Positions 1 through 64,000 of a stretch of 64,000 nt of DNA are shown piece by piece. The notes under the pieces were generated by a model. It was not told where the DNA came from, searched no databases, and saw nothing but the letters and a program-made list of their open reading frames with translations. The DNA is taken from IMG/VR virus record IMGVR_UViG_3300032087_004763, positions 78,382 to 142,381 of that record. One strand, given 5' to 3'. Made by a program: the position numbers and the translations under genes. Every line of letters begins with the position of its first letter. The first letter of the stretch is position 1. This DNA is from a virus.

Positions 1-516
1 TTTTGTAGGCCATGTGACATCCGTCGGAAATCCTGATTGGCCTGGTATATCTCTTAAAGCTTGTCGATACGTAATCATTGCAGTTGAAGGGTTTCTATCA
101 GATACCATTTCGAAATCAGTTTGCATTAAAAGGACATCGCGCTTATTTCTTATCATATTAGCTAATTCATCATTTGACAAATCTTGAACAGTCCAACCAA
201 CTGTAATTGTAGTCTCTGTTTCTGTATTTGTCTTCACTAATTTTTGAGTTGACGTGTCATATGTAGGCTCAGTTTCGTACACAACTTCTTTTAGGCTACC
301 AGTATCAGTAGTTAACTCAAAATTACTACTGCTACTTAATTTATCCCAGTGGGAGATAGCTTCTTCTACACCTTCTTTTGCAACCTCATGTATTATTGTA
401 TCGTTAAAATCGTCAACTGCTCGTCTCACATAATAGTCTGGGTTATTCTCTTTAGAATACCGTATCATGATCTGTGAACTAACTTGATCTAATTTTGTAA
501 TTTTATATGAAATCAT
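1..516 (-). CDS. Tail fibre assembly-like protein (C-terminus cut by window edge)
   Basis: Reading the complement from the ATG at 516 gives 172 open codons that run off the left edge, so the 3' end is missing. The visible protein starts MISYKITKLDQ. Near its end it has RDVLLMQTDFEMVSD, then YRQALRDIPGQ and FPTDVTWP. This 'RD.LL..TD...YRQ.LRDIP.Q.GFP..V.WP' arrangement is typical of small phage tail-fibre assembly/chaperone proteins. It lies 11 bp after a fibre-type gene, with a TAGGA-like ribosome site, as the last visible gene of the fibre operon. Inference: it helps assemble or attach the fibre proteins encoded upstream. Confidence 0.65.
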   Translation of the reverse strand, partial: MISYKITKLDQVSSQIMIRYSKENNPDYYVRRAVDDFNDTIIHEVAKEGVEEAISHWDKLSSSSNFELTTDTGSLKEVVYETEPTYDTSTQKLVKTNTETETTITVGWTVQDLSNDELANMIRNKRDVLLMQTDFEMVSDRNPSTAMITYRQALRDIPGQSGFPTDVTWPTK

Positions 517-527
517 TATAAATCCTA

Positions 528-1202
528 CTATGTAAATTTAATAAATGCCGATCCGGTATTATTACTCTGATATCGTATTGCGGTCCATAATTTTTGTAAA
601 TCATCACTTGCACTTGGATTGCTTTGTACGAAACTCCAATAATACCGGGTTGTGGATCTTTCGTTCAAAAGTCTTGTATGTGTACCATAATAGTTTCGAG
701 CTGTTCTATTAAATGAAACATCGACTGTTCCTAAACCACCAGATACACCGTCTGTTGCTTTCACGTGCATAGTGTTCCATCCATAATCAGCACTATTTGA
801 ACTCGATAGCACTAAGATAATCGGATTTCCAGAGACGCCTGTACCAGCATAGTTAGCGATTGTGAATCCAGTTATATTATTAGATATACCTGGATTAGTT
901 TTACTTATAGCACCAAAAGCTGCATACCAATCATCGGCTGGTGCTTCTGGATATAAAAAGTCTCCACCGTTCAATGCCTGATAACCGTGCCTCTCAGCTC
1001 CAAATGTAGTATCTTCTCTTACAGTAACAGTAGCGCTTCGAGTTGTGGCACCATAAAAATCATCAAGTGCTATTTCACCAGATGATGGAACACCAGTATA
1101 TCCATCAACACCATAGTACTCGTTGAGTCCGTGAGGCGTCGATCCACCAAACTCAGTTGCGATATCCTGTATGTCAATTGCTCCAGATGTTTGTAGAGGC
1201 AT
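528..1202 (-). CDS. Putative virion/fibre-associated structural protein
   Basis: 224 residues. The N-terminus has the phage structural signature 'LQTSGAIDIQDI...EFGG' followed by GEIALDDFYG. This 'SGAI...DI...I.L.DFYG' block begins many small tail/fibre proteins of marine myoviruses. The rest is Ser/Thr/Asn/Gly/Tyr-rich and beta-type, without catalytic motifs. Its ATG overlaps the stop of the preceding fibre gene (TAATG), so the two are translationally coupled. The specific role (tip, collar or decoration) cannot be read from sequence. Confidence 0.6.
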   Translation of the reverse strand: MPLQTSGAIDIQDIATEFGGSTPHGLNEYYGVDGYTGVPSSGEIALDDFYGATTRSATVTVREDTTFGAERHGYQALNGGDFLYPEAPADDWYAAFGAISKTNPGISNNITGFTIANYAGTGVSGNPIILVLSSSNSADYGWNTMHVKATDGVSGGLGTVDVSFNRTARNYYGTHTRLLNERSTTRYYWSFVQSNPSASDDLQKLWTAIRYQSNNTGSAFIKFT

Positions 1203-1945
1203 TACATTGATCCATATGCTGTGACGTTTCCGACAACGGTCAGGTTGCCAGATGCATCGAGTTTCATTTTATTTGTACCACCAGTTGCAAAGTATAACAC
1301 TCCGCTTGACTCAGTGATTGTCCAGTTACCAAGATCGACTGTTGCTGCATTTACCTTTCCGCTGACAGTCAAATCATTTGATGTTGCGTTAAACGTAAGC
1401 CCAGCATCTCCGCCAAATGATCCACTGTTATTAAACTGAACTTGAGTGTTTGATCCACCCGGTGAAGTACTCCCACCACCTCCACCACCAAATGTGCCAG
1501 TAGGCAATCTATCAGAATCAATAGTACCAGCGGTAATTTTTGATGCATTGAGTGATGGTATTCTAGCTGCATCAAATGTACCAGATGTAATTTTAGACGT
1601 TGCTAGATTAGGTATGTCAGATGCCGATAAAGATAATCTAGCTGAAGGAACTGTACCACTACTAAGTTTCGATGCATTTAAATTAGTTAGGCTTGCGCCA
1701 GATCCAGAAAACGTTGTTCCTGTTACAGTACCACTTACAATGACACCAGCTGCATCAGTCTTTAGCTTTGTACTACCTTGGTGCATTAACTCAAAGGTAC
1801 CATCACTATCCTTAGTAGTCAGCTTTGTTGCTCTTTCTTCTTTCTTAGATATAGCAGCTACAAATTCATCGGAGTCTGCAGCAGTGAATGCTACTACAGA
1901 CTTAGTCTTAGTACGAGGATTATATACGGTCTTAAATTTTGCCAT
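1202..1945 (-). CDS. Tail fibre-like protein with poly-Gly hinge
   Basis: 247 residues. After the start (MAKFKTVYNPRTK) come short degenerate repeats of the form 'LNASKLSSGTVPSARL', 'ATSKITSGTFDAARIP' and 'NASKITAGTIDSDRLP', which are common shaft repeats in phage fibres. A GGGGGGS stretch follows, probably a flexible hinge. The C-terminal part has the 'TQVQFNNSGSFGGDAGLTFNA' type motif found in many phage fibres. Overlaps with the previous and next genes suggest one transcript with the other fibre proteins. Function is inferred from repeat style and location. Confidence 0.65.
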   Translation of the reverse strand: MAKFKTVYNPRTKTKSVVAFTAADSDEFVAAISKKEERATKLTTKDSDGTFELMHQGSTKLKTDAAGVIVSGTVTGTTFSGSGASLTNLNASKLSSGTVPSARLSLSASDIPNLATSKITSGTFDAARIPSLNASKITAGTIDSDRLPTGTFGGGGGGSTSPGGSNTQVQFNNSGSFGGDAGLTFNATSNDLTVSGKVNAATVDLGNWTITESSGVLYFATGGTNKMKLDASGNLTVVGNVTAYGSM

Positions 1946-3804
1946 TAGGAAATTACTCCGAATTCTTCTGTAAGCGACCCTGTTAAGCCTGTTATATTAT
2001 TAGCAGATCCGCTCGAAAATGTTATCGAGTATGGAACAAAACTTGTTGCATGCCCTTGAAAAAAGTAAGGTCCGTTGAAATCATCAGCCACAAGGTTTAC
2101 TACCCAATCATTAGTATCAGTTTGGTACATATCTAGCGTAAAGCTTCTAATTGAATAATTTGAACCAAGCCCTGTTAAAAGATCAGTAGTACTAGCAGAT
2201 GCTTTAGTGCCTAAAGTTGAGTTATAATATACTCCGGTCCAAGTAACAGATGCACCACTTGTTTGAACAGTCAATATCGGGCTATTTGGACCACTCGAAG
2301 CTGTAATATCGTGAGCTACCCATCTCAAATGTGTCTGAGCTGATGTTGATGCATTTGGCACCGAGTTAGAAATAGTTAAACTAGTAGCCGCATTACCGCT
2401 TGTCGTAATATCAGTATACAATTTAACAGGAACGCTACCGGTGTTATCAGGAAAAGTAATTGTTCGATCAGCTGTTGGATCAGTAACAGTGAGTGTTGTT
2501 TCGTGTGCGTCTGCTGTAGCACCTTCAAATATAATATCTCCTGTTATATCAATCTGGCCCGTGACATTAATACCTGCGGAGTCTGTTTCAAGCTTTACGC
2601 CATTATTAGCACGAAGTGCGCACTTAGTTGTTACACCTCCTTCAAATGAAGCTGCTATTTGCGATGTACCATTATTATTAGTTGTAATTATTTGAATATC
2701 GTCGGTCTGCTTACGAGCCCAAATATAATTAAATCCGGGCGTATGTAACATAACAAGATCATCTTCGTCGCCCATTCCTAATACGCCTGCACCTAATGTG
2801 TTACCACTGATCACACTTAAAGCATTACCATCGTTTCTTAACAATAATGACGGCGGAGAGGTAGCACCTGTCTCGAGAACGACATCTTCATACATGCTAA
2901 CACTATTTGAATCAAATGTTGCAACTGGAAAATTATTTGTTCTAATAGAAACATGTTGACCGGCTCTTGCATTCAATATTGTTTTACCAGCAGAGTCTTG
3001 GTAAAGTGCAGTACGATCAATATGGCCACCCTGATCCTCATGACAAAATACTGCAACGTTAGTAGCACCTGCAAATCCACCACCAACTTTCGCGCGCCCA
3101 AAAGTTGCATGGAGATCTTGGCTAGGATGCCCTTGGATACTATTATCTGCAACTTTTAAAGCTGTTGTGCCAGCAACTTGAAGTAATAAATCACCAGTTC
3201 CATTTTCATTAATTATACTATTACTTCCATTATGAAAAATTTCAAGATCGCTACTAGTACCGAAATTAAGTTTTTCATTATCATTGAATACAACAGTCTT
3301 GACACCGGCAGAATCTAGACCGCTACCACCACCAAATACGCCAAGTGGTAATCTTGCAGAGTCAATTGTACCACTACCAATATTGTCTGCATTTAAAGAT
3401 GTAAGCGCCGATCCAGAACCGTAGAACCTACCGTCAGTAGTGGTTATATCACCGGTAACCGTGATTGAGTCAGCGTTGAGTCCACCAGTTATCTGAACGA
3501 TATGTTTAGCTGTGTCAGTACTTGAGTCAGTACCAATGAGAACATGACCTGAGAACTCTGCTAAACGAATCTCACCGTCGTCATCAACTTCGATTGATGG
3601 GATACCTGAGATATCGTTGACCGAGAATATAGTTCCACCCATACTATCGGCAATAGAGAAAAGCTGACCAACCTGACCTTCGAATGATAACGTGTCACTC
3701 GACAACATATTTGCTGTGATAGTATTGGTTTTGTCTGAATCGACGAATGCGATGTTTTGTGATTGTAGTCCGTTCTTGACTACAAATCTTTTGTCGTTAG
3801 CCAT
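1945..3804 (-). CDS. Large tail fibre protein
   Basis: About 619 residues. An upstream GTG at 3813 is also in frame, but the GGGGAGAG ribosome site sits 8 nt before the ATG at 3804 and directly abuts the GTG, so 3804 is preferred. The N-terminus (MANDKRFVVKNGLQSQN) resembles long-fibre subunits of marine T4-like phages. Around residue 190 is a 'DLEIFHNGSNS' module, the same module repeated in the 1676-residue fibre of this window. The C-terminal third is beta-rich and may be the receptor-binding part. A TATAAATA late promoter lies upstream. Confidence 0.7.
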   Translation of the reverse strand: MANDKRFVVKNGLQSQNIAFVDSDKTNTITANMLSSDTLSFEGQVGQLFSIADSMGGTIFSVNDISGIPSIEVDDDGEIRLAEFSGHVLIGTDSSTDTAKHIVQITGGLNADSITVTGDITTTDGRFYGSGSALTSLNADNIGSGTIDSARLPLGVFGGGSGLDSAGVKTVVFNDNEKLNFGTSSDLEIFHNGSNSIINENGTGDLLLQVAGTTALKVADNSIQGHPSQDLHATFGRAKVGGGFAGATNVAVFCHEDQGGHIDRTALYQDSAGKTILNARAGQHVSIRTNNFPVATFDSNSVSMYEDVVLETGATSPPSLLLRNDGNALSVISGNTLGAGVLGMGDEDDLVMLHTPGFNYIWARKQTDDIQIITTNNNGTSQIAASFEGGVTTKCALRANNGVKLETDSAGINVTGQIDITGDIIFEGATADAHETTLTVTDPTADRTITFPDNTGSVPVKLYTDITTSGNAATSLTISNSVPNASTSAQTHLRWVAHDITASSGPNSPILTVQTSGASVTWTGVYYNSTLGTKASASTTDLLTGLGSNYSIRSFTLDMYQTDTNDWVVNLVADDFNGPYFFQGHATSFVPYSITFSSGSANNITGLTGSLTEEFGVIS

Positions 3805-3838
3805 CCGGTTCACTCTCCCCTGTTATGGCGTTTACTTT

Positions 3839-3846
3839 TATTTATA
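3839..3846 (-). promoter_or_regulatory. T4-type late promoter (TATAAATA)
   Basis: Exact match to the T4 late-promoter octamer on the minus strand, 35 nt upstream of the fibre start at 3804. It overlaps the last codons of the LamG gene upstream. A gp33 homologue in the window supports use of this promoter type. Confidence 0.6.
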
Positions 3847-4501
3847 TTGGAAACCTTCCACGTAACGCATTATAATTTTGTTTAACTTCATCGGCACTTA
3901 ACATTCTATTATATGCTGTAAAATGTAGTAGATCACCTTTTAATTCATTTCCAGAATATGAATTACATATTTTAGTAAAATTTAAACTTGCAGATGAATT
4001 GTAACCAGATAGAGTGGTTGCCTGTACACCATCTCGATAAATGTATCCAACTCCACTTCCATCTTGTCCTGCTACAATATACCTCCATGTATCAGCTGAT
4101 AATGTAGTACTCATTGACTTAGATACATCATTGTCTTTAAAAGAAAACGTTGTGCTATTTTGTCCGTATATTCCTATTTCATAATTTGCATTAGCATTAT
4201 CATCTTTAAATAAAAAATTCCACCAAGTTTCTTCTTGAGATGATGGTACTCGTACAATAAAAGATATACAAAATCCAGTTGAACCACTCAGACTTGTTGA
4301 AGATGACATAGTAATGCCATCACCTGTTCCATTTGCTTGAAGACCAGCTGATCGATCAATGGTTGATCCAGTAATTGTGCCAGTTTTGGATCCAACAGTG
4401 TCTGTAATAGATGAACCAGATTCATAACTTTTTTTACTACTAAAATCAATAGAGAAAGCAATATTATTTTTTGCAATGTTAGGTCCAGAATGTGCAGCCA
4501 T
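3842..4501 (-). CDS. LamG/concanavalin A-like domain protein, paralogue 4
   Basis: 219 residues, the most diverged of four consecutive paralogues. It keeps the family ends: an N-terminal 'FSIDFSSKKSYESGSS' strand motif and the C-terminal tag 'LSADEVKQNYNALRGRF'. Between them lie 'WRYIVAGQDGSGVGYIYRDGVQ' type strands, typical of LamG-like jelly rolls (known family feature: carbohydrate or protein binding). No signal peptide. Its start overlaps the next paralogue's stop. Inference: a virion surface lectin or adhesin. It could also be a decoration protein. Confidence 0.6.
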   Translation of the reverse strand: MAAHSGPNIAKNNIAFSIDFSSKKSYESGSSITDTVGSKTGTITGSTIDRSAGLQANGTGDGITMSSSTSLSGSTGFCISFIVRVPSSQEETWWNFLFKDDNANANYEIGIYGQNSTTFSFKDNDVSKSMSTTLSADTWRYIVAGQDGSGVGYIYRDGVQATTLSGYNSSASLNFTKICNSYSGNELKGDLLHFTAYNRMLSADEVKQNYNALRGRFPI

Positions 4502-5205
4502 TAGAGCCCGAACCTCCCTCGTAATGCATTATAGTTTTGTTTGACTTCGGATGATGATAATGATTTATTGTATAGTCTAATACTATAACACCCCATGTCT
4601 GCTGCTTGGCTAGCGGCAAAACCACCAAGAACTGAATCTTGTTCTTGGTTCAATACCCATCCCTCTGTTGATGTTAAATTATTTGCAGCCGTATAATTGC
4701 CACTAAGCACTCCGTTTTTATAATAATCTTGTGAACTTCCTTTGTGTACAATAGTTAATAAAAGTTTTTCACCGGCTGAATACGATATATCAGAACCTGA
4801 GTTTTTTGATTCATTAAAAGGAGTAATCTTTGAGTCAGCTTGTCTTGCAATGTAATAATTATTATCTGATGTTGTGGCCATACTATTAAAATATGTTGGA
4901 GCAGCAGAGGAAGGAGTGGCATCAAGTCGAATCCAAAATTCTAATGACCAGTAAGTTCCATCAGATAAATTGTTTAAAGCACTAACAGGTAAAGTAATGT
5001 AGTCAGAAGTTTGAGAACCGTTCATATTAAAACATCCCAAATTTTCTGTTGTGTGTGACACAGAACCAACTATAGATGCATTATATGCATTCCCACTTAA
5101 ATCACTCCAAGTAGTTCCACTGCCTGAATACGATCTCGTATTAGCAGCATCTAAACAAAGTTGCAATCCATCTGTCACAATCCTAGAACCGTGATTCAAG
5201 CTCAT
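4501..5205 (-). CDS. LamG/concanavalin A-like domain protein, paralogue 3
   Basis: 234 residues. The N-terminus MSLNHGSRIVTDGLQL is almost identical to paralogue 2, followed by 'DAANTRSYSGSGTTWSDLSGN', a motif that opens many phage LamG domains. The C-terminus is 'LSSSEVKQNYNALRGRFGL'. The middle (residues about 40-200) has diverged strongly from its neighbours, as expected for a ligand-binding face under diversifying selection (inference). ATG overlaps the stop of paralogue 2 by 4 bp. The start region carries a 28-bp exact DNA repeat shared with paralogue 2. Confidence 0.65.
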   Translation of the reverse strand: MSLNHGSRIVTDGLQLCLDAANTRSYSGSGTTWSDLSGNAYNASIVGSVSHTTENLGCFNMNGSQTSDYITLPVSALNNLSDGTYWSLEFWIRLDATPSSAAPTYFNSMATTSDNNYYIARQADSKITPFNESKNSGSDISYSAGEKLLLTIVHKGSSQDYYKNGVLSGNYTAANNLTSTEGWVLNQEQDSVLGGFAASQAADMGCYSIRLYNKSLSSSEVKQNYNALRGRFGL

Positions 5206-5210
5206 AGACC
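5183..5210. repeat. 28-bp direct repeat, copy 1 (start of LamG paralogue 3)
   Basis: 28 bases identical to 5950-5977, spanning the gene junction and the first codons (MSLNHGSRIV). It is long enough to serve as a homologous recombination point between the tandem paralogues. Confidence 0.85.
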
Positions 5211-5972
5211 AAACCTTCCTTTCATCGCATTATAATTTTGCTTCAGCTCATCAGCCGACAATCCTCGGCCATACGCAGAGATAGTAGCAATCAACGAATT
5301 TAATACGGGTGCTGAACCAATATTTCCACTTGTATTCACATTTCTTGATCCAATTGCAATATCATTCGTAGTACCGTTTCTAGTTCTTGTAATACTGCTA
5401 AAAGCTCCTGTTTTTATTTGAACTGCATCGATATATAATCTGGCAGTAGTTCCATCTCCTGTATATGCAATATGCATCCATCGACCAGTGAGATCAGTAT
5501 TAGAATATCCAGTAACAGTATTTGCTCTCATTAAAATATAACCACCACTTGGATTAGAAGACTCAGCAGTTGCTGAAACTGATTCAATTCCTCCTGCAGT
5601 ATCAATCCATAATCCATTCGTAGCACCAGAATACCAACCGCTTTGTGCTTTATTAATCAGCGTACCATAATTCCCTAAAGATTGAACATACACCCAACCA
5701 CAAAGAGTAAAGTTAGTTGATGAACCAAACACTGCAGATTCAATTTCTGAATCATGAGGTACTGATGCATAACTTCCGCTGTCAAAGTCAAGCGAACCTT
5801 TATTGTTTGCATCGAATGATGCCAATGGGCTACCTTTAGTAGTCGCATTCCTTCCGTTACCACTTAGATCTGTCCAAGTTGTACCACTACCTGGATATGA
5901 TCTAGAATTTGCTGCGTCTAGATGCAACATAAGACTATCAGTTACAATTCTAGAACCGTGATTCAAGCTCAT
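5202..5972 (-). CDS. LamG/concanavalin A-like domain protein, paralogue 2
   Basis: 256 residues. Opens MSLNHGSRIVTDSLML, then 'DAANSRSYPGSGTTWTDLSGNG', and ends 'LSADELKQNYNAMKGRFGL'. Internal strand motifs include 'WMHIAYTGDGTTARLYIDAVQI', a typical LamG/laminin-G-3 pattern. The conserved ends and variable middle match its neighbours. Placed between the giant fibre and the other fibres, it is most likely part of the adsorption apparatus (inference). No enzymatic residues were recognised. Confidence 0.68.
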   Translation of the reverse strand: MSLNHGSRIVTDSLMLHLDAANSRSYPGSGTTWTDLSGNGRNATTKGSPLASFDANNKGSLDFDSGSYASVPHDSEIESAVFGSSTNFTLCGWVYVQSLGNYGTLINKAQSGWYSGATNGLWIDTAGGIESVSATAESSNPSGGYILMRANTVTGYSNTDLTGRWMHIAYTGDGTTARLYIDAVQIKTGAFSSITRTRNGTTNDIAIGSRNVNTSGNIGSAPVLNSLIATISAYGRGLSADELKQNYNAMKGRFGL

Positions 5973-5977
5973 AGACC
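5950..5977. repeat. 28-bp direct repeat, copy 2 (start of LamG paralogue 2)
   Basis: Identical 28 bases to 5183-5210, at the equivalent position of the neighbouring paralogue. The copies are 767 bp apart, one gene length. Confidence 0.85.
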
Positions 5978-6766
5978 GAACCTCGCTTTCTGTGCATTGT
6001 AATTCTGTAGAACCTCGTCAGCTGACAAAGCCTTTCCGTATATCCTGCAGATATCGATATATCCATACCACCCGTTATTAAACTGCACTGTACCCTCAAC
6101 ATTGCTACTAATTGCAAATGGTCTAGCGGTATCATCACCGTATGTTGCTTCTGTAAGCGAGGTAGTACCAGTTGTCTTTGCTTCACCGTTGATGTAAAGA
6201 ACCCTTTTACCTGTTCCACCATCATACGTTCCAACAATATGAAACCATTTGTTAAAGTAGTCTGCATCGCTAGTAAAATTAAATCTTGTACCCACGGCTG
6301 CATTATTTGGGTTTATTTGAAATTCAACTCTGTTATGTCCTGGGGTTGCACTACTTGCTCCATCTTTTCTCACAGCAAGCCCTGTATAATCACTGAAATC
6401 AGTAGACATAATTCTATATAATGATCCGCTGCCATCTCCTAAAGAATACACCCACGCTTCATATGTCAACCTTCCAGTAGTTTCACCTAGATATAAACTT
6501 GGATCTTTTGAGATATTGCTTTCAGGAAAAGCAATCGCAGTAGTTCCACTTTGTGCAAACAGCAAATGTCTTTGGCCAGGGAATGTAGTATCATCTACAG
6601 TAGGTGCATTACTTCCTGCACCATCACCGAATGTTCCGTGATATCCTTGACCAGACATATCAAAATATGTTACGCCAGATCCAGGATAAGATTTTTTGTT
6701 TGCAATGTCAACATGCAACACAAGTTTGTCAAGAACAATTCTATTTGAATTATATACAATCGCCAT
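5969..6766 (-). CDS. LamG/concanavalin A-like domain protein, paralogue 1
   Basis: 265 residues, first of the four. N-terminus 'NSNRIVLDKLVLHVDIANKKSYPGSG', C-terminus 'LSADEVLQNYNAQKARFGL'. The core 'LTYEAWVYSLGDGSG' and 'WFHIVGTYDGGTGKRVLYINGE' is a classic LamG-type beta-sandwich signature. It begins just downstream of the 1676-residue fibre gene (2-bp gap), so both are probably expressed together late. Inferred role: glycan-binding module at or near the fibre tip. Confidence 0.7.
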   Translation of the reverse strand: MAIVYNSNRIVLDKLVLHVDIANKKSYPGSGVTYFDMSGQGYHGTFGDGAGSNAPTVDDTTFPGQRHLLFAQSGTTAIAFPESNISKDPSLYLGETTGRLTYEAWVYSLGDGSGSLYRIMSTDFSDYTGLAVRKDGASSATPGHNRVEFQINPNNAAVGTRFNFTSDADYFNKWFHIVGTYDGGTGKRVLYINGEAKTTGTTSLTEATYGDDTARPFAISSNVEGTVQFNNGWYGYIDICRIYGKALSADEVLQNYNAQKARFGL

Positions 6767-6768
6767 TC

Positions 6769-9700
6769 TTAGGCCTCAATCAATGTTTCTACAACTTTGT
6801 ATCTTGTCGATGTCGCACTTGTACCGGTTGCAAGAAGTCTTACATCTGATCCGCTAATATCAACATCGTATGTTGCAAGATCACTGTCAGTCGTAATCGT
6901 ACCATACTCAGTCGCAACCGCGGTTGTTCCATCATGTGTCACGAGTAATTCAGAGATCTGTCTCTTCGTACCTTGTGATGCAGTCACGATAAACTTCGCA
7001 CCGCAATAGGATGCATGAGCAAATTCAGCGATCGATGTCTGACTAACAGATGCGACCTCGGCTGAATCACCATCGAGTGTATACGATCCGAATGCACCTA
7101 TTGTGACAGGAACATCAATATCAAATGAAGATCCAGATAACGTCATCTTCTGACCGTTATTAATTCTGAAATTCATATTCTGGCCACTAGAAGCATTTAA
7201 CCATACTTGACCACTTCCATTCTGTATTAGTGCATAGTCATTTGTGCTATTTTTATCTACATGACTAAATCCGGCAATATCGCTAAAACCCATGTAACCG
7301 ATATGAGCTCTACCGATAACAGCTGAGATATCAGTGTCTGGGTATACCTCAAACTTTTCAGTAGGACTCGTAGTACCGAGACCTAAGTTACCCGCACTTA
7401 TGTGATTATCAGTGCCGTCAGTGTAAAATGCTATTTTTTCTACACCCGAGTCATACATGTGGAATCTACCACCATTAGTAGATTTTTCAGCGATTCTTAC
7501 AATATCATTAGTACTTGAATTTGCTTGAATAGATAAACCAGATGAGGTAGAAGATACTGAACTAGATTTTATTGTTAAAGGAGATGTAGGAGCAGTTAAG
7601 CCGATACCAACACGATTGTTTGCTGCATCAACATGTAATGTATTCGTGTCAACCGTGAGATCATTGACAACTGTTAGATCGCCAGAATTACTCAGGATCA
7701 TTTTGTTACTGTTATTGTGCTGATTAACAGTACCGAAATTAAAATGTAAAGATCCATCCCCGGCGCCGCCAGTGGTCTTTCTAGCAATACTCCACACATC
7801 AGTGTTAGCAGATGTACTAGCACCTTCAACAAAGTTAATAGAACTTCCCCAAGTACCATCAGATGATGACACGAGATCAAACTGAGCATCTGTTGCTTCT
7901 ACTACAGCTACACCATAAGTTGTCGCGACACCGACATTTTGATCTACAATATGGAAGCTTCTCTGTGGTGAAGCCACGTTAATACCAACTTTATTATTAG
8001 CAGCATCAACGACTAGTGTATTCGTGTCAACCGTGAGATTACCTGATATCGTAGCAGAGTCAGCATTCACAGTACCAGTAACGGTGACACCGTAAGGCGT
8101 GGTTTCTAACTTTTTAGCGGTGCTCTCATATAGTTCAACGCCATTAGTACCACCAAATATTTTGGTGTGATTAATCAGAGCTGTACCTGATTGACCAATT
8201 TCTAACGCATTGCTTTGATTCCATTCAAGTAATGTTCTAATATATCCGTTATCAGCACCGATAATTCTAGTACCAGTAGTTAATGCTATACCAACATCAT
8301 TAGCTGTATCAGGGCCCCCTCCGGCCGGATCATAAGTTACACCACCACTAAGTTCAATAGCGGCTGTACTTTGAATCAATTCACTAGTAGAGAATCCAAG
8401 AGAATCCCCAAGAATAACATTACCGCCAATACCGAGTTCACCATTAACTGAACCAGCATCACCGATATCTAATCTTGGTGTAGAGTCGGCACTTGGCTGG
8501 AATGTGATCATCGCAGACATATCACGTGGTGTGCCACCAGTACCGGCATCATACTGACCGATACCTACTCGGTTTCCGTTTGTCAGCATATACATTGCAG
8601 TACCGCTCTGCTGACTACGCATCAATATATTTGGATGCCAACCAGTGTACGCAGCGTTTGGTCTTAATTCTATATTGGTCTGGCCAGGAGTTCTTTCGTA
8701 TCTCCATGTGCCGGTAAGATTACTAGTACTACTAGTGGTGGTTTGAGTAACTATACCTGTAAGATTCAGAGGACCAGTTGATACTGAGTCCGAGACAAGA
8801 CTACCAGTGACAGTGGCACCGTAAGCCGTTGTTTCTAACTTCTTACTATTGTCATGGTATACTTCTACTGCTCCGTCACCTTTACATATGAGGAAGTTTT
8901 CAGTACTTCCTGACTTTCGTAGATATAACCAGTTTCCGCGAATTATAGTTGAGCCGGTTCCATCAATAAAATTAATATTTGACGAATTGTTGTGGTATAT
9001 TTTTAAATCTTCACCAGCACCAAACGTTAACCTATTAAGATCACCTAAATTAATAGAATCAGCTACAAGACTACCAGTAACAGTGACACCACCTTCTGTA
9101 GTTTCAAGTCGAGTTACGTTATCATATCTAAGCTTCACGTCACCATTTGCAGTGAATGATGCCATTTGTTCATTGTCAGCTGGATTCTTAAATAAAATCT
9201 GGCTGGTTTTAAAAATTAAAGAACCGGTTCCACCTTCATCAATGTAGCTATGAGAGCCATTATGATAAATCTGGAGGTCATTAGCATCTCCAAGTTTTAT
9301 TCTTGCATTATCGGCTAGACTAATTGAGTCAGCTATAAGACTACCGGTAACAGTAACGCCATCTGATTCAGTGGTAAGCTTCTCGGTACCGTAGTAATAG
9401 AGTCTAACTTTACCTTCACTTCCATCAGCCTTAAAATATAAAGCTGTGGAACCAGTACCGTCATCTGTTCTTATACTAACATCTTGATCATTCGCGTTTT
9501 GTGTTATCTGCAATTCGCCAGTGTAACTTCGAATTCTTGAAACACTTCCAGTATGATCAAGTCTTAAATCATTATTGTCACCTAAATTTATTAAACCGTC
9601 ATCTGGCAAGGTTAGATTTGTAACAGTTGCAGAGTCAGCTACGAGACTACCAACTACATTTACACCACCTTCTGTTGTCGCAAATCTTTCTACACCGTTA

Positions 9701-11799
9701 TAATAAAGTTCTGCCTCAGCATTTTGTCTAACAACTAAACCATTTTTGTTCTCTGCAGCATTCATGATTTGGAATGTATTAGAGAGAACCTTTAGATTAC
9801 CAGTACCCTGATCATTAATATAACTATTAGACCCATCATGATAAATTTTAAGATCTGAATCAGCACCAAACGTTGCCATTACGTTATCACTAAAATTCAA
9901 ATTACCAGATGTTTTAGCGTCTTCTACATTACTTCTTAAAAATCCACTCGATTGAATATTGTCAAGCGTGTCTGCGTCTAATCCGTTACCGGATCCTTCA
10001 TCAGCAGTTGTTAATACTCTATTTCCAGAACTAGTGATAGTTCTATTGAAATCAAACTCAGCATTTGAATGATCGTATGTCAGTGATGGAGTGTCTACAA
10101 TGTTTGACCCACCCCATGTAATACCACCGCCATTCAGTGCAGAACTATCTGCTGCACTATCTCCAATGACAATGTTCTTGTCGTTAAGAGTAACGGTTGT
10201 AGAGTTAATTGTAGTCTGAGTTCCTTCAACTTGAAGGTTACCAAGAATCTTAACGGTCCCAGTTGCATCACCGATTGCTGCTGGATCAATGATAAACTCT
10301 GCAGGACCTCTTACCTGATTAAAGGTTGGATTTGCAGATGAGTCAAGTGGTTGAAAGTGAGCTTTTACTTCTGCAGCTGATGGACCGGTGTATGTAAATG
10401 CACCAGTTCCGCTATTATATGAAAAACTGCCATCACCGCCTGCATCGGTTGCAGAAAACATTCCACGCACATTAGCCGAGTCAATATCGATTGTACGATT
10501 AGCAGCAATTGTTCCACCACCAGTAAGACCTTTACCAGCAACTACGGATACGGTTGAGTGATCAATGTGTTCATTGGCTACGAATCCAGATAAATTATCG
10601 TGAACTATATCACCGTCTGTTGTAGTGATCTCTCCTGTAGTAGAATTGTATGTAATACCTGTACCACCGGATATGGCATTCTTTGCATCCGAATCAGCAC
10701 GGGCAGTCGTGTAATAAAGGTTACTACCTTCCGATAAATTACTGGTTGACTTTGTGGCTAGTCTTACATCAAATGCACTATCAGCCCTAACAGTGGTATA
10801 GTAAAGGTTCGTACCCTCTGGTAAGTTTGAGGTTGACGCATCTCCCAAGTCACTATCAAAATTTGCCTTAGTGTATACTTGTTCGACATCAAACGTAAAT
10901 TGACCAGTAGCAGAATTGTAACTTAAATCACCGCCTGCACTTAACGCCCCACGGATCTCCGAGATTCTATCATCTGAGTCATGGAATGTAGTTGCAAAAG
11001 AGTTGCCATCTGCAGTATTGATCGTAAAGACGCCAGTAGCTGAATCGTATGATGTGCTTGACACACCAGCAACATTAACAGTTCCGGCTGAATCAATCTG
11101 ACCTCGAGCATTAACTGTGAGGACTGGAACCTTAGACGCTGATCCATAGACAGCTGAGTCAACTCCGGTGTTTGTGATACTTAATGTATTTGATGCGCTA
11201 TCGAATGTAAGACCAGTTCCGCCAAGCGCAGTTTCATCAAGAGCCGTATTGAAATCAGAGTCAAAGTTTGCTTTCGAATAAGTTGCTTCGACGTCAATTG
11301 AAAACTCACCTGTAGAACTATTGTAGGTAATATCACCAGCACCACTGAAGAAGCTTCTGATCTGACTCTGAGATCCAGATAGATCAAACCCAACTGCGGT
11401 ACCAATAGAATCTGTAACAGAGAAAGTACCTGACTGATCTTTGATTGCAAGACCGCCAAGGTTCAGAGTACTACCACTTAGATATAAGTCCCTCCATTTT
11501 GCTGCAGCGGATCCGAGGTCATACGTGCTATCAGCCGATGGAATAAGGCTACTTGATATGGTGGTAAAGACTGGTGATGACGTATTTACGAATTTTTGTG
11601 ACGATGAATCAAACTGAATGAAGTCGTTATTTGAGGCGCCTGATATTACTACATCGCTAAGACCATCAAATGAAGATCCGGCTTGCACAACAGATCGAAT
11701 CGGCGTTCCAACCGTAATACTTTTGACAATAGTTGTTCTGTCTGTAGAGGTGACCTTGACCGATCCAATCGTTCTTCCAGATAAGGTAATCTTTGACAT
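6769..11799 (-). CDS. Giant long tail fibre protein (1676 aa)
   Basis: Largest gene in the window. GAGGT lies 6 nt before the ATG. The N-terminal 600 residues contain repeated 'LSYNSATGQFTFDVEQVYTKANFDSD' and 'LSEGSNLYYTTARADS' units. The middle has a module with the core 'DLKIYHDGSNSYI...TTEGGV.V.GSLVADS' at about residues 650, 748, 843 and 932, a period near 95 residues. The last part has 'TVDTNTLVVDAANNKVGIN' units. This build is characteristic of proximal long tail fibres of marine T4-like phages. It probably trimerises as an elongated beta-structured rod. No peptidase or lyase motif was seen. Confidence 0.8.
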   Translation of the reverse strand: MSKITLSGRTIGSVKVTSTDRTTIVKSITVGTPIRSVVQAGSSFDGLSDVVISGASNNDFIQFDSSSQKFVNTSSPVFTTISSSLIPSADSTYDLGSAAAKWRDLYLSGSTLNLGGLAIKDQSGTFSVTDSIGTAVGFDLSGSQSQIRSFFSGAGDITYNSSTGEFSIDVEATYSKANFDSDFNTALDETALGGTGLTFDSASNTLSITNTGVDSAVYGSASKVPVLTVNARGQIDSAGTVNVAGVSSTSYDSATGVFTINTADGNSFATTFHDSDDRISEIRGALSAGGDLSYNSATGQFTFDVEQVYTKANFDSDLGDASTSNLPEGTNLYYTTVRADSAFDVRLATKSTSNLSEGSNLYYTTARADSDAKNAISGGTGITYNSTTGEITTTDGDIVHDNLSGFVANEHIDHSTVSVVAGKGLTGGGTIAANRTIDIDSANVRGMFSATDAGGDGSFSYNSGTGAFTYTGPSAAEVKAHFQPLDSSANPTFNQVRGPAEFIIDPAAIGDATGTVKILGNLQVEGTQTTINSTTVTLNDKNIVIGDSAADSSALNGGGITWGGSNIVDTPSLTYDHSNAEFDFNRTITSSGNRVLTTADEGSGNGLDADTLDNIQSSGFLRSNVEDAKTSGNLNFSDNVMATFGADSDLKIYHDGSNSYINDQGTGNLKVLSNTFQIMNAAENKNGLVVRQNAEAELYYNGVERFATTEGGVNVVGSLVADSATVTNLTLPDDGLINLGDNNDLRLDHTGSVSRIRSYTGELQITQNANDQDVSIRTDDGTGSTALYFKADGSEGKVRLYYYGTEKLTTESDGVTVTGSLIADSISLADNARIKLGDANDLQIYHNGSHSYIDEGGTGSLIFKTSQILFKNPADNEQMASFTANGDVKLRYDNVTRLETTEGGVTVTGSLVADSINLGDLNRLTFGAGEDLKIYHNNSSNINFIDGTGSTIIRGNWLYLRKSGSTENFLICKGDGAVEVYHDNSKKLETTAYGATVTGSLVSDSVSTGPLNLTGIVTQTTTSSTSNLTGTWRYERTPGQTNIELRPNAAYTGWHPNILMRSQQSGTAMYMLTNGNRVGIGQYDAGTGGTPRDMSAMITFQPSADSTPRLDIGDAGSVNGELGIGGNVILGDSLGFSTSELIQSTAAIELSGGVTYDPAGGGPDTANDVGIALTTGTRIIGADNGYIRTLLEWNQSNALEIGQSGTALINHTKIFGGTNGVELYESTAKKLETTPYGVTVTGTVNADSATISGNLTVDTNTLVVDAANNKVGINVASPQRSFHIVDQNVGVATTYGVAVVEATDAQFDLVSSSDGTWGSSINFVEGASTSANTDVWSIARKTTGGAGDGSLHFNFGTVNQHNNSNKMILSNSGDLTVVNDLTVDTNTLHVDAANNRVGIGLTAPTSPLTIKSSSVSSTSSGLSIQANSSTNDIVRIAEKSTNGGRFHMYDSGVEKIAFYTDGTDNHISAGNLGLGTTSPTEKFEVYPDTDISAVIGRAHIGYMGFSDIAGFSHVDKNSTNDYALIQNGSGQVWLNASSGQNMNFRINNGQKMTLSGSSFDIDVPVTIGAFGSYTLDGDSAEVASVSQTSIAEFAHASYCGAKFIVTASQGTKRQISELLVTHDGTTAVATEYGTITTDSDLATYDVDISGSDVRLLATGTSATSTRYKVVETLIEA

Positions 11800-11807
11800 G
11801 ATCTACC

Positions 11808-12161
11808 TCACTTAGTTACAGAAGGACTGACTTGGATTCTACCTTCTAAAATCCTTTCTCTGATAGTTGTCGCACTTGAATCTAGATAAGATATCTCTAC
11901 ATCATAAACATATCGACCTGCTTTTAATGCATCAGTTTGAGTGTTTGTTAGACTCAAAGAAATAATGCCGTCCGTCGGAGGACTTGCAACAATTGCAGTG
12001 AATGCAGTTGTGTCAGAATCGCCGCTATTGTAGTTCTTCTTCATCTTAGCTGCGACTGAATGATCGGTCAGATTTTTCTTTGCACCTTGAGTGTCGACGC
12101 ATTCTAATTGTATAGTGACGTCTGCACCCTGATCTATGGTGAATTCTTCGTAAGTGGCCAT
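11808..12161 (-). CDS. Small virion protein next to the long tail fibre
   Basis: 117 residues from the ATG at 12161, chosen because CGAGGT lies 6 nt upstream; a longer frame to 12293 crosses the promoter region. It starts MATYEEFTIDQGADVTIQLE, with 'KNLTDHSVAAKMKKNY', 'ISLSLTNTQTDALKAGRYVYDVEI' and 'ILEGRIQVSPSVT'. This beta-sandwich pattern is common to small phage proteins flanking long-fibre genes, similar in style to BppU-type baseplate-fibre adaptors. Inferred role: baseplate-to-fibre connector. First gene of the fibre operon. Confidence 0.55.
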   Translation of the reverse strand: MATYEEFTIDQGADVTIQLECVDTQGAKKNLTDHSVAAKMKKNYNSGDSDTTAFTAIVASPPTDGIISLSLTNTQTDALKAGRYVYDVEISYLDSSATTIRERILEGRIQVSPSVTK

Positions 12162-12206
12162 GAAATACCTCGGTGATTTCTTTGTCGGACTTTCGCCCCT
12201 GCCTTG

Positions 12207-12214
12207 GATAAATA
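12207..12214 (+). promoter_or_regulatory. Probable late promoter variant (GATAAATA) for the accessory island
   Basis: One mismatch to the late octamer, 48 nt before the plus-strand gene at 12262. The two octamers face apart within a 100-bp divergent gap. Confidence 0.4.
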
Positions 12215-12226
12215 GACAATATAGTT

Positions 12227-12234
12227 TATTTATA
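12227..12234 (-). promoter_or_regulatory. T4-type late promoter for the fibre operon
   Basis: Exact TATAAATA on the minus strand, 66 nt before the ATG at 12161. It heads the fibre operon that runs to the left edge and is divergent to a similar motif at 12207. Confidence 0.65.
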
Positions 12235-12261
12235 ATACTTTGTTTTAGAACGGAGAAATTT

Positions 12262-12546
12262 ATGGCAAGATATATTGTCACATCAAAAGTCATTGGTGAT
12301 CCAACAACAAATCCTAAATTAAGTACCTTTAGTAACGGTCAAGCAACTACTATACTAGGAGAATATGTCGCTGCTGGAAAATTAGAGGTCTTATTTGACA
12401 CAATTAGTGGTAATGAAAGAACGATCTCGCTGGCATTTAAGAATAAAACTACTTGCACTGAAGTAAGATCGAAGCTCAAAGCACTTGGCGATTTTCGTAG
12501 AACTGATGTCAACTGGGAGATTCTCAGTGAAGGATTTGAAAGTTAA
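12262..12546 (+). CDS. Small hypothetical protein, first gene of plus-strand island
   Basis: 94 residues from the ATG at 12262, preceded by CGGAGA; an upstream in-frame ATG at 12154 lacks a good site and overlaps the divergent promoter. Sequence starts MARYIVTSKVIGDPTTNPKLS and includes 'ISLAFKNKTTCTEVRSKLKALG'. No family recognised. Its stop overlaps the next ATG (TAATG), so it is coupled to the oxygenase-like gene. Leading position in the island suggests high expression, but nothing more can be said. Confidence 0.55.
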   Translation: MARYIVTSKVIGDPTTNPKLSTFSNGQATTILGEYVAAGKLEVLFDTISGNERTISLAFKNKTTCTEVRSKLKALGDFRRTDVNWEILSEGFES

Positions 12547-13097
12547 TGGAATACTATAAGACTCGCCTTCCTTACAATCAGGAAGAGTTGCAGAATCTAT
12601 TTGATGAGATAGATGAGCAACTGGAGTACATTTACTATGGTAGGAGTAAGAAATCTGGTTTGTTCCAGGGTATTATTCCTGAGTGCGAGATAACTAAAAA
12701 TATCATGGATGACATTGAAGGGTCATTACATTGTTCATTTATAAAAGTAAATCCTGGGTGTGATTTGAAAGCGCATACTGATACAAGAGGAGTTGGAATC
12801 AACTATCCTGTCCGTGTACCCGAGGGAAGCTACAATATACAATACGACGCCGAAGCCGAAGGAACAAGAATCCGCCAAGCTTACATGGGAAGAAGCAAGG
12901 AGTCAACAGCACAACTTTTTCTCAAAGCAAAAGAGATCTCAAGGTTTTATCTTGACCAGCCAACGGTGTTAAATACACATGTTCCTCATGGAGTCACGGG
13001 TGGTGATACACAACGAGTCGTATTGAGTGTTTCAATGAAGCCCGAGTACGATGAGTTTAATGATGTAGTTGAGAGGTTACAGGCAAGTGGATTCTAA
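12546..13097 (+). CDS. 2OG-Fe(II) oxygenase-like (Asp/Asn beta-hydroxylase type)
   Basis: 183 residues. Candidate iron ligands form an H-x-D motif in 'CDLKAHTDTRG' (about residue 77) and a distal His in 'NTHVPHGV', followed by an Arg in 'QRVVLSVSM' that would bind 2-oxoglutarate. The order and spacing fit the aspartyl/asparaginyl beta-hydroxylase branch of double-stranded beta-helix oxygenases. Substrate unknown. It sits directly before the desaturase. The island also holds a second convincing and one weaker oxygenase-like protein, suggesting a shared modification role (inference). Confidence 0.6.
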   Translation: MEYYKTRLPYNQEELQNLFDEIDEQLEYIYYGRSKKSGLFQGIIPECEITKNIMDDIEGSLHCSFIKVNPGCDLKAHTDTRGVGINYPVRVPEGSYNIQYDAEAEGTRIRQAYMGRSKESTAQLFLKAKEISRFYLDQPTVLNTHVPHGVTGGDTQRVVLSVSMKPEYDEFNDVVERLQASGF

Positions 13098-13758
13098 AAC
13101 ACAACAACTAATCGTATTTTATTCAGTGCAAGTGTTAGCACTCTTTGCACTCGTATCTTTGCAACCAAACTTTATTCTTCTGTTCTTTGGTTGGATCACA
13201 TTCTGTGGTCTTGCATCTGCAGTCATTATGCATCGAGGCCTAGCACATCGAACATTTAAAGTAAGTCCGTGGATGACGATACTATCATGTCTTGCGGTAC
13301 AGGGTTCTCCGTTATGGTGGATTGCAATTCATCGCAGACATCATGATCACACTGATGGAGACCTCGATGTACATTCACCTAATCACGGAATATTCCATAG
13401 CTATATCGGATGGTTACACAAGGACGTAAAGATTAATCCACGATATATCAAAGACTATCTAAGAGATTCGACCACTAAAAAAATTGACAAATACTATGTA
13501 CATATCGTCGCGTTTATGTTATTATTGTGTTTAGTGTTCCCATCCCTTATTTGGTTCTGGTTAGTTCCTGCAGCCTGGAGTTTCCATCAGGAAGCGATAG
13601 TTAACCTGTTCTGTCACTACAAAAAGATTCGTAATATCGAGTGGCTGGGTCTTCTCACATGGGGTCAGGCAATCCATAAAAATCATCATGACAAGCAAAA
13701 CACGTTTCTCTTTGGTAAGAATGATCCATGCAAAATTTTTACGTGGTTGACAAACTAG
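13087..13758 (+). CDS. Membrane fatty-acid (acyl) desaturase
   Basis: 223 residues from GTG at 13087, with GAGAGG 10 nt upstream; a TTG at 13069 is an alternative. All three histidine boxes of the SCD/DesC-type desaturases are visible: HRGLAH (near residue 49), HRRHHDHTD (near 82) and HKNHHD near the C-terminus, with 'DLDVHSPNHG' after box two. Hydrophobic segments precede box one and follow box two. Known family role: diiron introduction of a cis double bond into an acyl chain. It is shorter than most cellular homologues (about 270-300 aa). Inference: alters host membrane lipids during infection. Confidence 0.88.
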   Translation: MDSKTQQLIVFYSVQVLALFALVSLQPNFILLFFGWITFCGLASAVIMHRGLAHRTFKVSPWMTILSCLAVQGSPLWWIAIHRRHHDHTDGDLDVHSPNHGIFHSYIGWLHKDVKINPRYIKDYLRDSTTKKIDKYYVHIVAFMLLLCLVFPSLIWFWLVPAAWSFHQEAIVNLFCHYKKIRNIEWLGLLTWGQAIHKNHHDKQNTFLFGKNDPCKIFTWLTN

Positions 13759-14228
13759 AACTCCCACTATGGCAAAAAGAGTTTGATGACTTCATTCAGT
13801 ATCAGCAAGAGAGCGGCCACCGACTTGCGAAGAACTATCGATATGATTACTTACAAAGGTCTGATGAGTTAACAATACTTGTAGATGACGACGACCGCAT
13901 CGCTGGTCTCGCCTGCATGCTAAAATGGAATGATGTTGCGACCCGAGTAATGTATCGCTGGGCGAGAGACCGAAGAATTGAAAGAACTGACCACGTGTAT
14001 GGCGATCTATCAAAAGCTATATTATCACATCAGCTTCCACTTGTAAACACTCCTTATGCATTTATTGGCCTCGATGGTAATCGTAAAAGGACAAATAAGA
14101 AGTGGGCGGATGCTGCAGGTTGGCAGGTAACAGAGGGAAGAGTACTACCCAAACATCATCAGCATATAGCTTATATTAAACTCAAGGAGACAGATGAACC
14201 ATTCGCCTGTGAAAGAGCTTGGCCTTAG
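13728..14228 (+). CDS. Putative GNAT-like acyltransferase
   Basis: 166 residues, overlapping the desaturase stop by 31 bp. 'DELTILVDDDDRIAGLACMLKWND' resembles the central strands of GNAT N-acetyltransferases, and 'GNRKRTNKKWADAAGW' could match the acyl-CoA-binding helix and a following strand, but no clear Q/RxxGxG/A loop is visible. The assignment is weak. The large overlap with an acyl-lipid desaturase implies translational coupling and perhaps a related substrate (inference). Confidence 0.35.
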   Translation: MQNFYVVDKLELPLWQKEFDDFIQYQQESGHRLAKNYRYDYLQRSDELTILVDDDDRIAGLACMLKWNDVATRVMYRWARDRRIERTDHVYGDLSKAILSHQLPLVNTPYAFIGLDGNRKRTNKKWADAAGWQVTEGRVLPKHHQHIAYIKLKETDEPFACERAWP

Positions 14229-14634
14229 ATTAATTAATCCACCACCAGCAATCAACTGGAAACGATTTAGATATGAATCTTATGCCTGGGACATTATACG
14301 ATATCCTACCAACTATCCTACTCTCAATGTAAAAAGATATAGACAACATATTGGTATAAGTATTCCAGAGCATAAGGATACAATTGAGTATTGTTCATAT
14401 AACTGGAAGATTTTAGGTGATGAACCAATCGTAATTGATGGTAAAGAATATCACTATGAGTCTGCTTTAGTAGATGTATCACGGCCGCACTCAGTACCGG
14501 CGTCAGGTAAGACAAGAGAGATATTTCGAATATCCTCGGTATCAAAATCCTATGAAGAGATATTAGAGCAACTAAGCTATTTTAAATATGGACAGGAAGT
14601 AACATACGAAGAGATGCTTGAGGCGATGGCATGA
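14194..14634 (+). CDS. Hypothetical protein, possible degenerate 2OG oxygenase
   Basis: 146 residues. 'ISIPEHKDTIEYCSYNW' contains an H-x-D, 'VDVSRPHSVPASG' a possible distal His, and 'REIFRISSV' a possible Arg, in the order of small 2-oxoglutarate oxygenases. Spacing is short and the fold cannot be confirmed by eye. It overlaps both neighbours (35 bp and ATGA), so it belongs to the same island transcript. Confidence 0.35.
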   Translation: MNHSPVKELGLRLINPPPAINWKRFRYESYAWDIIRYPTNYPTLNVKRYRQHIGISIPEHKDTIEYCSYNWKILGDEPIVIDGKEYHYESALVDVSRPHSVPASGKTREIFRISSVSKSYEEILEQLSYFKYGQEVTYEEMLEAMA

Positions 14635-15095
14635 TTATCGAATTGTTAGAAACCGATCAAGAGATTGATTTAGAATATCTAAGACTTGAATATAAGCATG
14701 CGCCAAAGGTAGTAAAGAATAATCGTGCGGGTGTTAATCTCAAAGCAGTTGAGGGTGTTGATCCGCTCGAGGCGATGTATGACATCAACGTAGGTGAATA
14801 TGAGTGGCTCATTAGCGGTTACACTAAGGAACTAATAGAGTCACTCGGAGAGTTTACTAGATGTAGGTATCTCTCTATTGGACCACAGTTTTGTATGAAG
14901 ATCCATTCAGATTACAAAGAGAGATACCATATTCCCATACACACAAACGAATATTGTGGATTTTTTGATAAACATCTAAACACATATAAGATGGAAGTGG
15001 GTAAGCTATATCGCCTCAACGCTACACACCCGCACTCGGCATTCAATATCGATAGGAATGAATGGAGAACTCATCTCATCCTAGAAAAAGCTTGA
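14631..15095 (+). CDS. 2OG-Fe(II) oxygenase-like (Asp/Asn beta-hydroxylase family)
   Basis: 154 residues. 'CMKIHSDYKERYHIPIHTNEYCGFF' has the H-x-D ligands, 'VGKLYRLNATHPHSAFN' the distal His, and 'WRTHLIL' the Arg, a clear aspartyl/asparaginyl hydroxylase layout. Second convincing member of this fold in the island. It ends the plus-strand island and overlaps the convergent glycosyltransferase gene by 15 bp, leaving no room for an intergenic terminator. Target unknown. Confidence 0.65.
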   Translation: MIIELLETDQEIDLEYLRLEYKHAPKVVKNNRAGVNLKAVEGVDPLEAMYDINVGEYEWLISGYTKELIESLGEFTRCRYLSIGPQFCMKIHSDYKERYHIPIHTNEYCGFFDKHLNTYKMEVGKLYRLNATHPHSAFNIDRNEWRTHLILEKA

Positions 15096-15776
15096 GTAAT
15101 GTCTCCAACTATCAGGCCTATTCATCATATGAGTGAAATGAACGTATTTAATATCTGGATGAAACTCATCTAAAAATATATAATCATTTCCGGTAACATC
15201 GATGTATTGATTTGTGATTTTACTTTGCCATCTAGCATAGTCAAAAGAATCCATTTGCTCATTACTCATCCATCTTGTAAACCACGCATTTGGCATTAGT
15301 TTTAGTTTTAGGTTTTTCTTTACGTGGTCTTCTACAAAGAACTGCTCACCATTTACAGGGCCTTTTGTAGTACCGTTTTCAATATAGTGCCTTTGCCACT
15401 TGTCAGTATTCGACATAAACTCATCATAGATATATCGGCAGTCTTGAGGATAGTATTTAAAAAAACCGCCATTGATTTTATAATCGGGAGTTGAATCTCT
15501 CCACCATCCTGGCATAGCAACAAACTCACCACGTTCGATAGGATATTCAAATATCTTCTTGTAGTCATTCACCAAAAGCACATCGATATCCATAACACAG
15601 ATTGGTTCATCAATATCGAGTGACATACCGTACATCTTATTCCATTGTAAGATTACATCATCACGTATCGGTTCGCGAATCCAAATAAACTCATATTCAG
15701 GTAGTTTAGATTCTAGATAAGTTTCGTACTCAGGCCCATATCGATCACCGATTCTAACTGCTACTATCTTCATCAA
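15081..15776 (-). CDS. Glycosyltransferase-like protein (GT-A fold, DxD)
   Basis: 231 residues. 'EPICVMDIDVLLVND' contains the DxD-type metal/nucleotide-sugar motif (MDID) and 'KINGGFFKYYPQ' the typical NGG acceptor loop of GT8-like enzymes. 'VNGEQFFVEDHV' would follow in the same fold. It ends the sugar/radical SAM block; its start overlaps the radical SAM stop by 4 bp. Donor and acceptor are unknown. Confidence 0.6.
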   Translation of the reverse strand: MMKIVAVRIGDRYGPEYETYLESKLPEYEFIWIREPIRDDVILQWNKMYGMSLDIDEPICVMDIDVLLVNDYKKIFEYPIERGEFVAMPGWWRDSTPDYKINGGFFKYYPQDCRYIYDEFMSNTDKWQRHYIENGTTKGPVNGEQFFVEDHVKKNLKLKLMPNAWFTRWMSNEQMDSFDYARWQSKITNQYIDVTGNDYIFLDEFHPDIKYVHFTHMMNRPDSWRHYSSFF

Positions 15777-16828
15777 CTTACTGCTATAATACCTTCGTCA
15801 TTTTTCATAGAGCATATTCTTTTACACTTACTCATTGCTGTAGATTTATCTTCTAATGATTCAAAGAGTAAATAAGAAAACCATTCGCTATTTACTATTT
15901 CCTTTAATGATTTGTCTTTTAGCATAAAGTTTCCATTAAGAAAAGACTTCCATATTCCTGTTGGTTCTACTTCACTGTGTGACCCAAGGTAACAGCATGG
16001 ATAGACTTGCGTGGTATTTAATATTTGTAAAGAACCTGCTTCAGCTTTTACACAAGTAATATAATCATAGTCTTCAGCTAAATGTACAGTCCTGTGATCC
16101 CTAGTTCTTCTTCTTAGTGCTTTGGGGTCTCTTCTAAATCTAGGATTAGTAGACTGTTCTAAACTCTCGAGCTCGCCATTTTCATTCTTAAATTCCCATA
16201 TTGGCCCCTGTTTAAACCTATTCGATTCTATAGGAAGTACATCAAAGCATCCATAGTCATTAACCATTTTTACAATGTCGTCAAAATATTTTTCATTGTG
16301 TTTGAATATGATCGTTAAAACTGTAACTCTAGCTCCACTTAATGCAAAGGACTGTAAATTGTTTAAAACTTTTTTTAAATCAGTTCCTCTTCTATATTTT
16401 TCATGCATTTCTTGATTAATACCATCAACGTCAAAAGTCACTTTTAATCTATCTGAATCAATACTCCCTAGTTTATACCACCAGTCTTCATCACGCATAC
16501 TACCATTACTATTCATTGAAACTGTAGTCAACGAAGAACTTTGAAAGATATATTCAACTATTTCGAGTATATCTTTGCACATCCCTGGATCACCATACGT
16601 ACCAGAGAAGTGAATATTTTTGATATGATTTAGATCCTCGACACTAAAATATGATTTAAAATCGTCAATACTCCATGAGTTGATTTCAAACGGTCTCTTA
16701 GTAGATTTCCCTAATGTTCCCCACCTATCAGTCCTGAGACATTGAGGGCATTTAGCATTACAATATGTAGTTGCCTCAACAATGAGAGATAAAGATTTAT
16801 TTTCGTATGCTTCTGCCCAAGTCTTCAT
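15773..16828 (-). CDS. Radical SAM enzyme
   Basis: 351 residues. The CxxxCxxC cluster motif is present in 'TTYCNAKCPQCLR' near residue 25, followed by 'IHFSGTYGDPGMCKD', which fits the radical SAM GGE-like and SAM-binding strands. C-terminal cysteines in 'DYITCVKAEAG', 'VYPCCYLG' and 'MSKCKRICSM' suggest an auxiliary SPASM/twitch-type iron-sulphur site (inference). Family chemistry: radical-based modification of peptides, sugars or other small molecules. Flanked by a methyltransferase-like gene and a GT-like gene with ATGA overlaps, all embedded in a tail operon. Confidence 0.88.
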   Translation of the reverse strand: MKTWAEAYENKSLSLIVEATTYCNAKCPQCLRTDRWGTLGKSTKRPFEINSWSIDDFKSYFSVEDLNHIKNIHFSGTYGDPGMCKDILEIVEYIFQSSSLTTVSMNSNGSMRDEDWWYKLGSIDSDRLKVTFDVDGINQEMHEKYRRGTDLKKVLNNLQSFALSGARVTVLTIIFKHNEKYFDDIVKMVNDYGCFDVLPIESNRFKQGPIWEFKNENGELESLEQSTNPRFRRDPKALRRRTRDHRTVHLAEDYDYITCVKAEAGSLQILNTTQVYPCCYLGSHSEVEPTGIWKSFLNGNFMLKDKSLKEIVNSEWFSYLLFESLEDKSTAMSKCKRICSMKNDEGIIAVS

Positions 16829-17385
16829 TTACCTACTACCATGAATCGATTAAATTTTTCTAATTTCAATTCACCAGCATAGTGTATATCAATAAAGTCC
16901 AGTTCGTCTAAAAAATCATCTAAACTATTTTTACAATTAATGTGTTCATCAATCTCAAAGTAGTTATTTGATTGTAATGTAATCCAGCTTCTATGTTCAT
17001 TTATTTCCAATATTTTATTTATGTAATCCTGTTCTACATGCTCACAGCTGGTACATATAACAGAATTAAATAAACCATTTTTCTTCCTAAAGTAGTCTAA
17101 CATATCATCAGTAGCAAACTCAACATCAGGATATAGAATCTTTCCATATTTTTTACAGCCTGGATCTATATCAACAGATCTGGCGTTTCCTAATTTATTC
17201 GCTAGATTACCATACCAACCACCGAGTATCAAATGATGATCGGCTTCATTTGGAATATGTTCTACCAACCACTCCTTACTTTTCTCTTGGTTTTCATTAA
17301 CGCTGTTTATGACATCTAAGATTCTAAATGGATCATCATAATATGCTTTTTTAATTGCCTTGAAAATATTGTCCAAAATCTTCAC
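16825..17385 (-). CDS. Class I SAM-dependent methyltransferase-like protein
   Basis: 186 residues from a GTG at 17385. 'HHLILGGWYGNLANKLG' fits motif I, 'NARSVDIDPGC' the acidic end of strand beta2, and 'VEFATDDMLDYF' plus 'NSVICTSCEHV' the later strands. Start overlaps the upstream glycosyltransferase by 35 bp. Alternative starts downstream are non-ATG, so the exact N-terminus is uncertain. The block order suggests it acts on the same product as the radical SAM enzyme (inference). Confidence 0.55.
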   Translation of the reverse strand: MKILDNIFKAIKKAYYDDPFRILDVINSVNENQEKSKEWLVEHIPNEADHHLILGGWYGNLANKLGNARSVDIDPGCKKYGKILYPDVEFATDDMLDYFRKKNGLFNSVICTSCEHVEQDYINKILEINEHRSWITLQSNNYFEIDEHINCKNSLDDFLDELDFIDIHYAGELKLEKFNRFMVVGK

Positions 17386-17887
17386 CGTTATACGTTACAA
17401 GAGGGGTTGGTTCTTTCCAAGGATTTGCATGAGACGACATAATACCATCTTCGAACAAATCATAGTCGATCTTTTCCCAAAATAAAAACCTATCTACACC
17501 TTTATACTTTCGCATAAAGAAGTCTTTATTCTTGAGAAAGTAATCCCATATATGTGATTGATCTCCTTCCCAATACATCATCGATGAGTTAATAATAGTA
17601 TTGCCACTCCTCCAATAATATTTTGGATTGTCTCTTTTCCAGTATGCTGACCAGATAAGAAAAGGTTTTTTCTCAAAATGAGGAATAGGTCCATGAACAA
17701 TAGTATCTATGTCAATATAGAGACATGGGCCAGGAATCGTAAATAACGCCATTTTATTCCAGACGCCATTTAGTTTAAGAAGCTCACCTCTATAAGTGAT
17801 ATGTTCATCAGCAGGAATTGCGTTATGAATAGCATCGTTCATATCGTCGGTAAATTTATCACCAACGTTACATGTTATGAGTTTCAT
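17351..17887 (-). CDS. Glycosyltransferase-like protein (DxD)
   Basis: 178 residues. 'GPCLYIDIDTIVHGPIP' is a DxD-type nucleotide-sugar motif, preceded by 'GVWNKMALFTIPG', as in small GT-A proteins of marine phages that resemble the 48.7 kb enzyme here. The C-terminal 'IMSSHANPWKEP' may hold the late metal-binding His. Short for a complete GT. ATGA overlap with the upstream gene. Confidence 0.5.
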   Translation of the reverse strand: MKLITCNVGDKFTDDMNDAIHNAIPADEHITYRGELLKLNGVWNKMALFTIPGPCLYIDIDTIVHGPIPHFEKKPFLIWSAYWKRDNPKYYWRSGNTIINSSMMYWEGDQSHIWDYFLKNKDFFMRKYKGVDRFLFWEKIDYDLFEDGIMSSHANPWKEPTPLVTYNGEDFGQYFQGN

Positions 17888-18345
17888 TCTATGAATTTAA
17901 TAAGCTCTGAAATTACTTCTTTGTATGTTTTAGCTTGTCTTAGTTTAGTCTTTGATCTACTAGAGTCTGCAACTATGGACGATTCAAATATAACCAATTT
18001 AAATTCGAATAGCTCTTTTTTATCAATCTGATCTGCATCGCGAGTAAGTGCATTTAATAATTCTGTAGCCAAAGTCGAATTGTTTTCGGTATAGATTAGT
18101 CCGTCTTCTTTTGCAATCTGAATAACTGCTTGTTTAAATGCCTTCCTTTGGATTTTACGCTCTTCTACAGTATTATTATAGATGTCGTCTAGGGATGTGT
18201 GATTAAGTAGTTCTTGATATCTATGATGACTAGTATCATTTAGTATGTTTTCTTCTATCTCTTTATCACCATCTAACCAAGTTATTTGAATAGTGTCTTC
18301 ATTTGCATTAGTAAAATATGCGTTCTTATATACCCAATGTTTCAT
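17884..18345 (-). CDS. Conserved phage hypothetical protein
   Basis: 153 residues starting MKHWVYKNAYFTNANEDTIQ. Charged, mainly helical after residue 40, with 'ERKIQRKAFKQAVIQIAKEDG'. No enzymatic motif. It follows a virion protein gene by one base and overlaps the glycosyltransferase downstream, so it bridges the virion operon and the sugar block. Function not recognised. Confidence 0.5.
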   Translation of the reverse strand: MKHWVYKNAYFTNANEDTIQITWLDGDKEIEENILNDTSHHRYQELLNHTSLDDIYNNTVEERKIQRKAFKQAVIQIAKEDGLIYTENNSTLATELLNALTRDADQIDKKELFEFKLVIFESSIVADSSRSKTKLRQAKTYKEVISELIKFIE

Positions 18346-18346
18346 A

Positions 18347-19276
18347 TTATGATCTGTGAATCCTCAAAAAATATGTTGCTATCGTTTGGGGTGAACCTGC
18401 AGGCACATCTTGTGCTCTATAGTCATTAGCACTAACTTCTAATTGTCTTGTTGTTTGACTGTCTAATCTTGTATCTACCATACCAGATCCACGCGTCTCG
18501 CCACTACCAGAAGCTCCAATATTATATGATAGCTGATAGCCACTCGTGTTTGTTACGACATATCTTATATATGCTTGTAGTAATGAATCAAAGTCTGATT
18601 TAGAAAACGTCTGAAAATTATCACTTACTGTTAGATTTGCAATTGGCCTATTATATGACGCCTCAGCTCCGTCGATCTGCATAAGATAGTAACTTTGAAT
18701 CGTAGTTGGCTGATCAGCGGTCTCATTTACAGTATTATACGCTGCAGCATTTGCCCTTGTGTCTTCGTAAACAGGATTTGATGAGACTAACGTATGACCA
18801 GCGAGAGATGTATCAGTATGTATTCGATACGTGCCACCCTGAGCAGTTCCTGTAGAAGCCGAAGCTAAATTAATTGCAGCAGGTAAGATGAAAGTATCTA
18901 GAAAATCTTGATCAGTCATTACTCTTAGCGCACTACCAGTCCAATACATCGGTCTTGTAAATCCACTTGGAAGGGTTGCCGCTGATGTTGATGCAACAGT
19001 TTGAGCAGTACGATTTATATCAATTGTTTTAGTAGATACATTAGGTGGATTAGGATACGGATTTCCGGTTGCGTTAGACGATGTACTACCAGCAATCAGT
19101 CGAGTATCACTAATTTGACCGATGTTTGGAGATACATTTGATGAGCTTACTGATAATGTAACAGAAGGATTCAACGAATACTGATATGAGACTTGTGCGA
19201 CAACTTCATCCACTTGTGCGGATGACATTTCTCGCAGGTTTCCAGCGCTAAAGTATAATGGACTTCTAACAGCCAT
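18347..19276 (-). CDS. Putative virion structural protein
   Basis: 309 residues, Ser/Thr/Ala-rich with low Lys and Cys, typical of late virion proteins. Starts MAVRSPLYFSAGNLREMSS. Contains 'YRIHTDTSLAGHTLVSSNPVYEDTR' and ends 'IATYFLRIHRS'. No catalytic motif was found. It lies in a tight late operon with the large tail proteins. Likely a tail- or neck-associated component, exact place unknown. Confidence 0.55.
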   Translation of the reverse strand: MAVRSPLYFSAGNLREMSSAQVDEVVAQVSYQYSLNPSVTLSVSSSNVSPNIGQISDTRLIAGSTSSNATGNPYPNPPNVSTKTIDINRTAQTVASTSAATLPSGFTRPMYWTGSALRVMTDQDFLDTFILPAAINLASASTGTAQGGTYRIHTDTSLAGHTLVSSNPVYEDTRANAAAYNTVNETADQPTTIQSYYLMQIDGAEASYNRPIANLTVSDNFQTFSKSDFDSLLQAYIRYVVTNTSGYQLSYNIGASGSGETRGSGMVDTRLDSQTTRQLEVSANDYRAQDVPAGSPQTIATYFLRIHRS

Positions 19277-19278
19277 GG

Positions 19279-19812
19279 TTATGACCCTGGACTAAATAGT
19301 GTCTTTACTACTGATCCTGTAGAATCTAATATCTGAAGAGATACTACTGAGTTAAATTTAGCCGACGTAAGAGTTGAATTAGCAATCTTGCCATTTGTTA
19401 CATTTAGGTTTGCAATTTTAGCAGTAGTAACATTAGTGTCTGCAATCAGCGCGGTTGTTACACCTAGACTAGAAATATTAAACTTTCCAGCACTATCATA
19501 GTCTAAACCAACGCCAGCTTTAAAGTGATAATCTTGACTCAGACCAAACGTTCCAGAAGCAGAGTCAAATGTTATAGACACGCCGTGCGCAGAGTCAGCA
19601 GCATTAGCGCTGATTCCACTTTTGAAGATCGCTTTAATTTCATCCGAGTCATCGAATGGTACGACAATGTTCCTTACCGTATTAATCGCATCAACAACAT
19701 TACTGTCGCCAGTTATAAGTAAGGCGGTATCACCAACATCGTCTGAGATAGCATTTGTCTTAGTAACAAGTGTTGATACTGGATCCGATAAATTAATTAC
19801 TGTCTTAGCCAT
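19279..19812 (-). CDS. Putative virion/fibre-type structural protein
   Basis: 177 residues. Starts MAKTVINLSDPVSTLVTKTN. Its C-terminal half has 'TALIADTNVTTAKIANLNVTNGKIANSTLT', a short fibre-type repeat, and 'LDYDSAGKFNISSLG' units similar to those in the 1676-residue fibre. This suggests a small fibre or a fibre-interaction protein. Overlaps the next gene start by 8 bp. Confidence 0.55.
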   Translation of the reverse strand: MAKTVINLSDPVSTLVTKTNAISDDVGDTALLITGDSNVVDAINTVRNIVVPFDDSDEIKAIFKSGISANAADSAHGVSITFDSASGTFGLSQDYHFKAGVGLDYDSAGKFNISSLGVTTALIADTNVTTAKIANLNVTNGKIANSTLTSAKFNSVVSLQILDSTGSVVKTLFSPGS

Positions 19813-20035
19813 TTGTAGCCTCTAATATTTTATTTAAGAGATGTTTAATCTCTTTGACGTCATCCTTTAGTTCTGTAACTTCGGTTTCAAGCCGTGCAGT
19901 TTTTTCTCTTTCCTCGAGCCAAGCCTTTTTTCTTTTTCTTGCTTGACTCATTTCCTTACTATTTATGTTTAAAATAGCACCAGATGCTTTGTCTCTTACA
20001 AATCCAGGATGACCTTTTACATTCACATAAGCCAT
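19805..20035 (-). CDS. Small coiled-coil protein
   Basis: 76 residues: a globular start 'YVNVKGHPGFVRDKASGAILN', then a long charged helix 'EEREKTARLETEVTELKDDV' predicted to form a coiled coil. This layout (short N-terminal 'HPG.VRD..SGAI.N' domain plus coiled coil) recurs among small marine T4-like phage genes in the tail region. Role unknown, possibly structural or scaffolding. Confidence 0.55.
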   Translation of the reverse strand: MAYVNVKGHPGFVRDKASGAILNINSKEMSQARKRKKAWLEEREKTARLETEVTELKDDVKEIKHLLNKILEATNG

Positions 20036-20036
20036 A

Positions 20037-21620
20037 TTATGTTACCATCGCGATGGCTCTGAGGTCTCTGATTCTGGCGACCTTTGAACTGTTGGTTGTC
20101 TTGAATACAATCTTTAGCTGGAATGATGAGAATGGAGTCAAATCACCACCAATGCCACCGACCAAATAAGTATATTCTCTGAATATATTCGGATCTTCAT
20201 CTGCAGCGATAGAGGTTTCTTTAGCAACTAATGTGTATGGTTGATCAGTAATAACTTCATCAGAATTTGCAGTCCTAAAGTACATATCAAAGTCAGCCTC
20301 ATTTGGCCTGTTAGCAGCCAATAGAATCTTAAGACCTACTGCAGTTTCAGCAAGGTTGATAGTCTTTGTAATATGCTTCGAAGCAGCTGTTCCGTTTCGT
20401 GCATCAGTCTCTTGTACAAAGGTTAGTGCTGTTCCAGCAGAATCTTGATTGTCGATAATGTTTTCAAGAGAAGCAATTGAAGATCTTTGTAAATCAATAA
20501 TTGGTGAAACGTCCGAATCTTCGGTCGACATTTGAACTCTGAACTGAACTGATTTAGTACCAGAGTTATGCGTAGTTTCATTTCTAGCCGTAGCAATTAG
20601 TTCTGGTATTTCTGACTTTAAATACTCGTTTGTGATAACGGTTGCAAATGTCGCATCAGTTGCATAGGCCGCATTTGTAGCAGAGTTTCTATTTGTACCA
20701 AATGATGCACCAGATGTTAGCTTAACAGCAGTAGTGAGTGAAGTATCTTCAGGCACTAAGTTAGCAACACTAAAATTATACTCATTCATCATCACTTGAC
20801 GATCTACGATTACTCCGGTACCTCCAGTTCTCAATGACGAAGATGCATTACTATCAGCTGCGAAAGTATAACCAGTATGATCAACGCCTGTAATTGTACG
20901 CTCACCAATTATACTAGTTCCTTTCATACCATTATACGTTGTATTTGAATCAAGTCCACTAATAAAGACTTTATCATTTCTTACAAATCCATGGTCTGGG
21001 TGTAGCATAGTAACAGTAGTCCCACCAGAATCAGTGAGGATAGGATTGCTTCCTAGCAACACTCTTCCTGGATCTGCATTTTCTAAGAATGCAGTATAGG
21101 TAGTATTTTTCGTAAACCTTGCCTTATTCAATTTCATCATTAAGTCGAGAGTAGTATCAGGATTCCATATTGCGGCACTCGTAGTTGTAAAAAGATCGTC
21201 TAATCCGGCTGCCTTATTTACTCTTCTTCCAGTGGTACCTATGACAAAGTCATAAGACCTAGCCCCGTATAAACGATAGTCAGAGCTACGCGAGTGCGTA
21301 GCAATCGCATATTGATATCCTGGACTGAGAAAAATTGGTTCGTCAAATGTAAATTTAGTAGGAGCAGATTGAATGCCACTTAAAGAAGCCGAGTCGCCAA
21401 CAGCAGGTGTACTAACACTATCCGCGGATAAAAATACTTCACTTCCTGGCATACTAATCGGTTGAGGAACTCTATTTTCAACTGAATGTAATGTAACGAA
21501 GACTGGTGCCGCTGTGGTACCGGTTGGTTTTTTAGCAAAAAACAATTCCACTGAAGTAAGAAATAATCCTTTTTTATATCTTACTGGATCAATTGTAAAA
21601 GTTTGTGCAATCGGTTTCAT
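20037..21620 (-). CDS. Large virion/tail structural protein
   Basis: 527 residues. Opens MKPIAQTFTIDPVRYKKGLFLTS and has 'FDEPIFLSPGYQYAIATHS', a beta-sandwich style phage structural motif. The C-terminus 'FREYTYLVGGIGG...FQLKIVFKTTNSSKVARIRDLRAIAM' appears to be a beta-sandwich of the kind seen in fibre-associated proteins. It follows the DUF4815-like giant, with 15 bp between them, and is probably a partner in the same substructure (inference). Confidence 0.6.
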   Translation of the reverse strand: MKPIAQTFTIDPVRYKKGLFLTSVELFFAKKPTGTTAAPVFVTLHSVENRVPQPISMPGSEVFLSADSVSTPAVGDSASLSGIQSAPTKFTFDEPIFLSPGYQYAIATHSRSSDYRLYGARSYDFVIGTTGRRVNKAAGLDDLFTTTSAAIWNPDTTLDLMMKLNKARFTKNTTYTAFLENADPGRVLLGSNPILTDSGGTTVTMLHPDHGFVRNDKVFISGLDSNTTYNGMKGTSIIGERTITGVDHTGYTFAADSNASSSLRTGGTGVIVDRQVMMNEYNFSVANLVPEDTSLTTAVKLTSGASFGTNRNSATNAAYATDATFATVITNEYLKSEIPELIATARNETTHNSGTKSVQFRVQMSTEDSDVSPIIDLQRSSIASLENIIDNQDSAGTALTFVQETDARNGTAASKHITKTINLAETAVGLKILLAANRPNEADFDMYFRTANSDEVITDQPYTLVAKETSIAADEDPNIFREYTYLVGGIGGDLTPFSSFQLKIVFKTTNSSKVARIRDLRAIAMVT

Positions 21621-21635
21621 TTATATTCCTCGTTA

Positions 21636-24600
21636 TTAGAATGGGCTAGATCCAGCTGAACCACCTGCAGCGTCAGCGTCAGCTTGAGTATCCCTATCAT
21701 CATTATCTGCTCTTCCACCACTTGAGTAAGAATAGAATCCGTTATTATAATTATGATATCCGCCAGTGCGTTTCCCGCGGGATCCTCCACCACCGCCGTC
21801 ATCGTCTCGTTGTACGACACCCCTTGCAAGAGTCACGTGACGTGTAGATTCAAAGGTTCTTTCAGATACGTTTATAATGCCTTGTGCCGAGAATGTAAAG
21901 AATGCAGACGAAGTAGATCCATCATCATTATTTTCTGATATATCAAGTAACTTAAATAACACATCTCCAGCTCTAAATCGTAAAGCTGCAGTTGATGGAA
22001 TTACAAACGAACCTATGATTTCACCTTCGCCATTAGATATAAGCGTGGTAGAACCATCAGGATGACCAGTAGACTTTGTTAACGTGCTTCCAAGATCAAC
22101 TGATGTAGTTGAATAATCTACGAAAGAAGTCTCCGATCTTACCCAGTCTGCAACTGATTCTTCACCGAAGTATGCAAAGTGTTGAGTATTGGGACTTAAA
22201 CCTCGTGCTCTAAAGTAAACCTTAATAGACCTCATATAAGGTATGAATTTTTTCTCAAGAATTACTTCATTAATCTTATCTCTAACAACCTTTGACCCAG
22301 TGATTACTTTACCTGTGGACCCATACCAGCTATATTTAGAATCATTTCTACTTCTAACAGTTACTGATCCTTTGCTAGTAACAACATCTTCTAATTCAAT
22401 CACAATATCAGGAACATACTCTGTCTCAAACCAGTTATCAGATGCTGGAGACATCTTCATACGACCTGAATTAGTTAATACTCCAAAAGGATTTACGCCG
22501 ATCTCTTGGCTCACTAAGTCTTGATCAACGAAAGCTTCTTCAGTATATGGACAAATGATATAATCACCAACCCGAGTCGCGGTATTGCCAGCGTTGTCAG
22601 CGTCATATATTAGTCGAACAGATGCTTCACTGAATCTAGGAGTAAGTTCTTTTTCTCCCTGATCAATTGATGCCCTATACCCTGGATTAAAGGTATCAGA
22701 GAAATTATAATTTGCAAAGTTGTCAGCTAAGAAGCCAGCTTTTGTTCTAGCATTACCGGCTGAATCTAAAACTTCAATAGATGATGTCTCGTTTTCTAAT
22801 AAACTTAGAGTAGTTAATTCTACTACATCATCAATACGCTTTTCAAGCTTACCGATATCCTGCATTGTGTAATTTTTAGTATCGTTCTTTTGAAGCGATA
22901 CATCATCTTTGTCTAGCGTATATGGCTTGAGACTCATATCATAAAGAGTTAATGTTCCAGGTGGTTGAATAGGCGGCCTTGGATCCAACGCACTTACACC
23001 AGTTATCTGTCTATATTGACCAAATTTAAGTGTTGATCGGTCAACATTAGCTATGCCAATGACTAGTTTATCTTTTCTTGGAAGATAATATTCAACGTCA
23101 GCTCGAATAACGTCTGTTGTTTGTGGCAATAGATTGACAATACCACCTGTTCCGCTATACTGACCGTTAGTACCTTCTACAGGTCTGAAATCAAGAACGT
23201 CTCTGAGATTAATAATCTCACCGTTAACCTTTGTAAAGTCTGGGATATCATCATAGTTAATTGCACCTTGATATGAATTAACTGTAAATAAATCTCCAGC
23301 ACCGTGAGAGAATCTTCTAAATGTTGTAGCAATACTTCCTGCAGGAATAGTAACACCAGGGTTTGCTACAATTCTTGATCTAGCATAAAAGTTATCACGC
23401 TGTCCGTTGTCGAATGTGAAGTTATCTGATATATCTGCACCGAGTGCACTATCAACTGCAATAGATTGTATTTCATGAACGTCTGCAAATCCAAGGTCAA
23501 TAAATGCTAGTCCATTACCATCAGAATCAGCTTGAGTTGGCCAAGTTTTTGTTACAGTCTGTGCAGCTTCGAGAGTTTTTTGTCTAGATGAAAGATTAGC
23601 TCCAGCAATTGCAATGTAAGCAAGCAATTCGTAATCCCCGTTTCCGGTTGCAATACTAGATATTTCTACCTGGTTACCGGTTGGTGATCCAATTAAATTA
23701 AACGTAGCAGTCGTTACTGCACCATCAGTCTTTGCAAGAATCCAATCACCAGTATTTGTAAATATGTCACCTGTTCCACCAGCATTCTCAGTAACAGTGC
23801 TACCACTATATGTGAATGTAATTCTCTTTTGTACTGTAAGTGATAGATCAGACACGCCATTAACAGTAGGCCGAGTTGATGGGAGAGGGAATAGTAATGA
23901 GTTATTTGATGTCTCTTTTAACTGAGCTATTCCATCTTCGGTTACAATGTTTACAAAGTCTGTTGTGCTTGTTCCAAAACTTCTTGTGTCTCTAAAGCTT
24001 TGACCATTAGCCATGTTGATATCAAACAAGAAGAACTTGTGTGCTGAGTCAGCTTCTTCGACGGCTCTTACTCTTGCGCCACCAATCACGGACCCAGTAT
24101 GACCATAATTATTCATTAAGTTAATTGAATCAAACGTGTCAATATTTGGTAATCCGGCATTATTAGCAGTATTACCAATAACAAAATTACCGTATTGTGC
24201 AATAATTGGCTGATTGTTTTCAGTTCTTGTATCTCTAGCTTTTTGAATACGAAGTTTAGTTCTTGGCAATTCAAGGCGATAACCATCAACATACGCAGTA
24301 CCGCCACTCAGTTCTAAGTCTAAGTTCGAGTCATTACCACTTACTTCACTAAACTTAGCAGTGATGTTGTTTATTGTATAATTACCTGACTCTTCTTTTG
24401 TCCTAGTTGCCATAACATCGTAGATTGTATTGTAACCGTTTGATGTTGTGGCTTGTTTTGAAATCTCTCCATCACTAATTGTAGCAAGATATACAAAGTT
24501 TTCTGCCGATGTTACTTTAGATTTTTTAGCTAGTGAAAGAGTTATTTTGTAACGATCCGCACCAGGAGCAGAGATATTTGGCGAAGCTCCTTGATTATCA

Positions 24601-25313
24601 TATAGGGCGCTTTCATCATCAGTCGTAATTACTTGTTCTGATATTTTAAATCCAACTTCAATATTAATACTAAATGGAAAATATTTCCCTAGTACTAACT
24701 CTTGTGCTTCAGCTGTTACAAAGTGATTTTTAACAAAGAAAGTTCCAGGTGCAATTTGTAAAATAGTTCCAGTATTAGCAGCAGAGCCAGTTGATGGGCT
24801 ATCGGCTGTTAATGTAATACCAAGAGTTGAGTTTGTAAATGAAGCACCGTCTTGTACTACAACAGGCGAAGTGCCTGATGTTCCAGCTGATGTATCAGTA
24901 TATTCAACAAAAAGTGTGGGAGGATTATCTCCAGCGCCATCATCTCTTGCAGAAGCCGCAAAGGCTTTTCTCACTATAAATTTAATGGCAGTCGTGTCAC
25001 CGGTGAATTCTTTACCGACAAGATCGGAGAAAGAAAGACCAGCTGCACTTAATGTAGTAGCCGCTGCTGTAGTGAGTTTAATAGAAGGAAATCTAAGTAT
25101 ATGAAGGTTCCCACCTTCGACTGCGGCGCCTTCTACAAAAATGTTACTTCCGAACCGACCGATCTCTTCTTGAATAATTGTCTGCATTTGAGTAAGCTCT
25201 CTCGCTTGAAGAGCTCTACCCGCATTGAATAATATACGATGATAATGATCGCTGTCTTTGAAATCATCTTTGTATGTAGTTCCAAATGTTGTTGTAGTAA
25301 CATTAGTAGCCAT
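21636..25313 (-). CDS. Giant tail structural protein with DUF4815-like N-terminus
   Basis: 1225 residues. Near the N-terminus 'HYHRILFNAGRALQARELTQMQ' and 'EEIGRFGSNIFVEGAAV' match the DUF4815 pattern 'R.LF.PGRALQARELNELQ...I..FG..IF..G'. That family occurs in large phage tail/baseplate proteins. The middle is beta-rich; the C-terminus is Gly/Asp/Arg-rich ('DDDGGGGGSRGKRTGG') and probably disordered. It is larger than most single baseplate proteins and lies beside gp8. Inference: part of the baseplate-fibre network. Confidence 0.68.
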   Translation of the reverse strand: MATNVTTTTFGTTYKDDFKDSDHYHRILFNAGRALQARELTQMQTIIQEEIGRFGSNIFVEGAAVEGGNLHILRFPSIKLTTAAATTLSAAGLSFSDLVGKEFTGDTTAIKFIVRKAFAASARDDGAGDNPPTLFVEYTDTSAGTSGTSPVVVQDGASFTNSTLGITLTADSPSTGSAANTGTILQIAPGTFFVKNHFVTAEAQELVLGKYFPFSINIEVGFKISEQVITTDDESALYDNQGASPNISAPGADRYKITLSLAKKSKVTSAENFVYLATISDGEISKQATTSNGYNTIYDVMATRTKEESGNYTINNITAKFSEVSGNDSNLDLELSGGTAYVDGYRLELPRTKLRIQKARDTRTENNQPIIAQYGNFVIGNTANNAGLPNIDTFDSINLMNNYGHTGSVIGGARVRAVEEADSAHKFFLFDINMANGQSFRDTRSFGTSTTDFVNIVTEDGIAQLKETSNNSLLFPLPSTRPTVNGVSDLSLTVQKRITFTYSGSTVTENAGGTGDIFTNTGDWILAKTDGAVTTATFNLIGSPTGNQVEISSIATGNGDYELLAYIAIAGANLSSRQKTLEAAQTVTKTWPTQADSDGNGLAFIDLGFADVHEIQSIAVDSALGADISDNFTFDNGQRDNFYARSRIVANPGVTIPAGSIATTFRRFSHGAGDLFTVNSYQGAINYDDIPDFTKVNGEIINLRDVLDFRPVEGTNGQYSGTGGIVNLLPQTTDVIRADVEYYLPRKDKLVIGIANVDRSTLKFGQYRQITGVSALDPRPPIQPPGTLTLYDMSLKPYTLDKDDVSLQKNDTKNYTMQDIGKLEKRIDDVVELTTLSLLENETSSIEVLDSAGNARTKAGFLADNFANYNFSDTFNPGYRASIDQGEKELTPRFSEASVRLIYDADNAGNTATRVGDYIICPYTEEAFVDQDLVSQEIGVNPFGVLTNSGRMKMSPASDNWFETEYVPDIVIELEDVVTSKGSVTVRSRNDSKYSWYGSTGKVITGSKVVRDKINEVILEKKFIPYMRSIKVYFRARGLSPNTQHFAYFGEESVADWVRSETSFVDYSTTSVDLGSTLTKSTGHPDGSTTLISNGEGEIIGSFVIPSTAALRFRAGDVLFKLLDISENNDDGSTSSAFFTFSAQGIINVSERTFESTRHVTLARGVVQRDDDGGGGGSRGKRTGGYHNYNNGFYSYSSGGRADNDDRDTQADADAAGGSAGSSPF

Positions 25314-25325
25314 AAATTTTTAACC

Positions 25326-26711
25326 CTAAATGGTAATGATAACCTTAATATCTTCAGTCTGCGACGATGATCGTGTGACAGCGGCCCTGTTTTCAATATA
25401 GAGAACCTCACCGCTGAATTTATCTATAGTATAGTTTGGAGCTGCAGAATCCACTGTTCCTGTTCCACTACCACCAGTTTCTGTTGCTGTTTCTCCATCA
25501 CTAAATGACTTAAATCCAGTCGCTTCAGTCTGATGATAGAATACACTACTATCAGTAATTCCATCAATGAATGCAGTAGCACCAGATGAACCACCGACAA
25601 TCTTATTGTCTACTGTGAATGTAGCAGCAGAGACACCATTAAGTTTAAGTGAGCGAAGTGCAATACCAGAAGTACTACCAAAAATCGGTGTAGGCTGACC
25701 AGATGCGCTGTCTCCAACTTCTAAATTTTTCATTAAAACAATTTGTCTAAAATCTTGATCGGTGATAAAATTACCACCCTCAGTTCCTGCAGGTTTTGCA
25801 TTAAACATAATTGAGCTTGATCTGAGATCATCACGAGGATCATATCCGATCCCCTTCTGTGTAGTGATAATAGGCCGATAATCAGCTCCTGATCCACCGC
25901 CTCCAGTGAAAACAATCTCAGCTAAATCATATCCTGTTCCACCAGCCTCTGCACTATCTAGCTCAACCTTTACTACTTCACCGGCACTTACCGTGGCAAC
26001 TAGTCTTGCAGTTCTACCCGTTCCGTTAACAGTAACAGTTGGAGCTGAAGTATAACCACTTCCACCACTTACCTTAAGAGCTCCAGTGATCGCACCACTT
26101 ACAGCGTTTTCGCGAACCTCAGCCTGGAATCGTTTTGCATCTGATAAAGAAGTATCAGATGATGAATCTACTAATGGAGAAAACTGAATAGGAACGAATC
26201 CAGACGACAAGAAATTATTAGCAGAAGTAGCATCGACAGTATAAAGGTATTTCCAAATATATCCATCAGACGTTTGGAATGGTTTTGTCTTTGCTACACC
26301 AGCGTCATTATAGCTTGGCTTAATAGTTGACGGTTGAGCTATTCCAGCCGCGTTCTTTGATTGTTGAATTACAATATAGACATCGTTGTCATCAGTCAGT
26401 ACATAGTGAGCCGGTGAAGAATTGCCGGCCTGTGAATCTGAATATGCAGGATAAATTGTAGACGTTGACCAGTTGTGACGAGTTACGACAAATGAAGTTG
26501 CATTCACTATCTTAATAGATTGAAGGTTCTCACGAGCAAGTCTTTCCTCACGGATCGTGCGTACTGGGTTAACCACTGTATCACTTGAATCATACGCATC
26601 AGATTTACCAATTCCAATATAATACTGATCTGAATCAGTAGCATTCGTCACTTCATCAAAGAGAAGATTTACTACCTTTTTTCGAAAAGAATCAGTTACA
26701 ATTGCTGTCAT
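25326..26711 (-). CDS. gp8: Baseplate wedge protein gp8-like
   Basis: 461 residues. Opens 'AIVTDSFRKKVVNLLFDEV', then 'YYIGIGKSDAYDSSD' and 'TSDGYIWKYLYTVD', in the order of T4 gp8 (FRTEKML, TFGRSEPW, GDGYVWEYLF). Near the end 'DFRQIVLMKNLE' and 'FSGEVLYIENRAAV...SQTEDIKVIITI' align with the T4 C-terminus (FRQISIITNPLE, SGEMIYMENRPP, TEEINILFTF). It is about 130 residues longer than T4 gp8, with inserted 'GGSGYTSAPTVTV' beta repeats. Known role: gp8 dimer binds gp7 and gp10 in the baseplate wedge. Confidence 0.85.
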   Translation of the reverse strand: MTAIVTDSFRKKVVNLLFDEVTNATDSDQYYIGIGKSDAYDSSDTVVNPVRTIREERLARENLQSIKIVNATSFVVTRHNWSTSTIYPAYSDSQAGNSSPAHYVLTDDNDVYIVIQQSKNAAGIAQPSTIKPSYNDAGVAKTKPFQTSDGYIWKYLYTVDATSANNFLSSGFVPIQFSPLVDSSSDTSLSDAKRFQAEVRENAVSGAITGALKVSGGSGYTSAPTVTVNGTGRTARLVATVSAGEVVKVELDSAEAGGTGYDLAEIVFTGGGGSGADYRPIITTQKGIGYDPRDDLRSSSIMFNAKPAGTEGGNFITDQDFRQIVLMKNLEVGDSASGQPTPIFGSTSGIALRSLKLNGVSAATFTVDNKIVGGSSGATAFIDGITDSSVFYHQTEATGFKSFSDGETATETGGSGTGTVDSAAPNYTIDKFSGEVLYIENRAAVTRSSSQTEDIKVIITI

Positions 26712-26723
26712 GTTTATTTCCTA

Positions 26724-27662
26724 TTAAGCTAGAGTTATTTCACCCTGATTTCCGATTAAGAACCAATTTGCTCCGTCCCATACGCACTGGCATCCGTCGT
26801 TTTGTGCAAGTGCGAATGAGGTTCCTTGTGCAAAATTTGAAGGAGTAACAGTCATAGCACCAGCGCCCTTATTTGTAAAGATCTTGTACTCACCAACCGT
26901 TGTTCCATCTCCTAAAGTTACTGCTATTGCACTTCCTCTATTACCTATGATAAAGGTTGTATCATCAATATCTGTAGCTGCTACTGTAGCTGCTGTTACA
27001 GTCGTTGCTGTATAGGCAGCTTTTGAAAATTTTACGGATCCAGTTCCCTTTGCATCAACATTTAAATTAATATTAGTGTTTGTACCAGTTGCTGAAATAG
27101 ATGGAGGATTACCGGTAGCAGCATTACTAATTGTTATCTCATTTACTGCAGATCCTGTTCTACTCAGAATCAACATCTCGTTTCCAGACGAGTCGTTAAT
27201 CGACTGTTGAATAATTGGTCTATATGCAGTCGGATTCGTGAGCGTCTTATTTGTTAGTGTATCTGTCGTTGCTCTACCGACAAGCGTATCAGTTGATGTC
27301 GGTAAAGTAAGTGTTCCTGAGTTTGATATAGAAGAAATAACAGGCGTCGTAAGCGTCTTATTTGTTAACGTAACCGTGTTTGTATCAAGTACGATATTAC
27401 CCGATGCATCAGGTAATCTAGCAACATTATCTGCAGTAGGATTAGTTACCCCAAGACGAGTTTCAAATGCATTTGCTGATGATCCTTCAAATGCAATAAC
27501 GCTGTCCTCGATCGTTATCTGAGAACCAAGCGTTGTGCTATCACCGCCAAGATATGTGTATATCTCAGAGAAGTTGCTATTAATCTTGTCAGCGGCTTGA
27601 CGAAGTGTATCACCGGTCTTATCGTTCGCAGCAGAACCCGTGCTAATATTTTGCTTTGCCAT
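26724..27662 (-). CDS. Virion structural protein, short-fibre/gp10-like N-terminus
   Basis: 312 residues. N-terminus 'QNISTGSAANDKTGDTLRQA' and 'INSNFSEIYTYLGG' is the very common phage baseplate/fibre start 'NIGTAPNDGTGDTLR.A...IN.NF.E.Y'. Repeated 'TLTNKTLTTPVISS' and 'TLTNKTLTNPTAYRP' units follow, and the end 'GDGTTVGEYKIFTNKGAGAMTV' is a beta domain ending in a Trp-containing 'VWDGANWFLIGNQG'. It occupies the place where a gp10-type fibre attachment protein would be expected after gp8 (inference). Confidence 0.6.
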   Translation of the reverse strand: MAKQNISTGSAANDKTGDTLRQAADKINSNFSEIYTYLGGDSTTLGSQITIEDSVIAFEGSSANAFETRLGVTNPTADNVARLPDASGNIVLDTNTVTLTNKTLTTPVISSISNSGTLTLPTSTDTLVGRATTDTLTNKTLTNPTAYRPIIQQSINDSSGNEMLILSRTGSAVNEITISNAATGNPPSISATGTNTNINLNVDAKGTGSVKFSKAAYTATTVTAATVAATDIDDTTFIIGNRGSAIAVTLGDGTTVGEYKIFTNKGAGAMTVTPSNFAQGTSFALAQNDGCQCVWDGANWFLIGNQGEITLA

Positions 27663-27688
27663 ATCTACCTACTAAAAATCTATAGTTT

Positions 27689-27696
27689 TATTTATA
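27689..27696 (-). promoter_or_regulatory. T4-type late promoter (TATAAATA)
   Basis: Exact minus-strand octamer in the 34-bp gap before the gene starting at 27662. Probably drives the operon of virion genes down to 18.3 kb. Confidence 0.6.
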
Positions 27697-28665
27697 TCAG
27701 AAATTCGAGTCACTTAAATATCTAGTGAATATTGATGCATCCATTGTCTCGGTCGTAATCGTAGTATCTGGTCCAATTGAGTCAGCACTATCATCAAACG
27801 TAAACGAGTTCGGTGACATAATTTGTAATACATTGTCATATGTATTATCAAGTTCTGTAGTGGTCAACGAACTATAGTTACTAATTGGGTCATTCAATAT
27901 TATTCTACCCGAACTATCACCAATAGAAAGCGTAGCGGTCAATGGTTCATCTAGTGCAAACATCGAGATTGATGCTTCTTGACCCTGAATCACGATTGCT
28001 TCGGCTTCAGCTAATGGATTTTGTCCAATCGCTGTCGGAGTAATAGACGCTGGATTTTCGAGTAATACTTCTCCCTCAAAATAAAATCCAGCTGGATGTA
28101 CAAACTTTTTATACAGAGTCTCATACTCTCTTGTAGATAGACCCGTCTTAACTAAAATAGAAAAGACCTGATAACGCGTATTATTTGTAATAAATTTTTG
28201 GCTTTCAAATCCTATATGATGTGATAAGAAATTATTATCTGCATCATTAATAGTCAGTACATCTTTCTTAGGATACTCAATTGCTGCTTCTTGGTTGAAG
28301 AAACCTCTGAAGAATCCTTCGGCTGATACTAATGTTCCCTTTGATTGATAGAACAATGCTAACAATCTTGTCATCAATCTTGGTTGTTTAAAGAATGATA
28401 CGTTAGTAAGACCGTCACCGATCTCACCAAGTAGAAGGTCTAGATTAGAAAGATCAGTTTGACTTACATCCTTAAGAGAAAATATATCATGTATTATTCT
28501 ATCGTATGCTTTATCGTCTGTACCACTTACAAAATCATAATATTTTTCTAAAAAAGTTATTAGATTAGGATAATCTTCTTGCGCATACTCTGGTAAGACG
28601 TCTTTTATCTTTGATTGAAAAAACGGTAGATCTCTTCTATTTTGATCTTCTATAATGTGTGTCAT
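27697..28665 (-). CDS. gp7: Baseplate wedge protein, gp7-like
   Basis: 322 residues. N-terminus 'LPFFQSKIKDVLPEYAQEDYPNLI' and 'FLEKYYDFVSG' is a typical start of marine T4-like wedge proteins placed between gp6 and gp8. The T4 gp7 is far longer (over 1000 aa), so this would be a reduced version. The assignment rests on order (25-6-7-8) and that N-terminal motif. Start overlaps the gp6 stop by 4 bp. It could instead be a marine-specific wedge protein unrelated to T4 gp7. Confidence 0.55.
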   Translation of the reverse strand: MTHIIEDQNRRDLPFFQSKIKDVLPEYAQEDYPNLITFLEKYYDFVSGTDDKAYDRIIHDIFSLKDVSQTDLSNLDLLLGEIGDGLTNVSFFKQPRLMTRLLALFYQSKGTLVSAEGFFRGFFNQEAAIEYPKKDVLTINDADNNFLSHHIGFESQKFITNNTRYQVFSILVKTGLSTREYETLYKKFVHPAGFYFEGEVLLENPASITPTAIGQNPLAEAEAIVIQGQEASISMFALDEPLTATLSIGDSSGRIILNDPISNYSSLTTTELDNTYDNVLQIMSPNSFTFDDSADSIGPDTTITTETMDASIFTRYLSDSNF

Positions 28666-29927
28666 GTGATGACAGCCGCTGTGTTCTGATAATCGATAGT
28701 AGCATTTGCAAATGATTTGTCAGTATCAATTGTAATGATATAATTTCTTAATGGCCGAATCGTTGCTTGATTTGCCGGTGTAGCAGTTATGTGAATACTA
28801 GAGCCAGCAAACGCACTCGGATTAAATCCAGTAATATCAACTTTACCTTTTGCAGGATTATAACTTCCTGCATTATCTTTGATAACAACCTCATCAGAAT
28901 TGATGATCTCAAGTGTATTAGATTCAAGTTTGTTTCTTAATGTACAAGTCTGACCGTTAAGTGTAAAGGAAGTAGAAGTGACTCTATACTCGACATCATC
29001 ATTCGCAGCGATAGCAACAGGATAACTCAAGGAATAATCAGCTAGAAGATTCAGGGTAGGAGAGAATCTTAACTGCATCTTAACATCCATTTTTGAGTCA
29101 AGAATCGCTGTGCTTATTCCATCCACTTCAGCGAGCAATGCTGACCTTCTAAAGACCTTATCGAATGTATTAAGATTTGAGGTAATATAATTATTAATTA
29201 CCGTTTGTACATTCGATTCCGTAGTTTCTACAGTTGTACCTGATAAATCAGGATCAAAATTAAATGTAGTGACTAACTCTAGAAAGACATCGGTCGGATC
29301 GCTAAAGACGGTGTCAATTGACATGATTGCAATATTGTCACCAAGTTGTGTTTGAATTTGGCTTTTTGTCGCAGTCTTAGTTGCTTCGGTGATACCATCC
29401 TTAAATTTAAGACTCACATAAACTCTTCCATAAACTGGAGGAACGTTATCGTTTCCACCCCAAGCAGAGACATCAGATATCACAGATGAATATTTTGATT
29501 TGATTAAAGCTTTGTAATCCTCGGCTGTTACAAGTCGTTGTTGTGTCGCAAACGCAAGAGGTGCATTTCCTTTAATAGAAGCTATTGATTCCTTCTCATC
29601 ACCGCCTGCAGAGTTACTCACAGTAGTGACAGATAAATCATAATCAACTGATGGACTTCCAAAAGATATCTGTGCATTTGGAGAAAAAACTGATGCTCCA
29701 TTTGCATCTGCACCTGAACTTGTAAGATACGTTATCTCAATTTTATTTCCTGATGAAGGAGATTTACCGAGTACATTACCGTCACTGAAAATAACATCAT
29801 AGAATCCATTAGGTGCTTCTCTTACAATGTAAACAGTCGAATTTGAATTAATCCTTGCTGTGTCATTAATATTGACATAAGTAGTTGATTCGGCTGATGT
29901 AGTTGTATCAAACACCTTGACTGTCAT
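28662..29927 (-). CDS. gp6: Baseplate wedge gp6, C-terminal part (after in-frame stop)
   Basis: 421 codons from the first ATG after the internal stop, but this ATG has no ribosome site and the frame is continuous with the upstream fragment (start-to-start distance 570 bp, divisible by three). Codons between the stop and this ATG read QVYIIPDKTIDTTT, good protein sequence. Contains 'FATQQRLVTAEDYKALIKSKY' and 'VSAWGGNDNVPPVYGRVYVSLK', the characteristic gp6/J-type wedge core. Known role: gp6 forms the baseplate wedge ring with gp7 and gp53. Both parts together would be about 611 residues, close to T4 gp6 (660). Confidence 0.85.
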   Translation of the reverse strand: MTVKVFDTTTSAESTTYVNINDTARINSNSTVYIVREAPNGFYDVIFSDGNVLGKSPSSGNKIEITYLTSSGADANGASVFSPNAQISFGSPSVDYDLSVTTVSNSAGGDEKESIASIKGNAPLAFATQQRLVTAEDYKALIKSKYSSVISDVSAWGGNDNVPPVYGRVYVSLKFKDGITEATKTATKSQIQTQLGDNIAIMSIDTVFSDPTDVFLELVTTFNFDPDLSGTTVETTESNVQTVINNYITSNLNTFDKVFRRSALLAEVDGISTAILDSKMDVKMQLRFSPTLNLLADYSLSYPVAIAANDDVEYRVTSTSFTLNGQTCTLRNKLESNTLEIINSDEVVIKDNAGSYNPAKGKVDITGFNPSAFAGSSIHITATPANQATIRPLRNYIITIDTDKSFANATIDYQNTAAVIT

Positions 29928-29969
29928 TGTTGTAGTGTCGATTGTTTTATCTGGGATAATATAAACTTG

Positions 29970-29972
29970 TTA
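29970..29972 (-). other. In-frame TAA stop interrupting gp6
   Basis: Codon 176 of an otherwise continuous 612-codon frame (30497 to 28662). Upstream reads ...VGDKTG, downstream QVYIIPDK... in the same frame, so a single base change would restore a full gp6. Candidate sense codons one change away include CAA, GAA, AAA, TCA and TTA. Confidence 0.9.
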
Positions 29973-30497
29973 ACCAGTTTTGTCACCAACTAAAAATGTT
30001 TTTGTTTTAAGTGTCCCTTCCTTAATAGAGAGAGTAGAACTTCCAGCAGAAGTTTTAAACTGAAAATTACCAGATCCGTCATTAGTAGCAATATGATCTT
30101 CTAATGTTTGAAATGTATAAGAGACTTCATCGAGCGTAGCAGTAAACTTTGTGTTCTTCGGAAGTGTAACAGTTGACGTCAGTGTATCGCTTGATGCTAC
30201 TGATATCGACACGTTAGCAGCCGAAGCAGTCTTCGATCTTGGATAGTATCCTAGGTTTTCTGCATGGGTAACAACAGAACTTCTTAACTGCGCAGAAGAA
30301 AGAAACGCTTCATTGAGTCCCATGTTTGCAATGAGACCATTAACATGTGTATTATATGCTAGTACATCTAAAATATTAGAAAGGCCTGACCCTTCAAAAT
30401 CATAGTCAGAAAATTCTGACTGAGATTGAAAATAAGATTTTAGGCTTGATTTAATCTGATCAAAATCTAAATCAGACGACTTGATAGCGGTGCTCAT
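29970..30497 (-). CDS. gp6: Baseplate wedge gp6, N-terminal part
   Basis: 175 codons ending in TAA. 'IKSSLKSYFQSQSEFSDYDFEGSGLS' and 'LAYNTHVNGLIANMGLNEAFLSSAQ' are the standard gp6 N-terminal region of T4-like phages, followed by 'HAENLGYYPRSKTASAANVSI'. ATG directly follows the gp25 stop. Truncated alone, it lacks the ring-forming core that resides in the next fragment of the same frame. Confidence 0.88.
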   Translation of the reverse strand: MSTAIKSSDLDFDQIKSSLKSYFQSQSEFSDYDFEGSGLSNILDVLAYNTHVNGLIANMGLNEAFLSSAQLRSSVVTHAENLGYYPRSKTASAANVSISVASSDTLTSTVTLPKNTKFTATLDEVSYTFQTLEDHIATNDGSGNFQFKTSAGSSTLSIKEGTLKTKTFLVGDKTG

Positions 30498-30938
30498 TTA
30501 TCTCAACCTCACTAGATCTACTTCTAATACTACGTTTTCTAGAGTCGTAATGACGGTAAACTCAACGTTGACAGTCATCGAATTAAAATCTGGATTAAGC
30601 GATACGTTAACTGCTTTTACTCTTGCCCTTGGCTCATAGTTCTCAATCGCTTGTGCGACTTGTTCTTGTATGTCTAATTCAGAAAACTCTTCTGACAGCT
30701 CAAATAAAAACTCATTTAATCCACCGCCAAAGTACGGATCAAAAGGTTTCTCTGTTGGGTTTGTCATCAGAATATTCTTGACAGATTGCTTTACGGCTGC
30801 AGCATCTGTTTTTTTAAAGATATCACCAGATGACTTCTTTGCAAAAGTCAAATCAATATCTTTGTATAGTCTTGTAACCGAAGATGTTAACGGTACCTTT
30901 GCTAGATTACCGTCTTCGATTGAAAATGCTTTTGCCAT
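30498..30938 (-). CDS. gp25: Baseplate wedge protein gp25 (lysozyme-like fold family)
   Basis: 146 residues (T4 gp25 is 132). 'YKDIDLTFAKKSSGDIFKKTDAAAVKQSVKNILMTNPTEKPFDPYFGGGL' carries the hallmark 'D.DL.F...........D..AVKQSI.NL..T..GE.PF.P..G' of the gp25/GPW family, and 'YEPRARVKAVNVSLN' the conserved EPR motif. Gp25 is the universally conserved wedge protein that contacts the sheath. It leads the gp25-gp6-gp7-gp8 cluster and has a late promoter upstream. Confidence 0.95.
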   Translation of the reverse strand: MAKAFSIEDGNLAKVPLTSSVTRLYKDIDLTFAKKSSGDIFKKTDAAAVKQSVKNILMTNPTEKPFDPYFGGGLNEFLFELSEEFSELDIQEQVAQAIENYEPRARVKAVNVSLNPDFNSMTVNVEFTVITTLENVVLEVDLVRLR

Positions 30939-30957
30939 AGTAGAAACTCTTTTCTTT

Positions 30958-30965
30958 TATTTATA
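30958..30965 (-). promoter_or_regulatory. T4-type late promoter upstream of gp25
   Basis: Exact TATAAATA on the minus strand, 20 nt before the gp25 ATG at 30938, in a 33-bp gap. Confidence 0.7.
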
Positions 30966-30971
30966 ACTCTT

Positions 30972-31634
30972 TTAAGCAATTGCGGTTAAAGTCAATACCG
31001 GTTTCGATAAATCTAAAGACGCTTGTCCATCCGATCTTGCAAGAGGGCGATATGGTGCATGCCATTCTCCATAGTGACTAGTATTATACCGTCTGGTTTT
31101 TATTGCAAGTGTTTTACTTGTGGTCCAAGACGTAAAATATGCCTTATCCAAATCTTCAGTATCTGCATTACAATTAATAACAAATTCCATATCAATCCTA
31201 TCAGCCTGAATGGCTTCAAGATGAAATTCATACGATCTGACTGAAACATTGTCAATGACAAAATCCATATAGTTAATTGGATCCCCAGCTATAATTGCAT
31301 ATGCTGCAGTTAATTTATAAATTACTTTTGTGGCAGCTGGTGGTGGAATGTAAGTAATCGAGCTTCCTGGCATTGTCTCAAACGTATTACTATTATTTCC
31401 ATCAATCCACTGAGCAGTAACCTCAGGCCATGTAAATGTTCCAGACGCTCCAGTCAATTGTGATCCATCACATATGCTTGACAACTGTTCAATAATTGTT
31501 CCTTTAGGATAGCTGTTAATTACTAGTTGCGAATATGAAATTGTTCCAGTAGTACTAATATTCCCAGCCGTGACCGTTCCAGGAGTAGTAATATTACCAC
31601 TTATATTTAAATTTTCTACTGATAAATTACTCAT
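30972..31634 (-). CDS. Putative virion structural protein (fibre-like)
   Basis: 220 residues. N-terminus 'LSVENLNISGNITTPGTVTAGNISTTG' is a fibre-type beta repeat. The C-terminal domain 'SSITYIPPPAATKVIYKLTAAY' with 'HYGEWHAPYRPLARSDG' resembles a beta-sandwich tip. Paired with the following gene (31643) in a fashion suggesting two related surface proteins. No enzymatic residues seen. Confidence 0.5.
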   Translation of the reverse strand: MSNLSVENLNISGNITTPGTVTAGNISTTGTISYSQLVINSYPKGTIIEQLSSICDGSQLTGASGTFTWPEVTAQWIDGNNSNTFETMPGSSITYIPPPAATKVIYKLTAAYAIIAGDPINYMDFVIDNVSVRSYEFHLEAIQADRIDMEFVINCNADTEDLDKAYFTSWTTSKTLAIKTRRYNTSHYGEWHAPYRPLARSDGQASLDLSKPVLTLTAIA

Positions 31635-31642
31635 TTTATCTC

Positions 31643-32443
31643 CTATGATTTTTGATATATTTCAGATAATTTAATAATACTTACGCCCTGTTCATCACCT
31701 TGTGCTGGAGGACCTGATCCAACATCATTTAAGACAAAACTCATGGATGAGGTGGGTGCATTACTTGATCCAAATGCAATACCGTATCTTAGCTCGTTAG
31801 TAGTTGCTGGTTTGTCAAAGTATATAAAACTATGCTGCTGCGAAGTGTTACCAATATGCGCATATACTCCCCAATAGTTTGGATGATGTTTATTATTATA
31901 ACCTTCATATCCTGCTGTAGTAATTAGCTCGCCGTCTTTTACTATTCTAAATCCACTATCAGCGCTTGTAGAGATACCATTAATTGATACCTCCATCATA
32001 ATTAAACTAGTTGTGTACTTAGGTTTAATTTTAGTTTCTAATGGAGTTATTATTGCACCAGGAAATGGATGATTTGAAGCTACGTAGTATTGTGAGGCAG
32101 CATCTTCTCGAGTAAAAACAGTTTGTATTATCTCACCATGTCTATTATCTTCTGAAAAATTTTGAAAGATATTTGGATCCATTATAAACAGATCAGCAGA
32201 ATCATCAAGTGTTACCGTAATACCAGATGGAATCGTCAATGTGTCTGCAGTAAAAAGCGCACTCTGACCAGCAGACAAACTAAGATTTTTAGTAACCTGA
32301 TTTGACCCTAAACGAACGGGTGGATCAGTAAATTCTACAATTTTATTTGCATCGGTCGATGCCGTTCGTGGTAAAAAATAAATCACCTCGCCACTCGAAT
32401 CAACGAAAGCAAGCTTATTATCTTTTACAATCATATCAGTCAT
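31643..32443 (-). CDS. Putative virion structural protein
   Basis: 266 residues. Opens MTDMIVKDNKLAFVDSSGEVIYF. Residues 50-90 contain 'SLSAGQSALFTADTLTIPSGITVTLDDSADLFI', similar to phage surface proteins. The rest is a beta domain with 'LIMMEVSINGISTSADSGFRIVKDGE'. Located between gp5 and gp25, where T4 has no counterpart, so it is an accessory virion protein of this lineage (inference). Confidence 0.5.
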   Translation of the reverse strand: MTDMIVKDNKLAFVDSSGEVIYFLPRTASTDANKIVEFTDPPVRLGSNQVTKNLSLSAGQSALFTADTLTIPSGITVTLDDSADLFIMDPNIFQNFSEDNRHGEIIQTVFTREDAASQYYVASNHPFPGAIITPLETKIKPKYTTSLIMMEVSINGISTSADSGFRIVKDGELITTAGYEGYNNKHHPNYWGVYAHIGNTSQQHSFIYFDKPATTNELRYGIAFGSSNAPTSSMSFVLNDVGSGPPAQGDEQGVSIIKLSEIYQKS

Positions 32444-32446
32444 AAT

Positions 32447-33163
32447 TTATCCCTTGGGTTTCGATGTTGTTCCAGCAGCAAGACCCGCGTTATCGACGTG
32501 AGTATGCTGAGTTTGTGTAATTCCGTTCACGGTAATCTCACCTGAACCAAATGTCTGATTTGTTGAGGATGCCTGTACATTTACCGCTGATCCGCCATCA
32601 ATGTACACACCATTCCCTTTAATCACAATCTGACCATCTGGATGAAATTCAATAAACGATCCTGACTTATGCCTAATGTGAATGCGTTCTGCATCTGGTG
32701 TATCATCAATCTCAATCACGTGACCAGATGTTGTTTGCGTTACTTTGTTGTTCGGGTACACGGCTGCGTACGGATCACCCGGGGCACCCGACACGCTCAC
32801 GGATTTTGTTAGTGTATTCTCACCACGAGTAAGTTTATTTGTTGATGGGGCATCTCTTCCATCACCTTCATACTTTGGCAATGATCCAAAGATAAGTGGT
32901 AATTGAGAATCACCACCATCAAGAAAAATACCAAACACAAGTGCATTAACTTGAATGCCTAACGGATTTCCTAACCCATTTGTTCCACCTTCAGTAATCG
33001 GTGTGACGACCTGGGCCCATGGTAAGTCATCATCTTTAATTAGATCCGTATCATCGTGAATTCCGTATATTCTAACCTTGATTCGAGCAAGTTGCTTTGG
33101 ATCGTTAATATCAACAACCTCTCCCATAAACCATCGTGTCTGATCGCCATAAAAATCTATCAT
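32447..33163 (-). CDS. gp5: Baseplate central spike protein gp5-like, without lysozyme domain
   Basis: 238 residues. N-terminal OB-fold 'WFMGEVVDINDPKQLARIKVRIYGIH' and 'LPWAQVVTPITEGGTNGLG' match the gp5/VgrG family start. Residues 135-200 ('GHVIEIDDTPDAERIHIRHKSGS' and 'IEFHPDGQIVIKGNG') fit the beta-helix needle region. T4 gp5 (575 aa) carries a lysozyme between these parts; here it is absent. Known role: membrane-puncturing spike. ATGA overlap with the hub gene. Confidence 0.85.
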   Translation of the reverse strand: MIDFYGDQTRWFMGEVVDINDPKQLARIKVRIYGIHDDTDLIKDDDLPWAQVVTPITEGGTNGLGNPLGIQVNALVFGIFLDGGDSQLPLIFGSLPKYEGDGRDAPSTNKLTRGENTLTKSVSVSGAPGDPYAAVYPNNKVTQTTSGHVIEIDDTPDAERIHIRHKSGSFIEFHPDGQIVIKGNGVYIDGGSAVNVQASSTNQTFGSGEITVNGITQTQHTHVDNAGLAAGTTSKPKG

Positions 33164-34467
33164 AAACGTTGATTTCCTAGTTTAAGACATGATAGTCTTA
33201 CATTACATCCTTCGCTCTTAAACACATATTGGGTAGCAAAGATTAGGTAGTCGCCTGATTTTTTAGGATCGATCTGCGATTCTTCTTTCCTTTCTGGTGA
33301 TGATACAGGAAACTCGAGTCTAATATTGTTACCAGTCGCTGAGGCAACATCACCATCAATAAAATCAATACCATGAACATCCACCTGTATAGGAGCCTTC
33401 TTGAGTAGACCAAACACTGCATCTGATATCACATTTAACTTGTACTCAGCCTTACTATTACTTTCTAGATACGAGTTTCGATTGTCAAAAGCAGAGGATC
33501 CACCGACACGCGTAATCATTCTTGAAGAATATTTATTGAACGATTGCTCATTGTGTTTATAGTCCGACGAGTACATTGGATTTGGCTGAGTGTCTTTAAA
33601 TAAATCTGAGTTGATTGCTGGTTTAATGAAGTCTTTTTCTATGTCAAAGTGAAACTTATTCTTTTGATTTTTTAGCGTATCAATGTATTGGTAATCTGCT
33701 CCAATGAATCCTCTTCTGATAAGCATCAATAGCTCATCAGTATTTTTTTGATCATAACCACGGATTGTTCTTCTTTGTACATCATGAGACTTTCCTCTCG
33801 AAGCACCAGAGAAATAACGATATGGAACATCAGCATTCATTACTGGTTGCTCTAAGAGTGAACCGAGATCTGCAAAGATAAGCTTGTTACCTACAAGCGT
33901 CGAGTACAGGTAAAATGGATATCCGTTATTAGTAGTTGCCCTTTGAGTAATCCATGACATTGCGCCTAATGGAGAAAGATTAGGAACAATCACTTTCATC
34001 GATTGCTTATCTGTTTCTGTACTGTATACTTCTTTACCTAGATAGTTTTTAGCAAGTTTTTTTACAATCTGAGTACACGTATTTGAGTACGGTCTGTTCA
34101 CGTTATATAAGCTTGAGATATATCCAATGTCTTCAATTAGATGAAGAACGACAAATCGATTATTGTCATTTACGTTTTGATCGATTTTGATACTGTCAAT
34201 ATAGAAAGTTTTTGTAATAGTGACTGCATTCTTTCTTATGCTTTTTATATTGACAGTAATTTTCTCAGCTCCAAGTACATCTGCACCTGAGATAAATTTT
34301 CTAGAATCCTCAAGGGCTAACACCGCAGTAAGGTATGGTTTACCCATATGCTCGTATATGTCAAGGTCGGTTACAGAAGGTGCTAAATCAACTGTACCGG
34401 TAATTCTATCTGACTCAAAGAGAATGCTTTCAAAAGCAAAATCTTTTGCTGCTTCTGTTGCTATCAA
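33160..34467 (-). CDS. Baseplate hub protein, gp27-like
   Basis: 435 residues (T4 gp27 is 391). It lies directly before gp5 in translation order and overlaps it, as expected for the hub that binds the spike. 'KPYLTAVLALEDSRKFISGADVLGAEKI' and 'TKTFYIDSIKID' fit the tube-like domains of hub proteins. 'CTQIVKKLAKNYLGKE' and 'MSWITQRATTNNGYPFYLYST' resemble the gp27/gpD fold. Identification relies on fold pattern and position, not a specific signature. Confidence 0.65.
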   Translation of the reverse strand: MIATEAAKDFAFESILFESDRITGTVDLAPSVTDLDIYEHMGKPYLTAVLALEDSRKFISGADVLGAEKITVNIKSIRKNAVTITKTFYIDSIKIDQNVNDNNRFVVLHLIEDIGYISSLYNVNRPYSNTCTQIVKKLAKNYLGKEVYSTETDKQSMKVIVPNLSPLGAMSWITQRATTNNGYPFYLYSTLVGNKLIFADLGSLLEQPVMNADVPYRYFSGASRGKSHDVQRRTIRGYDQKNTDELLMLIRRGFIGADYQYIDTLKNQKNKFHFDIEKDFIKPAINSDLFKDTQPNPMYSSDYKHNEQSFNKYSSRMITRVGGSSAFDNRNSYLESNSKAEYKLNVISDAVFGLLKKAPIQVDVHGIDFIDGDVASATGNNIRLEFPVSSPERKEESQIDPKKSGDYLIFATQYVFKSEGCNVRLSCLKLGNQRL

Positions 34468-35192
34468 CTTGCTATTGCCCCACGGAATGCATTAATGACT
34501 TGATTGATAGAGTCTGGTTTAATGATTCGAATATCCTTCAATTCATCATTCAGGGATATGTATCTGTCTTGATTAGTGATCTCATTAACAAGTACACCAG
34601 GTCCGACTGTAGGATCAATATCAACATATTCCTTATTAGAGTTTTCATAATGATGTGCAGCAAGATACTCTAATGAAGATGATGTAAGAGTGATTTGTTC
34701 TAGTACTCCATCGCTGTTTGTAGATGAAATAAGTTCACCTGCAGAGAAATTACCTACGATACTCGATAGTATTACCTGGCCTAAATCCACATTTTTATGT
34801 AAGATGGTTCCTGTTGCACCGGATACGACACCTTCTACAGTCTGACCTACTTTAAACTTTCCAGCGAGAGGCGTTCTCGTTACAAGCGTCGTATTTGGAT
34901 AATCAGCTATCGCCTTTGCTGTAATTTCTCTGTTTGTCAGTGGCCATCCTCTCTCACGGATATGATTGTTTAATGCAAAAAAAGTCCAGTGATAATCAGT
35001 TGTACCATAGAGTTTAAATGAAGTTTGATCAGGTCTTTCAAATTCTGATATCGTATAGTCAAAGTAAAACGCCACATTCTCTTTAACCTCATCTAGAACG
35101 CTAGCATATCGAGATATATTTACGAATACATCAGATAAAGTTTCGTTACCAAATTTATAATTAACCTTTGGAAAATATTGAAAGTACGGCAT
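34464..35192 (-). CDS. gp53: Baseplate wedge protein gp53
   Basis: 242 residues (T4 196). Starts MPYFQYFPKVNYKFGNE and contains 'FYFDYTISEFERPDQTSFKLYGTTDYHWTFFALN', the diagnostic gp53 block, followed by 'RERGWPLT'. Residues 95-160 form an extra 'KVGQTVEGVVSGATGTIL' beta domain common in marine relatives. Known role: gp53 clamps wedges together. Overlaps neighbours by 4 and 1 bp. Confidence 0.88.
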   Translation of the reverse strand: MPYFQYFPKVNYKFGNETLSDVFVNISRYASVLDEVKENVAFYFDYTISEFERPDQTSFKLYGTTDYHWTFFALNNHIRERGWPLTNREITAKAIADYPNTTLVTRTPLAGKFKVGQTVEGVVSGATGTILHKNVDLGQVILSSIVGNFSAGELISSTNSDGVLEQITLTSSSLEYLAAHHYENSNKEYVDIDPTVGPGVLVNEITNQDRYISLNDELKDIRIIKPDSINQVINAFRGAIAS

Positions 35193-36292
35193 CAGAATGA
35201 TCCCTCTGTATTAGTGGATGCATTTAGTACAGTAAACTTAGATCCTTTCGTAGGTGGATTCGAGATCAGTTCAACTTTAATTCCAGGACCACCCTTTCTT
35301 TCACCGCCAGATGATGCATCAAATGGACTATCAATATCTTTCTTGCTAAGAGTCCGATGCTCTACAAAGTTTAGTGCAATATCGACTTCTGTTGGTGTTC
35401 CATCTGGATGGAATGTTGCAGATGTCGGGTTAAATGTTGTAGAAACCGTTTCAAGATAGCAGTCTTTCATATGTGTACCATTTTGAATGTACTGACCATT
35501 TACCTTTGTAAAGGCTTTAATTCTAAATAATTCTGGATATTCATATCCAAGTGAAATGCCACCAACTTCAATATCCTCTGGATATGCGTGGTATCTAAAG
35601 AAGTTTACAATGTCAGTAATCGCCTTTGACTCTTGTGCACTAACAGGTATTAATTTAAAATTAAACGTAAATCTTCTCAGATTGACTTGTTTAAACATTG
35701 CACGAATATTTGGATTGAGTGCTGCTTGAGCTGCAAGAGAAGTTACATTTCCAGCTGTCTCACCAGGAATTAAGTTACCAATTCGAACTGCACCCAAACG
35801 TGAAACGTCTCGACCTGTAATCGCTCCGATAAAATCAGATATACCCTCAGTGCCGGCCTCGATTGCTTTGGCTGTAGCTCCCGCTAATCCAGTGCCTTGT
35901 TCAAGCGCAGCGAGTCCTGTTGCTCCAGCAGCACCAAGACCTGGAGTCTCATATTGTATTACATCAGTAATCTGTATTGCCTGAGGTAGATATAAATCAC
36001 ATTTAGATCCAAGTTGAAGTGTTGCTGGATCTCCACCAGAAGCAGACTCAAGTACAGTCGCGACTTGTTCAGACTCTGCTTCTCCAGTTACAGCTGATTC
36101 GCCAAGAGCTTTTGCAGCCTCAGTTGTTTGAGTATTTAATTTAAGATCAAGCTTTGGTGGAATTATTTTTATGACTTGAAACTGCAATTTTGATGCATAT
36201 CTGTCTCTGTCTTCGATTGGAAATGCGAATCGACCTTTTGTGAAAGGACCACCAGCTACCTCTGAACCCAGCTCATTGTATCTAAATGCCAT
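35192..36292 (-). CDS. gp48: Tail tube-baseplate junction protein gp48
   Basis: 366 residues, near T4 gp48 (364). Opens MAFRYNELGSEVAGGPFTKGRFAFPIEDR; the C-terminal half has 'FNFKLIPVSAQESKAITDIVNFFRYHAYPE' and 'VEVDIALNFVEHRTLSKKDI' type strands of the tail-tube fold. Gp48 with gp54 caps the baseplate and nucleates the tube. A late promoter lies upstream. The hydrophobic Ala/Gly-rich middle (residues 125-180) is unusual and may be disordered or membrane-active (inference). Confidence 0.78.
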   Translation of the reverse strand: MAFRYNELGSEVAGGPFTKGRFAFPIEDRDRYASKLQFQVIKIIPPKLDLKLNTQTTEAAKALGESAVTGEAESEQVATVLESASGGDPATLQLGSKCDLYLPQAIQITDVIQYETPGLGAAGATGLAALEQGTGLAGATAKAIEAGTEGISDFIGAITGRDVSRLGAVRIGNLIPGETAGNVTSLAAQAALNPNIRAMFKQVNLRRFTFNFKLIPVSAQESKAITDIVNFFRYHAYPEDIEVGGISLGYEYPELFRIKAFTKVNGQYIQNGTHMKDCYLETVSTTFNPTSATFHPDGTPTEVDIALNFVEHRTLSKKDIDSPFDASSGGERKGGPGIKVELISNPPTKGSKFTVLNASTNTEGSF

Positions 36293-36324
36293 GTGTAAAC
36301 CTATAGATAGAAATAGTTTAATTT

Positions 36325-36332
36325 TATTTATA
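36325..36332 (-). promoter_or_regulatory. T4-type late promoter upstream of gp48
   Basis: Exact minus-strand TATAAATA, 33 nt before the gp48 ATG at 36292, in the divergent gap with gp4. Confidence 0.65.
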
Positions 36333-36339
36333 TGGTTTT

Positions 36340-36840
36340 ATGGCATATTCTGGCAGATATCAAGTCATCAATCTGAACAAGTATAAAGGTAATCCCGATA
36401 TGGTTGTCTATCGATCGCTATGGGAGAAGTACTGTTTTATCTGGTGTGATACCAACCCGAAGGTCAAAGCCTGGTCATCAGAAGAGGTAATCATACCGTA
36501 CTACTATGATGTCGATAAAAAGTATCACCGCTATTTTCCCGATCTCAAGATTGTCACTGAAGAGAAGACACTCCTCATTGAAATCAAACCAGACAAAGAA
36601 ACAAAACCGCCAGAAGGACAAAGAAAAACAAAGCGGTATATCACTGAAGGTCTGACCTACGTCAAGAACATGAATAAATGGAAGGCAGCCGAAGAATATT
36701 GTAAGGATCGGAACTGGGAGTTTCAGATCTGGACTGAAGACACCCTGATCGAGATGGGACTACTATCAAAGAAGATGCCTGGAAAGATCAAGAAGCCACT
36801 CAAGCGTTTACCTCCCTATCGCAAAAAACCTAAAAAATAG
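36340..36840 (+). CDS. gp4: Head completion protein gp4
   Basis: 166 residues (T4 gp4 is 150). 'GRYQVINLNKYKGNPDMVVYRSLWEKYCFIWCDTN' and 'VKAWSSEEVIIPYYYDVDKKYHRYFPDL' are the classic gp4/gp50 signature. 'RYFPDLKIV...LLIEIKPDKE' has the D...E-x-K spacing of a PD-(D/E)XK nuclease fold. Known role: seals filled heads so tails can attach. First gene of the plus-strand tail block, divergent from gp48. C-terminus is Lys/Pro-rich. Confidence 0.92.
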   Translation: MAYSGRYQVINLNKYKGNPDMVVYRSLWEKYCFIWCDTNPKVKAWSSEEVIIPYYYDVDKKYHRYFPDLKIVTEEKTLLIEIKPDKETKPPEGQRKTKRYITEGLTYVKNMNKWKAAEEYCKDRNWEFQIWTEDTLIEMGLLSKKMPGKIKKPLKRLPPYRKKPKK

Positions 36841-36841
36841 T

Positions 36842-36849
36842 TATAAATA
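36842..36849 (+). promoter_or_regulatory. T4-type late promoter (TATAAATA), possibly leaderless
   Basis: Exact plus-strand octamer immediately after the gp4 stop and only 5 nt before the ATG at 36855. Late transcripts normally start a few nt past the octamer, so the message would have little or no leader. Confidence 0.5.
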
Positions 36850-36854
36850 ACATC

Positions 36855-37412
36855 ATGGCAAATCTATTTCAGAAATTAGAGATCGAAGCTTTTAGAGCTG
36901 GTATTACTCCAAGGACAAAAGAATCTATGGCTTGGTTCCGTCAAAAGGCAACCGAGTTAGGTCGTATTGGACCAAATACAGTGATGAATGATGATGCAAT
37001 AACGATGAAAACAAATGTCGATACAACATCGTTGAAGGGCTTAGACCAGCCACTTGGTAATATGTACATGTATTACTATGATCCAAAGCATAAAGAAACG
37101 CTTCCATACTATGATAGGTTCCCATTAATCATCATGTATGGTAAAGCAAAGGGTGGGTTTTATGGCCTCAATCTTCATTATATGGCACCGCCTCTTCGAG
37201 CAAAGGCTCTTGATGCAATTCTTGGAGACGGATCATTACCAGGTAAATATGTCAAACCGATGATTAAACATTATTTGTTCGAACACGTAAAAAGTAGATT
37301 TGCTTTAGTAGATAAACCAGAGTGGGAGATTGCTACCTTTTTACCATTAGCACAATGGGAGAAAGCAAGGGCGAGTACAGTTTATGCTGAATCAAGACGG
37401 AAAATGAGATAA
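36855..37412 (+). CDS. Conserved T4-like myovirus protein of unassigned role
   Basis: 185 residues. 'AFRAGITPRTKESMAWFRQKA' and 'YMYYYDPKHKETLPYYDRFPLIIMYG' plus 'GFYGLNLHYMAPPLRAKALD' form a strongly conserved pattern in marine T4-like phages near gp4. The end 'ARASTVYAESRRKMR' is basic. In T4 the gene next to gp4 is gp2 (DNA end protector), but I see no direct sequence support. Probably a virion or assembly protein. Confidence 0.6.
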   Translation: MANLFQKLEIEAFRAGITPRTKESMAWFRQKATELGRIGPNTVMNDDAITMKTNVDTTSLKGLDQPLGNMYMYYYDPKHKETLPYYDRFPLIIMYGKAKGGFYGLNLHYMAPPLRAKALDAILGDGSLPGKYVKPMIKHYLFEHVKSRFALVDKPEWEIATFLPLAQWEKARASTVYAESRRKMR

Positions 37413-38074
37413 TGGCAAGTATTAACGAACTAAAGGCAATGGCCTCTACAAAGCTTGGTTTCGCGAGGTCAAATAACTTTCTAGTTGAGCTTCCGCAACT
37501 AGGATCCAATCCATTTGGAAGACTTGCCGGGTTCATACCATCTGTTCCAGGTCTGACGCCTGATGCAGTTGCATCGACAAGAGAACTTAATGTTCTCTGT
37601 AAAAATGCACAAATACCAGGAAAACAAATTCTTTCGCAAGATCGTAGAATCGGTATGATCTTTGAGAAGGTTGCATACGGATACGCGGTTGGCGATGTAA
37701 GTCTTTCATTCTATATGTTAAATGATTATAGTGTTATGAACTATTTTGATACGTGGAAGAAATCAGTGGTTGATGAACAAAACCTTACAGTCGGTTACAA
37801 GAAAGATTATGCTAAGCCGGTAAAAATTCATCAATTAAGAAAACCGCTAAAAACTATAGGTAGAAATCTAGGACCAATCTCTGTTGACATTGGCCTCGGT
37901 TCTGGAAGTGTATATAGTGTTGAGTTAGTAGATGCATTTCCGACTACTATTGGTCAGATAGATTTTTCGAATGAGCTAGACGGATTAGTTGAATTGACCG
38001 TACAGCTCTCATACACAAATCACGTGAGAATTAAACCCTCTCAAAACTTTATTAATGTTGACTTTGGTTTCTAA
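37412..38074 (+). CDS. Tail tube-fold protein (gp54/gp19-like)
   Basis: 220 residues. 'SNNFLVELPQLGSN' and 'LNVLCKNAQIPGKQILSQDRRI' are characteristic of the tail-tube fold ('N.F.V..P...C..A..PG......R'). 'GDVSLSFYMLNDYSVMNYFDTWKKSV' and 'VELVDAFPTTIGQIDFSNELDGLVELTVQLSY' complete the barrel. Lying close to gp26 and the tape measure and on a block adjacent to gp48, it is likelier the tube initiator (gp54-type) than the major tube protein, but either is possible. Confidence 0.65.
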   Translation: MASINELKAMASTKLGFARSNNFLVELPQLGSNPFGRLAGFIPSVPGLTPDAVASTRELNVLCKNAQIPGKQILSQDRRIGMIFEKVAYGYAVGDVSLSFYMLNDYSVMNYFDTWKKSVVDEQNLTVGYKKDYAKPVKIHQLRKPLKTIGRNLGPISVDIGLGSGSVYSVELVDAFPTTIGQIDFSNELDGLVELTVQLSYTNHVRIKPSQNFINVDFGF

Positions 38075-38085
38075 GGAGATATATT

Positions 38086-38802
38086 ATGGCTTTGCCACAG
38101 TTAAACACATCACCGTCGTATACGACTAAGGTGCCGTCGACCGGTCAAGACGTTAACTTTAGACCGTTTTTAGTAAAAGAGCAGAAGGTTCTTCTGATTG
38201 CATATGAATCACAAGACAAATCTCAAATCATTAAAGGCATCCTAGATACATTAGACGCGTGTTTAGAAACAGACATCGATGTTCACGCACTAACTACGTT
38301 TGATGTTGACTATCTTTTTACTCAGATCCGTGGAAAGTCAGTAGGTGAGAGAGTCGACGTCAAGTTAAAGTGTCAGAGCTGTGAAGAGTATAACGATATT
38401 CAGATTGACCTAGATGACATTCAACCTCCTACAGCTAAAGATTCAACTAGGATTATCGAGCTAAATCAAACTGTTTCGCTGCAATTAAAGTACCCAAGCT
38501 ATTCTTTGTTCCTTCGCAATCCTAGCATGTTAAACTCCGAATCTAGTACCGAAACAATCATGGAAGTCATTATCTCTTGTATGCATGCGGTACTAACGAA
38601 TGATGAAAACATTCTGTTAAAGGACGAGCCAAGAGAAGAGGTTGTAAAATTCTTAGACTCAATGACAGCTGGTCAATTTGAAATGATCACGGATTTTGTA
38701 GAAAAAATGCCAGCTATGAACAAAAAAGTAAACTATGCTTGTGTTAAGTGTGGAGAAAAGAACGAGAAGGTATTGAGTGGCCTTGACGATTTTTTATCAT
38801 AG
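38086..38802 (+). CDS. gp26: Baseplate hub assembly protein gp26-like
   Basis: 238 residues (T4 208). 'VNFRPFLVKEQKVLLIAYESQD' and 'LTTFDVDYLFTQIRGKSVGERVDVKLKCQSC' are the T4 gp26 family signature. CQSC (about residue 103) and CVKC near the C-terminus form a probable zinc ribbon. GGAGA precedes the ATG. The last codons contain a T-TTT-TTA slippery heptamer that leads in the -1 frame to a gp51-like extension, and the tape measure follows, as in tail assembly chaperone operons. Confidence 0.82.
   Translation: MALPQLNTSPSYTTKVPSTGQDVNFRPFLVKEQKVLLIAYESQDKSQIIKGILDTLDACLETDIDVHALTTFDVDYLFTQIRGKSVGERVDVKLKCQSCEEYNDIQIDLDDIQPPTAKDSTRIIELNQTVSLQLKYPSYSLFLRNPSMLNSESSTETIMEVIISCMHAVLTNDENILLKDEPREEVVKFLDSMTAGQFEMITDFVEKMPAMNKKVNYACVKCGEKNEKVLSGLDDFLS
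38790..38796 (+). promoter_or_regulatory. Probable -1 ribosomal frameshift site T-TTT-TTA
   Basis: Heptamer in the correct phase (GA T TTT TTA TCA TAG) two codons before the gp26 stop. After a -1 slip reading continues ATC ATA GGC CTC..., entering a 64-codon open frame that lacks its own ATG/GTG start near the beginning. Confidence 0.6.
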
Positions 38803-38990
38803 GCCTCTCACATGAATCATTGGAAAACTATTATCAGACTAACTTTCAGTTGATGCAGCATCATCGATACTCGTTAGCCGATATAGAAGGAATGATGCCG
38901 TGGGAGAGGGAGATTTATGTAATGCTTTTAATCAACCATATAAAAGAAGAGAACGAGAGAGCTAAACAAAATGGCAGCAATTACTCTTGA
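38796..38990 (+). CDS. gp51: gp51-like small protein, probably made as gp26 frameshift extension
   Basis: 64 codons in the -1 frame ending at TGA 38988-38990. The product reads IIGLSHESLENYYQTNFQLM, then HHRYSLADIEGMMPWEREIYVMLLINHIKEE. This 'NF.LM.HH.YSL..I..MMPWER.IYV.LL...I..E' pattern is the small gp51-type protein after gp26 in marine T4-like phages. No ATG exists before the conserved region (first is mid-protein); a TTG at 38820 has no ribosome site. Best explanation: a fusion of about 301 residues with gp26. Confidence 0.65.
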   Translation: MIGLSHESLENYYQTNFQLMQHHRYSLADIEGMMPWEREIYVMLLINHIKEENERAKQNGSNYS

Positions 38991-40437
38991 AGACGTAAAT
39001 AAAAGTTTACAAAAACAGACCGAAATCTTAGACGATGATGGTAAATTTTCGGCAATGGTCGCCGGAAAAACGCACGCACACTTAGAAACCTTAAACAGCA
39101 GCGTTTCTTCTCTTTTAGGAATATTTAAATCAAAATTTGAAGGCGACGATATTGAAGCAGCTCGTGAAGGTAAGCCAGACGTCATACCTCAGTCAGCTGC
39201 AGCTGGCGGTAAAGGCGGGGATGGCGGTTTTGATTTTCTTGCTTTTGGTAAGGGTCTTTTAGCTGGTCTTTTAGCAGCCATTCCGGCGATTATTGCAGGT
39301 CTTGTTGGTGCTGTTGTTGCTTCTTTTAATGAGTTTGCAAATGATCTTGCCAGGACTTTAGCGGCTAAAAAAATATTTAATTTTCTTAAGATAAGTGACA
39401 AGGTCAGAGACATAATTAAAACTGGACTTACAGGCCTGATTGCTGGATTAAAGACTGCACTTTTCTCTGCTATGTATCTTGGCCAAGACGGGAAACCGAT
39501 TGCTAAAGTATTTAAAGGAATTCAAGGAGCACAAGGTGCAGGACCATTTGCGAAAGCGTTAAGAGGTATTAAAAGCATAGTCGAGTTAGTCGGTAAAGTA
39601 TTTAGTCCTATAGTAAAATTGGTTAGCGGACCGACCGGTAAACTACTAAGTGGTCTTGGAAAAGTAATGGGTACACTTGGAACTGTATTAAGAACTATAT
39701 TCTTGCCTATCGGTATTTTATTTACTGCTTATGATACTATTAAAGGTGCGGTAGAAGGTTTTCAAAAGGACGGTCCATTTGGAGCAATTACAGGAGGTCT
39801 TGGAGGATTAATTGGATCAATTATCGGTGCACCTATAGATTTACTATTATCAGCCGTTGATTGGATTGCTAAAAAATTAGGATGGAGTGAGGATCTGATT
39901 CCAGATAATTTTAACGTTCAGAAACTAATTCAAGACTTCTTTTCAAATATTCCAACACTAGTTAAACAAGCTTTTTCATACATAGGAGACGCTATTGAAA
40001 ATTTTGAGTTTGGAATACCCGACTTAAAATTTGGTAATCCTTTTGAAAATATAACAGAAAAAATTAAGAATTTAGATCTAACCTCACTCAATTTCCCAAA
40101 AATTGGTGATTTCTTTGGTATAGACATGAACTTAGGTGATAAGCTTAAAGGTGCCTTATTACAATTATTCGGTGGGGTTGGTACTGGTCCGCTAGCTAGT
40201 CTTGGAACAGACGATGAAGATCCTTTTGTTGAAAGTAGTCAACCGTCTACAGCAACTACACTCAGAGAAGGTGGTGATGAAATGAGAAGAGGCCGCGGTG
40301 CTATTCTTAATACCGGGCCTCCAGTTAGTGTTATTGATGCTTCATCACGGATTAACAGTAGTCAGCAAACTGCTATGAGTATACCGACTACTGCTATGGA
40401 TCATTCCGATCCATACATGACACCCGCGTTAACTTAA
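38971..40437 (+). CDS. Tail tape measure protein (gp29-like)
   Basis: 488 residues (T4 gp29 is 590). Contains long hydrophobic Gly/Ala-rich helices such as 'GKGLLAGLLAAIPAIIAGLV' and 'AITGGLGGLIGSIIGAPIDLL', flanked by amphipathic helical regions, typical of tape measure proteins. The C-terminal 100 residues are polar and likely cleaved or disordered. Position directly after gp26/gp51 matches the chaperone-then-tape-measure order. Length correlates with tail length, so this tail may be somewhat shorter than T4's (inference). Stop overlaps the convergent gp32 stop. Confidence 0.72.
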   Translation: MAAITLEDVNKSLQKQTEILDDDGKFSAMVAGKTHAHLETLNSSVSSLLGIFKSKFEGDDIEAAREGKPDVIPQSAAAGGKGGDGGFDFLAFGKGLLAGLLAAIPAIIAGLVGAVVASFNEFANDLARTLAAKKIFNFLKISDKVRDIIKTGLTGLIAGLKTALFSAMYLGQDGKPIAKVFKGIQGAQGAGPFAKALRGIKSIVELVGKVFSPIVKLVSGPTGKLLSGLGKVMGTLGTVLRTIFLPIGILFTAYDTIKGAVEGFQKDGPFGAITGGLGGLIGSIIGAPIDLLLSAVDWIAKKLGWSEDLIPDNFNVQKLIQDFFSNIPTLVKQAFSYIGDAIENFEFGIPDLKFGNPFENITEKIKNLDLTSLNFPKIGDFFGIDMNLGDKLKGALLQLFGGVGTGPLASLGTDDEDPFVESSQPSTATTLREGGDEMRRGRGAILNTGPPVSVIDASSRINSSQQTAMSIPTTAMDHSDPYMTPALT

Positions 40438-41324
40438 TCGCTGTTAGCTAACTTAGCAAAGTATGACATTGTGTCATCTTCATCCGTATCGAACGGAATC
40501 TCATCAGCCGTAACTGGCTCTAGCGGTGCTGGAGCTGGTTCATTGAGCTGAGCTTCCTGCTTGAGTGTAGGAGCACCTGCTTCTACCTCTTCACCAAGAA
40601 CCCGCATCAACTTGGCCTTGAGCTCATCATAAGTCTTGTAGTTCTTTGGATCAGTGAACTCATTGAGTGGGTGCAACTTACCATAGATCTCTTCAAGCTT
40701 GTCATCATCAGCTAATGCGGATGGTGACTCAAACTCAGACTTATCGTAGTTACGATAGCCCTCGACATTACGAATCTTCAACTTGAAGTTCGCACCTTCC
40801 CAGAAGTCAAATGGGTTGACAGGTGTCTCATCCTGGAATGCAGGCTGCATGACATCCATGATCTTATCAAAGATCTTCTTACCAAACTGATAGAGGAAGA
40901 CTTTGCCTTCGTTATCTGGATTTGCAGGATCACTGATGATCTGCACATTGGTGACATAATGTAGACGACGCTTCTGCGTACGTGCACGGTCTTTATCAGC
41001 CTCAATGCCAGTATTCCATAGACGTGAGTTTAGCTCACCGACTGGATCTGGTTGACCGATAGATGTGAGTGATCTCTCGATGTACCACATACCTGTAGGA
41101 CCTTTAAATCCGTGATCCCAATACCGTACCCACGGAAGATCCTCACCTTCAGGTGCTGGTAAGAAACGGAGAACTACATAACCATTGCCTGCCTTATCGA
41201 CAGCTGGCTTATAGATCCGCTCGTCACCATAGTTCTTCTTTTCTGTGGTTCCGCCAACAGATTCTGCGGCTGAGAGGAGTTTGTTGATTTGATCGCGATT
41301 GCGCTTGAGGTTTTCGAACGACAT
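40434..41324 (-). CDS. gp32: Single-stranded DNA-binding protein gp32
   Basis: 296 residues (T4 301). N-terminal basic LAST-like helix 'MSFENLKRNRDQINKLLSAA', OB core with 'YVVLRFLPAPEGEDLPWVRYWDHGF' and 'WYIERSLTSIGQPDPVGE', and an acidic tail ending 'DTDEDDTMSYFAKLAN'. The whole protein contains no cysteine, so the T4 zinc site (one His, three Cys) is absent; 'SLTSIGQPDPV' occupies its place. AAGGA precedes the ATG. Early-type and late octamer promoters lie upstream. Confidence 0.95.
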   Translation of the reverse strand: MSFENLKRNRDQINKLLSAAESVGGTTEKKNYGDERIYKPAVDKAGNGYVVLRFLPAPEGEDLPWVRYWDHGFKGPTGMWYIERSLTSIGQPDPVGELNSRLWNTGIEADKDRARTQKRRLHYVTNVQIISDPANPDNEGKVFLYQFGKKIFDKIMDVMQPAFQDETPVNPFDFWEGANFKLKIRNVEGYRNYDKSEFESPSALADDDKLEEIYGKLHPLNEFTDPKNYKTYDELKAKLMRVLGEEVEAGAPTLKQEAQLNEPAPAPLEPVTADEIPFDTDEDDTMSYFAKLANSD

Positions 41325-41356
41325 ATATTTTCCTTGTATTGCTGAAATATTACTGT

Positions 41357-41384
41357 ATTATACACTATATCTGTACCGAAGTAC
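41357..41384 (-). promoter_or_regulatory. Early/middle-type promoter for gp32
   Basis: Minus strand GTACTT, 16 nt, TATAAT (boxes at 41379-41384 and 41357-41362). Same architecture as the sites at 44.1, 46.0, 47.9 and 62.8 kb. Confidence 0.6.
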
Positions 41385-41389
41385 AACAT

Positions 41390-41397
41390 TATTTATA
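41390..41397 (-). promoter_or_regulatory. T4-type late promoter upstream of gp32
   Basis: Exact minus-strand TATAAATA, 66 nt before the gp32 ATG and just upstream of the early-type promoter, suggesting gp32 is transcribed throughout infection. Confidence 0.5.
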
Positions 41398-41409
41398 CGA
41401 CTCCTGTCG

Positions 41410-41979
41410 CTATTTAAATGGTGGACCTATAAACCAAGTTACTAATGAATACCTTACACCTTTCGTAACTGGACGCACTCTATGCGAAAGATAAGAAGGA
41501 AAAAAGATCATCATTCCTTTTTTATTCTCAATAGGATCCTCATTATAAAACTGTAATTGTCCACCCTCAAAATCATCATTCAGAACAAGACTCATCGAGA
41601 GTTTACGTGTTCTTTTATGACGTATATTACCTGGCGGCCGGTCGTAATAAGAAATACCTAAACCATCAATATGATAATCATAATACTGATTTTCTTGATA
41701 TTGTGTAATCTGCATAGTCTCAGCAGCATCAATATCAAAATGAGTGAGTTGTTCATTGGCCGTGACCATAAAAGGCCAAATTAAATCGTATATCCTTTGA
41801 TCTTCTGTCCATACGATATTTGAATCACGTACACTGGGTTTAACGCTGCCTTTTAGATTCACTTTGCCTCTAGTCCATTGATCTTTTGGCAGGCTTAAGA
41901 TGTAGTTAATGTCGTCATCAGATATTACATCATCAAATCGCCAGTGGCTAAAATCATTTAATTCCATATTATCAGTCAA
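41410..41979 (-). CDS. 2OG-Fe(II) oxygenase (prolyl-hydroxylase/PKHD type)
   Basis: 189 residues. H-x-D in 'YYDYHIDGLG' (about residue 103), distal His in 'FPSYLSHRVRPVTKG' and the 2-oxoglutarate Arg in 'GVRYSLVTWFIG' are all present, with 'LSMSLVLNDDFEGGQLQFY', the family hallmark strand. Known chemistry: Fe(II)/2-oxoglutarate hydroxylation, commonly prolyl or nucleic-acid related. T4-like marine phages often carry such genes, but substrates are unproven. Overlaps gp33 by 8 bp. Confidence 0.85.
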   Translation of the reverse strand: MTDNMELNDFSHWRFDDVISDDDINYILSLPKDQWTRGKVNLKGSVKPSVRDSNIVWTEDQRIYDLIWPFMVTANEQLTHFDIDAAETMQITQYQENQYYDYHIDGLGISYYDRPPGNIRHKRTRKLSMSLVLNDDFEGGQLQFYNEDPIENKKGMMIFFPSYLSHRVRPVTKGVRYSLVTWFIGPPFK

Positions 41980-42202
41980 ATGCTAATTCATTTGTTCTTG
42001 GTAAAAAGTTAAGCCTTCTCGCTTCTGCCTCTAGTTTGTCCTTGATAATCGGATTGATAAACTTTCGGCAGTCTTCTATCTCAATGTTATGCTTCTCACA
42101 TAACCATACTATAGCATCCATATAAGATAGACGTTTCTCAAAGACCGTCTGCTCGACGAGCTTCGAAAACTTTGCTTTTGTTAAGAAATTTTCTTCGATC
42201 AT
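41972..42202 (-). CDS. gp33: Late transcription co-activator gp33
   Basis: 76 residues. 'NFLTKAKFSKLVEQTVFEKRLSYMDAIVWLCEKHNIEIED' and the end 'LEAEARRLNFLPRTNELAFD' match the short gp33 proteins of marine T4-like phages, all-helical with a conserved 'L.Y.DA...CE' core. In T4, gp33 bridges RNA polymerase and the sliding clamp for transcription from TATAAATA promoters, many of which occur in this window. Placed near gp32 as in T4 (33-59-32). No gp59 was recognised. Confidence 0.82.
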   Translation of the reverse strand: MIEENFLTKAKFSKLVEQTVFEKRLSYMDAIVWLCEKHNIEIEDCRKFINPIIKDKLEAEARRLNFLPRTNELAFD

Positions 42203-42921
42203 ATTTTTCTACGTCTCGGTTTACGTTTTGCCTTTTGCTCTTCCTTGAATGCATCGAGATCGGCGATCATAGAATTAATTAACTTAATCCTACGACTGAG
42301 TTCTCGCCGACCAAGATGTTTGTAGGCATCATGAGCTTCCTTACATGATTTATTGTATGCGTCTTCGTACTCAGGTAACATACGCTTCAAATAGGATTTA
42401 ACTGGCTCAACAGCCATACCTTTCAACTCATGAATACGGAATGATGCAACGATGTCAAGTGTTGCCTTTTCACCATCGTACCATCCGTCTTCTAATTTAT
42501 CAATATCGACCATAACAGTACGCTCGAGCTTGATTAGAAGTCTTTCTTTTGGAGACAGCACTCGCTTTGGCGGTGCGTCATCCGGTTGTTTCTTCTTGAG
42601 GATCTCCTTACCTTTCTCAATGAGTTCCTCGAAATATTGTTTGATATGCTCTGGATATCTAGCTGTCTTCTCGTCAAACTCAAGACCATTTGACATCCAA
42701 TGAATAGCTGCACCGATTCCTGTATACATCTGGAAACAGTACTCAGGATTTGCAAGAATCGCTGTGTAGTCTTTCTTATTATAATTCTTACGTACCCACT
42801 TCTTTACGATCTTACCGATATCTTTTCTATCGAGATCATAGCTAAAATAGTAGCTGCACTTGTCAAACCCTTGATCAAGTGGAATACCTTTCATTCCAGT
42901 AAGTATACGTTTCTTAGCCAT
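42199..42921 (-). CDS. Conserved phage protein of unknown function
   Basis: 240 residues. Contains 'MKGIPLDQGFDKCSYYFSYDLDRKDIGKIVKKWVRKNY' and 'ILANPEYCFQMYTGIGAAIHWMSNGLEF', and a basic C-terminal helix 'EEQKAKRKPRRRKI'. Mostly helical; the basic tail may bind nucleic acid (inference). It lies where gp59 might be expected, but no gp59 motif is seen. ATGA overlap with gp33. Confidence 0.55.
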   Translation of the reverse strand: MAKKRILTGMKGIPLDQGFDKCSYYFSYDLDRKDIGKIVKKWVRKNYNKKDYTAILANPEYCFQMYTGIGAAIHWMSNGLEFDEKTARYPEHIKQYFEELIEKGKEILKKKQPDDAPPKRVLSPKERLLIKLERTVMVDIDKLEDGWYDGEKATLDIVASFRIHELKGMAVEPVKSYLKRMLPEYEDAYNKSCKEAHDAYKHLGRRELSRRIKLINSMIADLDAFKEEQKAKRKPRRRKI

Positions 42922-43474
42922 TTGCTACATTCAATCCTGTTAGTATATCATGATTACCGAATGTACCTACCGCAAATGAATTAAATGCGATAGAGATTCT
43001 CATCTTACTTATCGGGTGTGGTGGTACATAGTGTAATAACGAAGATGGAAAGAGTATCAGGTCATTATCTTTGACCGACAACTTATATCTTGAATCTCTA
43101 TTATTGAAAGATGACTCACTATCGGATATAAGTGTGACTTCATCATCTGCGCTTACATAGAACACACCACTCACGATGCTGTTTACATGTCTATGTGGGT
43201 GTGTAAATTGATTCTTTTCAGTGAAGTTAACCCAACTCTGTGTGACGTATGGTTCAACATTTTTTTCTTTTAGGACATTTCTATAATACTGATTTAGCCT
43301 TTTTATGATAAACTGTTTTACATCTGACATAAAATCTATGTCCAAGACATTTGTGTCTTCACTTACGTAATGACTTGTCCCCATCCTACGTTCTAAAAAA
43401 TGCAAATTACGACTGACTTCATCAGGATAATGATCAGTTGCAATTGTAGTAGGAAAGATCTGATGATACTGCAT
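42914..43474 (-). CDS. Putative 2OG-Fe(II) oxygenase (TIGR02466-like)
   Basis: 186 residues. 'IFPTTIATDHYPDEV' at the start, 'TQSWVNFTEKNQFTHPHRHVNSIVSGVFYVS' in the middle, and 'DLILFPSSLLHYVPPHP' with 'RISIAFNSF' near the end follow the TIGR02466 order ('W.N....G.....H.H....SGVYY...L.LFPS.L.H.V.P'). Probable ligands are the His residues of HPHRH and LLHYV. Known in cyanophages and others; substrate unknown. Confidence 0.78.
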   Translation of the reverse strand: MQYHQIFPTTIATDHYPDEVSRNLHFLERRMGTSHYVSEDTNVLDIDFMSDVKQFIIKRLNQYYRNVLKEKNVEPYVTQSWVNFTEKNQFTHPHRHVNSIVSGVFYVSADDEVTLISDSESSFNNRDSRYKLSVKDNDLILFPSSLLHYVPPHPISKMRISIAFNSFAVGTFGNHDILTGLNVANG

Positions 43475-43800
43475 TAATTGCGTCTCATCGTAGCATAATC
43501 TACTGGATTATCGTCTTTACCTACTGGGACGATGTTGCTTTTGTGGAGGGTTGCGAGTCCTGTGATGTAGTCTCCTGAGTATTCCTTTGCCGCTGCTTTT
43601 GCTGTTGCATTCTGGTTGTTGTTGATTCCTTCGTATGAGGGGATGGATTCAGATACGCGTAGATACGGCCGGCTCGGAACATATTCTTTGAACTCCTGTG
43701 AGATTGGTGCTGATGCAAACTTCTTTGCGCGTTTTAGTTCTGTACTATATATAGAAAGCTTCTCTTCACGGAGAAGCTTTTTTCGTCTACTTACTGACAT
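43474..43800 (-). CDS. Conserved small phage protein
   Basis: 108 residues. The C-terminal 'AKEYSGDYITGLATLHKSNIVPVGKDDNPVDYATMRRN' matches a very widespread but uncharacterised protein of marine myoviruses ('Y.G..I.GIATLHKSN.VPV......D...MRR'). The N-terminus is basic. Codons 6-15 overlap a perfect hairpin. Start overlaps the upstream gene by 10 bp. Confidence 0.7.
   Translation of the reverse strand: MSVSRRKKLLREEKLSIYSTELKRAKKFASAPISQEFKEYVPSRPYLRVSESIPSYEGINNNQNATAKAAAKEYSGDYITGLATLHKSNIVPVGKDDNPVDYATMRRN
43755..43783 (+). terminator. Perfect 10-bp hairpin with T-run on plus strand
   Basis: AAAGCTTCTC, loop TTCACG, GAGAAGCTTT, then extra Ts (plus orientation). Looks like an intrinsic terminator for antisense transcripts, or an mRNA hairpin just inside the coding start of the minus-strand gene. 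Confidence 0.4.
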
Positions 43801-43982
43801 GTGTCAAATTCCTTCATTGCTGAATATGTGTCTAAGACACCTGAGCTCTGAATGGTATTATACACCTCAATGTCGGACATGTACACAGAATTTTCACGGG
43901 CTAGTTTTGCTGCAGCCTGACGCTCACGGTTAATCTTGTTACCGATGCGGCGGATCATCTTTAAACGTTGTGCTTTTGTCAT
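43791..43982 (-). CDS. Small basic hypothetical protein
   Basis: 63 residues, Arg/Lys-rich N-terminus 'MTKAQRLKMIRRIGNKINRERQAAAKLARE' predicted as a helix, then 'VYMSDIEVYNTIQSSG'. GAGAGG sits 10 nt before the ATG, a strong ribosome site that supports the start. May bind nucleic acid, but no family was recognised. Confidence 0.5.
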   Translation of the reverse strand: MTKAQRLKMIRRIGNKINRERQAAAKLARENSVYMSDIEVYNTIQSSGVLDTYSAMKEFDTCQ

Positions 43983-44127
43983 AATTTAATTTCCTCTCAA
44001 GTTCATGACGTAATGTGCGAAGCTCTTCAATACGATCTTCGACTAATTCTCTCTGCGAGACCTCTTCTAAGAATCCAAGGTCTTCATCAATTGTGTTTAT
44101 CTTTTGGATTATATCTTGATTTTCCAT
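43939..44127 (-). CDS. Small acidic coiled-coil protein (weakly supported start)
   Basis: 62 residues with 'DEDLGFLEEVSQRELVEDRIEELRTLRHELERKL', a clear amphipathic helix. No ribosome site precedes the ATG, and a promoter-like element (44108-44135) lies across its start, so a transcript from it would begin inside the frame. The protein sequence looks genuine, so it may be expressed from an upstream promoter or start at a non-ATG codon. It overlaps the next gene by 44 bp. Confidence 0.4.
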   Translation of the reverse strand: MENQDIIQKINTIDEDLGFLEEVSQRELVEDRIEELRTLRHELERKLNYDKSTTFKDDPPHR

Positions 44128-44135
44128 AAATGTAC
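44108..44135 (-). promoter_or_regulatory. Early-type promoter in front of the 43.9 kb small genes
   Basis: GTACAT (44130-44135), 16 nt, TATAAT (44108-44113) with an A-rich upstream stretch, as in the other copies. Confidence 0.5.
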
Positions 44136-44155
44136 ACTACTTTTTGCAATTATTT

Positions 44156-44749
44156 TTAGACGCGTTCGATTTCGACATGTCCACATTTGCCTTCATCATA
44201 AAAAGTTTTCAATTTCCATTGAGGATTATCATTTAAGAATCTTTCGATTACTTTCCATAATGCATATCCATTTTGTTTAATATCATGGAATGCAATGTAT
44301 TTGTTTACACTATCAGCATGCATTTGTAGTTCACGAGTTAAGTGAGATGGGTAATGAAGACTATCAATATGAAGCATATCCACTTTATGTACTGACTTTT
44401 TATCAGTAGAGCTACCTTCATACATAATATATTCCATAGGATTCCTTCTCATATACTCTAGAGCAAGAGGTTCAAGGGCTTTTAGATCTTCTTTTTTATT
44501 TCCACCTCTCCATTTTTTAAGAGTAACATCAACTCCAACTATCTTTTTAGGATTCTGCATCATTAACATAATAAATGATGATCCTTGGTTAACACCTAAT
44601 TCTGAAATACTTTCGCTATCTTTAGCGCATTCTATTAATGCATTATTTCTATGCTCAGTAGTAGGAGCTACCCCATTAATAAATGTTTCTTGATAAAGAC
44701 TCCATACATCTTCAAGGGTCTCAGCGGAGTTATAGTTAGTGTCTCTCAT
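44156..44749 (-). CDS. Class I methyltransferase-like protein
   Basis: 197 residues. 'DSESISELGVNQGSSFIMLMMQNPKKIVGVDVTLKKW' has the motif I ('E.G...G.S') and acidic strand end (GVDV) of class I methyltransferases, and 'KVDMLHIDSLHYPSHLTRELQ' with 'YIAFHDI' fits the Methyltransf_24/cephalosporin-hydroxylase-like group ('D..HIDG.H.Y......D'). Substrate unknown; that group often acts on sugars. Located after the coiled-coil protein gene at 44758, 8 bp away. Confidence 0.65.
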   Translation of the reverse strand: MRDTNYNSAETLEDVWSLYQETFINGVAPTTEHRNNALIECAKDSESISELGVNQGSSFIMLMMQNPKKIVGVDVTLKKWRGGNKKEDLKALEPLALEYMRRNPMEYIMYEGSSTDKKSVHKVDMLHIDSLHYPSHLTRELQMHADSVNKYIAFHDIKQNGYALWKVIERFLNDNPQWKLKTFYDEGKCGHVEIERV

Positions 44750-44757
44750 AATTATTC

Positions 44758-45021
44758 CTAGTTCTTGTAAATATTGTATAGATGAGTTTCAAATTGTTCG
44801 ACCTTCTCAATACGATTTGGCCAATAAATGTATTCCTTCTCTGGATTTTTCTTTAGATTATTTAAGAGAGGAGCAACTGCATTGTATAGCTTATCGATCT
44901 TTGCTTGCATCTCTTCTGCAGTTGATGATGCAGTTTGTGCAGTCGCAGTTGCCTTTTGAACGGCTTCTAGTTCGGTCTCGTCAACAGCTGTAAAACCAAA
45001 ATCAAAAAAATCTTCTGACAT
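44758..45021 (-). CDS. Small coiled-coil protein
   Basis: 87 residues. Acidic/aromatic start 'MSEDFFDFGFTAVDE', then Ala/Thr-rich 'KATATAQTASSTAEEMQAKIDKLYNAV' helix (coiled coil) and 'EYIYWPNRIEKVEQFETHLYNI'. This layout recurs in marine T4-like phages ('FDFGFT.VDE...PNR...'). Likely a virion-associated or assembly protein. A GATAAATA late-promoter variant is 20 nt upstream. Confidence 0.6.
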   Translation of the reverse strand: MSEDFFDFGFTAVDETELEAVQKATATAQTASSTAEEMQAKIDKLYNAVAPLLNNLKKNPEKEYIYWPNRIEKVEQFETHLYNIYKN

Positions 45022-45040
45022 AATAGACTCCTTTATGGTC

Positions 45041-45048
45041 TATTTATC
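45041..45048 (-). promoter_or_regulatory. Late promoter variant (GATAAATA)
   Basis: One mismatch from the octamer, 20 nt before the ATG at 45021 and next to the U-rich end of the candidate RNA. Confidence 0.4.
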
Positions 45049-45049
45049 T

Positions 45050-45241
45050 AAAAAATAAAAGCGGAACGGGGAGACTAGGGTAACTCCCAAGGGGGTACTA
45101 TCTGATGTACCTTTCATCTTAGACCCCCAACAACCGTGCAGCCCGCTAAGGCATTGCCGCTAAGCACTTCCAGTCTACCTTACCCCCCATCAGAGAGAGG
45201 TATTCGGTCACGTTCCTATCGGCGCTGCAGGCACCGAACTC
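45050..45241 (-). ncRNA. Candidate structured noncoding RNA downstream of tRNA-Arg
   Basis: The 220-bp space between the coiled-coil gene and the tRNA has no open frame of note but dense pairing on the minus strand. CAGAG...CTCTG encloses TTCGGT...ACCGAA with a GGTGC/GCGCC hairpin; GTGC...GCAC encloses GGC/GCC; GGGGGT...ACCCCC has an inner GTAC pair; and GGGAG...CTCCC precedes a run TTTTATTTTTT. In the GGTGC/GCGCC stem the G-U wobble pairs only on the minus strand, supporting that orientation. No similarity to tmRNA, RNase P or 6S RNA was recognised. It may be co-transcribed with the tRNA. Confidence 0.5.
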
Positions 45242-45317
45242 TGGCCTCGTCGGCAGGATTCGAACCTGCGACCCTCTGCTTAGAAGGCAGATGTTCTATC
45301 CACTGAACTACGACGAG
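45242..45317 (-). tRNA. tRNA-Arg (anticodon UCU), CCA encoded
   Basis: Minus strand: perfect 7-bp acceptor CTCGTCG/CGACGAG, discriminator G, then encoded CCA. D-arm region AGTTCAGTGGATAGAAC, anticodon stem CTGCC/GGCAG (read in loop TTCTAA), T-arm GCAGGTTCGAATCCTGC. Anticodon TCT decodes AGA/AGG, codons frequent in phage genes of this composition. The only tRNA visible in the window. Confidence 0.97.
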
Positions 45318-45320
45318 TAA

Positions 45321-45388
45321 AACTTATAAGGATGGCTACTCCTACAGAGAGAGGAGAGAGATGGCAGAAGTAGCCATTCTTATAAGTT
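45321..45388. repeat. 20-bp inverted repeat around a purine-rich spacer
   Basis: Arms 45321-45340 and 45369-45388 pair over 20 bp with one G-T pair, and the 28-nt spacer is rich in GAGA. It starts exactly at the stop of the 45388 gene and ends 3 bp before the tRNA. No T-run follows, so it may be an RNA-processing hairpin rather than a terminator. Confidence 0.85.
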
Positions 45389-45576
45389 CACACCGGATTC
45401 CGATTGATATAGGAATCCACAATTTCTTTAAAGTTGTTGAGTGTGATCTCACCCCACTCATTCAAACTAATTCTCTGACCGTTCTCACGAAACTCCATGT
45501 AACGGTCAACAATAACTAATTCATCTAGCTCAAGCTTATAGACGAATCCTTTATACGCATACAATGACTGTGCCAT
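45388..45576 (-). CDS. Small hypothetical protein
   Basis: 62 residues: 'YAYKGFVYKLELDELVIVDRYMEF' and 'EWGEITLNNFKEIVDSYI'. No family recognised. ATG overlaps the upstream stop (TAATG). Its stop adjoins the inverted repeat before the tRNA, so it ends this small early-type operon's coding part. Confidence 0.5.
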   Translation of the reverse strand: MAQSLYAYKGFVYKLELDELVIVDRYMEFRENGQRISLNEWGEITLNNFKEIVDSYINRNPV

Positions 45577-45974
45577 TATACCATCTCCTCTAAGTAAGCA
45601 TAAGCTTCGTATGGAAGAGGCTCGCAGTCATCTGGAAGGCCTTTCTTCATTTCGGCCTCATAAGCCTCGGCCTCTTTCTCGAGCTCATACTGCTCGTTAA
45701 GCTGCTTAACGATATTATCGTAAGTAGCCTTTAACTCCTCGAGAGTCTTCTCGTCCCAATCGAAACGTAAGCGGCAGCCATACAGCTCCTTTGAAGCATC
45801 GCTGATATTGTTGATCAACGAGTTACGCTCGAAGTCCTCGACCGTAAAGATGCCCATCTCGTTCCAATGCGAGATATCGTCAGTCCACTTTGACATCCAC
45901 AGACCAGGCTCCTGAGCCATCATCACGTCTGCGTGAGCATTCAAAGACTCGATGTGCTGAAGTAATGTAGTCAT
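45576..45974 (-). CDS. Hypothetical acidic protein, early-type operon
   Basis: 132 residues from the third of three in-frame ATGs: GAGAGG lies 8 nt before 45974 but too close to the earlier ATGs (45992, 45980). Contains 'WTDDISHWNEMGIFTVEDFER' and a long acidic helix 'ATYDNIVKQLNEQYELEKEAEAYEAEMKKG'. No family recognised. Expressed from the promoter at 46004-46031. Acidic small early proteins of phages often target host factors (inference). Confidence 0.55.
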   Translation of the reverse strand: MTTLLQHIESLNAHADVMMAQEPGLWMSKWTDDISHWNEMGIFTVEDFERNSLINNISDASKELYGCRLRFDWDEKTLEELKATYDNIVKQLNEQYELEKEAEAYEAEMKKGLPDDCEPLPYEAYAYLEEMV

Positions 45975-46003
45975 ATTCATATCCTCTCTCATTTGATGTA
46001 ACC

Positions 46004-46031
46004 ATTATATAGCGGGTAAATTCAAAAGTAC
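46004..46031 (-). promoter_or_regulatory. Early-type promoter
   Basis: GTACTT (46026-46031), 16 nt, TATAAT (46004-46009), preceded by an A-rich stretch and AGTAT. Lies 30 nt before the ATG at 45974. Confidence 0.65.
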
Positions 46032-46064
46032 ATACTTTTTTTCACATTATTTTTTCTTTTGATT

Positions 46065-46793
46065 TCAATGTTTTAGAGACATTTCGTAAATGTGATCGTA
46101 TAAGTTGATTTCTGCTTTCCATCCAAAAAGGTTTAATACTGTTGTGTCAGCTTTGTTATCAAGTCGTTCTGTCTCACCACCAACTTCAGGTCTATAGTCG
46201 ATATTAAAATACTCGGCTATATCTGTTAGCTTATTAGTAGTACCAGTTCCTACATCGATAACACCAATGAAGTCGCTATCGATCATAGTTTGAATCGCAC
46301 GTACCACGTCATCGACGTGTATGAAATCACGACTATGGTTTGTATTTAGATACTCCACCTCGTTATTCAGGATCTTTGGTATTAGCATCTCGCCTCTTGC
46401 TTGAGGACCGTATACTGTAGTAAATCTCAGTCCGACTGCATTATCATGCTCTAGTTGCTCCATGCAATATTTGCTCATCGCATAAGGATTCTTCCATGGC
46501 TCATGTGCAGTTGATGAGCTAGCATATATGATTCGAGTATCACTGTAATGTTGAAACAGCCTTTGAGTACCAATGACGTTGTTCTTCCAATATTCAGTAG
46601 GTCGATCAAGGCTATCCCTTACACCGGACATACCTGCCATGTGTACAACTAAATCTATATTATCAGGAAATTCTACTTCTAGTATGTCGTTACCGCTTTT
46701 AATATCAAGCCCGATGACATTATGGTTTTCTGAAAAGTAACGAAACAGGTGACCACCTATAAAGCCATCACTTCCTGTTAACAAGATATTCAT
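46065..46793 (-). CDS. NAD-dependent sugar epimerase/dehydratase
   Basis: 242 residues from ATG 46793 (AGGA 8 nt upstream); a longer frame to 46898 lies inside the previous gene. 'MNILLTGSDGFIGGHLFRYF' holds the GxxGxxG Rossmann motif, 'VVHMAGMSGV' follows, and the catalytic YxxxK is 'YAMSKYCMEQ', with 'SSSTAHE' supplying the Ser/Thr. This is the extended SDR family (UDP-glucose 4-epimerase type). At 242 aa it is shorter than usual (about 310). It may feed sugar nucleotides to the downstream glycan operon. Confidence 0.85.
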   Translation of the reverse strand: MNILLTGSDGFIGGHLFRYFSENHNVIGLDIKSGNDILEVEFPDNIDLVVHMAGMSGVRDSLDRPTEYWKNNVIGTQRLFQHYSDTRIIYASSSTAHEPWKNPYAMSKYCMEQLEHDNAVGLRFTTVYGPQARGEMLIPKILNNEVEYLNTNHSRDFIHVDDVVRAIQTMIDSDFIGVIDVGTGTTNKLTDIAEYFNIDYRPEVGGETERLDNKADTTVLNLFGWKAEINLYDHIYEMSLKH

Positions 46794-47208
46794 TTTTGTA
46801 TTCCTCGCACAATGTTTCTTGAAGCCGATAGGCCTCTTCTTCCCATGGTAATGCCATATACTCATCAACAGTTGAATACAATGATATGTATTCCTCACCT
46901 TTCCATGACTTAGTGAACTTATTTACATCTTTTGTTTCACCACGTGCATACTGTTTGACGTGAACCATCTCGTGTGTGATAGCAGTAATAAAGTCATCAC
47001 CTTTTAGTCTACTATCTATCTCAAGAACAAAGGATCGCTTTGACTCAGCAAGACAGTATCCGTCTGCACGATCCATGTTCTTCTCCAGATAGAGAAGAAT
47101 ATCAAGTGTCTTCATTCGTGGCATCAACTTTTTGATACAAAATTCGATTACCATCTCTGCAGTCGTGCGCTTGAAGTGGCTGCCGCCAATTATCATAATG
47201 TCATTCAT
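46768..47208 (-). CDS. SprT-like zinc metalloprotease, copy 2
   Basis: 146 residues. 'DDFITAITHEMVHVKQYARGE' holds the HExxH zinc motif, followed 40 residues later by 'WEEEAYRLQETLCEEY', where the Glu may be the third ligand. Similar to minimal SprT-like proteins but without a zinc ribbon. It overlaps the upstream protease gene by 4 bp and the epimerase by 26 bp. Function in phage unknown; candidate roles are processing of virion proteins or degradation of host DNA-protein cross-links. Confidence 0.72.
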   Translation of the reverse strand: MNDIMIIGGSHFKRTTAEMVIEFCIKKLMPRMKTLDILLYLEKNMDRADGYCLAESKRSFVLEIDSRLKGDDFITAITHEMVHVKQYARGETKDVNKFTKSWKGEEYISLYSTVDEYMALPWEEEAYRLQETLCEEYKNEYLVNRK

Positions 47209-47696
47209 GCTGCAGCCTCTTTCTCTTTACGCTTCTGCTCGATCATAGGATTCACGAGATCTTGACGGAGATACCGATAGATCGTTCGGAAACATTCACC
47301 ATGACCGCGGTCTTTCTTCTGCTTATTTTTCAGATAAGGTGGGAACCAGTTGACGTAGGTGTACTGAATAAAGTGAGACACCTCGTGGGCCACAAGACAA
47401 AGTAAGATGTCAAGATTATCATTCACCTTGATACTGCCAATCACCGGATCATTGGTGAAACTCTTGTACTCACTCCACCCCGATCTACCGAACTGCCAAC
47501 ACAGTACGTTGATCGCAAGCTTATTATGACCAGCCCAAGAACGGCCGTTACGTCTTTTATAGACGTGCAGGCGGTTGACTGCATTCTTGACTGCAGACTT
47601 AGGAAGGTTCAACTCGTACTTCTTCTTACGAAGATGACGGACACAGATCTTGACCATGTCCTCGACAATCTTTTCTTTATCGCGTGGTATGCTCAT
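47205..47696 (-). CDS. SprT-like zinc metalloprotease, copy 1
   Basis: 163 residues. 'LLCLVAHEVSHFIQYTYVNWFPPY' carries HExxH and 'DRGHGECFRTIYRYLRQDLVN' the third-ligand region (HGxxF), as in SprT/Spartan family proteins. N-terminal 'VYKRRNGRSWAGHNKLAINV' suits the SprT substrate strand. No zinc ribbon. Two different members side by side in a phage are unusual. Its start overlaps the 55-aa gene upstream (TAATG). Confidence 0.75.
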   Translation of the reverse strand: MSIPRDKEKIVEDMVKICVRHLRKKKYELNLPKSAVKNAVNRLHVYKRRNGRSWAGHNKLAINVLCWQFGRSGWSEYKSFTNDPVIGSIKVNDNLDILLCLVAHEVSHFIQYTYVNWFPPYLKNKQKKDRGHGECFRTIYRYLRQDLVNPMIEQKRKEKEAAA

Positions 47697-47863
47697 TAGC
47701 GTACCACCTTTGCAATCGCACGTAACTCGCCTTTCACATTATCACACTTACGTGCAAGGTCGATACCTTTCATCATCGCGTGGCGCTTGCTAGTTCCGAA
47801 CACACGGAAAGACTCGTGGTACATTGCGTCAGGGCCAGAAACCGTAACATCAAATAAAGTCAT
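47696..47863 (-). CDS. Small early protein (55 aa)
   Basis: Read directly on the minus strand: MTLFDVTVSGPDAMYHESFR, then VFGTSKRHAMMKGIDLARKC and ELRAIAKVVR. GAGGAG lies 6 nt before the ATG at 47863 (an ATG 6 nt earlier abuts it). It starts the operon from the promoter at 47892 and its stop overlaps the next ATG. Basic C-terminus. Function unknown. Confidence 0.7.
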   Translation of the reverse strand: MTLFDVTVSGPDAMYHESFRVFGTSKRHAMMKGIDLARKCDNVKGELRAIAKVVR

Positions 47864-47891
47864 ATTCATCTCCTCATCAATTTATGGTACC

Positions 47892-47919
47892 ATTCTATAA
47901 TATAACTGAGGAAATGTAC
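47892..47919 (-). promoter_or_regulatory. Early-type promoter with ATGGTACCAT palindrome
   Basis: GTACAT (47914-47919), 16 nt, TAGAAT (47892-47897), followed by the palindrome ATGGTACCAT (47884-47893), which recurs at 62829-62838. Drives the small-gene/protease operon. Confidence 0.65.
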
Positions 47920-47956
47920 ATATCTTTTTTCAAAAAAGATTTTGTAACGTTATCAA

Positions 47957-48097
47957 TTACTTACGTTGCTTTTTTACAGAAACTATCGGATTTCCCCATA
48001 ACTCGGCCGGAATATCTTCTCGACAAGGGTAGACATCTGATCGTTTTCCGATCAATGCTTCGTATGCAGCTTGTGCTTTCTTCTGATGTTCTGTCAT
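47957..48097 (-). CDS. Small hypothetical protein (46 aa)
   Basis: Product reads MTEHQKKAQAAYEALIGKRS, DVYPCREDIPAELWGN, PIVSVKKQRK. Begins with an ATGA overlap on the stop of the 200-residue gene upstream, so it ends the long sugar operon. Helical N-terminus; no family recognised. Confidence 0.65.
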   Translation of the reverse strand: MTEHQKKAQAAYEALIGKRSDVYPCREDIPAELWGNPIVSVKKQRK

Positions 48098-48696
48098 TTA
48101 TGAACCTCGACTTTTACATTTCTTGGTTGATCGATCTTTAGATGATTGTGTTTATGGTGTAGGATAAATTCTGTATTCTTAAATTCATCGAAGATACCAC
48201 TCCATATTGGTCTCCAATTATTATTGAGTCGGACGTTAGTGGCTTCATCTCTTGGTGACGGCAGATAAAAATCTGAACACGATCTTAGATTCATATCAAA
48301 GATAGAATCAAATCCCCATAGATGTACGATATCCGGTTTAAATTTAGCGCATGCATAATGTGTCGCCATGTGACCACAATTAAAGTCTGTGTAGTTGTCT
48401 ACATATTTCGGGAGGGTCAAATAGAACTCTTTAACCTGTGTCGACATCTTTACATACCACTCAGGTTGTTTCTCCATCCAGACCTTTGGCCTTGCGCCAA
48501 GGATCCAGTCACCTGGGAGAGTTAGTTCTTCTTTTGTGAGTGCACGCATCATCTTAAAGTCTACCATGACTGTGCCGTATGCATTTTCTACAGGGAATGG
48601 AGGTATGTTACAAGTTAATACAAGGCCCTTCCTTGGCTCCTCATTATAACAGTTAGCATTGTCTCCATTTCCAATAATATGAACCACTCTAGGCAT
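48094..48696 (-). CDS. Rossmann-type protein of the sugar operon, unknown function
   Basis: 200 residues from ATG 48696 (GGAGAAG 4 nt upstream). 'RVVHIIGNGDNANCYNEEPRKGLVLTCNIPPF' and 'DIVHLWGFDSIFD' resemble the MptE-like/DUF115 Rossmann proteins and some sialyltransferase-type folds ('I.GNG.S......VI.CN', 'HLWGFD'). Such proteins act in surface polysaccharide work, but a transferase role is not shown. It ends the sugar operon apart from the 46-aa gene. Confidence 0.45.
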   Translation of the reverse strand: MPRVVHIIGNGDNANCYNEEPRKGLVLTCNIPPFPVENAYGTVMVDFKMMRALTKEELTLPGDWILGARPKVWMEKQPEWYVKMSTQVKEFYLTLPKYVDNYTDFNCGHMATHYACAKFKPDIVHLWGFDSIFDMNLRSCSDFYLPSPRDEATNVRLNNNWRPIWSGIFDEFKNTEFILHHKHNHLKIDQPRNVKVEVHK

Positions 48697-49391
48697 TATC
48701 TTCTCCAATACTCTGAAATCCAATCAACTGGCTTATATGTAGCTAATGGTGTTGTGATCGGTACACTCATTGCTTGTTCAATACTTGGCCGACCATGAAA
48801 ACATATAATAGAAGTTTTCTTGTCAGGCCTGTTAGGATATACTTGATACTTATATGACTTGAGTCTACCTGGATATAAGTGCTGTAATAGATCTCTTCGT
48901 AGAGGCGACATATAGTGATTAAGTAGTTCACCATCACCACGAAAATGCTTTTGATTCTCTTGCATTGACTGACTTAAATTTGACCATATGTCAGTATTCA
49001 TTCTTGAATCAAATGCCATGACGCCTGTTTGTAGCACATTTTTAAGATGAGGTTGATGAGAATTGACTGCTCCAACATCTTCAATACCCATAAACTTACC
49101 GTCATAATTCATTAGCCAGTCTAAGTCTCCGGTGATCAACGTATCAAGATCAAAGTACACAACACGATCACTTAGTCTCCATTTTGAATTGAATAGCTGT
49201 AGTTTATTCCACCATCCTTCGTATCCTTCGTCTAAAATACGAAAATCAACCTTCGGAAGCACATGATCAGTAAAACAAATAAACTCATGGTCAACAGTGG
49301 TATTACGTTCTACCATTGCTTTCAGGTTTAACACATAATCGTCAGAGAATTTATTTCCCCACGACACACATACTACACTTACCTTACTCAT
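48696..49391 (-). CDS. Glycosyltransferase, GT-A type
   Basis: 231 residues. 'RVVYFDLDTLITGDLDWLM' is the DxD-type nucleotide-sugar site, 'WWNKLQLFNSKW' precedes it, and 'LQTGVMAFDSRMNTDIW' the acceptor loop of GT8-like enzymes. 'DGELLNHYM' completes the pattern. ATGA overlap with the next gene. Sugar unknown. Confidence 0.75.
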   Translation of the reverse strand: MSKVSVVCVSWGNKFSDDYVLNLKAMVERNTTVDHEFICFTDHVLPKVDFRILDEGYEGWWNKLQLFNSKWRLSDRVVYFDLDTLITGDLDWLMNYDGKFMGIEDVGAVNSHQPHLKNVLQTGVMAFDSRMNTDIWSNLSQSMQENQKHFRGDGELLNHYMSPLRRDLLQHLYPGRLKSYKYQVYPNRPDKKTSIICFHGRPSIEQAMSVPITTPLATYKPVDWISEYWRR

Positions 49392-50044
49392 AAAATTTCA
49401 TACACCGAATCATAATTATGTTTAGCTATACATCCATGTTCTTTTTGAATCGTAGTAAACTTATCGTCAGCTTCGATTGGCCACGGAAAATACTCTTTAA
49501 TAAAAGGGAATGTTTGGTTATTCATGAATAAATCTACATGACATGGATTGAGTTCTGAGTGAATTAATAATTCATGTGCTGCAGCCGGAGTTATCATGTA
49601 AGCATGCGCTCCTGGCATATACCCATTTCCTTTTGAAAAGAGATTATATATGCCTTCATGCTTTGGAATTCTATATTGACCAAAACTTGGTTTACCAAGA
49701 TTCACAAATTTATGCAGATTGATATCGCTTGGTATTTCCTTTTTAAAGACTGCATCATGTTCTAGTATGAGAAGCCGCTCATTGCTTTCTCGACACTTTT
49801 TCCAAAGCTCTCTATGTGACAAGAAACAACACATTGCTGGTTTAATTCTAGCATACACATTATCGGTAAAGTTTATAGTTGGAAGTCCCTCCTCTCTGAA
49901 GATTTTGACTGGATCGTCTTCAGGTGTAATTGCTTCAAAGAAACTTGGATAATATCCAAATTTACGAGCAGACGCAGCGCATCTCTTTGCAACCTCTACA
50001 GACTTCTTGTTCTTAAACATTGTAATAATATAAGAATTGATCAT
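49388..50044 (-). CDS. Glycosyltransferase family 25-like
   Basis: 218 residues. 'NSYIITMFKNKKSVEVAKRCAAS' is the GT25 start, 'PAMCCFLSHRELWKKC' the conserved SH..LW and 'RLLILEHDAVFKKEI' the ExDA motif of the catalytic site. 'GAHAYMITPAAAHELL' is the C-terminal signature ('YlI.p.gA..LL'). GT25 enzymes (LgtB/LpsA type) transfer galactose onto LPS in bacteria. Two further related GT25-like genes occur at 50.0 and 54.5 kb. Confidence 0.82.
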   Translation of the reverse strand: MINSYIITMFKNKKSVEVAKRCAASARKFGYYPSFFEAITPEDDPVKIFREEGLPTINFTDNVYARIKPAMCCFLSHRELWKKCRESNERLLILEHDAVFKKEIPSDINLHKFVNLGKPSFGQYRIPKHEGIYNLFSKGNGYMPGAHAYMITPAAAHELLIHSELNPCHVDLFMNNQTFPFIKEYFPWPIEADDKFTTIQKEHGCIAKHNYDSVYEIL

Positions 50045-50721
50045 AACGTTGTCGTCGATTCAATACCTTGAACTTTTGTATAATATGGATATACTACTTT
50101 CAATTCATGAGGAAAAAATTGATTACACATGATTGCATCATTTGGCCAAGCGCCTACCTGTTTTAATTTATCTAAAAGCTTCTGTGCAAAATATGGCTTG
50201 ATAATATATGCTGAATTACCAGCTAATCCTTGTGGTAGATCAAGTGCATTCGTAACATATGGTGCGTTTGTTATACCATTAGTAGAAGATGCATGCTGAT
50301 GATAAATTTTTGAGGAATGTGTGCTACCTCTTGGATCATTTAGGCCAAGAACACCGCCTTTCCAATAAAAAGGTTTGAACTTTCTTATGAACACTGCATC
50401 ATGTTCAAGAACCATAATGTCTTCTTGTAGTTCAATACTCTTTTTCCACAGGCGTGCGTGTGAGACCGTGCACGCAAATTTCTTTTCCATACTATTTGTC
50501 TTGTATGGCCTCAAGATCATTCCTGTTTCATGATCAATACCAAACTGATCATTCAAAGGATACGTCCATGACATTCGAGGAAGATCGGTTAAATGCTCTT
50601 TGAGTGTATCGGGTGATGTCTGTTGAAACAACTCAATATCAAGATCTGTAGACTCTATGCAGCGATTAGCGGCTGCAACTGATACAGGATTCTTTTCATC
50701 ATATATTAGAAAACATTTCAT
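50041..50721 (-). CDS. Glycosyltransferase family 25-like
   Basis: 226 residues. 'FACTVSHARLWKKSIELQEDIMVLEHDAVFI' shows the SH..LW and LEHDA signatures, and 'GNSAYIIKPYFAQKLLDKL' the C-terminal block. Its N-terminus 'KCFLIYDEKNPVSVAAANRCIES' is more diverged than that of the 49.4 kb enzyme. The catalytic set appears complete. Overlaps both neighbours by 4 bp. Confidence 0.75.
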   Translation of the reverse strand: MKCFLIYDEKNPVSVAAANRCIESTDLDIELFQQTSPDTLKEHLTDLPRMSWTYPLNDQFGIDHETGMILRPYKTNSMEKKFACTVSHARLWKKSIELQEDIMVLEHDAVFIRKFKPFYWKGGVLGLNDPRGSTHSSKIYHQHASSTNGITNAPYVTNALDLPQGLAGNSAYIIKPYFAQKLLDKLKQVGAWPNDAIMCNQFFPHELKVVYPYYTKVQGIESTTTL

Positions 50722-51107
50722 ATTACGTACGTCGTTACATCAGTTTCTATTTTTTTAACTTCAGGATATGTATCTCTCTTCACGACAATAGAAGAACTAT
50801 CCTTATCAGTTCCGTGAATCTTAGGTACTAACCCCTCTTTCGGCTCTCTTAGATTTACCATTAATTCATATGTTGGTAATTCATTCTGCACAGTCATATA
50901 TATGAATTTATTCTTGGCATGCTTTACTAGCTCTGGTGAATCCTTCTCTGCGGCAAATCTAACGTTACTCCAATCACTCATCTTTGGCCTTTTGAGGTCT
51001 TTTGTTTTACCAAAAATAAATTCTACCTCGCGATGCTTACAAATAAGCGGCACCCAATAATCTCTGAATATATCAGAATCAGTTACGTCAGCAATAAATG
51101 TAATCAT
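50718..51107 (-). CDS. Hypothetical protein of the sugar operon
   Basis: 129 residues: 'MITFIADVTDSDIFRDYWVPLICKH' and 'FIYMTVQNELPTYELMVNLREP'. The start looks like a Rossmann strand and helix, but no motif completes a known family. Might be a short sugar-processing or glycosyltransferase-associated protein. Embedded with ATGA overlaps on both sides. Confidence 0.4.
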   Translation of the reverse strand: MITFIADVTDSDIFRDYWVPLICKHREVEFIFGKTKDLKRPKMSDWSNVRFAAEKDSPELVKHAKNKFIYMTVQNELPTYELMVNLREPKEGLVPKIHGTDKDSSSIVVKRDTYPEVKKIETDVTTYVI

Positions 51108-51844
51108 ACTAACTCCGGCATTTTAAATTTTGATGCATTAATAAAGTGTTGTATCTTACCTCTAGGATGTTCTGGTGGCCATTGCCTAGTTGCAAGACTA
51201 TTCCATGTCCAGTCAAGTTCGGTTACATTGAAAACAGGATTCGATAACTGTAAGTTGAGATACATCTGTTCGGTGTATCGAGTATGCATATAGTAGTGAT
51301 CTACCGAAGTAAAATGTTCTCTTGCCTTGAGTCTGCCTTCCTTACTCCATAGCTGCACCCCGCCATTCATATATCTAAATTTTTCTTTTGGATATAGTGC
51401 AGACTTAGGGAACATCCAATCGTCGCCGAATAGCTTCTTACCATAAGCAATGATACCTCTCTCATGACCTGGTGATTCCATCACTCTTTGCATCCATCCT
51501 GCAGCAGACTTATGTATACCAAGTTCGTGCACCATTGCAATATCACCGATCTCAAAATCAAAAATATTCTCATTAGTTTTAATTAGAATGTCTAGGTCAA
51601 TGGATAGTATATTATCAAACTGATCAAAGAACGGATCATACACAACTTTAAGCGCATCGAGACGTGGATCTAAATGTTTAAAGTACCTATCATGAGTAAG
51701 TAGATATTGAGCATTGCATTTCTTAGCGTACGATTTTGCAGATTTAGATCCTGCCTTTGCCCAATCAGGCATCTCTACGCCACCTAGATGTGCATCGTTC
51801 GCTTCATACGGTATATAGTATTGAAAAATTAAATTATTTGTCAT
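51104..51844 (-). CDS. Glycosyltransferase, GT-A type
   Basis: 246 residues. 'FDNILSIDLDILIKTNENIFDF' holds the D-x-D, preceded by 'KVVYDPFFDQ', and 'YMNGGVQLWSKEGRLKAREHF' the NGG acceptor loop. 'HYYMHTRYTEQMYLN' resembles the region leading to the catalytic end. It fits the GT8-like family with complete motifs. ATGA overlap with the cytidylyltransferase gene. Confidence 0.72.
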   Translation of the reverse strand: MTNNLIFQYYIPYEANDAHLGGVEMPDWAKAGSKSAKSYAKKCNAQYLLTHDRYFKHLDPRLDALKVVYDPFFDQFDNILSIDLDILIKTNENIFDFEIGDIAMVHELGIHKSAAGWMQRVMESPGHERGIIAYGKKLFGDDWMFPKSALYPKEKFRYMNGGVQLWSKEGRLKAREHFTSVDHYYMHTRYTEQMYLNLQLSNPVFNVTELDWTWNSLATRQWPPEHPRGKIQHFINASKFKMPELV

Positions 51845-52278
51845 AAAAAATCATACCCTGTCCATGCTTCTTTCGTGGATCGTCTCTCAATATATTCTTC
51901 TAGTGTCTTTGTAGTTGACTCATCACTCACTCTATCAAAGTATGCAATTTCCTTGCACCACTTTTCTCCGACGACTTTTTTACCTTTCCAATCTGAACCT
52001 ATTACTCTGACATCTGGATTATAACTCTTAATGATGTCAATTAACTCTTCGTCTGAGCTAAAGAACCTTACTTCATCAACTGCTTTTAGATTTGATATGA
52101 TCATTGATCTAACATATGCATTGTTAACCGGCCGATCGTAACCTTTTGCTTGGCTAATTCTTTCGTCAGTGTCAAGTGCAACTAAGAGATAATCACCTAA
52201 AGATTTTGCATAGTTTAAAAGTTCAATATGACCGGTATGTAATACATCGTAGGCACCGTTAGCCATTATATATTTCAT
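51841..52278 (-). CDS. Cytidylyltransferase-like nucleotidyltransferase (TagD/RfaE-C type)
   Basis: 145 residues, near the 130-150 typical of this family. 'NGAYDVLHTGHIELLNYAKSLGDYLLVAL' contains the HxGH nucleotidyltransferase signature. 'VIGSDWKGKKVVGE' and 'DRVSDESTTKTLEEYI' correspond to the conserved middle and the [ST]ST substrate loop. Known reaction: activates glycerol-3-phosphate, heptose-phosphate or related to a nucleotide form. Neighbouring GT9-like genes hint at heptose-type chemistry, though no heptose-1-P kinase is in the window. Confidence 0.85.
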   Translation of the reverse strand: MKYIMANGAYDVLHTGHIELLNYAKSLGDYLLVALDTDERISQAKGYDRPVNNAYVRSMIISNLKAVDEVRFFSSDEELIDIIKSYNPDVRVIGSDWKGKKVVGEKWCKEIAYFDRVSDESTTKTLEEYIERRSTKEAWTGYDFL

Positions 52279-52997
52279 TTAATAACACCTCTTTGCAAAT
52301 TCCTAACATAGTATTCTCGGCCTTTCCATCCGGCAAAGTGAACAAAATTCATATTCGTATAGTCTTCAGTATACGGATAGCAGTCTACCATGTAGTTCCA
52401 TTTAGGAGATAGTGTATACGACATTGTCGGATTCCAAAATCTCCATTCATTCATATACGCTTGATCCGTGTGTATAGGAGGTAACTCTCGTTTCTTACAT
52501 TTATCTCGAACAAAGTTTCGTAGACTCTCACCAGCTGCTTTGTTTACAATTTGTACACCACCGTTGATAAACTTATCGTGGAAAGGAACACTCCAGTTTT
52601 TACCTTTATCTTCGACTCCGCCATGACCAAGAACATTTGGTAAAGGTTCAGCTGATTCTGGAATGAATATATCATTGTCAAGAGATACAATTCGATCATA
52701 CTCAGGTAGACCCATATTTAAATATCTGATGAGAGTAGAACATTTATTTTTTCCACCCTGGCTATAATCGTGATGTAGGTCCTTTGTGTTCTTATTAAAA
52801 AAATGAATGTCAATATCTGTTGGATATTCCGTGATCATCTTATAGTCATATCCATATTTTTCACAATATCGTTTTACAGTTGGGACACACACAGACTCCA
52901 TAGTCTCTGCAGCCTTTGCAGCATACGGTGAGTTTCTAGGATCGTACACATAACCAAATGTGTTACCGACTTTAACTTGTATGATTAGAGTTTTCAT
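52275..52997 (-). CDS. Glycosyltransferase, GT-A type
   Basis: 240 residues. 'YDRIVSLDNDIFIPESA' is a D-x-D-type site, 'DKFINGGVQIVNKAAGES' the NGGV acceptor loop, and 'DQAYMNEWRFW' the next element. N-terminus 'TLIIQVKVGNTFGYVYDP' appears to be the first strand. Likely another GT8-like transferase; donor unknown. Overlaps the GT9-like gene by 26 bp. Confidence 0.72.
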   Translation of the reverse strand: MKTLIIQVKVGNTFGYVYDPRNSPYAAKAAETMESVCVPTVKRYCEKYGYDYKMITEYPTDIDIHFFNKNTKDLHHDYSQGGKNKCSTLIRYLNMGLPEYDRIVSLDNDIFIPESAEPLPNVLGHGGVEDKGKNWSVPFHDKFINGGVQIVNKAAGESLRNFVRDKCKKRELPPIHTDQAYMNEWRFWNPTMSYTLSPKWNYMVDCYPYTEDYTNMNFVHFAGWKGREYYVRNLQRGVIK

Positions 52998-53802
52998 TCA
53001 TTACCTTCATGCATGATTCAAATATCTCGTCAACAGTAATTGAATCATTTGCTTCTTTACAATGTGCACAATCATACATCGATCCGCACGGTGTCATATG
53101 ATGTTTATATGTATGATGTATGTTAGTGTCATATGACATGACATTTGTATCTACTAGTCCACCTTGAATTACAACACATGGTATCTTAAATCCAGCAAAT
53201 ATATGCTGTAACAGTCCATCATATGTTATACCAAACTGAGACTTTTCCATAATCGCTGCAGCGACCCTAACATTTTGAGTTTCAATGTTAACAGAATTTT
53301 TTAGTTCGGGCTCACGGTATTTTTTGTCTGTTGGTTTTAACCTTACACATTCAATATGTTTTGATAGTCTATTTGCCAGCTCTTGATATTTTTTAAACCC
53401 CCAGTTTTTATTACTAGAGAAAAATGTAGATTTATAGTCTGGATTCACTATACAAAAGTTACCTATACCATAGGTAGATATAATATTATCCGCTTCATCT
53501 TGTTCTTTTTGCGTGAGTCTTAATCTAAATGGCGTAGGCTTGAAGTTTCGGAAGATAATCTTTTGACCAAGTATGGTTTTCTCTTTTCTTATGCCATAAT
53601 AATCTACGTGCACATCAGATAAAGCATTTGTATCTCTAGCATTTACGTATAGTGAATCAACCGTCTTTTCACTTGTAATAAACTCAACATTATCAAACAT
53701 AGGTGACCATCCCGATCCATATATCGGAATAATTTTCTTTCCAGTCTTTTTGTGTATTTCCTCGGCCTTGCCTAGAAATATTAAATCATCACCCCAACCC
53801 AT
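52972..53802 (-). CDS. Glycosyltransferase family 9-like
   Basis: 276 residues. 'MGWGDDLIFLGKAEEIHKKTGKKIIPIY' is the GT9 N-terminal loop (G.GD.l...A.....), 'GIGNFCIVNPDYKSTFFSSNKNWGFKKYQELANRLS' the second-domain start, and 'QFGITYDGLLQHIFAGFKIPCVVIQGG' the nucleotide-sugar-binding end. GT9 includes ADP-heptose:LPS heptosyltransferases. Its tail has a CxxC (DCAHCKE). Donor in this phage is uncertain. Confidence 0.72.
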   Translation of the reverse strand: MGWGDDLIFLGKAEEIHKKTGKKIIPIYGSGWSPMFDNVEFITSEKTVDSLYVNARDTNALSDVHVDYYGIRKEKTILGQKIIFRNFKPTPFRLRLTQKEQDEADNIISTYGIGNFCIVNPDYKSTFFSSNKNWGFKKYQELANRLSKHIECVRLKPTDKKYREPELKNSVNIETQNVRVAAAIMEKSQFGITYDGLLQHIFAGFKIPCVVIQGGLVDTNVMSYDTNIHHTYKHHMTPCGSMYDCAHCKEANDSITVDEIFESCMKVMNENSNHTS

Positions 53803-54532
53803 TATATAGATCAGTCCTTTTAAAATATTCTATTTGATCCTTACTCGGATTCTCACAATAATTCATCATCGCACCACGACGAAATAATTCCCTTGCCATA
53901 AATGCAACGTTCCAGCTATCAGGAAATCTCTTGTCATTCTCTCTATTCCGTATGTTTATGTAAACGTGCAGGCTTTCAATTGGCTTTACTAATTTTGCTA
54001 TATGCATCATTCCTGAATCTGCACCTACATGGTATTTTGCTTTCGATAAAATATATGCTGCTTCTCTTACTGTAAATCTCCGATTACCAATGTCTATTAT
54101 ATCATACTTTTGCTCTTTATAAAACCCCTCAATGCGTTTTATTCTATCTTTGTCCCAGCGATCAACTAATCTGTAGAGCTGGCCTGCATCCCATTGAGTT
54201 GTGACAAAGTTTTCTGGTAGATCAATATTGACCTCAGGTATTTTATTTTTAGTTCTAATATCTGGAATTTGAGATGTGAGGTGTATATATTGGGTTACGT
54301 GGGCCAGACCGGGATAATAATAAAATATTTCATCAGGTTTGTGTGTACTGTTAAGAGACACTTCTCCAATATCAATTAGATCATTTGCAAAAGAGGTAAC
54401 TTCAGCATTGCCTTTACTATGTAATGCAACTTTTGTTCCTAGTACTTTACTATACATATGACAGAAAAGAACCATATCAATTGCGTCACCTAATGGTCTA
54501 GGTGCTGGATTAGCTATGATAGCAGTGTTCAT
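53789..54532 (-). CDS. Glycosyltransferase family 9-like (diverged)
   Basis: 247 residues. 'IIANPAPRPLGDAIDMVLFCHMYSKVLG' fits the GT9 N-terminal loop, and 'LSKAKYHVGADSGMMHIAKLVKP' is the characteristic D-S-G-x-x-H block of GT9 second domains. Smaller than bacterial heptosyltransferases (about 330). The C-terminal 'MMNYCENPSKDQIEYFKR' is extra. Overlaps the other GT9-like gene by 14 bp, so the two likely act in sequence. Confidence 0.65.
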   Translation of the reverse strand: MNTAIIANPAPRPLGDAIDMVLFCHMYSKVLGTKVALHSKGNAEVTSFANDLIDIGEVSLNSTHKPDEIFYYYPGLAHVTQYIHLTSQIPDIRTKNKIPEVNIDLPENFVTTQWDAGQLYRLVDRWDKDRIKRIEGFYKEQKYDIIDIGNRRFTVREAAYILSKAKYHVGADSGMMHIAKLVKPIESLHVYINIRNRENDKRFPDSWNVAFMARELFRRGAMMNYCENPSKDQIEYFKRTDLYNGLG

Positions 54533-55215
54533 ATTCCGTATGAAGTGCTTAAGTTTACACTATTAAATTTTACCGGACTTGGACTCACATACTGCATTCG
54601 AACAGTGCTTGAATTAATCATGAAATCTGATTGGTCCATTCCGTGAGTACTGATAGCTGATAAAAGTTTCTTTGCACCTTTTGGTGTGACGGCATATGCT
54701 CCTGTACCAGGTGCCATCTTACTGTTCTTCCAGATATTATCTTTGTGATATAGCAGTGGATAATTTTCAGGAAGATCACATACACCAAAGCTATCAAACT
54801 GATAATTCTTATATTGTTGTAATGCTAGCTTATTTGGTGGTCTAAAAACATATTGTGCATTCAAGATGAGGTAATCATCAAAGTCATAATTGTCCCATCT
54901 ATCTAAACACACTGCATCATGCTCTAAGAATACCATCGGAGTGTTTTTTGTGATTACCTCTCTCCAGAAAGCAATATGATTAATCGCGCAGGCCATCTTT
55001 GTGCAATACTTCTTATAGTCCTGCCGTTTGAAGTCATGTAGTCTACTCTCTTCAATAACTTTATGTTCAAACTCAGCGATCTGTTGCACAGTCTTAGCTG
55101 TCATCCCTTCATTTAGTTTAACATCCCATCCATATTTTTGAAATGATTTAAGAGATTGTCGTGCTTGTTTTTCAGAGTCTTCGTGACCCTTAATATAAGT
55201 GATTTGACCTTTCAC
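54529..55215 (-). CDS. Glycosyltransferase family 25-like
   Basis: 228 residues. 'KMACAINHIAFWREVITKNTPMVFLEHDAVCLD' contains the H..FW and FLEHDA signatures, and 'GTGAYAVTPKGAKKLLSAI' the C-terminal block. N-terminus 'ITYIKGHEDSEKQARQSLKSFQK' is GT25-typical. Third GT25-like enzyme in the operon, sharing the block structure but little overall identity, so duplications are ancient or independent. Confidence 0.8.
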   Translation of the reverse strand: MKGQITYIKGHEDSEKQARQSLKSFQKYGWDVKLNEGMTAKTVQQIAEFEHKVIEESRLHDFKRQDYKKYCTKMACAINHIAFWREVITKNTPMVFLEHDAVCLDRWDNYDFDDYLILNAQYVFRPPNKLALQQYKNYQFDSFGVCDLPENYPLLYHKDNIWKNSKMAPGTGAYAVTPKGAKKLLSAISTHGMDQSDFMINSSTVRMQYVSPSPVKFNSVNLSTSYGI

Positions 55216-55847
55216 ATATTTTCCTTACAATAGATATTATCATGTCCAGACTTGGCTACTCTCCTATAGCCTAGTGATTCTAAGATCTTATGTGCAGCAT
55301 CTGAGTTGTAGATTGGCGGTTGGTATTTAGGTAGATACTCAATCATAATGACAGGCGAGTGTTCAGTTAATGTTTTTTTAGCTCCATCAACAACATAATA
55401 CTCATAGCTTTCTACATCAATCTTAATAAAATTAATTGGCTGATCGAAACTAAAACTATCTAACGGTTTAATATTGATTTCGCGTGTCTTAGCGTTTAAC
55501 TGCCATTTTCTTCGAGGATGTTTTATAAGGGAGGATCCACCAGTTTTTTCTTCCATTACATACATATTTTCTTTTGATTTAACGTTTCCCAGACCACAGT
55601 TATGCACGGTCACGTTTTTTAAATCTTCTGTATTGGCAAGTGTATATTCATAAAATAACGGTTCAAAAGAATGTACTAGTTTAAAGTCATTTGCCATTAA
55701 CCGAGACATTGTTCCTACATGGGCTCCGATGTCTAGTGCTAATCCAAATTGAGATATGTGTTTTTTACTTTCATGATATGCATCATGGTTTGGTATTACG
55801 TTTAAGTCTTGTACGTCACCAGGTGGTTTTTTAAATTTAAAATTCAT
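55212..55847 (-). CDS. FkbM-family SAM methyltransferase
   Basis: 211 residues from ATG 55847, where ATGA overlaps the upstream stop; a longer frame to 55907 is less likely. 'FGLALDIGAHVGTMSRLMAND' is motif I (D.GA..G), 'VHSFEPLFYEYTL' the acidic-loop motif, and 'INFIKIDVESYEYYVVDGAKKTL' the FkbM hallmark (iKiDvEG.E). Known role: O-methylation of sugars and related compounds. In this operon it probably caps or decorates a glycan. Confidence 0.88.
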   Translation of the reverse strand: MNFKFKKPPGDVQDLNVIPNHDAYHESKKHISQFGLALDIGAHVGTMSRLMANDFKLVHSFEPLFYEYTLANTEDLKNVTVHNCGLGNVKSKENMYVMEEKTGGSSLIKHPRRKWQLNAKTREINIKPLDSFSFDQPINFIKIDVESYEYYVVDGAKKTLTEHSPVIMIEYLPKYQPPIYNSDAAHKILESLGYRRVAKSGHDNIYCKENM

Positions 55848-56665
55848 ATTGCAATACCTTTGTAATGACTCATATATTTTTGAAGACGCGAATATTCCCA
55901 TACACAATGCGTTTGTGCAGATGCAAGGTGATGAGTTTCAAGATTGACTTCTTTTTTCAATTTACTATTGACATAATCAAAAGCGTGACAATCGGTCCAG
56001 CCTTCGTAGAGATTATATATTTCACCATCTTCATATAGTTTTCTGTATTCACTCCACCATAAATCGTTATGCTCATGGTGTGTGTCCCAGATAATGAATC
56101 CACTCTCCATGTGTTTATGCGGGTATCTTGATAGGTAGTAATTATGTGCTTTACTTTCTACGAGTGATGGAAAAAAGTCCTCAGGTATCTTTTTATTGAT
56201 ACTGACATCGGCATCCATGGATATTAAGTATCGTTCCTTAACTCTATCAATTGCGTCGAGTAGCGCAAATGGTGGATGGCAAAATCTAACAGCATCAAAC
56301 TCGTAGTCATAATGTTTACGATTAATAATGGTGCTATCGATTTTATAGCTATAATGCGTTTTCTTTTTCTCTATCCATCTATGTTTTGATATAGATTTAA
56401 ACTGTTCTACCTTATCTAAACGATGCGGAACAAACTCTACCTTTGACGTGTTTTCTGGTAGATTATCACCTTCGTAATAGACAAGTAGAGATGCATTTGA
56501 TGGGAGTCTTTCTTCGGCTTGTTGTGCAAGTCTCATTCCAAATGAGATAGTTTCATTGCCGTTCTTTTCCCAATGCCTTCTCGCTTTATCATTCAATGTT
56601 GATAGATCAATATTATCGATCTTTCTAATGACATCCTTAAATGTAGTTACTATCTTAAATTTCAT
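55844..56665 (-). CDS. Glycosyltransferase-like protein
   Basis: 273 residues. 'RYLISMDADVSINKKIPEDFF' carries the DxD (DAD) motif, 'HMESGFIIWDTHHEHND' the acceptor-type loop and 'GWTDCHAFDYVNSKL' the D..af element. Earlier 'LLVYYEGDNLPE' fits the start of a GT-A fold. Motifs resemble those of GT8-like phage proteins in this operon. Overlaps the aminotransferase stop by 11 bp. Confidence 0.65.
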   Translation of the reverse strand: MKFKIVTTFKDVIRKIDNIDLSTLNDKARRHWEKNGNETISFGMRLAQQAEERLPSNASLLVYYEGDNLPENTSKVEFVPHRLDKVEQFKSISKHRWIEKKKTHYSYKIDSTIINRKHYDYEFDAVRFCHPPFALLDAIDRVKERYLISMDADVSINKKIPEDFFPSLVESKAHNYYLSRYPHKHMESGFIIWDTHHEHNDLWWSEYRKLYEDGEIYNLYEGWTDCHAFDYVNSKLKKEVNLETHHLASAQTHCVWEYSRLQKYMSHYKGIAI

Positions 56666-57632
56666 ATAACACTTCGTTGATTATGTTTGCGTTGTTTTTA
56701 ATTTCATCTATGGTCTGACCTGGATTGATATGAACATAGAATACTTCTTCACTCTTTCTTAGTGCATTTTTTCCAGTAGTAGTATGCTTAAATACCGGTT
56801 GATATGACATAGGCTTAAATGAATGTCTTGCTCGAATGCCTTTGCTTTTGAGCATCTTAACAACCATATTTGCATCATGATGTTTCATATCATAAACCCA
56901 GACAACTGCCCTATTATCAGGCATCTGGTTTTTTTCATCGATATAAAAATTATACAGGTCACATATCTGCTGTCTCTTATCTAGATTTTCATCCACATTT
57001 GCAAGGGACTCAAGTACCATTGAAGCCTGAGAATTTGTACAACGATAGTTGAATCCTATCCTTTCATGGTAGTAGTTATGCGTATCGCCAAAACTCATAG
57101 ACCTCATGTCTTTTGCTTTCTTAATTAGGGCTTCGTCATCGGATACTATAATACCACCTTCTTCAGCATGGATTATTTTATTCTGATAGAACGAGAAGCA
57201 ACCAATATCAAATGATCCTATAGGTTTTGCACTAGAGTACGCGCCTTGTGCTTCACAAGCATCTTCGATAACACGTACATCAAATTCTTCAGCAATACTC
57301 ATTACCTCGGCCATATTGACAACTCGGCCATATACATGTGTTACCATCAACACACGGATTTTTGGATCACCTCTAAGATGTTCTCTTACATGTTCTAGAT
57401 TGATAAGAAGATTATCGTCGCAGTCTACAAAGACTGGAGTGAGTCTAGCATAGTAGACAGCCATACCGCTTGCGTACATAGTAAACTCTGGAACTATAAC
57501 TTTACTATCCTTTGGAAGTTCCAATGCTTCTAAAGCTAAATGTAAAGCTGCAGTTCCAGTATTGACTGCGCATGCATGATTTACGCCTACATGATCTGCA
57601 TAGGCTACTTCAAGCGCTTCATATGGTTGCAT
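56655..57632 (-). CDS. DegT/DnrJ/EryC1/StrS-family PLP aminotransferase
   Basis: 325 residues from ATG 57632 (TAATG overlap with the epimerase; a TTG 12 nt upstream is less likely). 'VNTGTAALHLALEAL' binds the cofactor phosphate, 'RVIEDACEAQGAYS' has the PLP-ring Asp, and 'IGCFSFYQNKIIHAEEGGII' holds the Schiff-base Lys. 'GFNYRCTNSQASM' is the conserved late block. Known role: makes amino sugars from keto sugar nucleotides. It would use the product of the adjacent dehydratase. Slightly shorter than cellular homologues (about 370). Confidence 0.92.
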   Translation of the reverse strand: MQPYEALEVAYADHVGVNHACAVNTGTAALHLALEALELPKDSKVIVPEFTMYASGMAVYYARLTPVFVDCDDNLLINLEHVREHLRGDPKIRVLMVTHVYGRVVNMAEVMSIAEEFDVRVIEDACEAQGAYSSAKPIGSFDIGCFSFYQNKIIHAEEGGIIVSDDEALIKKAKDMRSMSFGDTHNYYHERIGFNYRCTNSQASMVLESLANVDENLDKRQQICDLYNFYIDEKNQMPDNRAVVWVYDMKHHDANMVVKMLKSKGIRARHSFKPMSYQPVFKHTTTGKNALRKSEEVFYVHINPGQTIDEIKNNANIINEVLYEI

Positions 57633-58588
57633 TACCAGTCCCAACGATTACCGTTATCTCTGAAATAATTAACTGTTCTTATGAGAGCTTCTTCTAATGA
57701 GACTTCTGGTCTACTCTCGATCACTTTATATAATTTAGTATTATCTGATTGTAAATGCCAGATCTCCCACGGTCTTACCTTCTCTTGGTCTACTTCAATA
57801 TCAATAGATGGCCATCCCATAATTTTACCAATCATTTCTGCAAGGTCATATATCTTAACTCCGTCTTCACTTCCCATATTGTAGACCTCACCAAACTGAC
57901 CGTTCTCAAGTAGATCAACCGCCATTCGTACAGCGTCTTTTGCATATTGGAAGTCACGGAATGAATTGTTACCGATTCGAAGAGTTCTCGATTTATGTAG
58001 CTGTGAGATAATCTCTGGTATAACGTACTCATGAGTCTCTCTTTCACCGACACAATTAAACTGGCGCATTGCGATTGCAGGTGTATTTGCCTCACGCCAT
58101 CTTACTTGAACTAATCCATCTGCAGCTAATTTAGATACACCGTAGGTCGAATGAGGTTCTACAGGATCAGACTCTTTGATCTTTCCGTCTAGATTGCCAT
58201 AGATCTCTGCAGAGGATACCTGAAGTAATCCTTTGATATCAGCTTGTTCACAAGCCGTAATTACCTTGAGTACGGCTGTAGCATTGATATCAAAGAAGTG
58301 AGCAGGTCTTTGAAAACATTCTGGGATATAAGGTTCTGCAGCATAATTGAAGACATACTCAATATTATGCTTTGTAAAGATTTTTGCCAGGTCGCTAGCC
58401 TCATCCCTGATATCATGCCAAACAAATGTAGCATCTGGATGAATATGTTTCTTTAGACCTGATATTAGATTATCGAGTACGAGTACCTGACAGTTTTTTG
58501 TTTCAATGAGGTAGTCAACAAGATGCGAACCTAAAAATCCAGCACCACCAATCACACAAACATTTTTATTACTAACATCTCTATTCAT
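57632..58588 (-). CDS. NAD-dependent sugar-nucleotide epimerase/dehydratase
   Basis: 318 residues from ATG 58588, which follows the small gene's stop by 2 nt; the ATG at 58606 lies within that gene. 'NVCVIGGAGFLGSHLVDYL' is the cofactor motif, 'VSSAEIYGN' supplies the Ser/Thr and 'STYGVSKLAADGLV' the YxxxK. 'QFNCVGERETHEYVIPEII' and 'RDFQYAKDAVRMAV' are typical of extended SDR epimerases/dehydratases. With the DegT aminotransferase it forms the classic pair for amino-deoxy-sugar synthesis. First gene of the sugar operon by translation order. Confidence 0.9.
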   Translation of the reverse strand: MNRDVSNKNVCVIGGAGFLGSHLVDYLIETKNCQVLVLDNLISGLKKHIHPDATFVWHDIRDEASDLAKIFTKHNIEYVFNYAAEPYIPECFQRPAHFFDINATAVLKVITACEQADIKGLLQVSSAEIYGNLDGKIKESDPVEPHSTYGVSKLAADGLVQVRWREANTPAIAMRQFNCVGERETHEYVIPEIISQLHKSRTLRIGNNSFRDFQYAKDAVRMAVDLLENGQFGEVYNMGSEDGVKIYDLAEMIGKIMGWPSIDIEVDQEKVRPWEIWHLQSDNTKLYKVIESRPEVSLEEALIRTVNYFRDNGNRWDW

Positions 58589-58590
58589 AA

Positions 58591-58761
58591 TTATCGCTTT
58601 TTCCATTCAACACACGTATATGTATATTTTCCGTCGAGCTCATCAGTCATAGCCTTTCCGACATCTCGACACTCAGCCCAGCTTGTAAACCATCCTTGGT
58701 CATAAGCTATAACCTCAGGATTTTGTCCTGAGGTCATTATCATAACTAAAAGTACCCACAT
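58591..58761 (-). CDS. Small secreted or membrane-anchored protein (56 aa)
   Basis: Read on the minus strand: MWVLLVMIMTSGQNPEVIAY, then DQGWFTSWAECRDVGKAMTD, and YTYTCVEWKKR. A short hydrophobic N-terminus followed by 'W.ECR.....C' with two cysteines suggests an exported disulphide protein. Such small 'F....C......C' proteins are common beside holin-type genes in marine phages. Stop is 2 nt before the epimerase ATG. An 8-bp hairpin (58713-58733) lies within its early codons. Confidence 0.65.
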   Translation of the reverse strand: MWVLLVMIMTSGQNPEVIAYDQGWFTSWAECRDVGKAMTDELDGKYTYTCVEWKKR

Positions 58762-58764
58762 AAT

Positions 58765-59073
58765 CTATTTCTTTTTCAGTGCATCCGCTCCAAAGAAAGC
58801 CGAAACTAAAACTGCAATTGATGCAAAATAAGTTGGAGCGATATCAGCAATCAGTTCAGCTGCTGTATCGAGCCCAAACAAAGATGTCATAAATATCCCG
58901 AACGGATACAATAACAAACCAAAAAGTGCGAACCAAGCCATCTTGCGGATCGCATCACGCTGAGCATCAGCGTCTTCCATTTCCTTTCTCATATTCCAAA
59001 GGTACATCTCATGTTCTTCATTACTAACTACCCCATCACCATTCGTATCTGCTGGGTGTTGACCTTCTGCCAT
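58765..59073 (-). CDS. Membrane protein with EF-hand-like calcium loop
   Basis: 102 residues. 'DTNGDGVVSNEE' is a perfect 12-residue EF-hand loop (D1, N3, D5, S9, E12) close to the N-terminus. Two hydrophobic spans follow, near 'AWFALFGLLLYPFGIFMTSLF' and 'APTYFASIAVLVSAFFGADAL', separated by a short loop, ending in KKK. Topology and size fit a holin-like protein, but no lysis gene is recognised adjacent. Calcium-dependent gating is inference only. Confidence 0.6.
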   Translation of the reverse strand: MAEGQHPADTNGDGVVSNEEHEMYLWNMRKEMEDADAQRDAIRKMAWFALFGLLLYPFGIFMTSLFGLDTAAELIADIAPTYFASIAVLVSAFFGADALKKK

Positions 59074-59102
59074 ATCTCTCTCCTATGGTAGATTGTTTAT
59101 AG

Positions 59103-59492
59103 TTATGCGTTATCGTCAATCCATGAAGTAGAACTTTCATCCCATATCCACATTTCATTACCACTTGGATTAGCGGGAGGTTGTGACGGTGGTTCCCATA
59201 TACATGTTGTTTCATTTAATGTCCAAGAATTATACACCTGTGGTGAAATAAATGCATCTCTTGATGAATCGTATATTAAGCCGATACCCGCATAATTTTT
59301 ACGTGGATTTGTAATTCCTTGTAGTGTTCCGGTTTTATAAGTTTGTTTCCAAGTGCCGGCTTCCATATTGTTTAAGTATGCAGCACCGATAGATTCTTGC
59401 ACAATACCATCGCTGTCTTTAGCAATACCATCTTCAAGAGTAACTACCTTCTCAACTACATTATTTGATCCTAGTTTTGCAAAATGTATCAT
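59103..59492 (-). CDS. Putative virion/fibre-associated protein
   Basis: 129 residues. 'MIHFAKLGSNNVVEKVVTLEDG' followed by 'AAYLNNMEAGTWKQTYKTG', 'RKNYAGIGLIYDSSRDAFI' and 'PPANPSGNEMWIWDESSTSW' is a pattern common in marine phages ('FAKL...N.VE.V......R.N.A..G..YD...DAF....P..SW.L......W..P'). Usually found next to tail/fibre genes. Role unknown. Its start overlaps the glycine-rich gene's stop by 4 bp. Confidence 0.65.
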   Translation of the reverse strand: MIHFAKLGSNNVVEKVVTLEDGIAKDSDGIVQESIGAAYLNNMEAGTWKQTYKTGTLQGITNPRKNYAGIGLIYDSSRDAFISPQVYNSWTLNETTCIWEPPSQPPANPSGNEMWIWDESSTSWIDDNA

Positions 59493-60481
59493 GAGAATGT
59501 TATACTCCCGTTCCCAGTAAACGTGTATACTGTATCTGTACCCACAGTAGCTGTAGACGGTGATCCTGTAGTACCTGATACCGTATAGGAATTAGGTACT
59601 CTTATAATTGCTATACCATCTGAACCAGCACCACCTAGACCAGTACCACCATAGGCCCCACCTCCACCGCCACTTCCGTATCCGGTTGCATCAGCTCCAT
59701 TATTACCAGTTCCGACATTACCATCACCGCCACCGCCAGAGCCTCCTGATCCAACCGTGATGGAGCTACTACCGGCCCCACCTCCACCGCCACCAGCGTA
59801 TGTTACACTCGAACCAGTGATATCGGATGCCTTGCCGTCACCTCCATCTCCGGCTGAAGAAAAACCCACTGCATCTGCACCTGCGCTGCCGGCCCCACCG
59901 CCGCCACCGCCGCCATCATTACTATCTCCGACATTACAACCAGTGCCGCCATCATTACCATATCCGTAGGTTCCTGATGCTCCTGCTTGAGATGGCTGAT
60001 TTCCAGTGCCCCCCGGCTGCGGGTTGACTCTATCAGAACCTCCGCCGCCTGATCCGCCATCTGCGCCATTCGCAATAGAGCTTGAACCGTGAGATCCACC
60101 ACCACCACCGCCTTTTGCGGTTAGGCTGAATGCAGTAGTATCAGAACCATTGCTCCCCTTGACGCTACTAGATGCAGCTCCTGCACCGCCAGAACCTACT
60201 ACAATATTGTAAGTACCAGCCGCGGGCTGTAGTGTAGGATTATCAATCATACCGCCGGCTCCTCCACCTCCACCGGTGAAACACCCGCCGCCACCACCGC
60301 CGGCAACAAGTAGTACTCTAACTGCAGGAGGTAGTGGATCATTATCTCCTGACCAACCATCACCATCTTCTTGTCGGTCATGAACGAAGTTCAGAGAATA
60401 TATTCCACCGTGAGTATTATCAGATGAAGCTGTCTTTGGGTTCTTTTTACCTATAAGACTGCCGTTATAACGATTGGCCAT
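59489..60481 (-). CDS. Glycine-rich adhesin-like protein (polyglycine-II type)
   Basis: 330 residues. Residues about 55-280 are made of GGGGGG clusters alternating with short variable loops (for example 'VLLVAGGGGGGCFTGGGGGAGG' and 'TYAGGGGGGAGSS'). The short C-terminal domain ends 'TVYTFTGNGSITFS'. This matches the glycine-rich motif design of receptor-binding adhesins of T4-like phages such as gp38 of Salmonella phage S16, where glycine motifs form a polyglycine-II core and loops bind receptor. N-terminal 'NRYNGSLIGKKNP' is conserved in marine fibres. Confidence 0.68.
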   Translation of the reverse strand: MANRYNGSLIGKKNPKTASSDNTHGGIYSLNFVHDRQEDGDGWSGDNDPLPPAVRVLLVAGGGGGGCFTGGGGGAGGMIDNPTLQPAAGTYNIVVGSGGAGAASSSVKGSNGSDTTAFSLTAKGGGGGGSHGSSSIANGADGGSGGGGSDRVNPQPGGTGNQPSQAGASGTYGYGNDGGTGCNVGDSNDGGGGGGGAGSAGADAVGFSSAGDGGDGKASDITGSSVTYAGGGGGGAGSSSITVGSGGSGGGGDGNVGTGNNGADATGYGSGGGGGAYGGTGLGGAGSDGIAIIRVPNSYTVSGTTGSPSTATVGTDTVYTFTGNGSITFS

Positions 60482-60835
60482 TTATGATATCTCTTGATAC
60501 GAGCAGACAGCCTCAAGGTCTGATGCTGCACTTGCAGTCAACCTTAATGCGTCGCCTTCTTCTAGAAAGATTGATTTATGCAGCACGTCGATCGTAGTAT
60601 CAGCGGGGACTGTAATTGTCTTTGCTATATGATATGCGGTTGAGCTTCTATATACGTCGACGTTAACCGTAGCATCATTAGTACCATCAACATTTGATAT
60701 GTACAAAGCAGTGACTTTGAATATTTTATTGCTTGATGCTGAATTAGTGACAATGGCTGTAGCTGATGTTCCTATCGCCTGAACTGCTAATTTCCCTACA
60801 GCTGTAGAGACATTAAATATATTTGGGTTTGCCAT
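60482..60835 (-). CDS. Small virion structural protein
   Basis: 117 residues. Beta-rich 'TSATAIVTNSASSNKIFKVTALYISNVDGTNDATVNVDVYR' with 'DTTIDVLHKSIFLEEGDALRL' matches a frequent phage structural jelly-roll family ('...A.y.sN.d....v.v.......L...e.ifL.eGD.l....'). Low charge and no Cys until the C-terminus. Coupled to the following glycine-rich protein by adjacency. Confidence 0.65.
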   Translation of the reverse strand: MANPNIFNVSTAVGKLAVQAIGTSATAIVTNSASSNKIFKVTALYISNVDGTNDATVNVDVYRSSTAYHIAKTITVPADTTIDVLHKSIFLEEGDALRLTASAASDLEAVCSYQEIS

Positions 60836-61041
60836 TAATCATCTCCTGACAATATTGTATTGTACGTAATAATAGCACCTGCCGCTCGATCAATCACGTA
60901 ATCAGAATCTATTAACGCAATGACTGCTGCTGAATCGGTGCCGCCACCAACACCGGCTGCAAGTGCTCCAGCGGTAAGATTAGCGTCAGCATCAATTTCC
61001 TTTGCTAGCTTTGCAAGTAAACGGTTCCTGGTATTCGACAT
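60835..61041 (-). CDS. Small structural or fibre-related protein
   Basis: 68 residues: 'NRLLAKLAKEIDADANLTAGALAAGVG' and 'DSAAVIALIDSDYVIDRAAG'. The 'DSAAVIALIDSDYV' type repeat is frequent in cyanophage fibre proteins, which suggests a linker or fibre accessory. TAATG overlap with the downstream gene and a late promoter 30 nt upstream. Confidence 0.5.
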   Translation of the reverse strand: MSNTRNRLLAKLAKEIDADANLTAGALAAGVGGGTDSAAVIALIDSDYVIDRAAGAIITYNTILSGDD

Positions 61042-61069
61042 AATTTAATCTCTATGAAAGTAATATTAT

Positions 61070-61570
61070 CTATTTATACCTCAAAGCTTCTTCGAGTTGG
61101 ACAAATAGATATTCTTCTAGATCATCTTCATTTGCTTGATACCGAATACCGATACCACCTTTTGATTCCCATGCTTTAATATTAGATGGCTTGTCATCAA
61201 TCAAGATGTTTGGCATTCCATCAAGCCGATTCGTCGCATAATTTTCTTTACGACCAGTCACAATGAACCGATCAGCGCCTGGAAACCAATGATGTTCTTC
61301 TAACCAACGACGCTTCCAATACGCTGAGTTATCACGATCACCACGTAAAGGTGATGTGTTAATTCCCCAGTTTTCTCCACGTGTGAGTACGCGTACATGC
61401 TGAATTAGTTGTCCAGATGTTTCGAATGGGTCAAGTGTATAGAAGAAGTTAGTACCTTGAAGATCAAGTATTGATTTTTCTTTCACTAGTTTCCAATGTG
61501 GTACTCCGTGAAACCGTTCGAGGCCTCCGAAGAAGTCGGCGATTACGCCATCCATATCTACATATATCAT
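61070..61570 (-). CDS. HAD-family phosphatase (5'(3')-nucleotidase-like)
   Basis: 166 residues from ATG 61570 (ATGA overlap with the upstream stop); an ATG at 61585 is an alternative. 'MIYVDMDGVIADFFGGLE' is HAD motif I (DxDGV), 'RFIVTGRKENYA' carries motif II/III residues, and 'NILIDDKPSNIKAWESKGGIGI' motif IV (DD). The overall pattern matches 5'(3')-deoxyribonucleotidase (NT5C) proteins found in many T4-like phages. Likely role: dephosphorylation of nucleotides or a sugar phosphate. Confidence 0.78.
   Translation of the reverse strand: MIYVDMDGVIADFFGGLERFHGVPHWKLVKEKSILDLQGTNFFYTLDPFETSGQLIQHVRVLTRGENWGINTSPLRGDRDNSAYWKRRWLEEHHWFPGADRFIVTGRKENYATNRLDGMPNILIDDKPSNIKAWESKGGIGIRYQANEDDLEEYLFVQLEEALRYK
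61071..61078 (-). promoter_or_regulatory. T4-type late promoter upstream of the glycine-rich adhesin block
   Basis: Exact minus-strand TATAAATA, 29 nt before the ATG at 61041, at the end of the HAD gene. Would transcribe 60835 through the adhesin gene. Confidence 0.6.
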
Positions 61571-61953
61571 TTTTCTCTTATCCATACTGAGTCAGTAGCA
61601 AGTCTAAAGCTACCGAGAAATTCAAAATTATATCCTGATCCCCATTGTTCTGGTGCGACCAAGCTCACCCACGTGGCGCCATCTTCTTTCTTATACAGAT
61701 GGTAGACTTCACCAACCTTTGGGCTAAAACTAATATTGGCTGTGTAGATCAGCTCGTTGTCTGCAGCTGTCTCTACCAGTTTCTTAAATTCTGCTTCAAG
61801 CTCTTCGTACCGAGTCTTGAGTTTGTTCTGTGCTTCCTTGACCTTGACCTCACGATAGTCCTTTGTATCAGGTAGCGTGATCGCTGGAGCAGCAACGTTA
61901 TCGCCATACGCCATGGTCATCTTGTTATCTGCTACACGATCTGGTTTCTTCAT
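61567..61953 (-). CDS. DUF2452 protein
   Basis: 128 residues. 'KKPDRVADNKMTMAYGDNVAAPAITLPD', 'KTRYEELEAEFKKLVE' and 'GEVYHLYKKEDGATWVSLVAPEQWG...FLGSFRLATDSVW' agree with the DUF2452 family, which occurs in phages and bacteria with unknown function. Tight overlap with both neighbours (ATGA pattern). In phages it often sits with early small genes. Confidence 0.75.
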   Translation of the reverse strand: MKKPDRVADNKMTMAYGDNVAAPAITLPDTKDYREVKVKEAQNKLKTRYEELEAEFKKLVETAADNELIYTANISFSPKVGEVYHLYKKEDGATWVSLVAPEQWGSGYNFEFLGSFRLATDSVWIREK

Positions 61954-62216
61954 AATACATGCCTCAAAAAAGCCGTGAAGAGCATAAAGCCCATCACGGA
62001 ATTAAGAATAATAAGAGCTCGGTCTTTCCAAGCAAGAGATACATATAGCCAACCTGCAGTACCAAGCCAGCTAAAAACAATGTCGTAAATTCGAGGGACT
62101 TCATCTACTGACCTACATGCAACTGCAATCAAAACAAAGACCGTGGCTATCCACTTAATATAGTAGACGTAGCCAGTGGTCTTAATGAGCGTTATGTTAT
62201 CAGACGGCTTCTTCAC
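61950..62216 (-). CDS. Small membrane protein
   Basis: 88 residues with about three hydrophobic spans, near 'YIKWIATVFVLIAVACRS', 'IVFSWLGTAGWLYVSLAW' and 'ALIILNSVMGFMLFTAFL'. Resembles small inner-membrane phage proteins of unknown role; a holin-like function is possible but unproven. ATGA overlaps on both sides. Confidence 0.55.
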   Translation of the reverse strand: MKKPSDNITLIKTTGYVYYIKWIATVFVLIAVACRSVDEVPRIYDIVFSWLGTAGWLYVSLAWKDRALIILNSVMGFMLFTAFLRHVL

Positions 62217-62401
62217 GAAGCCTCCCGATACTCTTCCATCTTAATCAGATGGGCCATGTAGACGAGTACCATCTGAGCACCCTTGAGTGAAGACTCGTAC
62301 TCAAACAAAGCAGTCTCGAACTGCTTGATCTGCTCCTCATTGAAAGCATTCATTGCAATACCTTCCATTAGAACCTTCTGGAATTCGTTTGAAATATTCA
62401 T
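62213..62401 (-). CDS. Small hypothetical protein
   Basis: 62 residues, mostly helical: 'EFQKVLMEGIAMNAFNEEQIKQFETALFEYESSLKGAQMVLVYM'. No family recognised. Coupled to the 136-residue gene upstream by ATGA overlap; likely early expression from the promoter at 62837. Confidence 0.5.
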   Translation of the reverse strand: MNISNEFQKVLMEGIAMNAFNEEQIKQFETALFEYESSLKGAQMVLVYMAHLIKMEEYREAS

Positions 62402-62808
62402 ACTGTAATTTCTCCATTTTTCACTGCATTCTTAAAAGTCTTGTAATCTTCAAACATGAACTCCATGAGCTCACCATCCTTGTCAAACTTCCAGAATTCA
62501 CACTTACCTTTCATACTATTGTAACCAAGTGAAGGCGCAACACCACAAATCATTTCACCAGTTTCCATATCACAAACACGGAAGTCATCGTACAAATCGC
62601 CATCCATCGGGCAGTTATTCTTGAAGAACACATAGTTCTTGTCACCATCGATAACACCCATCTTTACAAGATAAGCAACACGACCTTTGAGCTTGAGCAT
62701 GCGTGACTTCAAACCCTTATCACGGCAGAACCAGTCAAAGAAACCAAAACAATCGTTTTCAGTTGTGCCTACAGGATCTGCCAAGAACTCGTTAATTGTG
62801 ATATTCAT
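62398..62808 (-). CDS. Hypothetical early protein
   Basis: 136 residues with GAGGAG 7 nt before the ATG. Contains 'DCFGFFDWFCRDKGLKSRMLKLKGRVAYLV' and 'FKNNCPMDGDLYDDFRVCDMETGEMICGVAPSLGYN'. The same core appears in many phages as an uncharacterised small early protein ('F.DWFCKD..L..R...L......L...'). First gene of the promoter at 62837. Cysteines at several positions could bind metal, but spacing is irregular. Confidence 0.6.
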   Translation of the reverse strand: MNITINEFLADPVGTTENDCFGFFDWFCRDKGLKSRMLKLKGRVAYLVKMGVIDGDKNYVFFKNNCPMDGDLYDDFRVCDMETGEMICGVAPSLGYNSMKGKCEFWKFDKDGELMEFMFEDYKTFKNAVKNGEITV

Positions 62809-62836
62809 AATTTATCTCCTCATTGATTATGGTACC

Positions 62837-62863
62837 ATTATACCAAATCCTTCAGAAATGTAC
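62837..62863 (-). promoter_or_regulatory. Early-type promoter with ATGGTACCAT palindrome
   Basis: GTACAT (62858-62863), 15 nt, TATAAT (62837-62842), followed by ATGGTACCAT (62829-62838) and then TGAGGAG before the gene. Same design as 47892-47919. Confidence 0.68.
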
Positions 62864-62915
62864 ATACTTTTTTTTACTTTTTTTTCACAAAAGTTTTTAG
62901 AACGATATCAACAGC

Positions 62916-63584
62916 TTATGGCCAAAACTTACGGCGATTATACTTTTCGATTGTTTCATGCAGCATCTGTGTCCAGTTATCGCGATGCTCTTTAAAGACA
63001 AGCGGCTCATGATCGTCAACATCCATGACAACCGCTAGGTTTGTGACAGGCATGCCAGTACGCTCTTCGAACATAATCGCGTATGCAGCCATTTGACAGA
63101 AGTAATTTGAGATCTTTTCTTTCTTCTTTGGATACCGTGAGGTCTTCCAATCAAGTATTGAGACTACACCATCGAACTCAGCAATAGCGTCACAACGCCC
63201 AGCCAACTGAAGATGCTTGCTATACAGAGGAACTTCAATCCCAAAGATACGTCCAATCCGTGAGTCGAGTATGGGTTGAATGTTAGCCAAGCTCTGGCGA
63301 ATGTGTGGGAGATATTCTGTCGTATCTTTTCCATTTAAATAGTCCTCAATAATAGAATGCACTTTCGTGCCTCTACTTGAAGCACGACCACTTACTCTGT
63401 TAGCTTCCTCTTCGCCGACACGATTTCTCCAGGCTTGAATGGCTTCTTCTGTTAGGATACTTAAGACAGTAGTGACACTAGGAAAGGCACCGTCAGGAGT
63501 AGAGTATAATCTACCGCTGTCAGTGGACTCGGCATCTAAGTCATCGTACCCGAGATCAATTTGTTCATGTTGAAATACTCTCAT
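62916..63584 (-). CDS. PD-(D/E)XK exonuclease-like protein
   Basis: 222 residues. 'SRGTKVHSIIEDYLNGKD' (His motif), 'LAGRCDAIAEFDGVVSILDWKTSRYPKKKEKI' (GxxD...DWK) and 'YFCQMAAYAIMFEE' (QxxxY) form the RecB/Cas4-like PD-(D/E)XK nuclease order. Catalytic D, D, K visible. N-terminal 'GAFPSVTTVLSIL' is typical of phage exonucleases. Likely degrades or processes DNA during replication or host takeover. Stands in the early region. Confidence 0.85.
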   Translation of the reverse strand: MRVFQHEQIDLGYDDLDAESTDSGRLYSTPDGAFPSVTTVLSILTEEAIQAWRNRVGEEEANRVSGRASSRGTKVHSIIEDYLNGKDTTEYLPHIRQSLANIQPILDSRIGRIFGIEVPLYSKHLQLAGRCDAIAEFDGVVSILDWKTSRYPKKKEKISNYFCQMAAYAIMFEERTGMPVTNLAVVMDVDDHEPLVFKEHRDNWTQMLHETIEKYNRRKFWP

Positions 63585-63586
63585 AT

Positions 63587-63820
63587 TTATACTTTAATCG
63601 TACTTTTACGTCCTGCACTTTTCTTAATTCGTTTTAAATGATCTTGCCAGTCCGATCCAGCACGGGTCATTGTGCTCTTATGATCGGTAATCGGATTCAA
63701 TGGTTGAAGCTGAATCTTAAGTTTCGGATTGTCTTCTTTGAACTGATCTAATTCAGACATCTTCATTTCGTGTTCAACGATCTCATCAGTATCGGTATTT
63801 CGAAAAACATATGTTGGCAT
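63587..63820 (-). CDS. FmdB-like small protein lacking the zinc cysteines
   Basis: 77 residues. 'MPTYVFRNTDTDEIVEHEMKMSELDQF' matches the FmdB/zinc-ribbon start 'MPTYEFRC..TGE.FE...', but the Cys pairs are replaced, so no zinc is likely bound. 'AGSDWQDHLKRIKKSAGRKSTIKV' is the basic C-terminus common in T4-like phages. Function unknown; a DNA-associated role is possible. Confidence 0.65.
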   Translation of the reverse strand: MPTYVFRNTDTDEIVEHEMKMSELDQFKEDNPKLKIQLQPLNPITDHKSTMTRAGSDWQDHLKRIKKSAGRKSTIKV

Positions 63821-63999
63821 TACTCGTCAATCTCCCATCGCGATTGATATTCTAGTGCGTGACGACACGCGTGGATGTAATCCTTATCCTCATCTGATAA
63901 GACAGACCAGAATTTAGTAATAGTATATATGTGTTCATCAACCTCAAACTGTCTCTCTAAGTGCTTGTTGGACTCCATCATCTCTTGTAACTGGTCCAT
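63820..63999 (-). CDS. Small hypothetical protein (59 aa, start may lie beyond the window)
   Basis: Reads MDQLQEMMESNKHLERQFEV, DEHIYTITKFWSVLSDEDKD, YIHACRHALEYQSRWEIDE. Helical and acidic. TAATG overlap with the next gene. The first visible ATG is one base from the right edge, so an upstream start cannot be excluded. This style of short protein ('W..LSDEDKDYI.....AL') recurs in marine T4-like phages. Confidence 0.6.
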   Translation of the reverse strand: MDQLQEMMESNKHLERQFEVDEHIYTITKFWSVLSDEDKDYIHACRHALEYQSRWEIDE

Positions 64000-64000
64000 T

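Follow-up and report, generated by a model that had tools for sequence, protein, structure and literature searches.

What does a T4-like phage build with an unbroken run of sugar-handling genes, and onto which acceptor would the product be placed? The window, the whole 64,000-nucleotide stretch of viral DNA analysed here, comes from a 142-kb T4-like phage contig whose markers are a gp32-type SSB, a baseplate wedge protein and a terminase 72% identical to that of Phage C48C1. Upstream of gp32 and near a tRNA-Arg gene, the ORF listing of the window gives 15 minus-strand ORFs at 48094-58606 (Table 1), in which every gene overlaps the next; the overlaps range from 4 to 64 bases and in most cases measure exactly 4. 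The unbroken overlap described in an earlier note on this DNA is therefore borne out. Its clustered operon also stands, but not its count of fourteen genes, since its own list sums to fifteen; the end that it gave, 58588, is the second ATG of g15, the first lying at 58606. Beyond that ATG the unit extends upstream through a 56-aa ORF and c1, a small membrane-type protein.

Table 1. Features of the glycan locus and its surroundings (window coordinates, upstream to downstream in the direction of the operon).
Feature	Coordinates	Strand	Assignment	Basis
Adhesin-like cassette	59103..60835		Gly-rich; directly upstream of locus	
c1	58765..59073	-	Small protein, EF-hand-like N-terminus and hydrophobic segment; conserved upstream flank	Weak EF-hand match
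56-aa ORF	58591..58761	-	Bridges c1 and g15	Sequence, translation
g15	57632..58606	-	NAD-dependent sugar-nucleotide dehydratase/epimerase (dTDP-glucose dehydratase/LegB-like)	Pfam Epimerase 2.6e-48
g14	56655..57644	-	DegT/DnrJ aminotransferase, LegC/PseC-like	Pfam 2.9e-67
g13	55844..56665	-	Putative GT-A transferase	DxD alone; no Pfam match
g12	55212..55907	-	FkbM-type methyltransferase	PF05050 1.5e-14
g11	54529..55215	-	GT25 transferase	PF01755 4.4e-9
g10	53789..54532	-	GT9-like transferase	PF01075 21.9 bits, just under cut-off 22
g9	52972..53802	-	Distant GT9-like transferase	tblastn 4e-12 to CcrColossus 'putative family 9 glycosyl transferase'
g8	52275..52997	-	GT8-like transferase	PF01501 4.4e-5, 23.6 bits (cut-off 24.3)
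g7	51841..52278	-	Sugar-phosphate nucleotidyltransferase (HldE C-domain/TagD superfamily)	PF01467 1.4e-13; phrog_7878 2.3e-43
g6	51104..51844	-	Putative GT-A transferase	Invariant DxD; no Pfam match
g5	50718..51107	-	129-aa protein, usually between g6 and g4	No family match (Pfam, PHROG)
g4	50041..50721	-	GT25 transferase, block gene 1	PF01755 1.1e-11
g3	49388..50044	-	GT25 transferase, block gene 2	PF01755 1.3e-13
g2	48696..49391	-	GT-A transferase, third block slot	phrog_1962 glycosyltransferase 4.3e-21
g1	48094..48723	-	DUF115/MptE-like, sialyltransferase-fold-like, block gene 4	AlphaFold model and weak family matches
mp2	47205..47696	-	HExxH protein, downstream flank kept in close relatives	Sequence; homologues in 9 loci
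mp1	46768..47208	-	HExxH putative metallopeptidase, conserved downstream flank	DUF6782 2.3e-5, just below cut-off
ep2	46065..46898	-	Second nucleotide-sugar epimerase-like gene, outside operon	Pfam Epimerase 3.2e-26; phrog_540 1.7e-44
tRNA-Arg	45242..45317			
2OG-Fe oxygenase	41410..41979			

The expected active-site motifs are intact in the operon proteins, and the 15 genes are confirmed as a real, intact set for building a short sugar chain. The three GT25 transferases g3, g4 and g11 reach PF01755 scores of 51.8, 45.5 and 36.9 bits, respectively, against a gathering score of 24, and share an LEHD motif. These calls of the earlier note, along with FkbM, DegT, SDR dehydratase/epimerase and cytidylyltransferase-like, all pass their Pfam cut-offs. 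Subfamily assignment is less sharp: g15, which has the GxxGFxG and YxxxK motifs, scores 151 bits with TIGR01181 and 147 bits with LegB, g14 scores 201 bits with LegC and 173 bits with PseC, and g7 scores higher with heptose-1-phosphate adenylyltransferase (TIGR02199, 104 bits) than with glycerol-3-phosphate cytidylyltransferase (70 bits), all of them below cut-off. The remaining transferase calls hold in part. Both genes called GT9-like fall short of the PF01075 cut-off, g10 narrowly; g9 gave no PF01075 match in the Pfam search, and it has a distant annotated homologue in Caulobacter phages, beside IMG/VR homologues of 46-61% identity. Among the four called GT-A-like, g2 is backed by PHROG 1962 (E 4e-21), g8 by a sub-threshold Pfam GT8 match, and g6 and g13 by DxD motifs whose aspartates are invariant, D83/D85 in 11 homologues of g6 and D151/D153 in four of g13. 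Profiles of g6, g9, g10 and g13 found no usable match in the PDB. Families, intact motifs and conserved order together support the proposal of an operon for an amino-sugar-containing, possibly methylated oligosaccharide, as predicted from sequence.

The locus has fixed flanks, a four-transferase block at its downstream end, and an exchangeable sugar-making and sugar-adding cassette upstream of the block. Homologues of c1 (KD19 maximum 1.89) occur in 51 related loci, and those of mp1 in 58. Across a comparison set of 166 related viral loci, most keep the block order GT25, GT25, GT-A slot, DUF115/sialyltransferase-fold-like protein, and in 73 of 80 loci selected by g1 the genes g4, g3, g2 or its substitute X, and g1 follow in order. 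X, the occupant of the third slot in most relatives, is a different GT8-like transferase with only 25-28% identity to g2 by BLAST. Pairwise distances of the four block genes correlate (Mantel r 0.64-0.80), a level reached in 0 of 500 permutations. The g4 profile matches a solved GT25 structure (8xlz, 5e-7). For g1, an AlphaFold model from 40 sequences reached a pLDDT of 92.9, a better model than one from 6 sequences. Ranked by probability and TM, the leading PDB hits of this model include GT29 sialyltransferases at TM 0.43-0.45, none significant (E 0.075 or worse), and in BFVD it hits, among others, viral proteins of DUF115 and MptE-like type. A g1 profile search of the PDB gave no significant match, and weak PF01973 matches appeared in 8 of 43 homologues. 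On this modelling, we place g1 putatively near the DUF115/MptE-like superfamily, as a sialyltransferase-fold-like protein.

Upstream of the block, genes are exchanged between relatives. The nearest relative by flanks (L018; c1 88%, g1 84%, mp2 82%) has none of 11 cassette genes in common with the window at 35% identity or more, but L098 and L099, with g1 at 52% and 58%, share nine, the maximum among more distant relatives, which is as expected for serotype-like switching. Some local orders recur: 6.5.4.3 in several relatives, and 15.14.13, in which g13 adjoins g14 and g15, in L098-L100. The earlier note had named a gene order that is not conserved as the observation that would count against it; order is kept in the four-gene block, and the genes upstream are exchangeable. 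Such strong differences between relatives could also mean that the locus is plastic filler, a place where genes come and go with no constant function and might, for instance, maintain the genome size that headful packaging requires. For cyanophage LPS clusters, this possibility ('stuffer DNA') is mentioned by Sullivan et al. in the available text (PMC3037559). We consider it very improbable here, as reading frames and motifs are intact and four genes keep their order and co-inheritance across divergent loci.

How, then, would the sugar chain be assembled? We propose that g15 and g14 would make a 4-amino-4,6-dideoxy sugar from a nucleotide sugar, that g7 would activate a second sugar (a heptose- or glycerol-type phosphate), and that g12 would provide a methylation step. 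Some ten soluble transferases (GT25, GT9-like, GT8-like and others) would add sugars singly in the cytoplasm. The acceptor would be host lipid A-core at the inner face of the inner membrane, with outward transport by the host's own exporters; the altered surface of infected cells may then let fewer phages adsorb, released progeny included. Chemistry, order of addition, acceptor and benefit are in this scheme what we infer from the gene set. GT25, GT8, GT9, HldE-like nucleotidyltransferase and sialyltransferase-type proteins are families of LOS/LPS core synthesis, a pathway that runs without a dedicated initiating transferase, flippase or polymerase. As the earlier note had noticed, the first two are missing: neither the polyprenyl-phosphate initiating transferase (PF02397) nor the flippase (PF01943) was found in any of 8 contigs, this one and seven relatives, with positive controls. 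Nor is a membrane segment evident in the 15 operon proteins, the highest KD19 (1.56) lying at the N-terminal Rossmann region of g15. Because the operon families are typical of LOS/LPS core and the initiating-transferase and flippase families are absent, we favour the LOS core. Taken as a whole, one operon-like unit for a phage-made oligosaccharide, laid out like a bacterial LOS serotype locus, with stepwise cytosolic assembly and the host lipooligosaccharide core as likeliest acceptor, is a tentative proposal that we put a little short of an even chance.

Several observations weigh against the LOS core. No gene in the set identifies its acceptor, nor does the operon show a clear promoter class. 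When 84,980 species genomes of bacteria and archaea were searched with a g1 pattern, no more than five loci were confirmed, and four of these, which have gp32-like genes, appear to be phage contigs caught in the bins. Had the genes been borrowed to edit host LPS, one would look for more relatives in cellular genomes. The block is also constant while hosts presumably differ, which fits a phage-owned acceptor as well. It is conceivable that the operon glycosylates a protein of the virion, be it capsid, tail fibre or adhesin, with a constant stem built by the block and a variable tip by the cassette; we regard this as doubtful, if a serious competitor. In its favour, g1 homologues seem to be carried by phages, the four block genes are inherited together, and the DUF115/MptE-like superfamily, near which g1 falls, includes flagellin protein glycosyltransferases. 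The Gly-rich adhesin-like cassette directly upstream has a same-strand late-promoter sequence, TATAAATA, at 61078. Virion glycosylation is on record in mycobacteriophages, as cited in the available part of PMC12619734. On the other side, no homologue of the c3 adhesin turned up in the related loci that were searched, and of eight compared genomes (C48C1, G001-G006, G009) just one has a relative of the collagen-like tail protein (L014:7487-8725) tested as a candidate acceptor. TATAAATA lies within 120-150 bases upstream of none of the 15 window genes, while in most relatives it precedes roughly half of the tested structural genes. Collagen glycosylation by GT25 enzymes, the 2OG-Fe oxygenase and the collagen-like tail protein, an idea with a mimivirus enzyme as its model, was lowered, since the collagen-like protein has its relative in that single genome and the oxygenase has one in none of the same eight.

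Early or middle expression had at first been read from the missing TATAAATA before the operon and was dropped after a scan of relatives: the sequence stands upstream of c1 in 30 of 48, with most of those sites inside conserved codons of an upstream gene. Sigma-70 scans found sites no more numerous than in shuffles.

Phage DNA itself could be the acceptor, with sugars extended on 5-hydroxymethylcytosine as in T4-type phages. Virus-encoded transferases reportedly place several different glycans on 5hmC (Pyle et al. 2024). The contig carries, outside the window, a dCMP hydroxymethylase close to T4 gp42 (1.4e-70 to 1b49) whose motif RSNDVVFGYKNDYAWQ aligns to that of T4, and T4-like phages glycosylate hmC, as the available part of PMC6024577 describes. 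The gp42 match prompted the idea of the operon as an hmC-DNA modifier, which lost weight when the block turned up in genomes without a gp42 match: in G001, G005 and G006 no hydroxymethylase was found at the usual site or elsewhere in the contig, though these contigs may be incomplete. Genes on both sides of the site are present in all three, and the site itself holds a QueE-like gene in G001 and an epimerase with a UDP-glucose dehydrogenase-like gene in G005 and G006. The gp42-bearing genomes have some neighbouring genes of their own in common. A C5-methylase match came from G002 alone, and a Tet/JBP search gave no match, its control being silent too. We judge DNA an improbable acceptor. It had been missing from the options of the earlier note. 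Our best reading ranks the host LOS core first, virion protein a close second and DNA as less likely.

Glycan clusters of marine phages were first described well over ten years ago, and the available text of PMC3037559 leaves open whether they act ('stuffer DNA'). With its order conserved and its genes co-inherited in well over a hundred viral loci, the block argues for a function of at least part of such a locus, and it offers a small, defined enzyme set for expression and testing. That close relatives exchange their cassettes suggests that selection favours a change of sugar, as in the serotype loci of bacteria. On a wider view, which we hold possible at appreciably less than even likelihood, an abundant, mostly uncultivated T4-like lineage would carry a phage-specific serotype locus: four constant transferases, among them a DUF115/sialyltransferase-like enzyme rarely met in cells, would build the stem, sugar cassettes would be freely exchanged, and the glycan shown on the virion or on the infected host would differ from genotype to genotype.

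Among known systems, bacterial LOS/LPS-core loci share GT25, GT8, GT9 and sialyltransferases and, from family knowledge, stepwise addition without an initiating transferase or flippase; here, by contrast, the locus is phage-borne, no lipid A/Kdo genes were recognised in the operon, and g1 is almost absent from cellular genomes. A Wzx/Wzy-dependent O-antigen cluster differs in the two families missing from the 8 contigs. T4-type 5-hmC glycosylation has in common the hydroxymethylase on the contig, but here there are many more transferases and the block is not tied to that enzyme. LPS-type clusters of marine T4-like phages are already in the literature, together with this hypothesis of a changed surface, as far as the available texts go (PMC3037559, PMC2984593, PMC7824862, PMC7029224), and the present locus likewise combines a T4-like genome, transferases clustered with sugar-nucleotide enzymes, and variable gene content. 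The clusters of the cyanomyoviruses P-SSM2, S-SSM7 and S-SM2, in the portions available of PMC3037559, also hold several transferase families, are polymorphic between related phages and lie near tRNA genes; they stand near hli03 or phoH, whereas ours, in a C48C1-related lineage, lies upstream of gp32. In 'phages', tblastn at 1e-5 gave no match to g4 or g11, and g1 matched two records and no others. The pelagimyophage host recognition cluster is, in the accessible text, similarly hypervariable, with several transferases (GT8 prominent), rfaE-type enzymes and the same surface-change hypothesis, but that text describes no invariant block of four transferase genes (PMC7029224). The locus is a variant of the known marine-phage glycan clusters, one in which relatives retain the same four end transferases and swap the rest.

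The operon comprises 15 genes overlapping at every junction, one more than the 14 stated in the earlier note, whose own itemised list nevertheless adds up to 15; the unit is extended upstream by a 56-aa open reading frame and the flanking gene c1. Pfam matches above cut-off bear out the dehydratase/epimerase (SDR), DegT, FkbM and cytidylyltransferase-like genes (one each) and the three GT25 genes named there, and all active-site motifs sought were present. Its GT9-like and GT-A-like assignments hold in part: one GT9 and one GT8 fall slightly under the cut-off, g2 matches a glycosyltransferase family in PHROGs, and g6 and g13 are GT-A candidates solely by invariant DxD pairs. No family was assigned to g5.

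The constant part of this locus is a four-gene block, g4-g3-X-g1, whose order is maintained in most of the 166 loci for which gene strings were drawn up; g4 and g3 are GT25 genes, and X is GT8-like, its place being taken by g2 in the window. The IMG/VR loci came from searches with g11 and g9 (eight loci) and from profiles of g1 (80 listed of 552 confirmed relatives) and g4 (80 of 585). Among the 80 listed g1-chosen loci, g3 occurs in 77, X in 76, g4 in 74 and all four in order in 73, and the ordered block occurs in 61/80 of those chosen by g4, the two sets sharing contigs, including near-identical loci and each being conditioned on one block gene. Pairwise distances of the four genes correlate (r 0.64–0.80; 83 non-redundant loci). 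Phage C48C1 and locus L019 lack both block GT25 genes and retain g1 and a g2-like gene.

The cassette g5–g15 behaves differently. The loci closest by flanks, L018 (c1 88%, g1 84%, downstream mp2 82%) and L020 (87%, 70% and 80%), have none of these genes in common with the window at ≥35% identity; L098, L099 and L100 are more distant, yet nine genes are common to each, with g15, g14 and g13 remaining together. Gene-order conservation, whose absence the earlier note named as refuting, is found for the block in most loci, and g5–g15 are exchangeable.

The carrier is a 142,381-base IMG/VR record whose right-hand 64 kb make up the window; its gp32-type SSB, baseplate and fibre genes mark it as a T4-like phage; by terminase, its closest named genome is Phage C48C1 (71.8%), followed by cyanophage S-RIM2 (48%). 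Among 50,697 'phages' records, g1 matches two, g9 matches Caulobacter phages only (~23%), and g4 and g11 have no match at 1e-5. Patterns of g1 confirmed five loci in 84,980 prokaryote species genomes. Four of these look like phage contigs because the block and gp32-like genes are present, which makes their taxonomy unfit as host evidence; these loci, resembling T4-like phage contigs, are filed under Rhodobacteraceae (L175), Opitutia (L176), Bacteroidetes (L177) and Sphingobacteriales (L179). Because distant relatives escape pattern searches, 'phage-specific' applies to this g1 subfamily only.

Positions of features in the window (no prefix), compared loci (L) and the phage's own record (G000)
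Feature	Position	Observation
Operon g1–g15	48094-58606	minus strand
Closest same-strand TATAAATA sites upstream of operon	61078, 63591	
Three-gene cassette adjoining operon	59103-60835	phrog_7759-like, Gly-rich domain, 117-aa protein
Trio beside structural module	G000:C1:62602-64285	similar to 59103-60835 by start residues
g1 homologue, fifth prokaryote-genome locus	L178:733-1362	near contig end; filed as Flavobacteriales; remaining genes not phage-like in appearance; either a real integration or a chimera
T4 gp42-like dCMP hydroxymethylase	L012:19307-19984 = G000:C1:39307-39984	outside window
Genes by gp42	L012:14929-18759	class II aldolase-like, 'threonine dehydratase' PHROG 7093, phrog_13881 (function unassigned), UDG-like; several recur in relatives with gp42
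QueE-like radical SAM gene (G001)	L197:16301-17290	at site of gp42 in others
2OG-Fe(II) oxygenase (phrog_61)	41410-41979	adjoins gp32; not found in compared relatives
Radical SAM gene (phrog_21308)	15773-16828	relatives at 33-44% in G002, G003, G009
Collagen-like protein	L014:7487-8725	59 uninterrupted Gly-X-Y triplets; adjoins portal gene; among genomes compared, relative in G002 only

The promoter motif TATAAATA occurs at many structural genes and at none of the 15 operon genes; relatives' sites near c1 lie mostly within conserved codons. The two trios in the table are perhaps a duplicated adhesin cassette.

The top models are dTDP-glucose dehydratase/LegB for g15 and LegC/PseC for g14, all below curated cut-offs, from which we reasonably infer a 4-amino-4,6-dideoxy sugar as their product. 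g7 matches an HldE-type PHROGs family and leans to heptose-1-phosphate adenylyltransferase with a score under cut-off; a heptose-type enzyme would suit the operon's GT9-like genes. The AlphaFold model of g1, from 40 sequences (pLDDT 92.9), has GT29 sialyltransferases as the PDB matches standing out by probability and TM-score (0.43–0.45; E not significant) and DUF115 and MptE-like viral proteins among its BFVD matches; PF01973 is weakly matched by 8 of 43 family members. On these matches we place g1 near the DUF115/MptE–GT29 group, and we claim no sialyltransferase activity.

Initiating transferase and flippase families, already noted as missing, were absent from eight contigs with positive controls. 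Stepwise addition to lipid A-core or protein needs no initiating transferase, flippase or polymerase. We tentatively favor host lipooligosaccharide as acceptor, at somewhat under even odds. Glycosylation of the virion comes next, though less likely than not; one candidate acceptor, a collagen-like tail protein, is not common to relatives. Modification of phage DNA was put to the test because the contig encodes a dCMP hydroxymethylase with a full-length match to T4's. Relatives of gp42 are present in G002, G003, G009, G010 and G019, but G001, G005 and G006 keep the block with no gp42 relative found and the neighbors of that site intact (these contigs may be incomplete), and we consider DNA an improbable acceptor. 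A second hydroxymethylation route could still operate, since the Tet/JBP search control was silent. That the locus is mere filler seems very improbable, and the remaining probability goes to other readings. This marine phage may have 5-hydroxymethylcytosine DNA, the genes by gp42 are a possible base hypermodification set, and the QueE-like gene of G001 suggests that a single site holds genes for alternative base modifications across the lineage.

In the portions of four publications available to us, neither a constant four-gene block nor exchange of cassette versus flanks appears. The same portions describe LPS clusters in cyanophages (PMC3037559, PMC2984593), a P-SSM2 cluster of 15 genes in which nucleotidyltransferases of the HIGH superfamily occur together with members of several GT families (PMC7824862), and pelagimyophage host recognition clusters rich in GT genes (PMC7029224), which makes the operon one of a known kind. 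The locus is real and functional-looking, an informative new arrangement within that kind, and the surface hypothesis we propose is the one already advanced for these published clusters.
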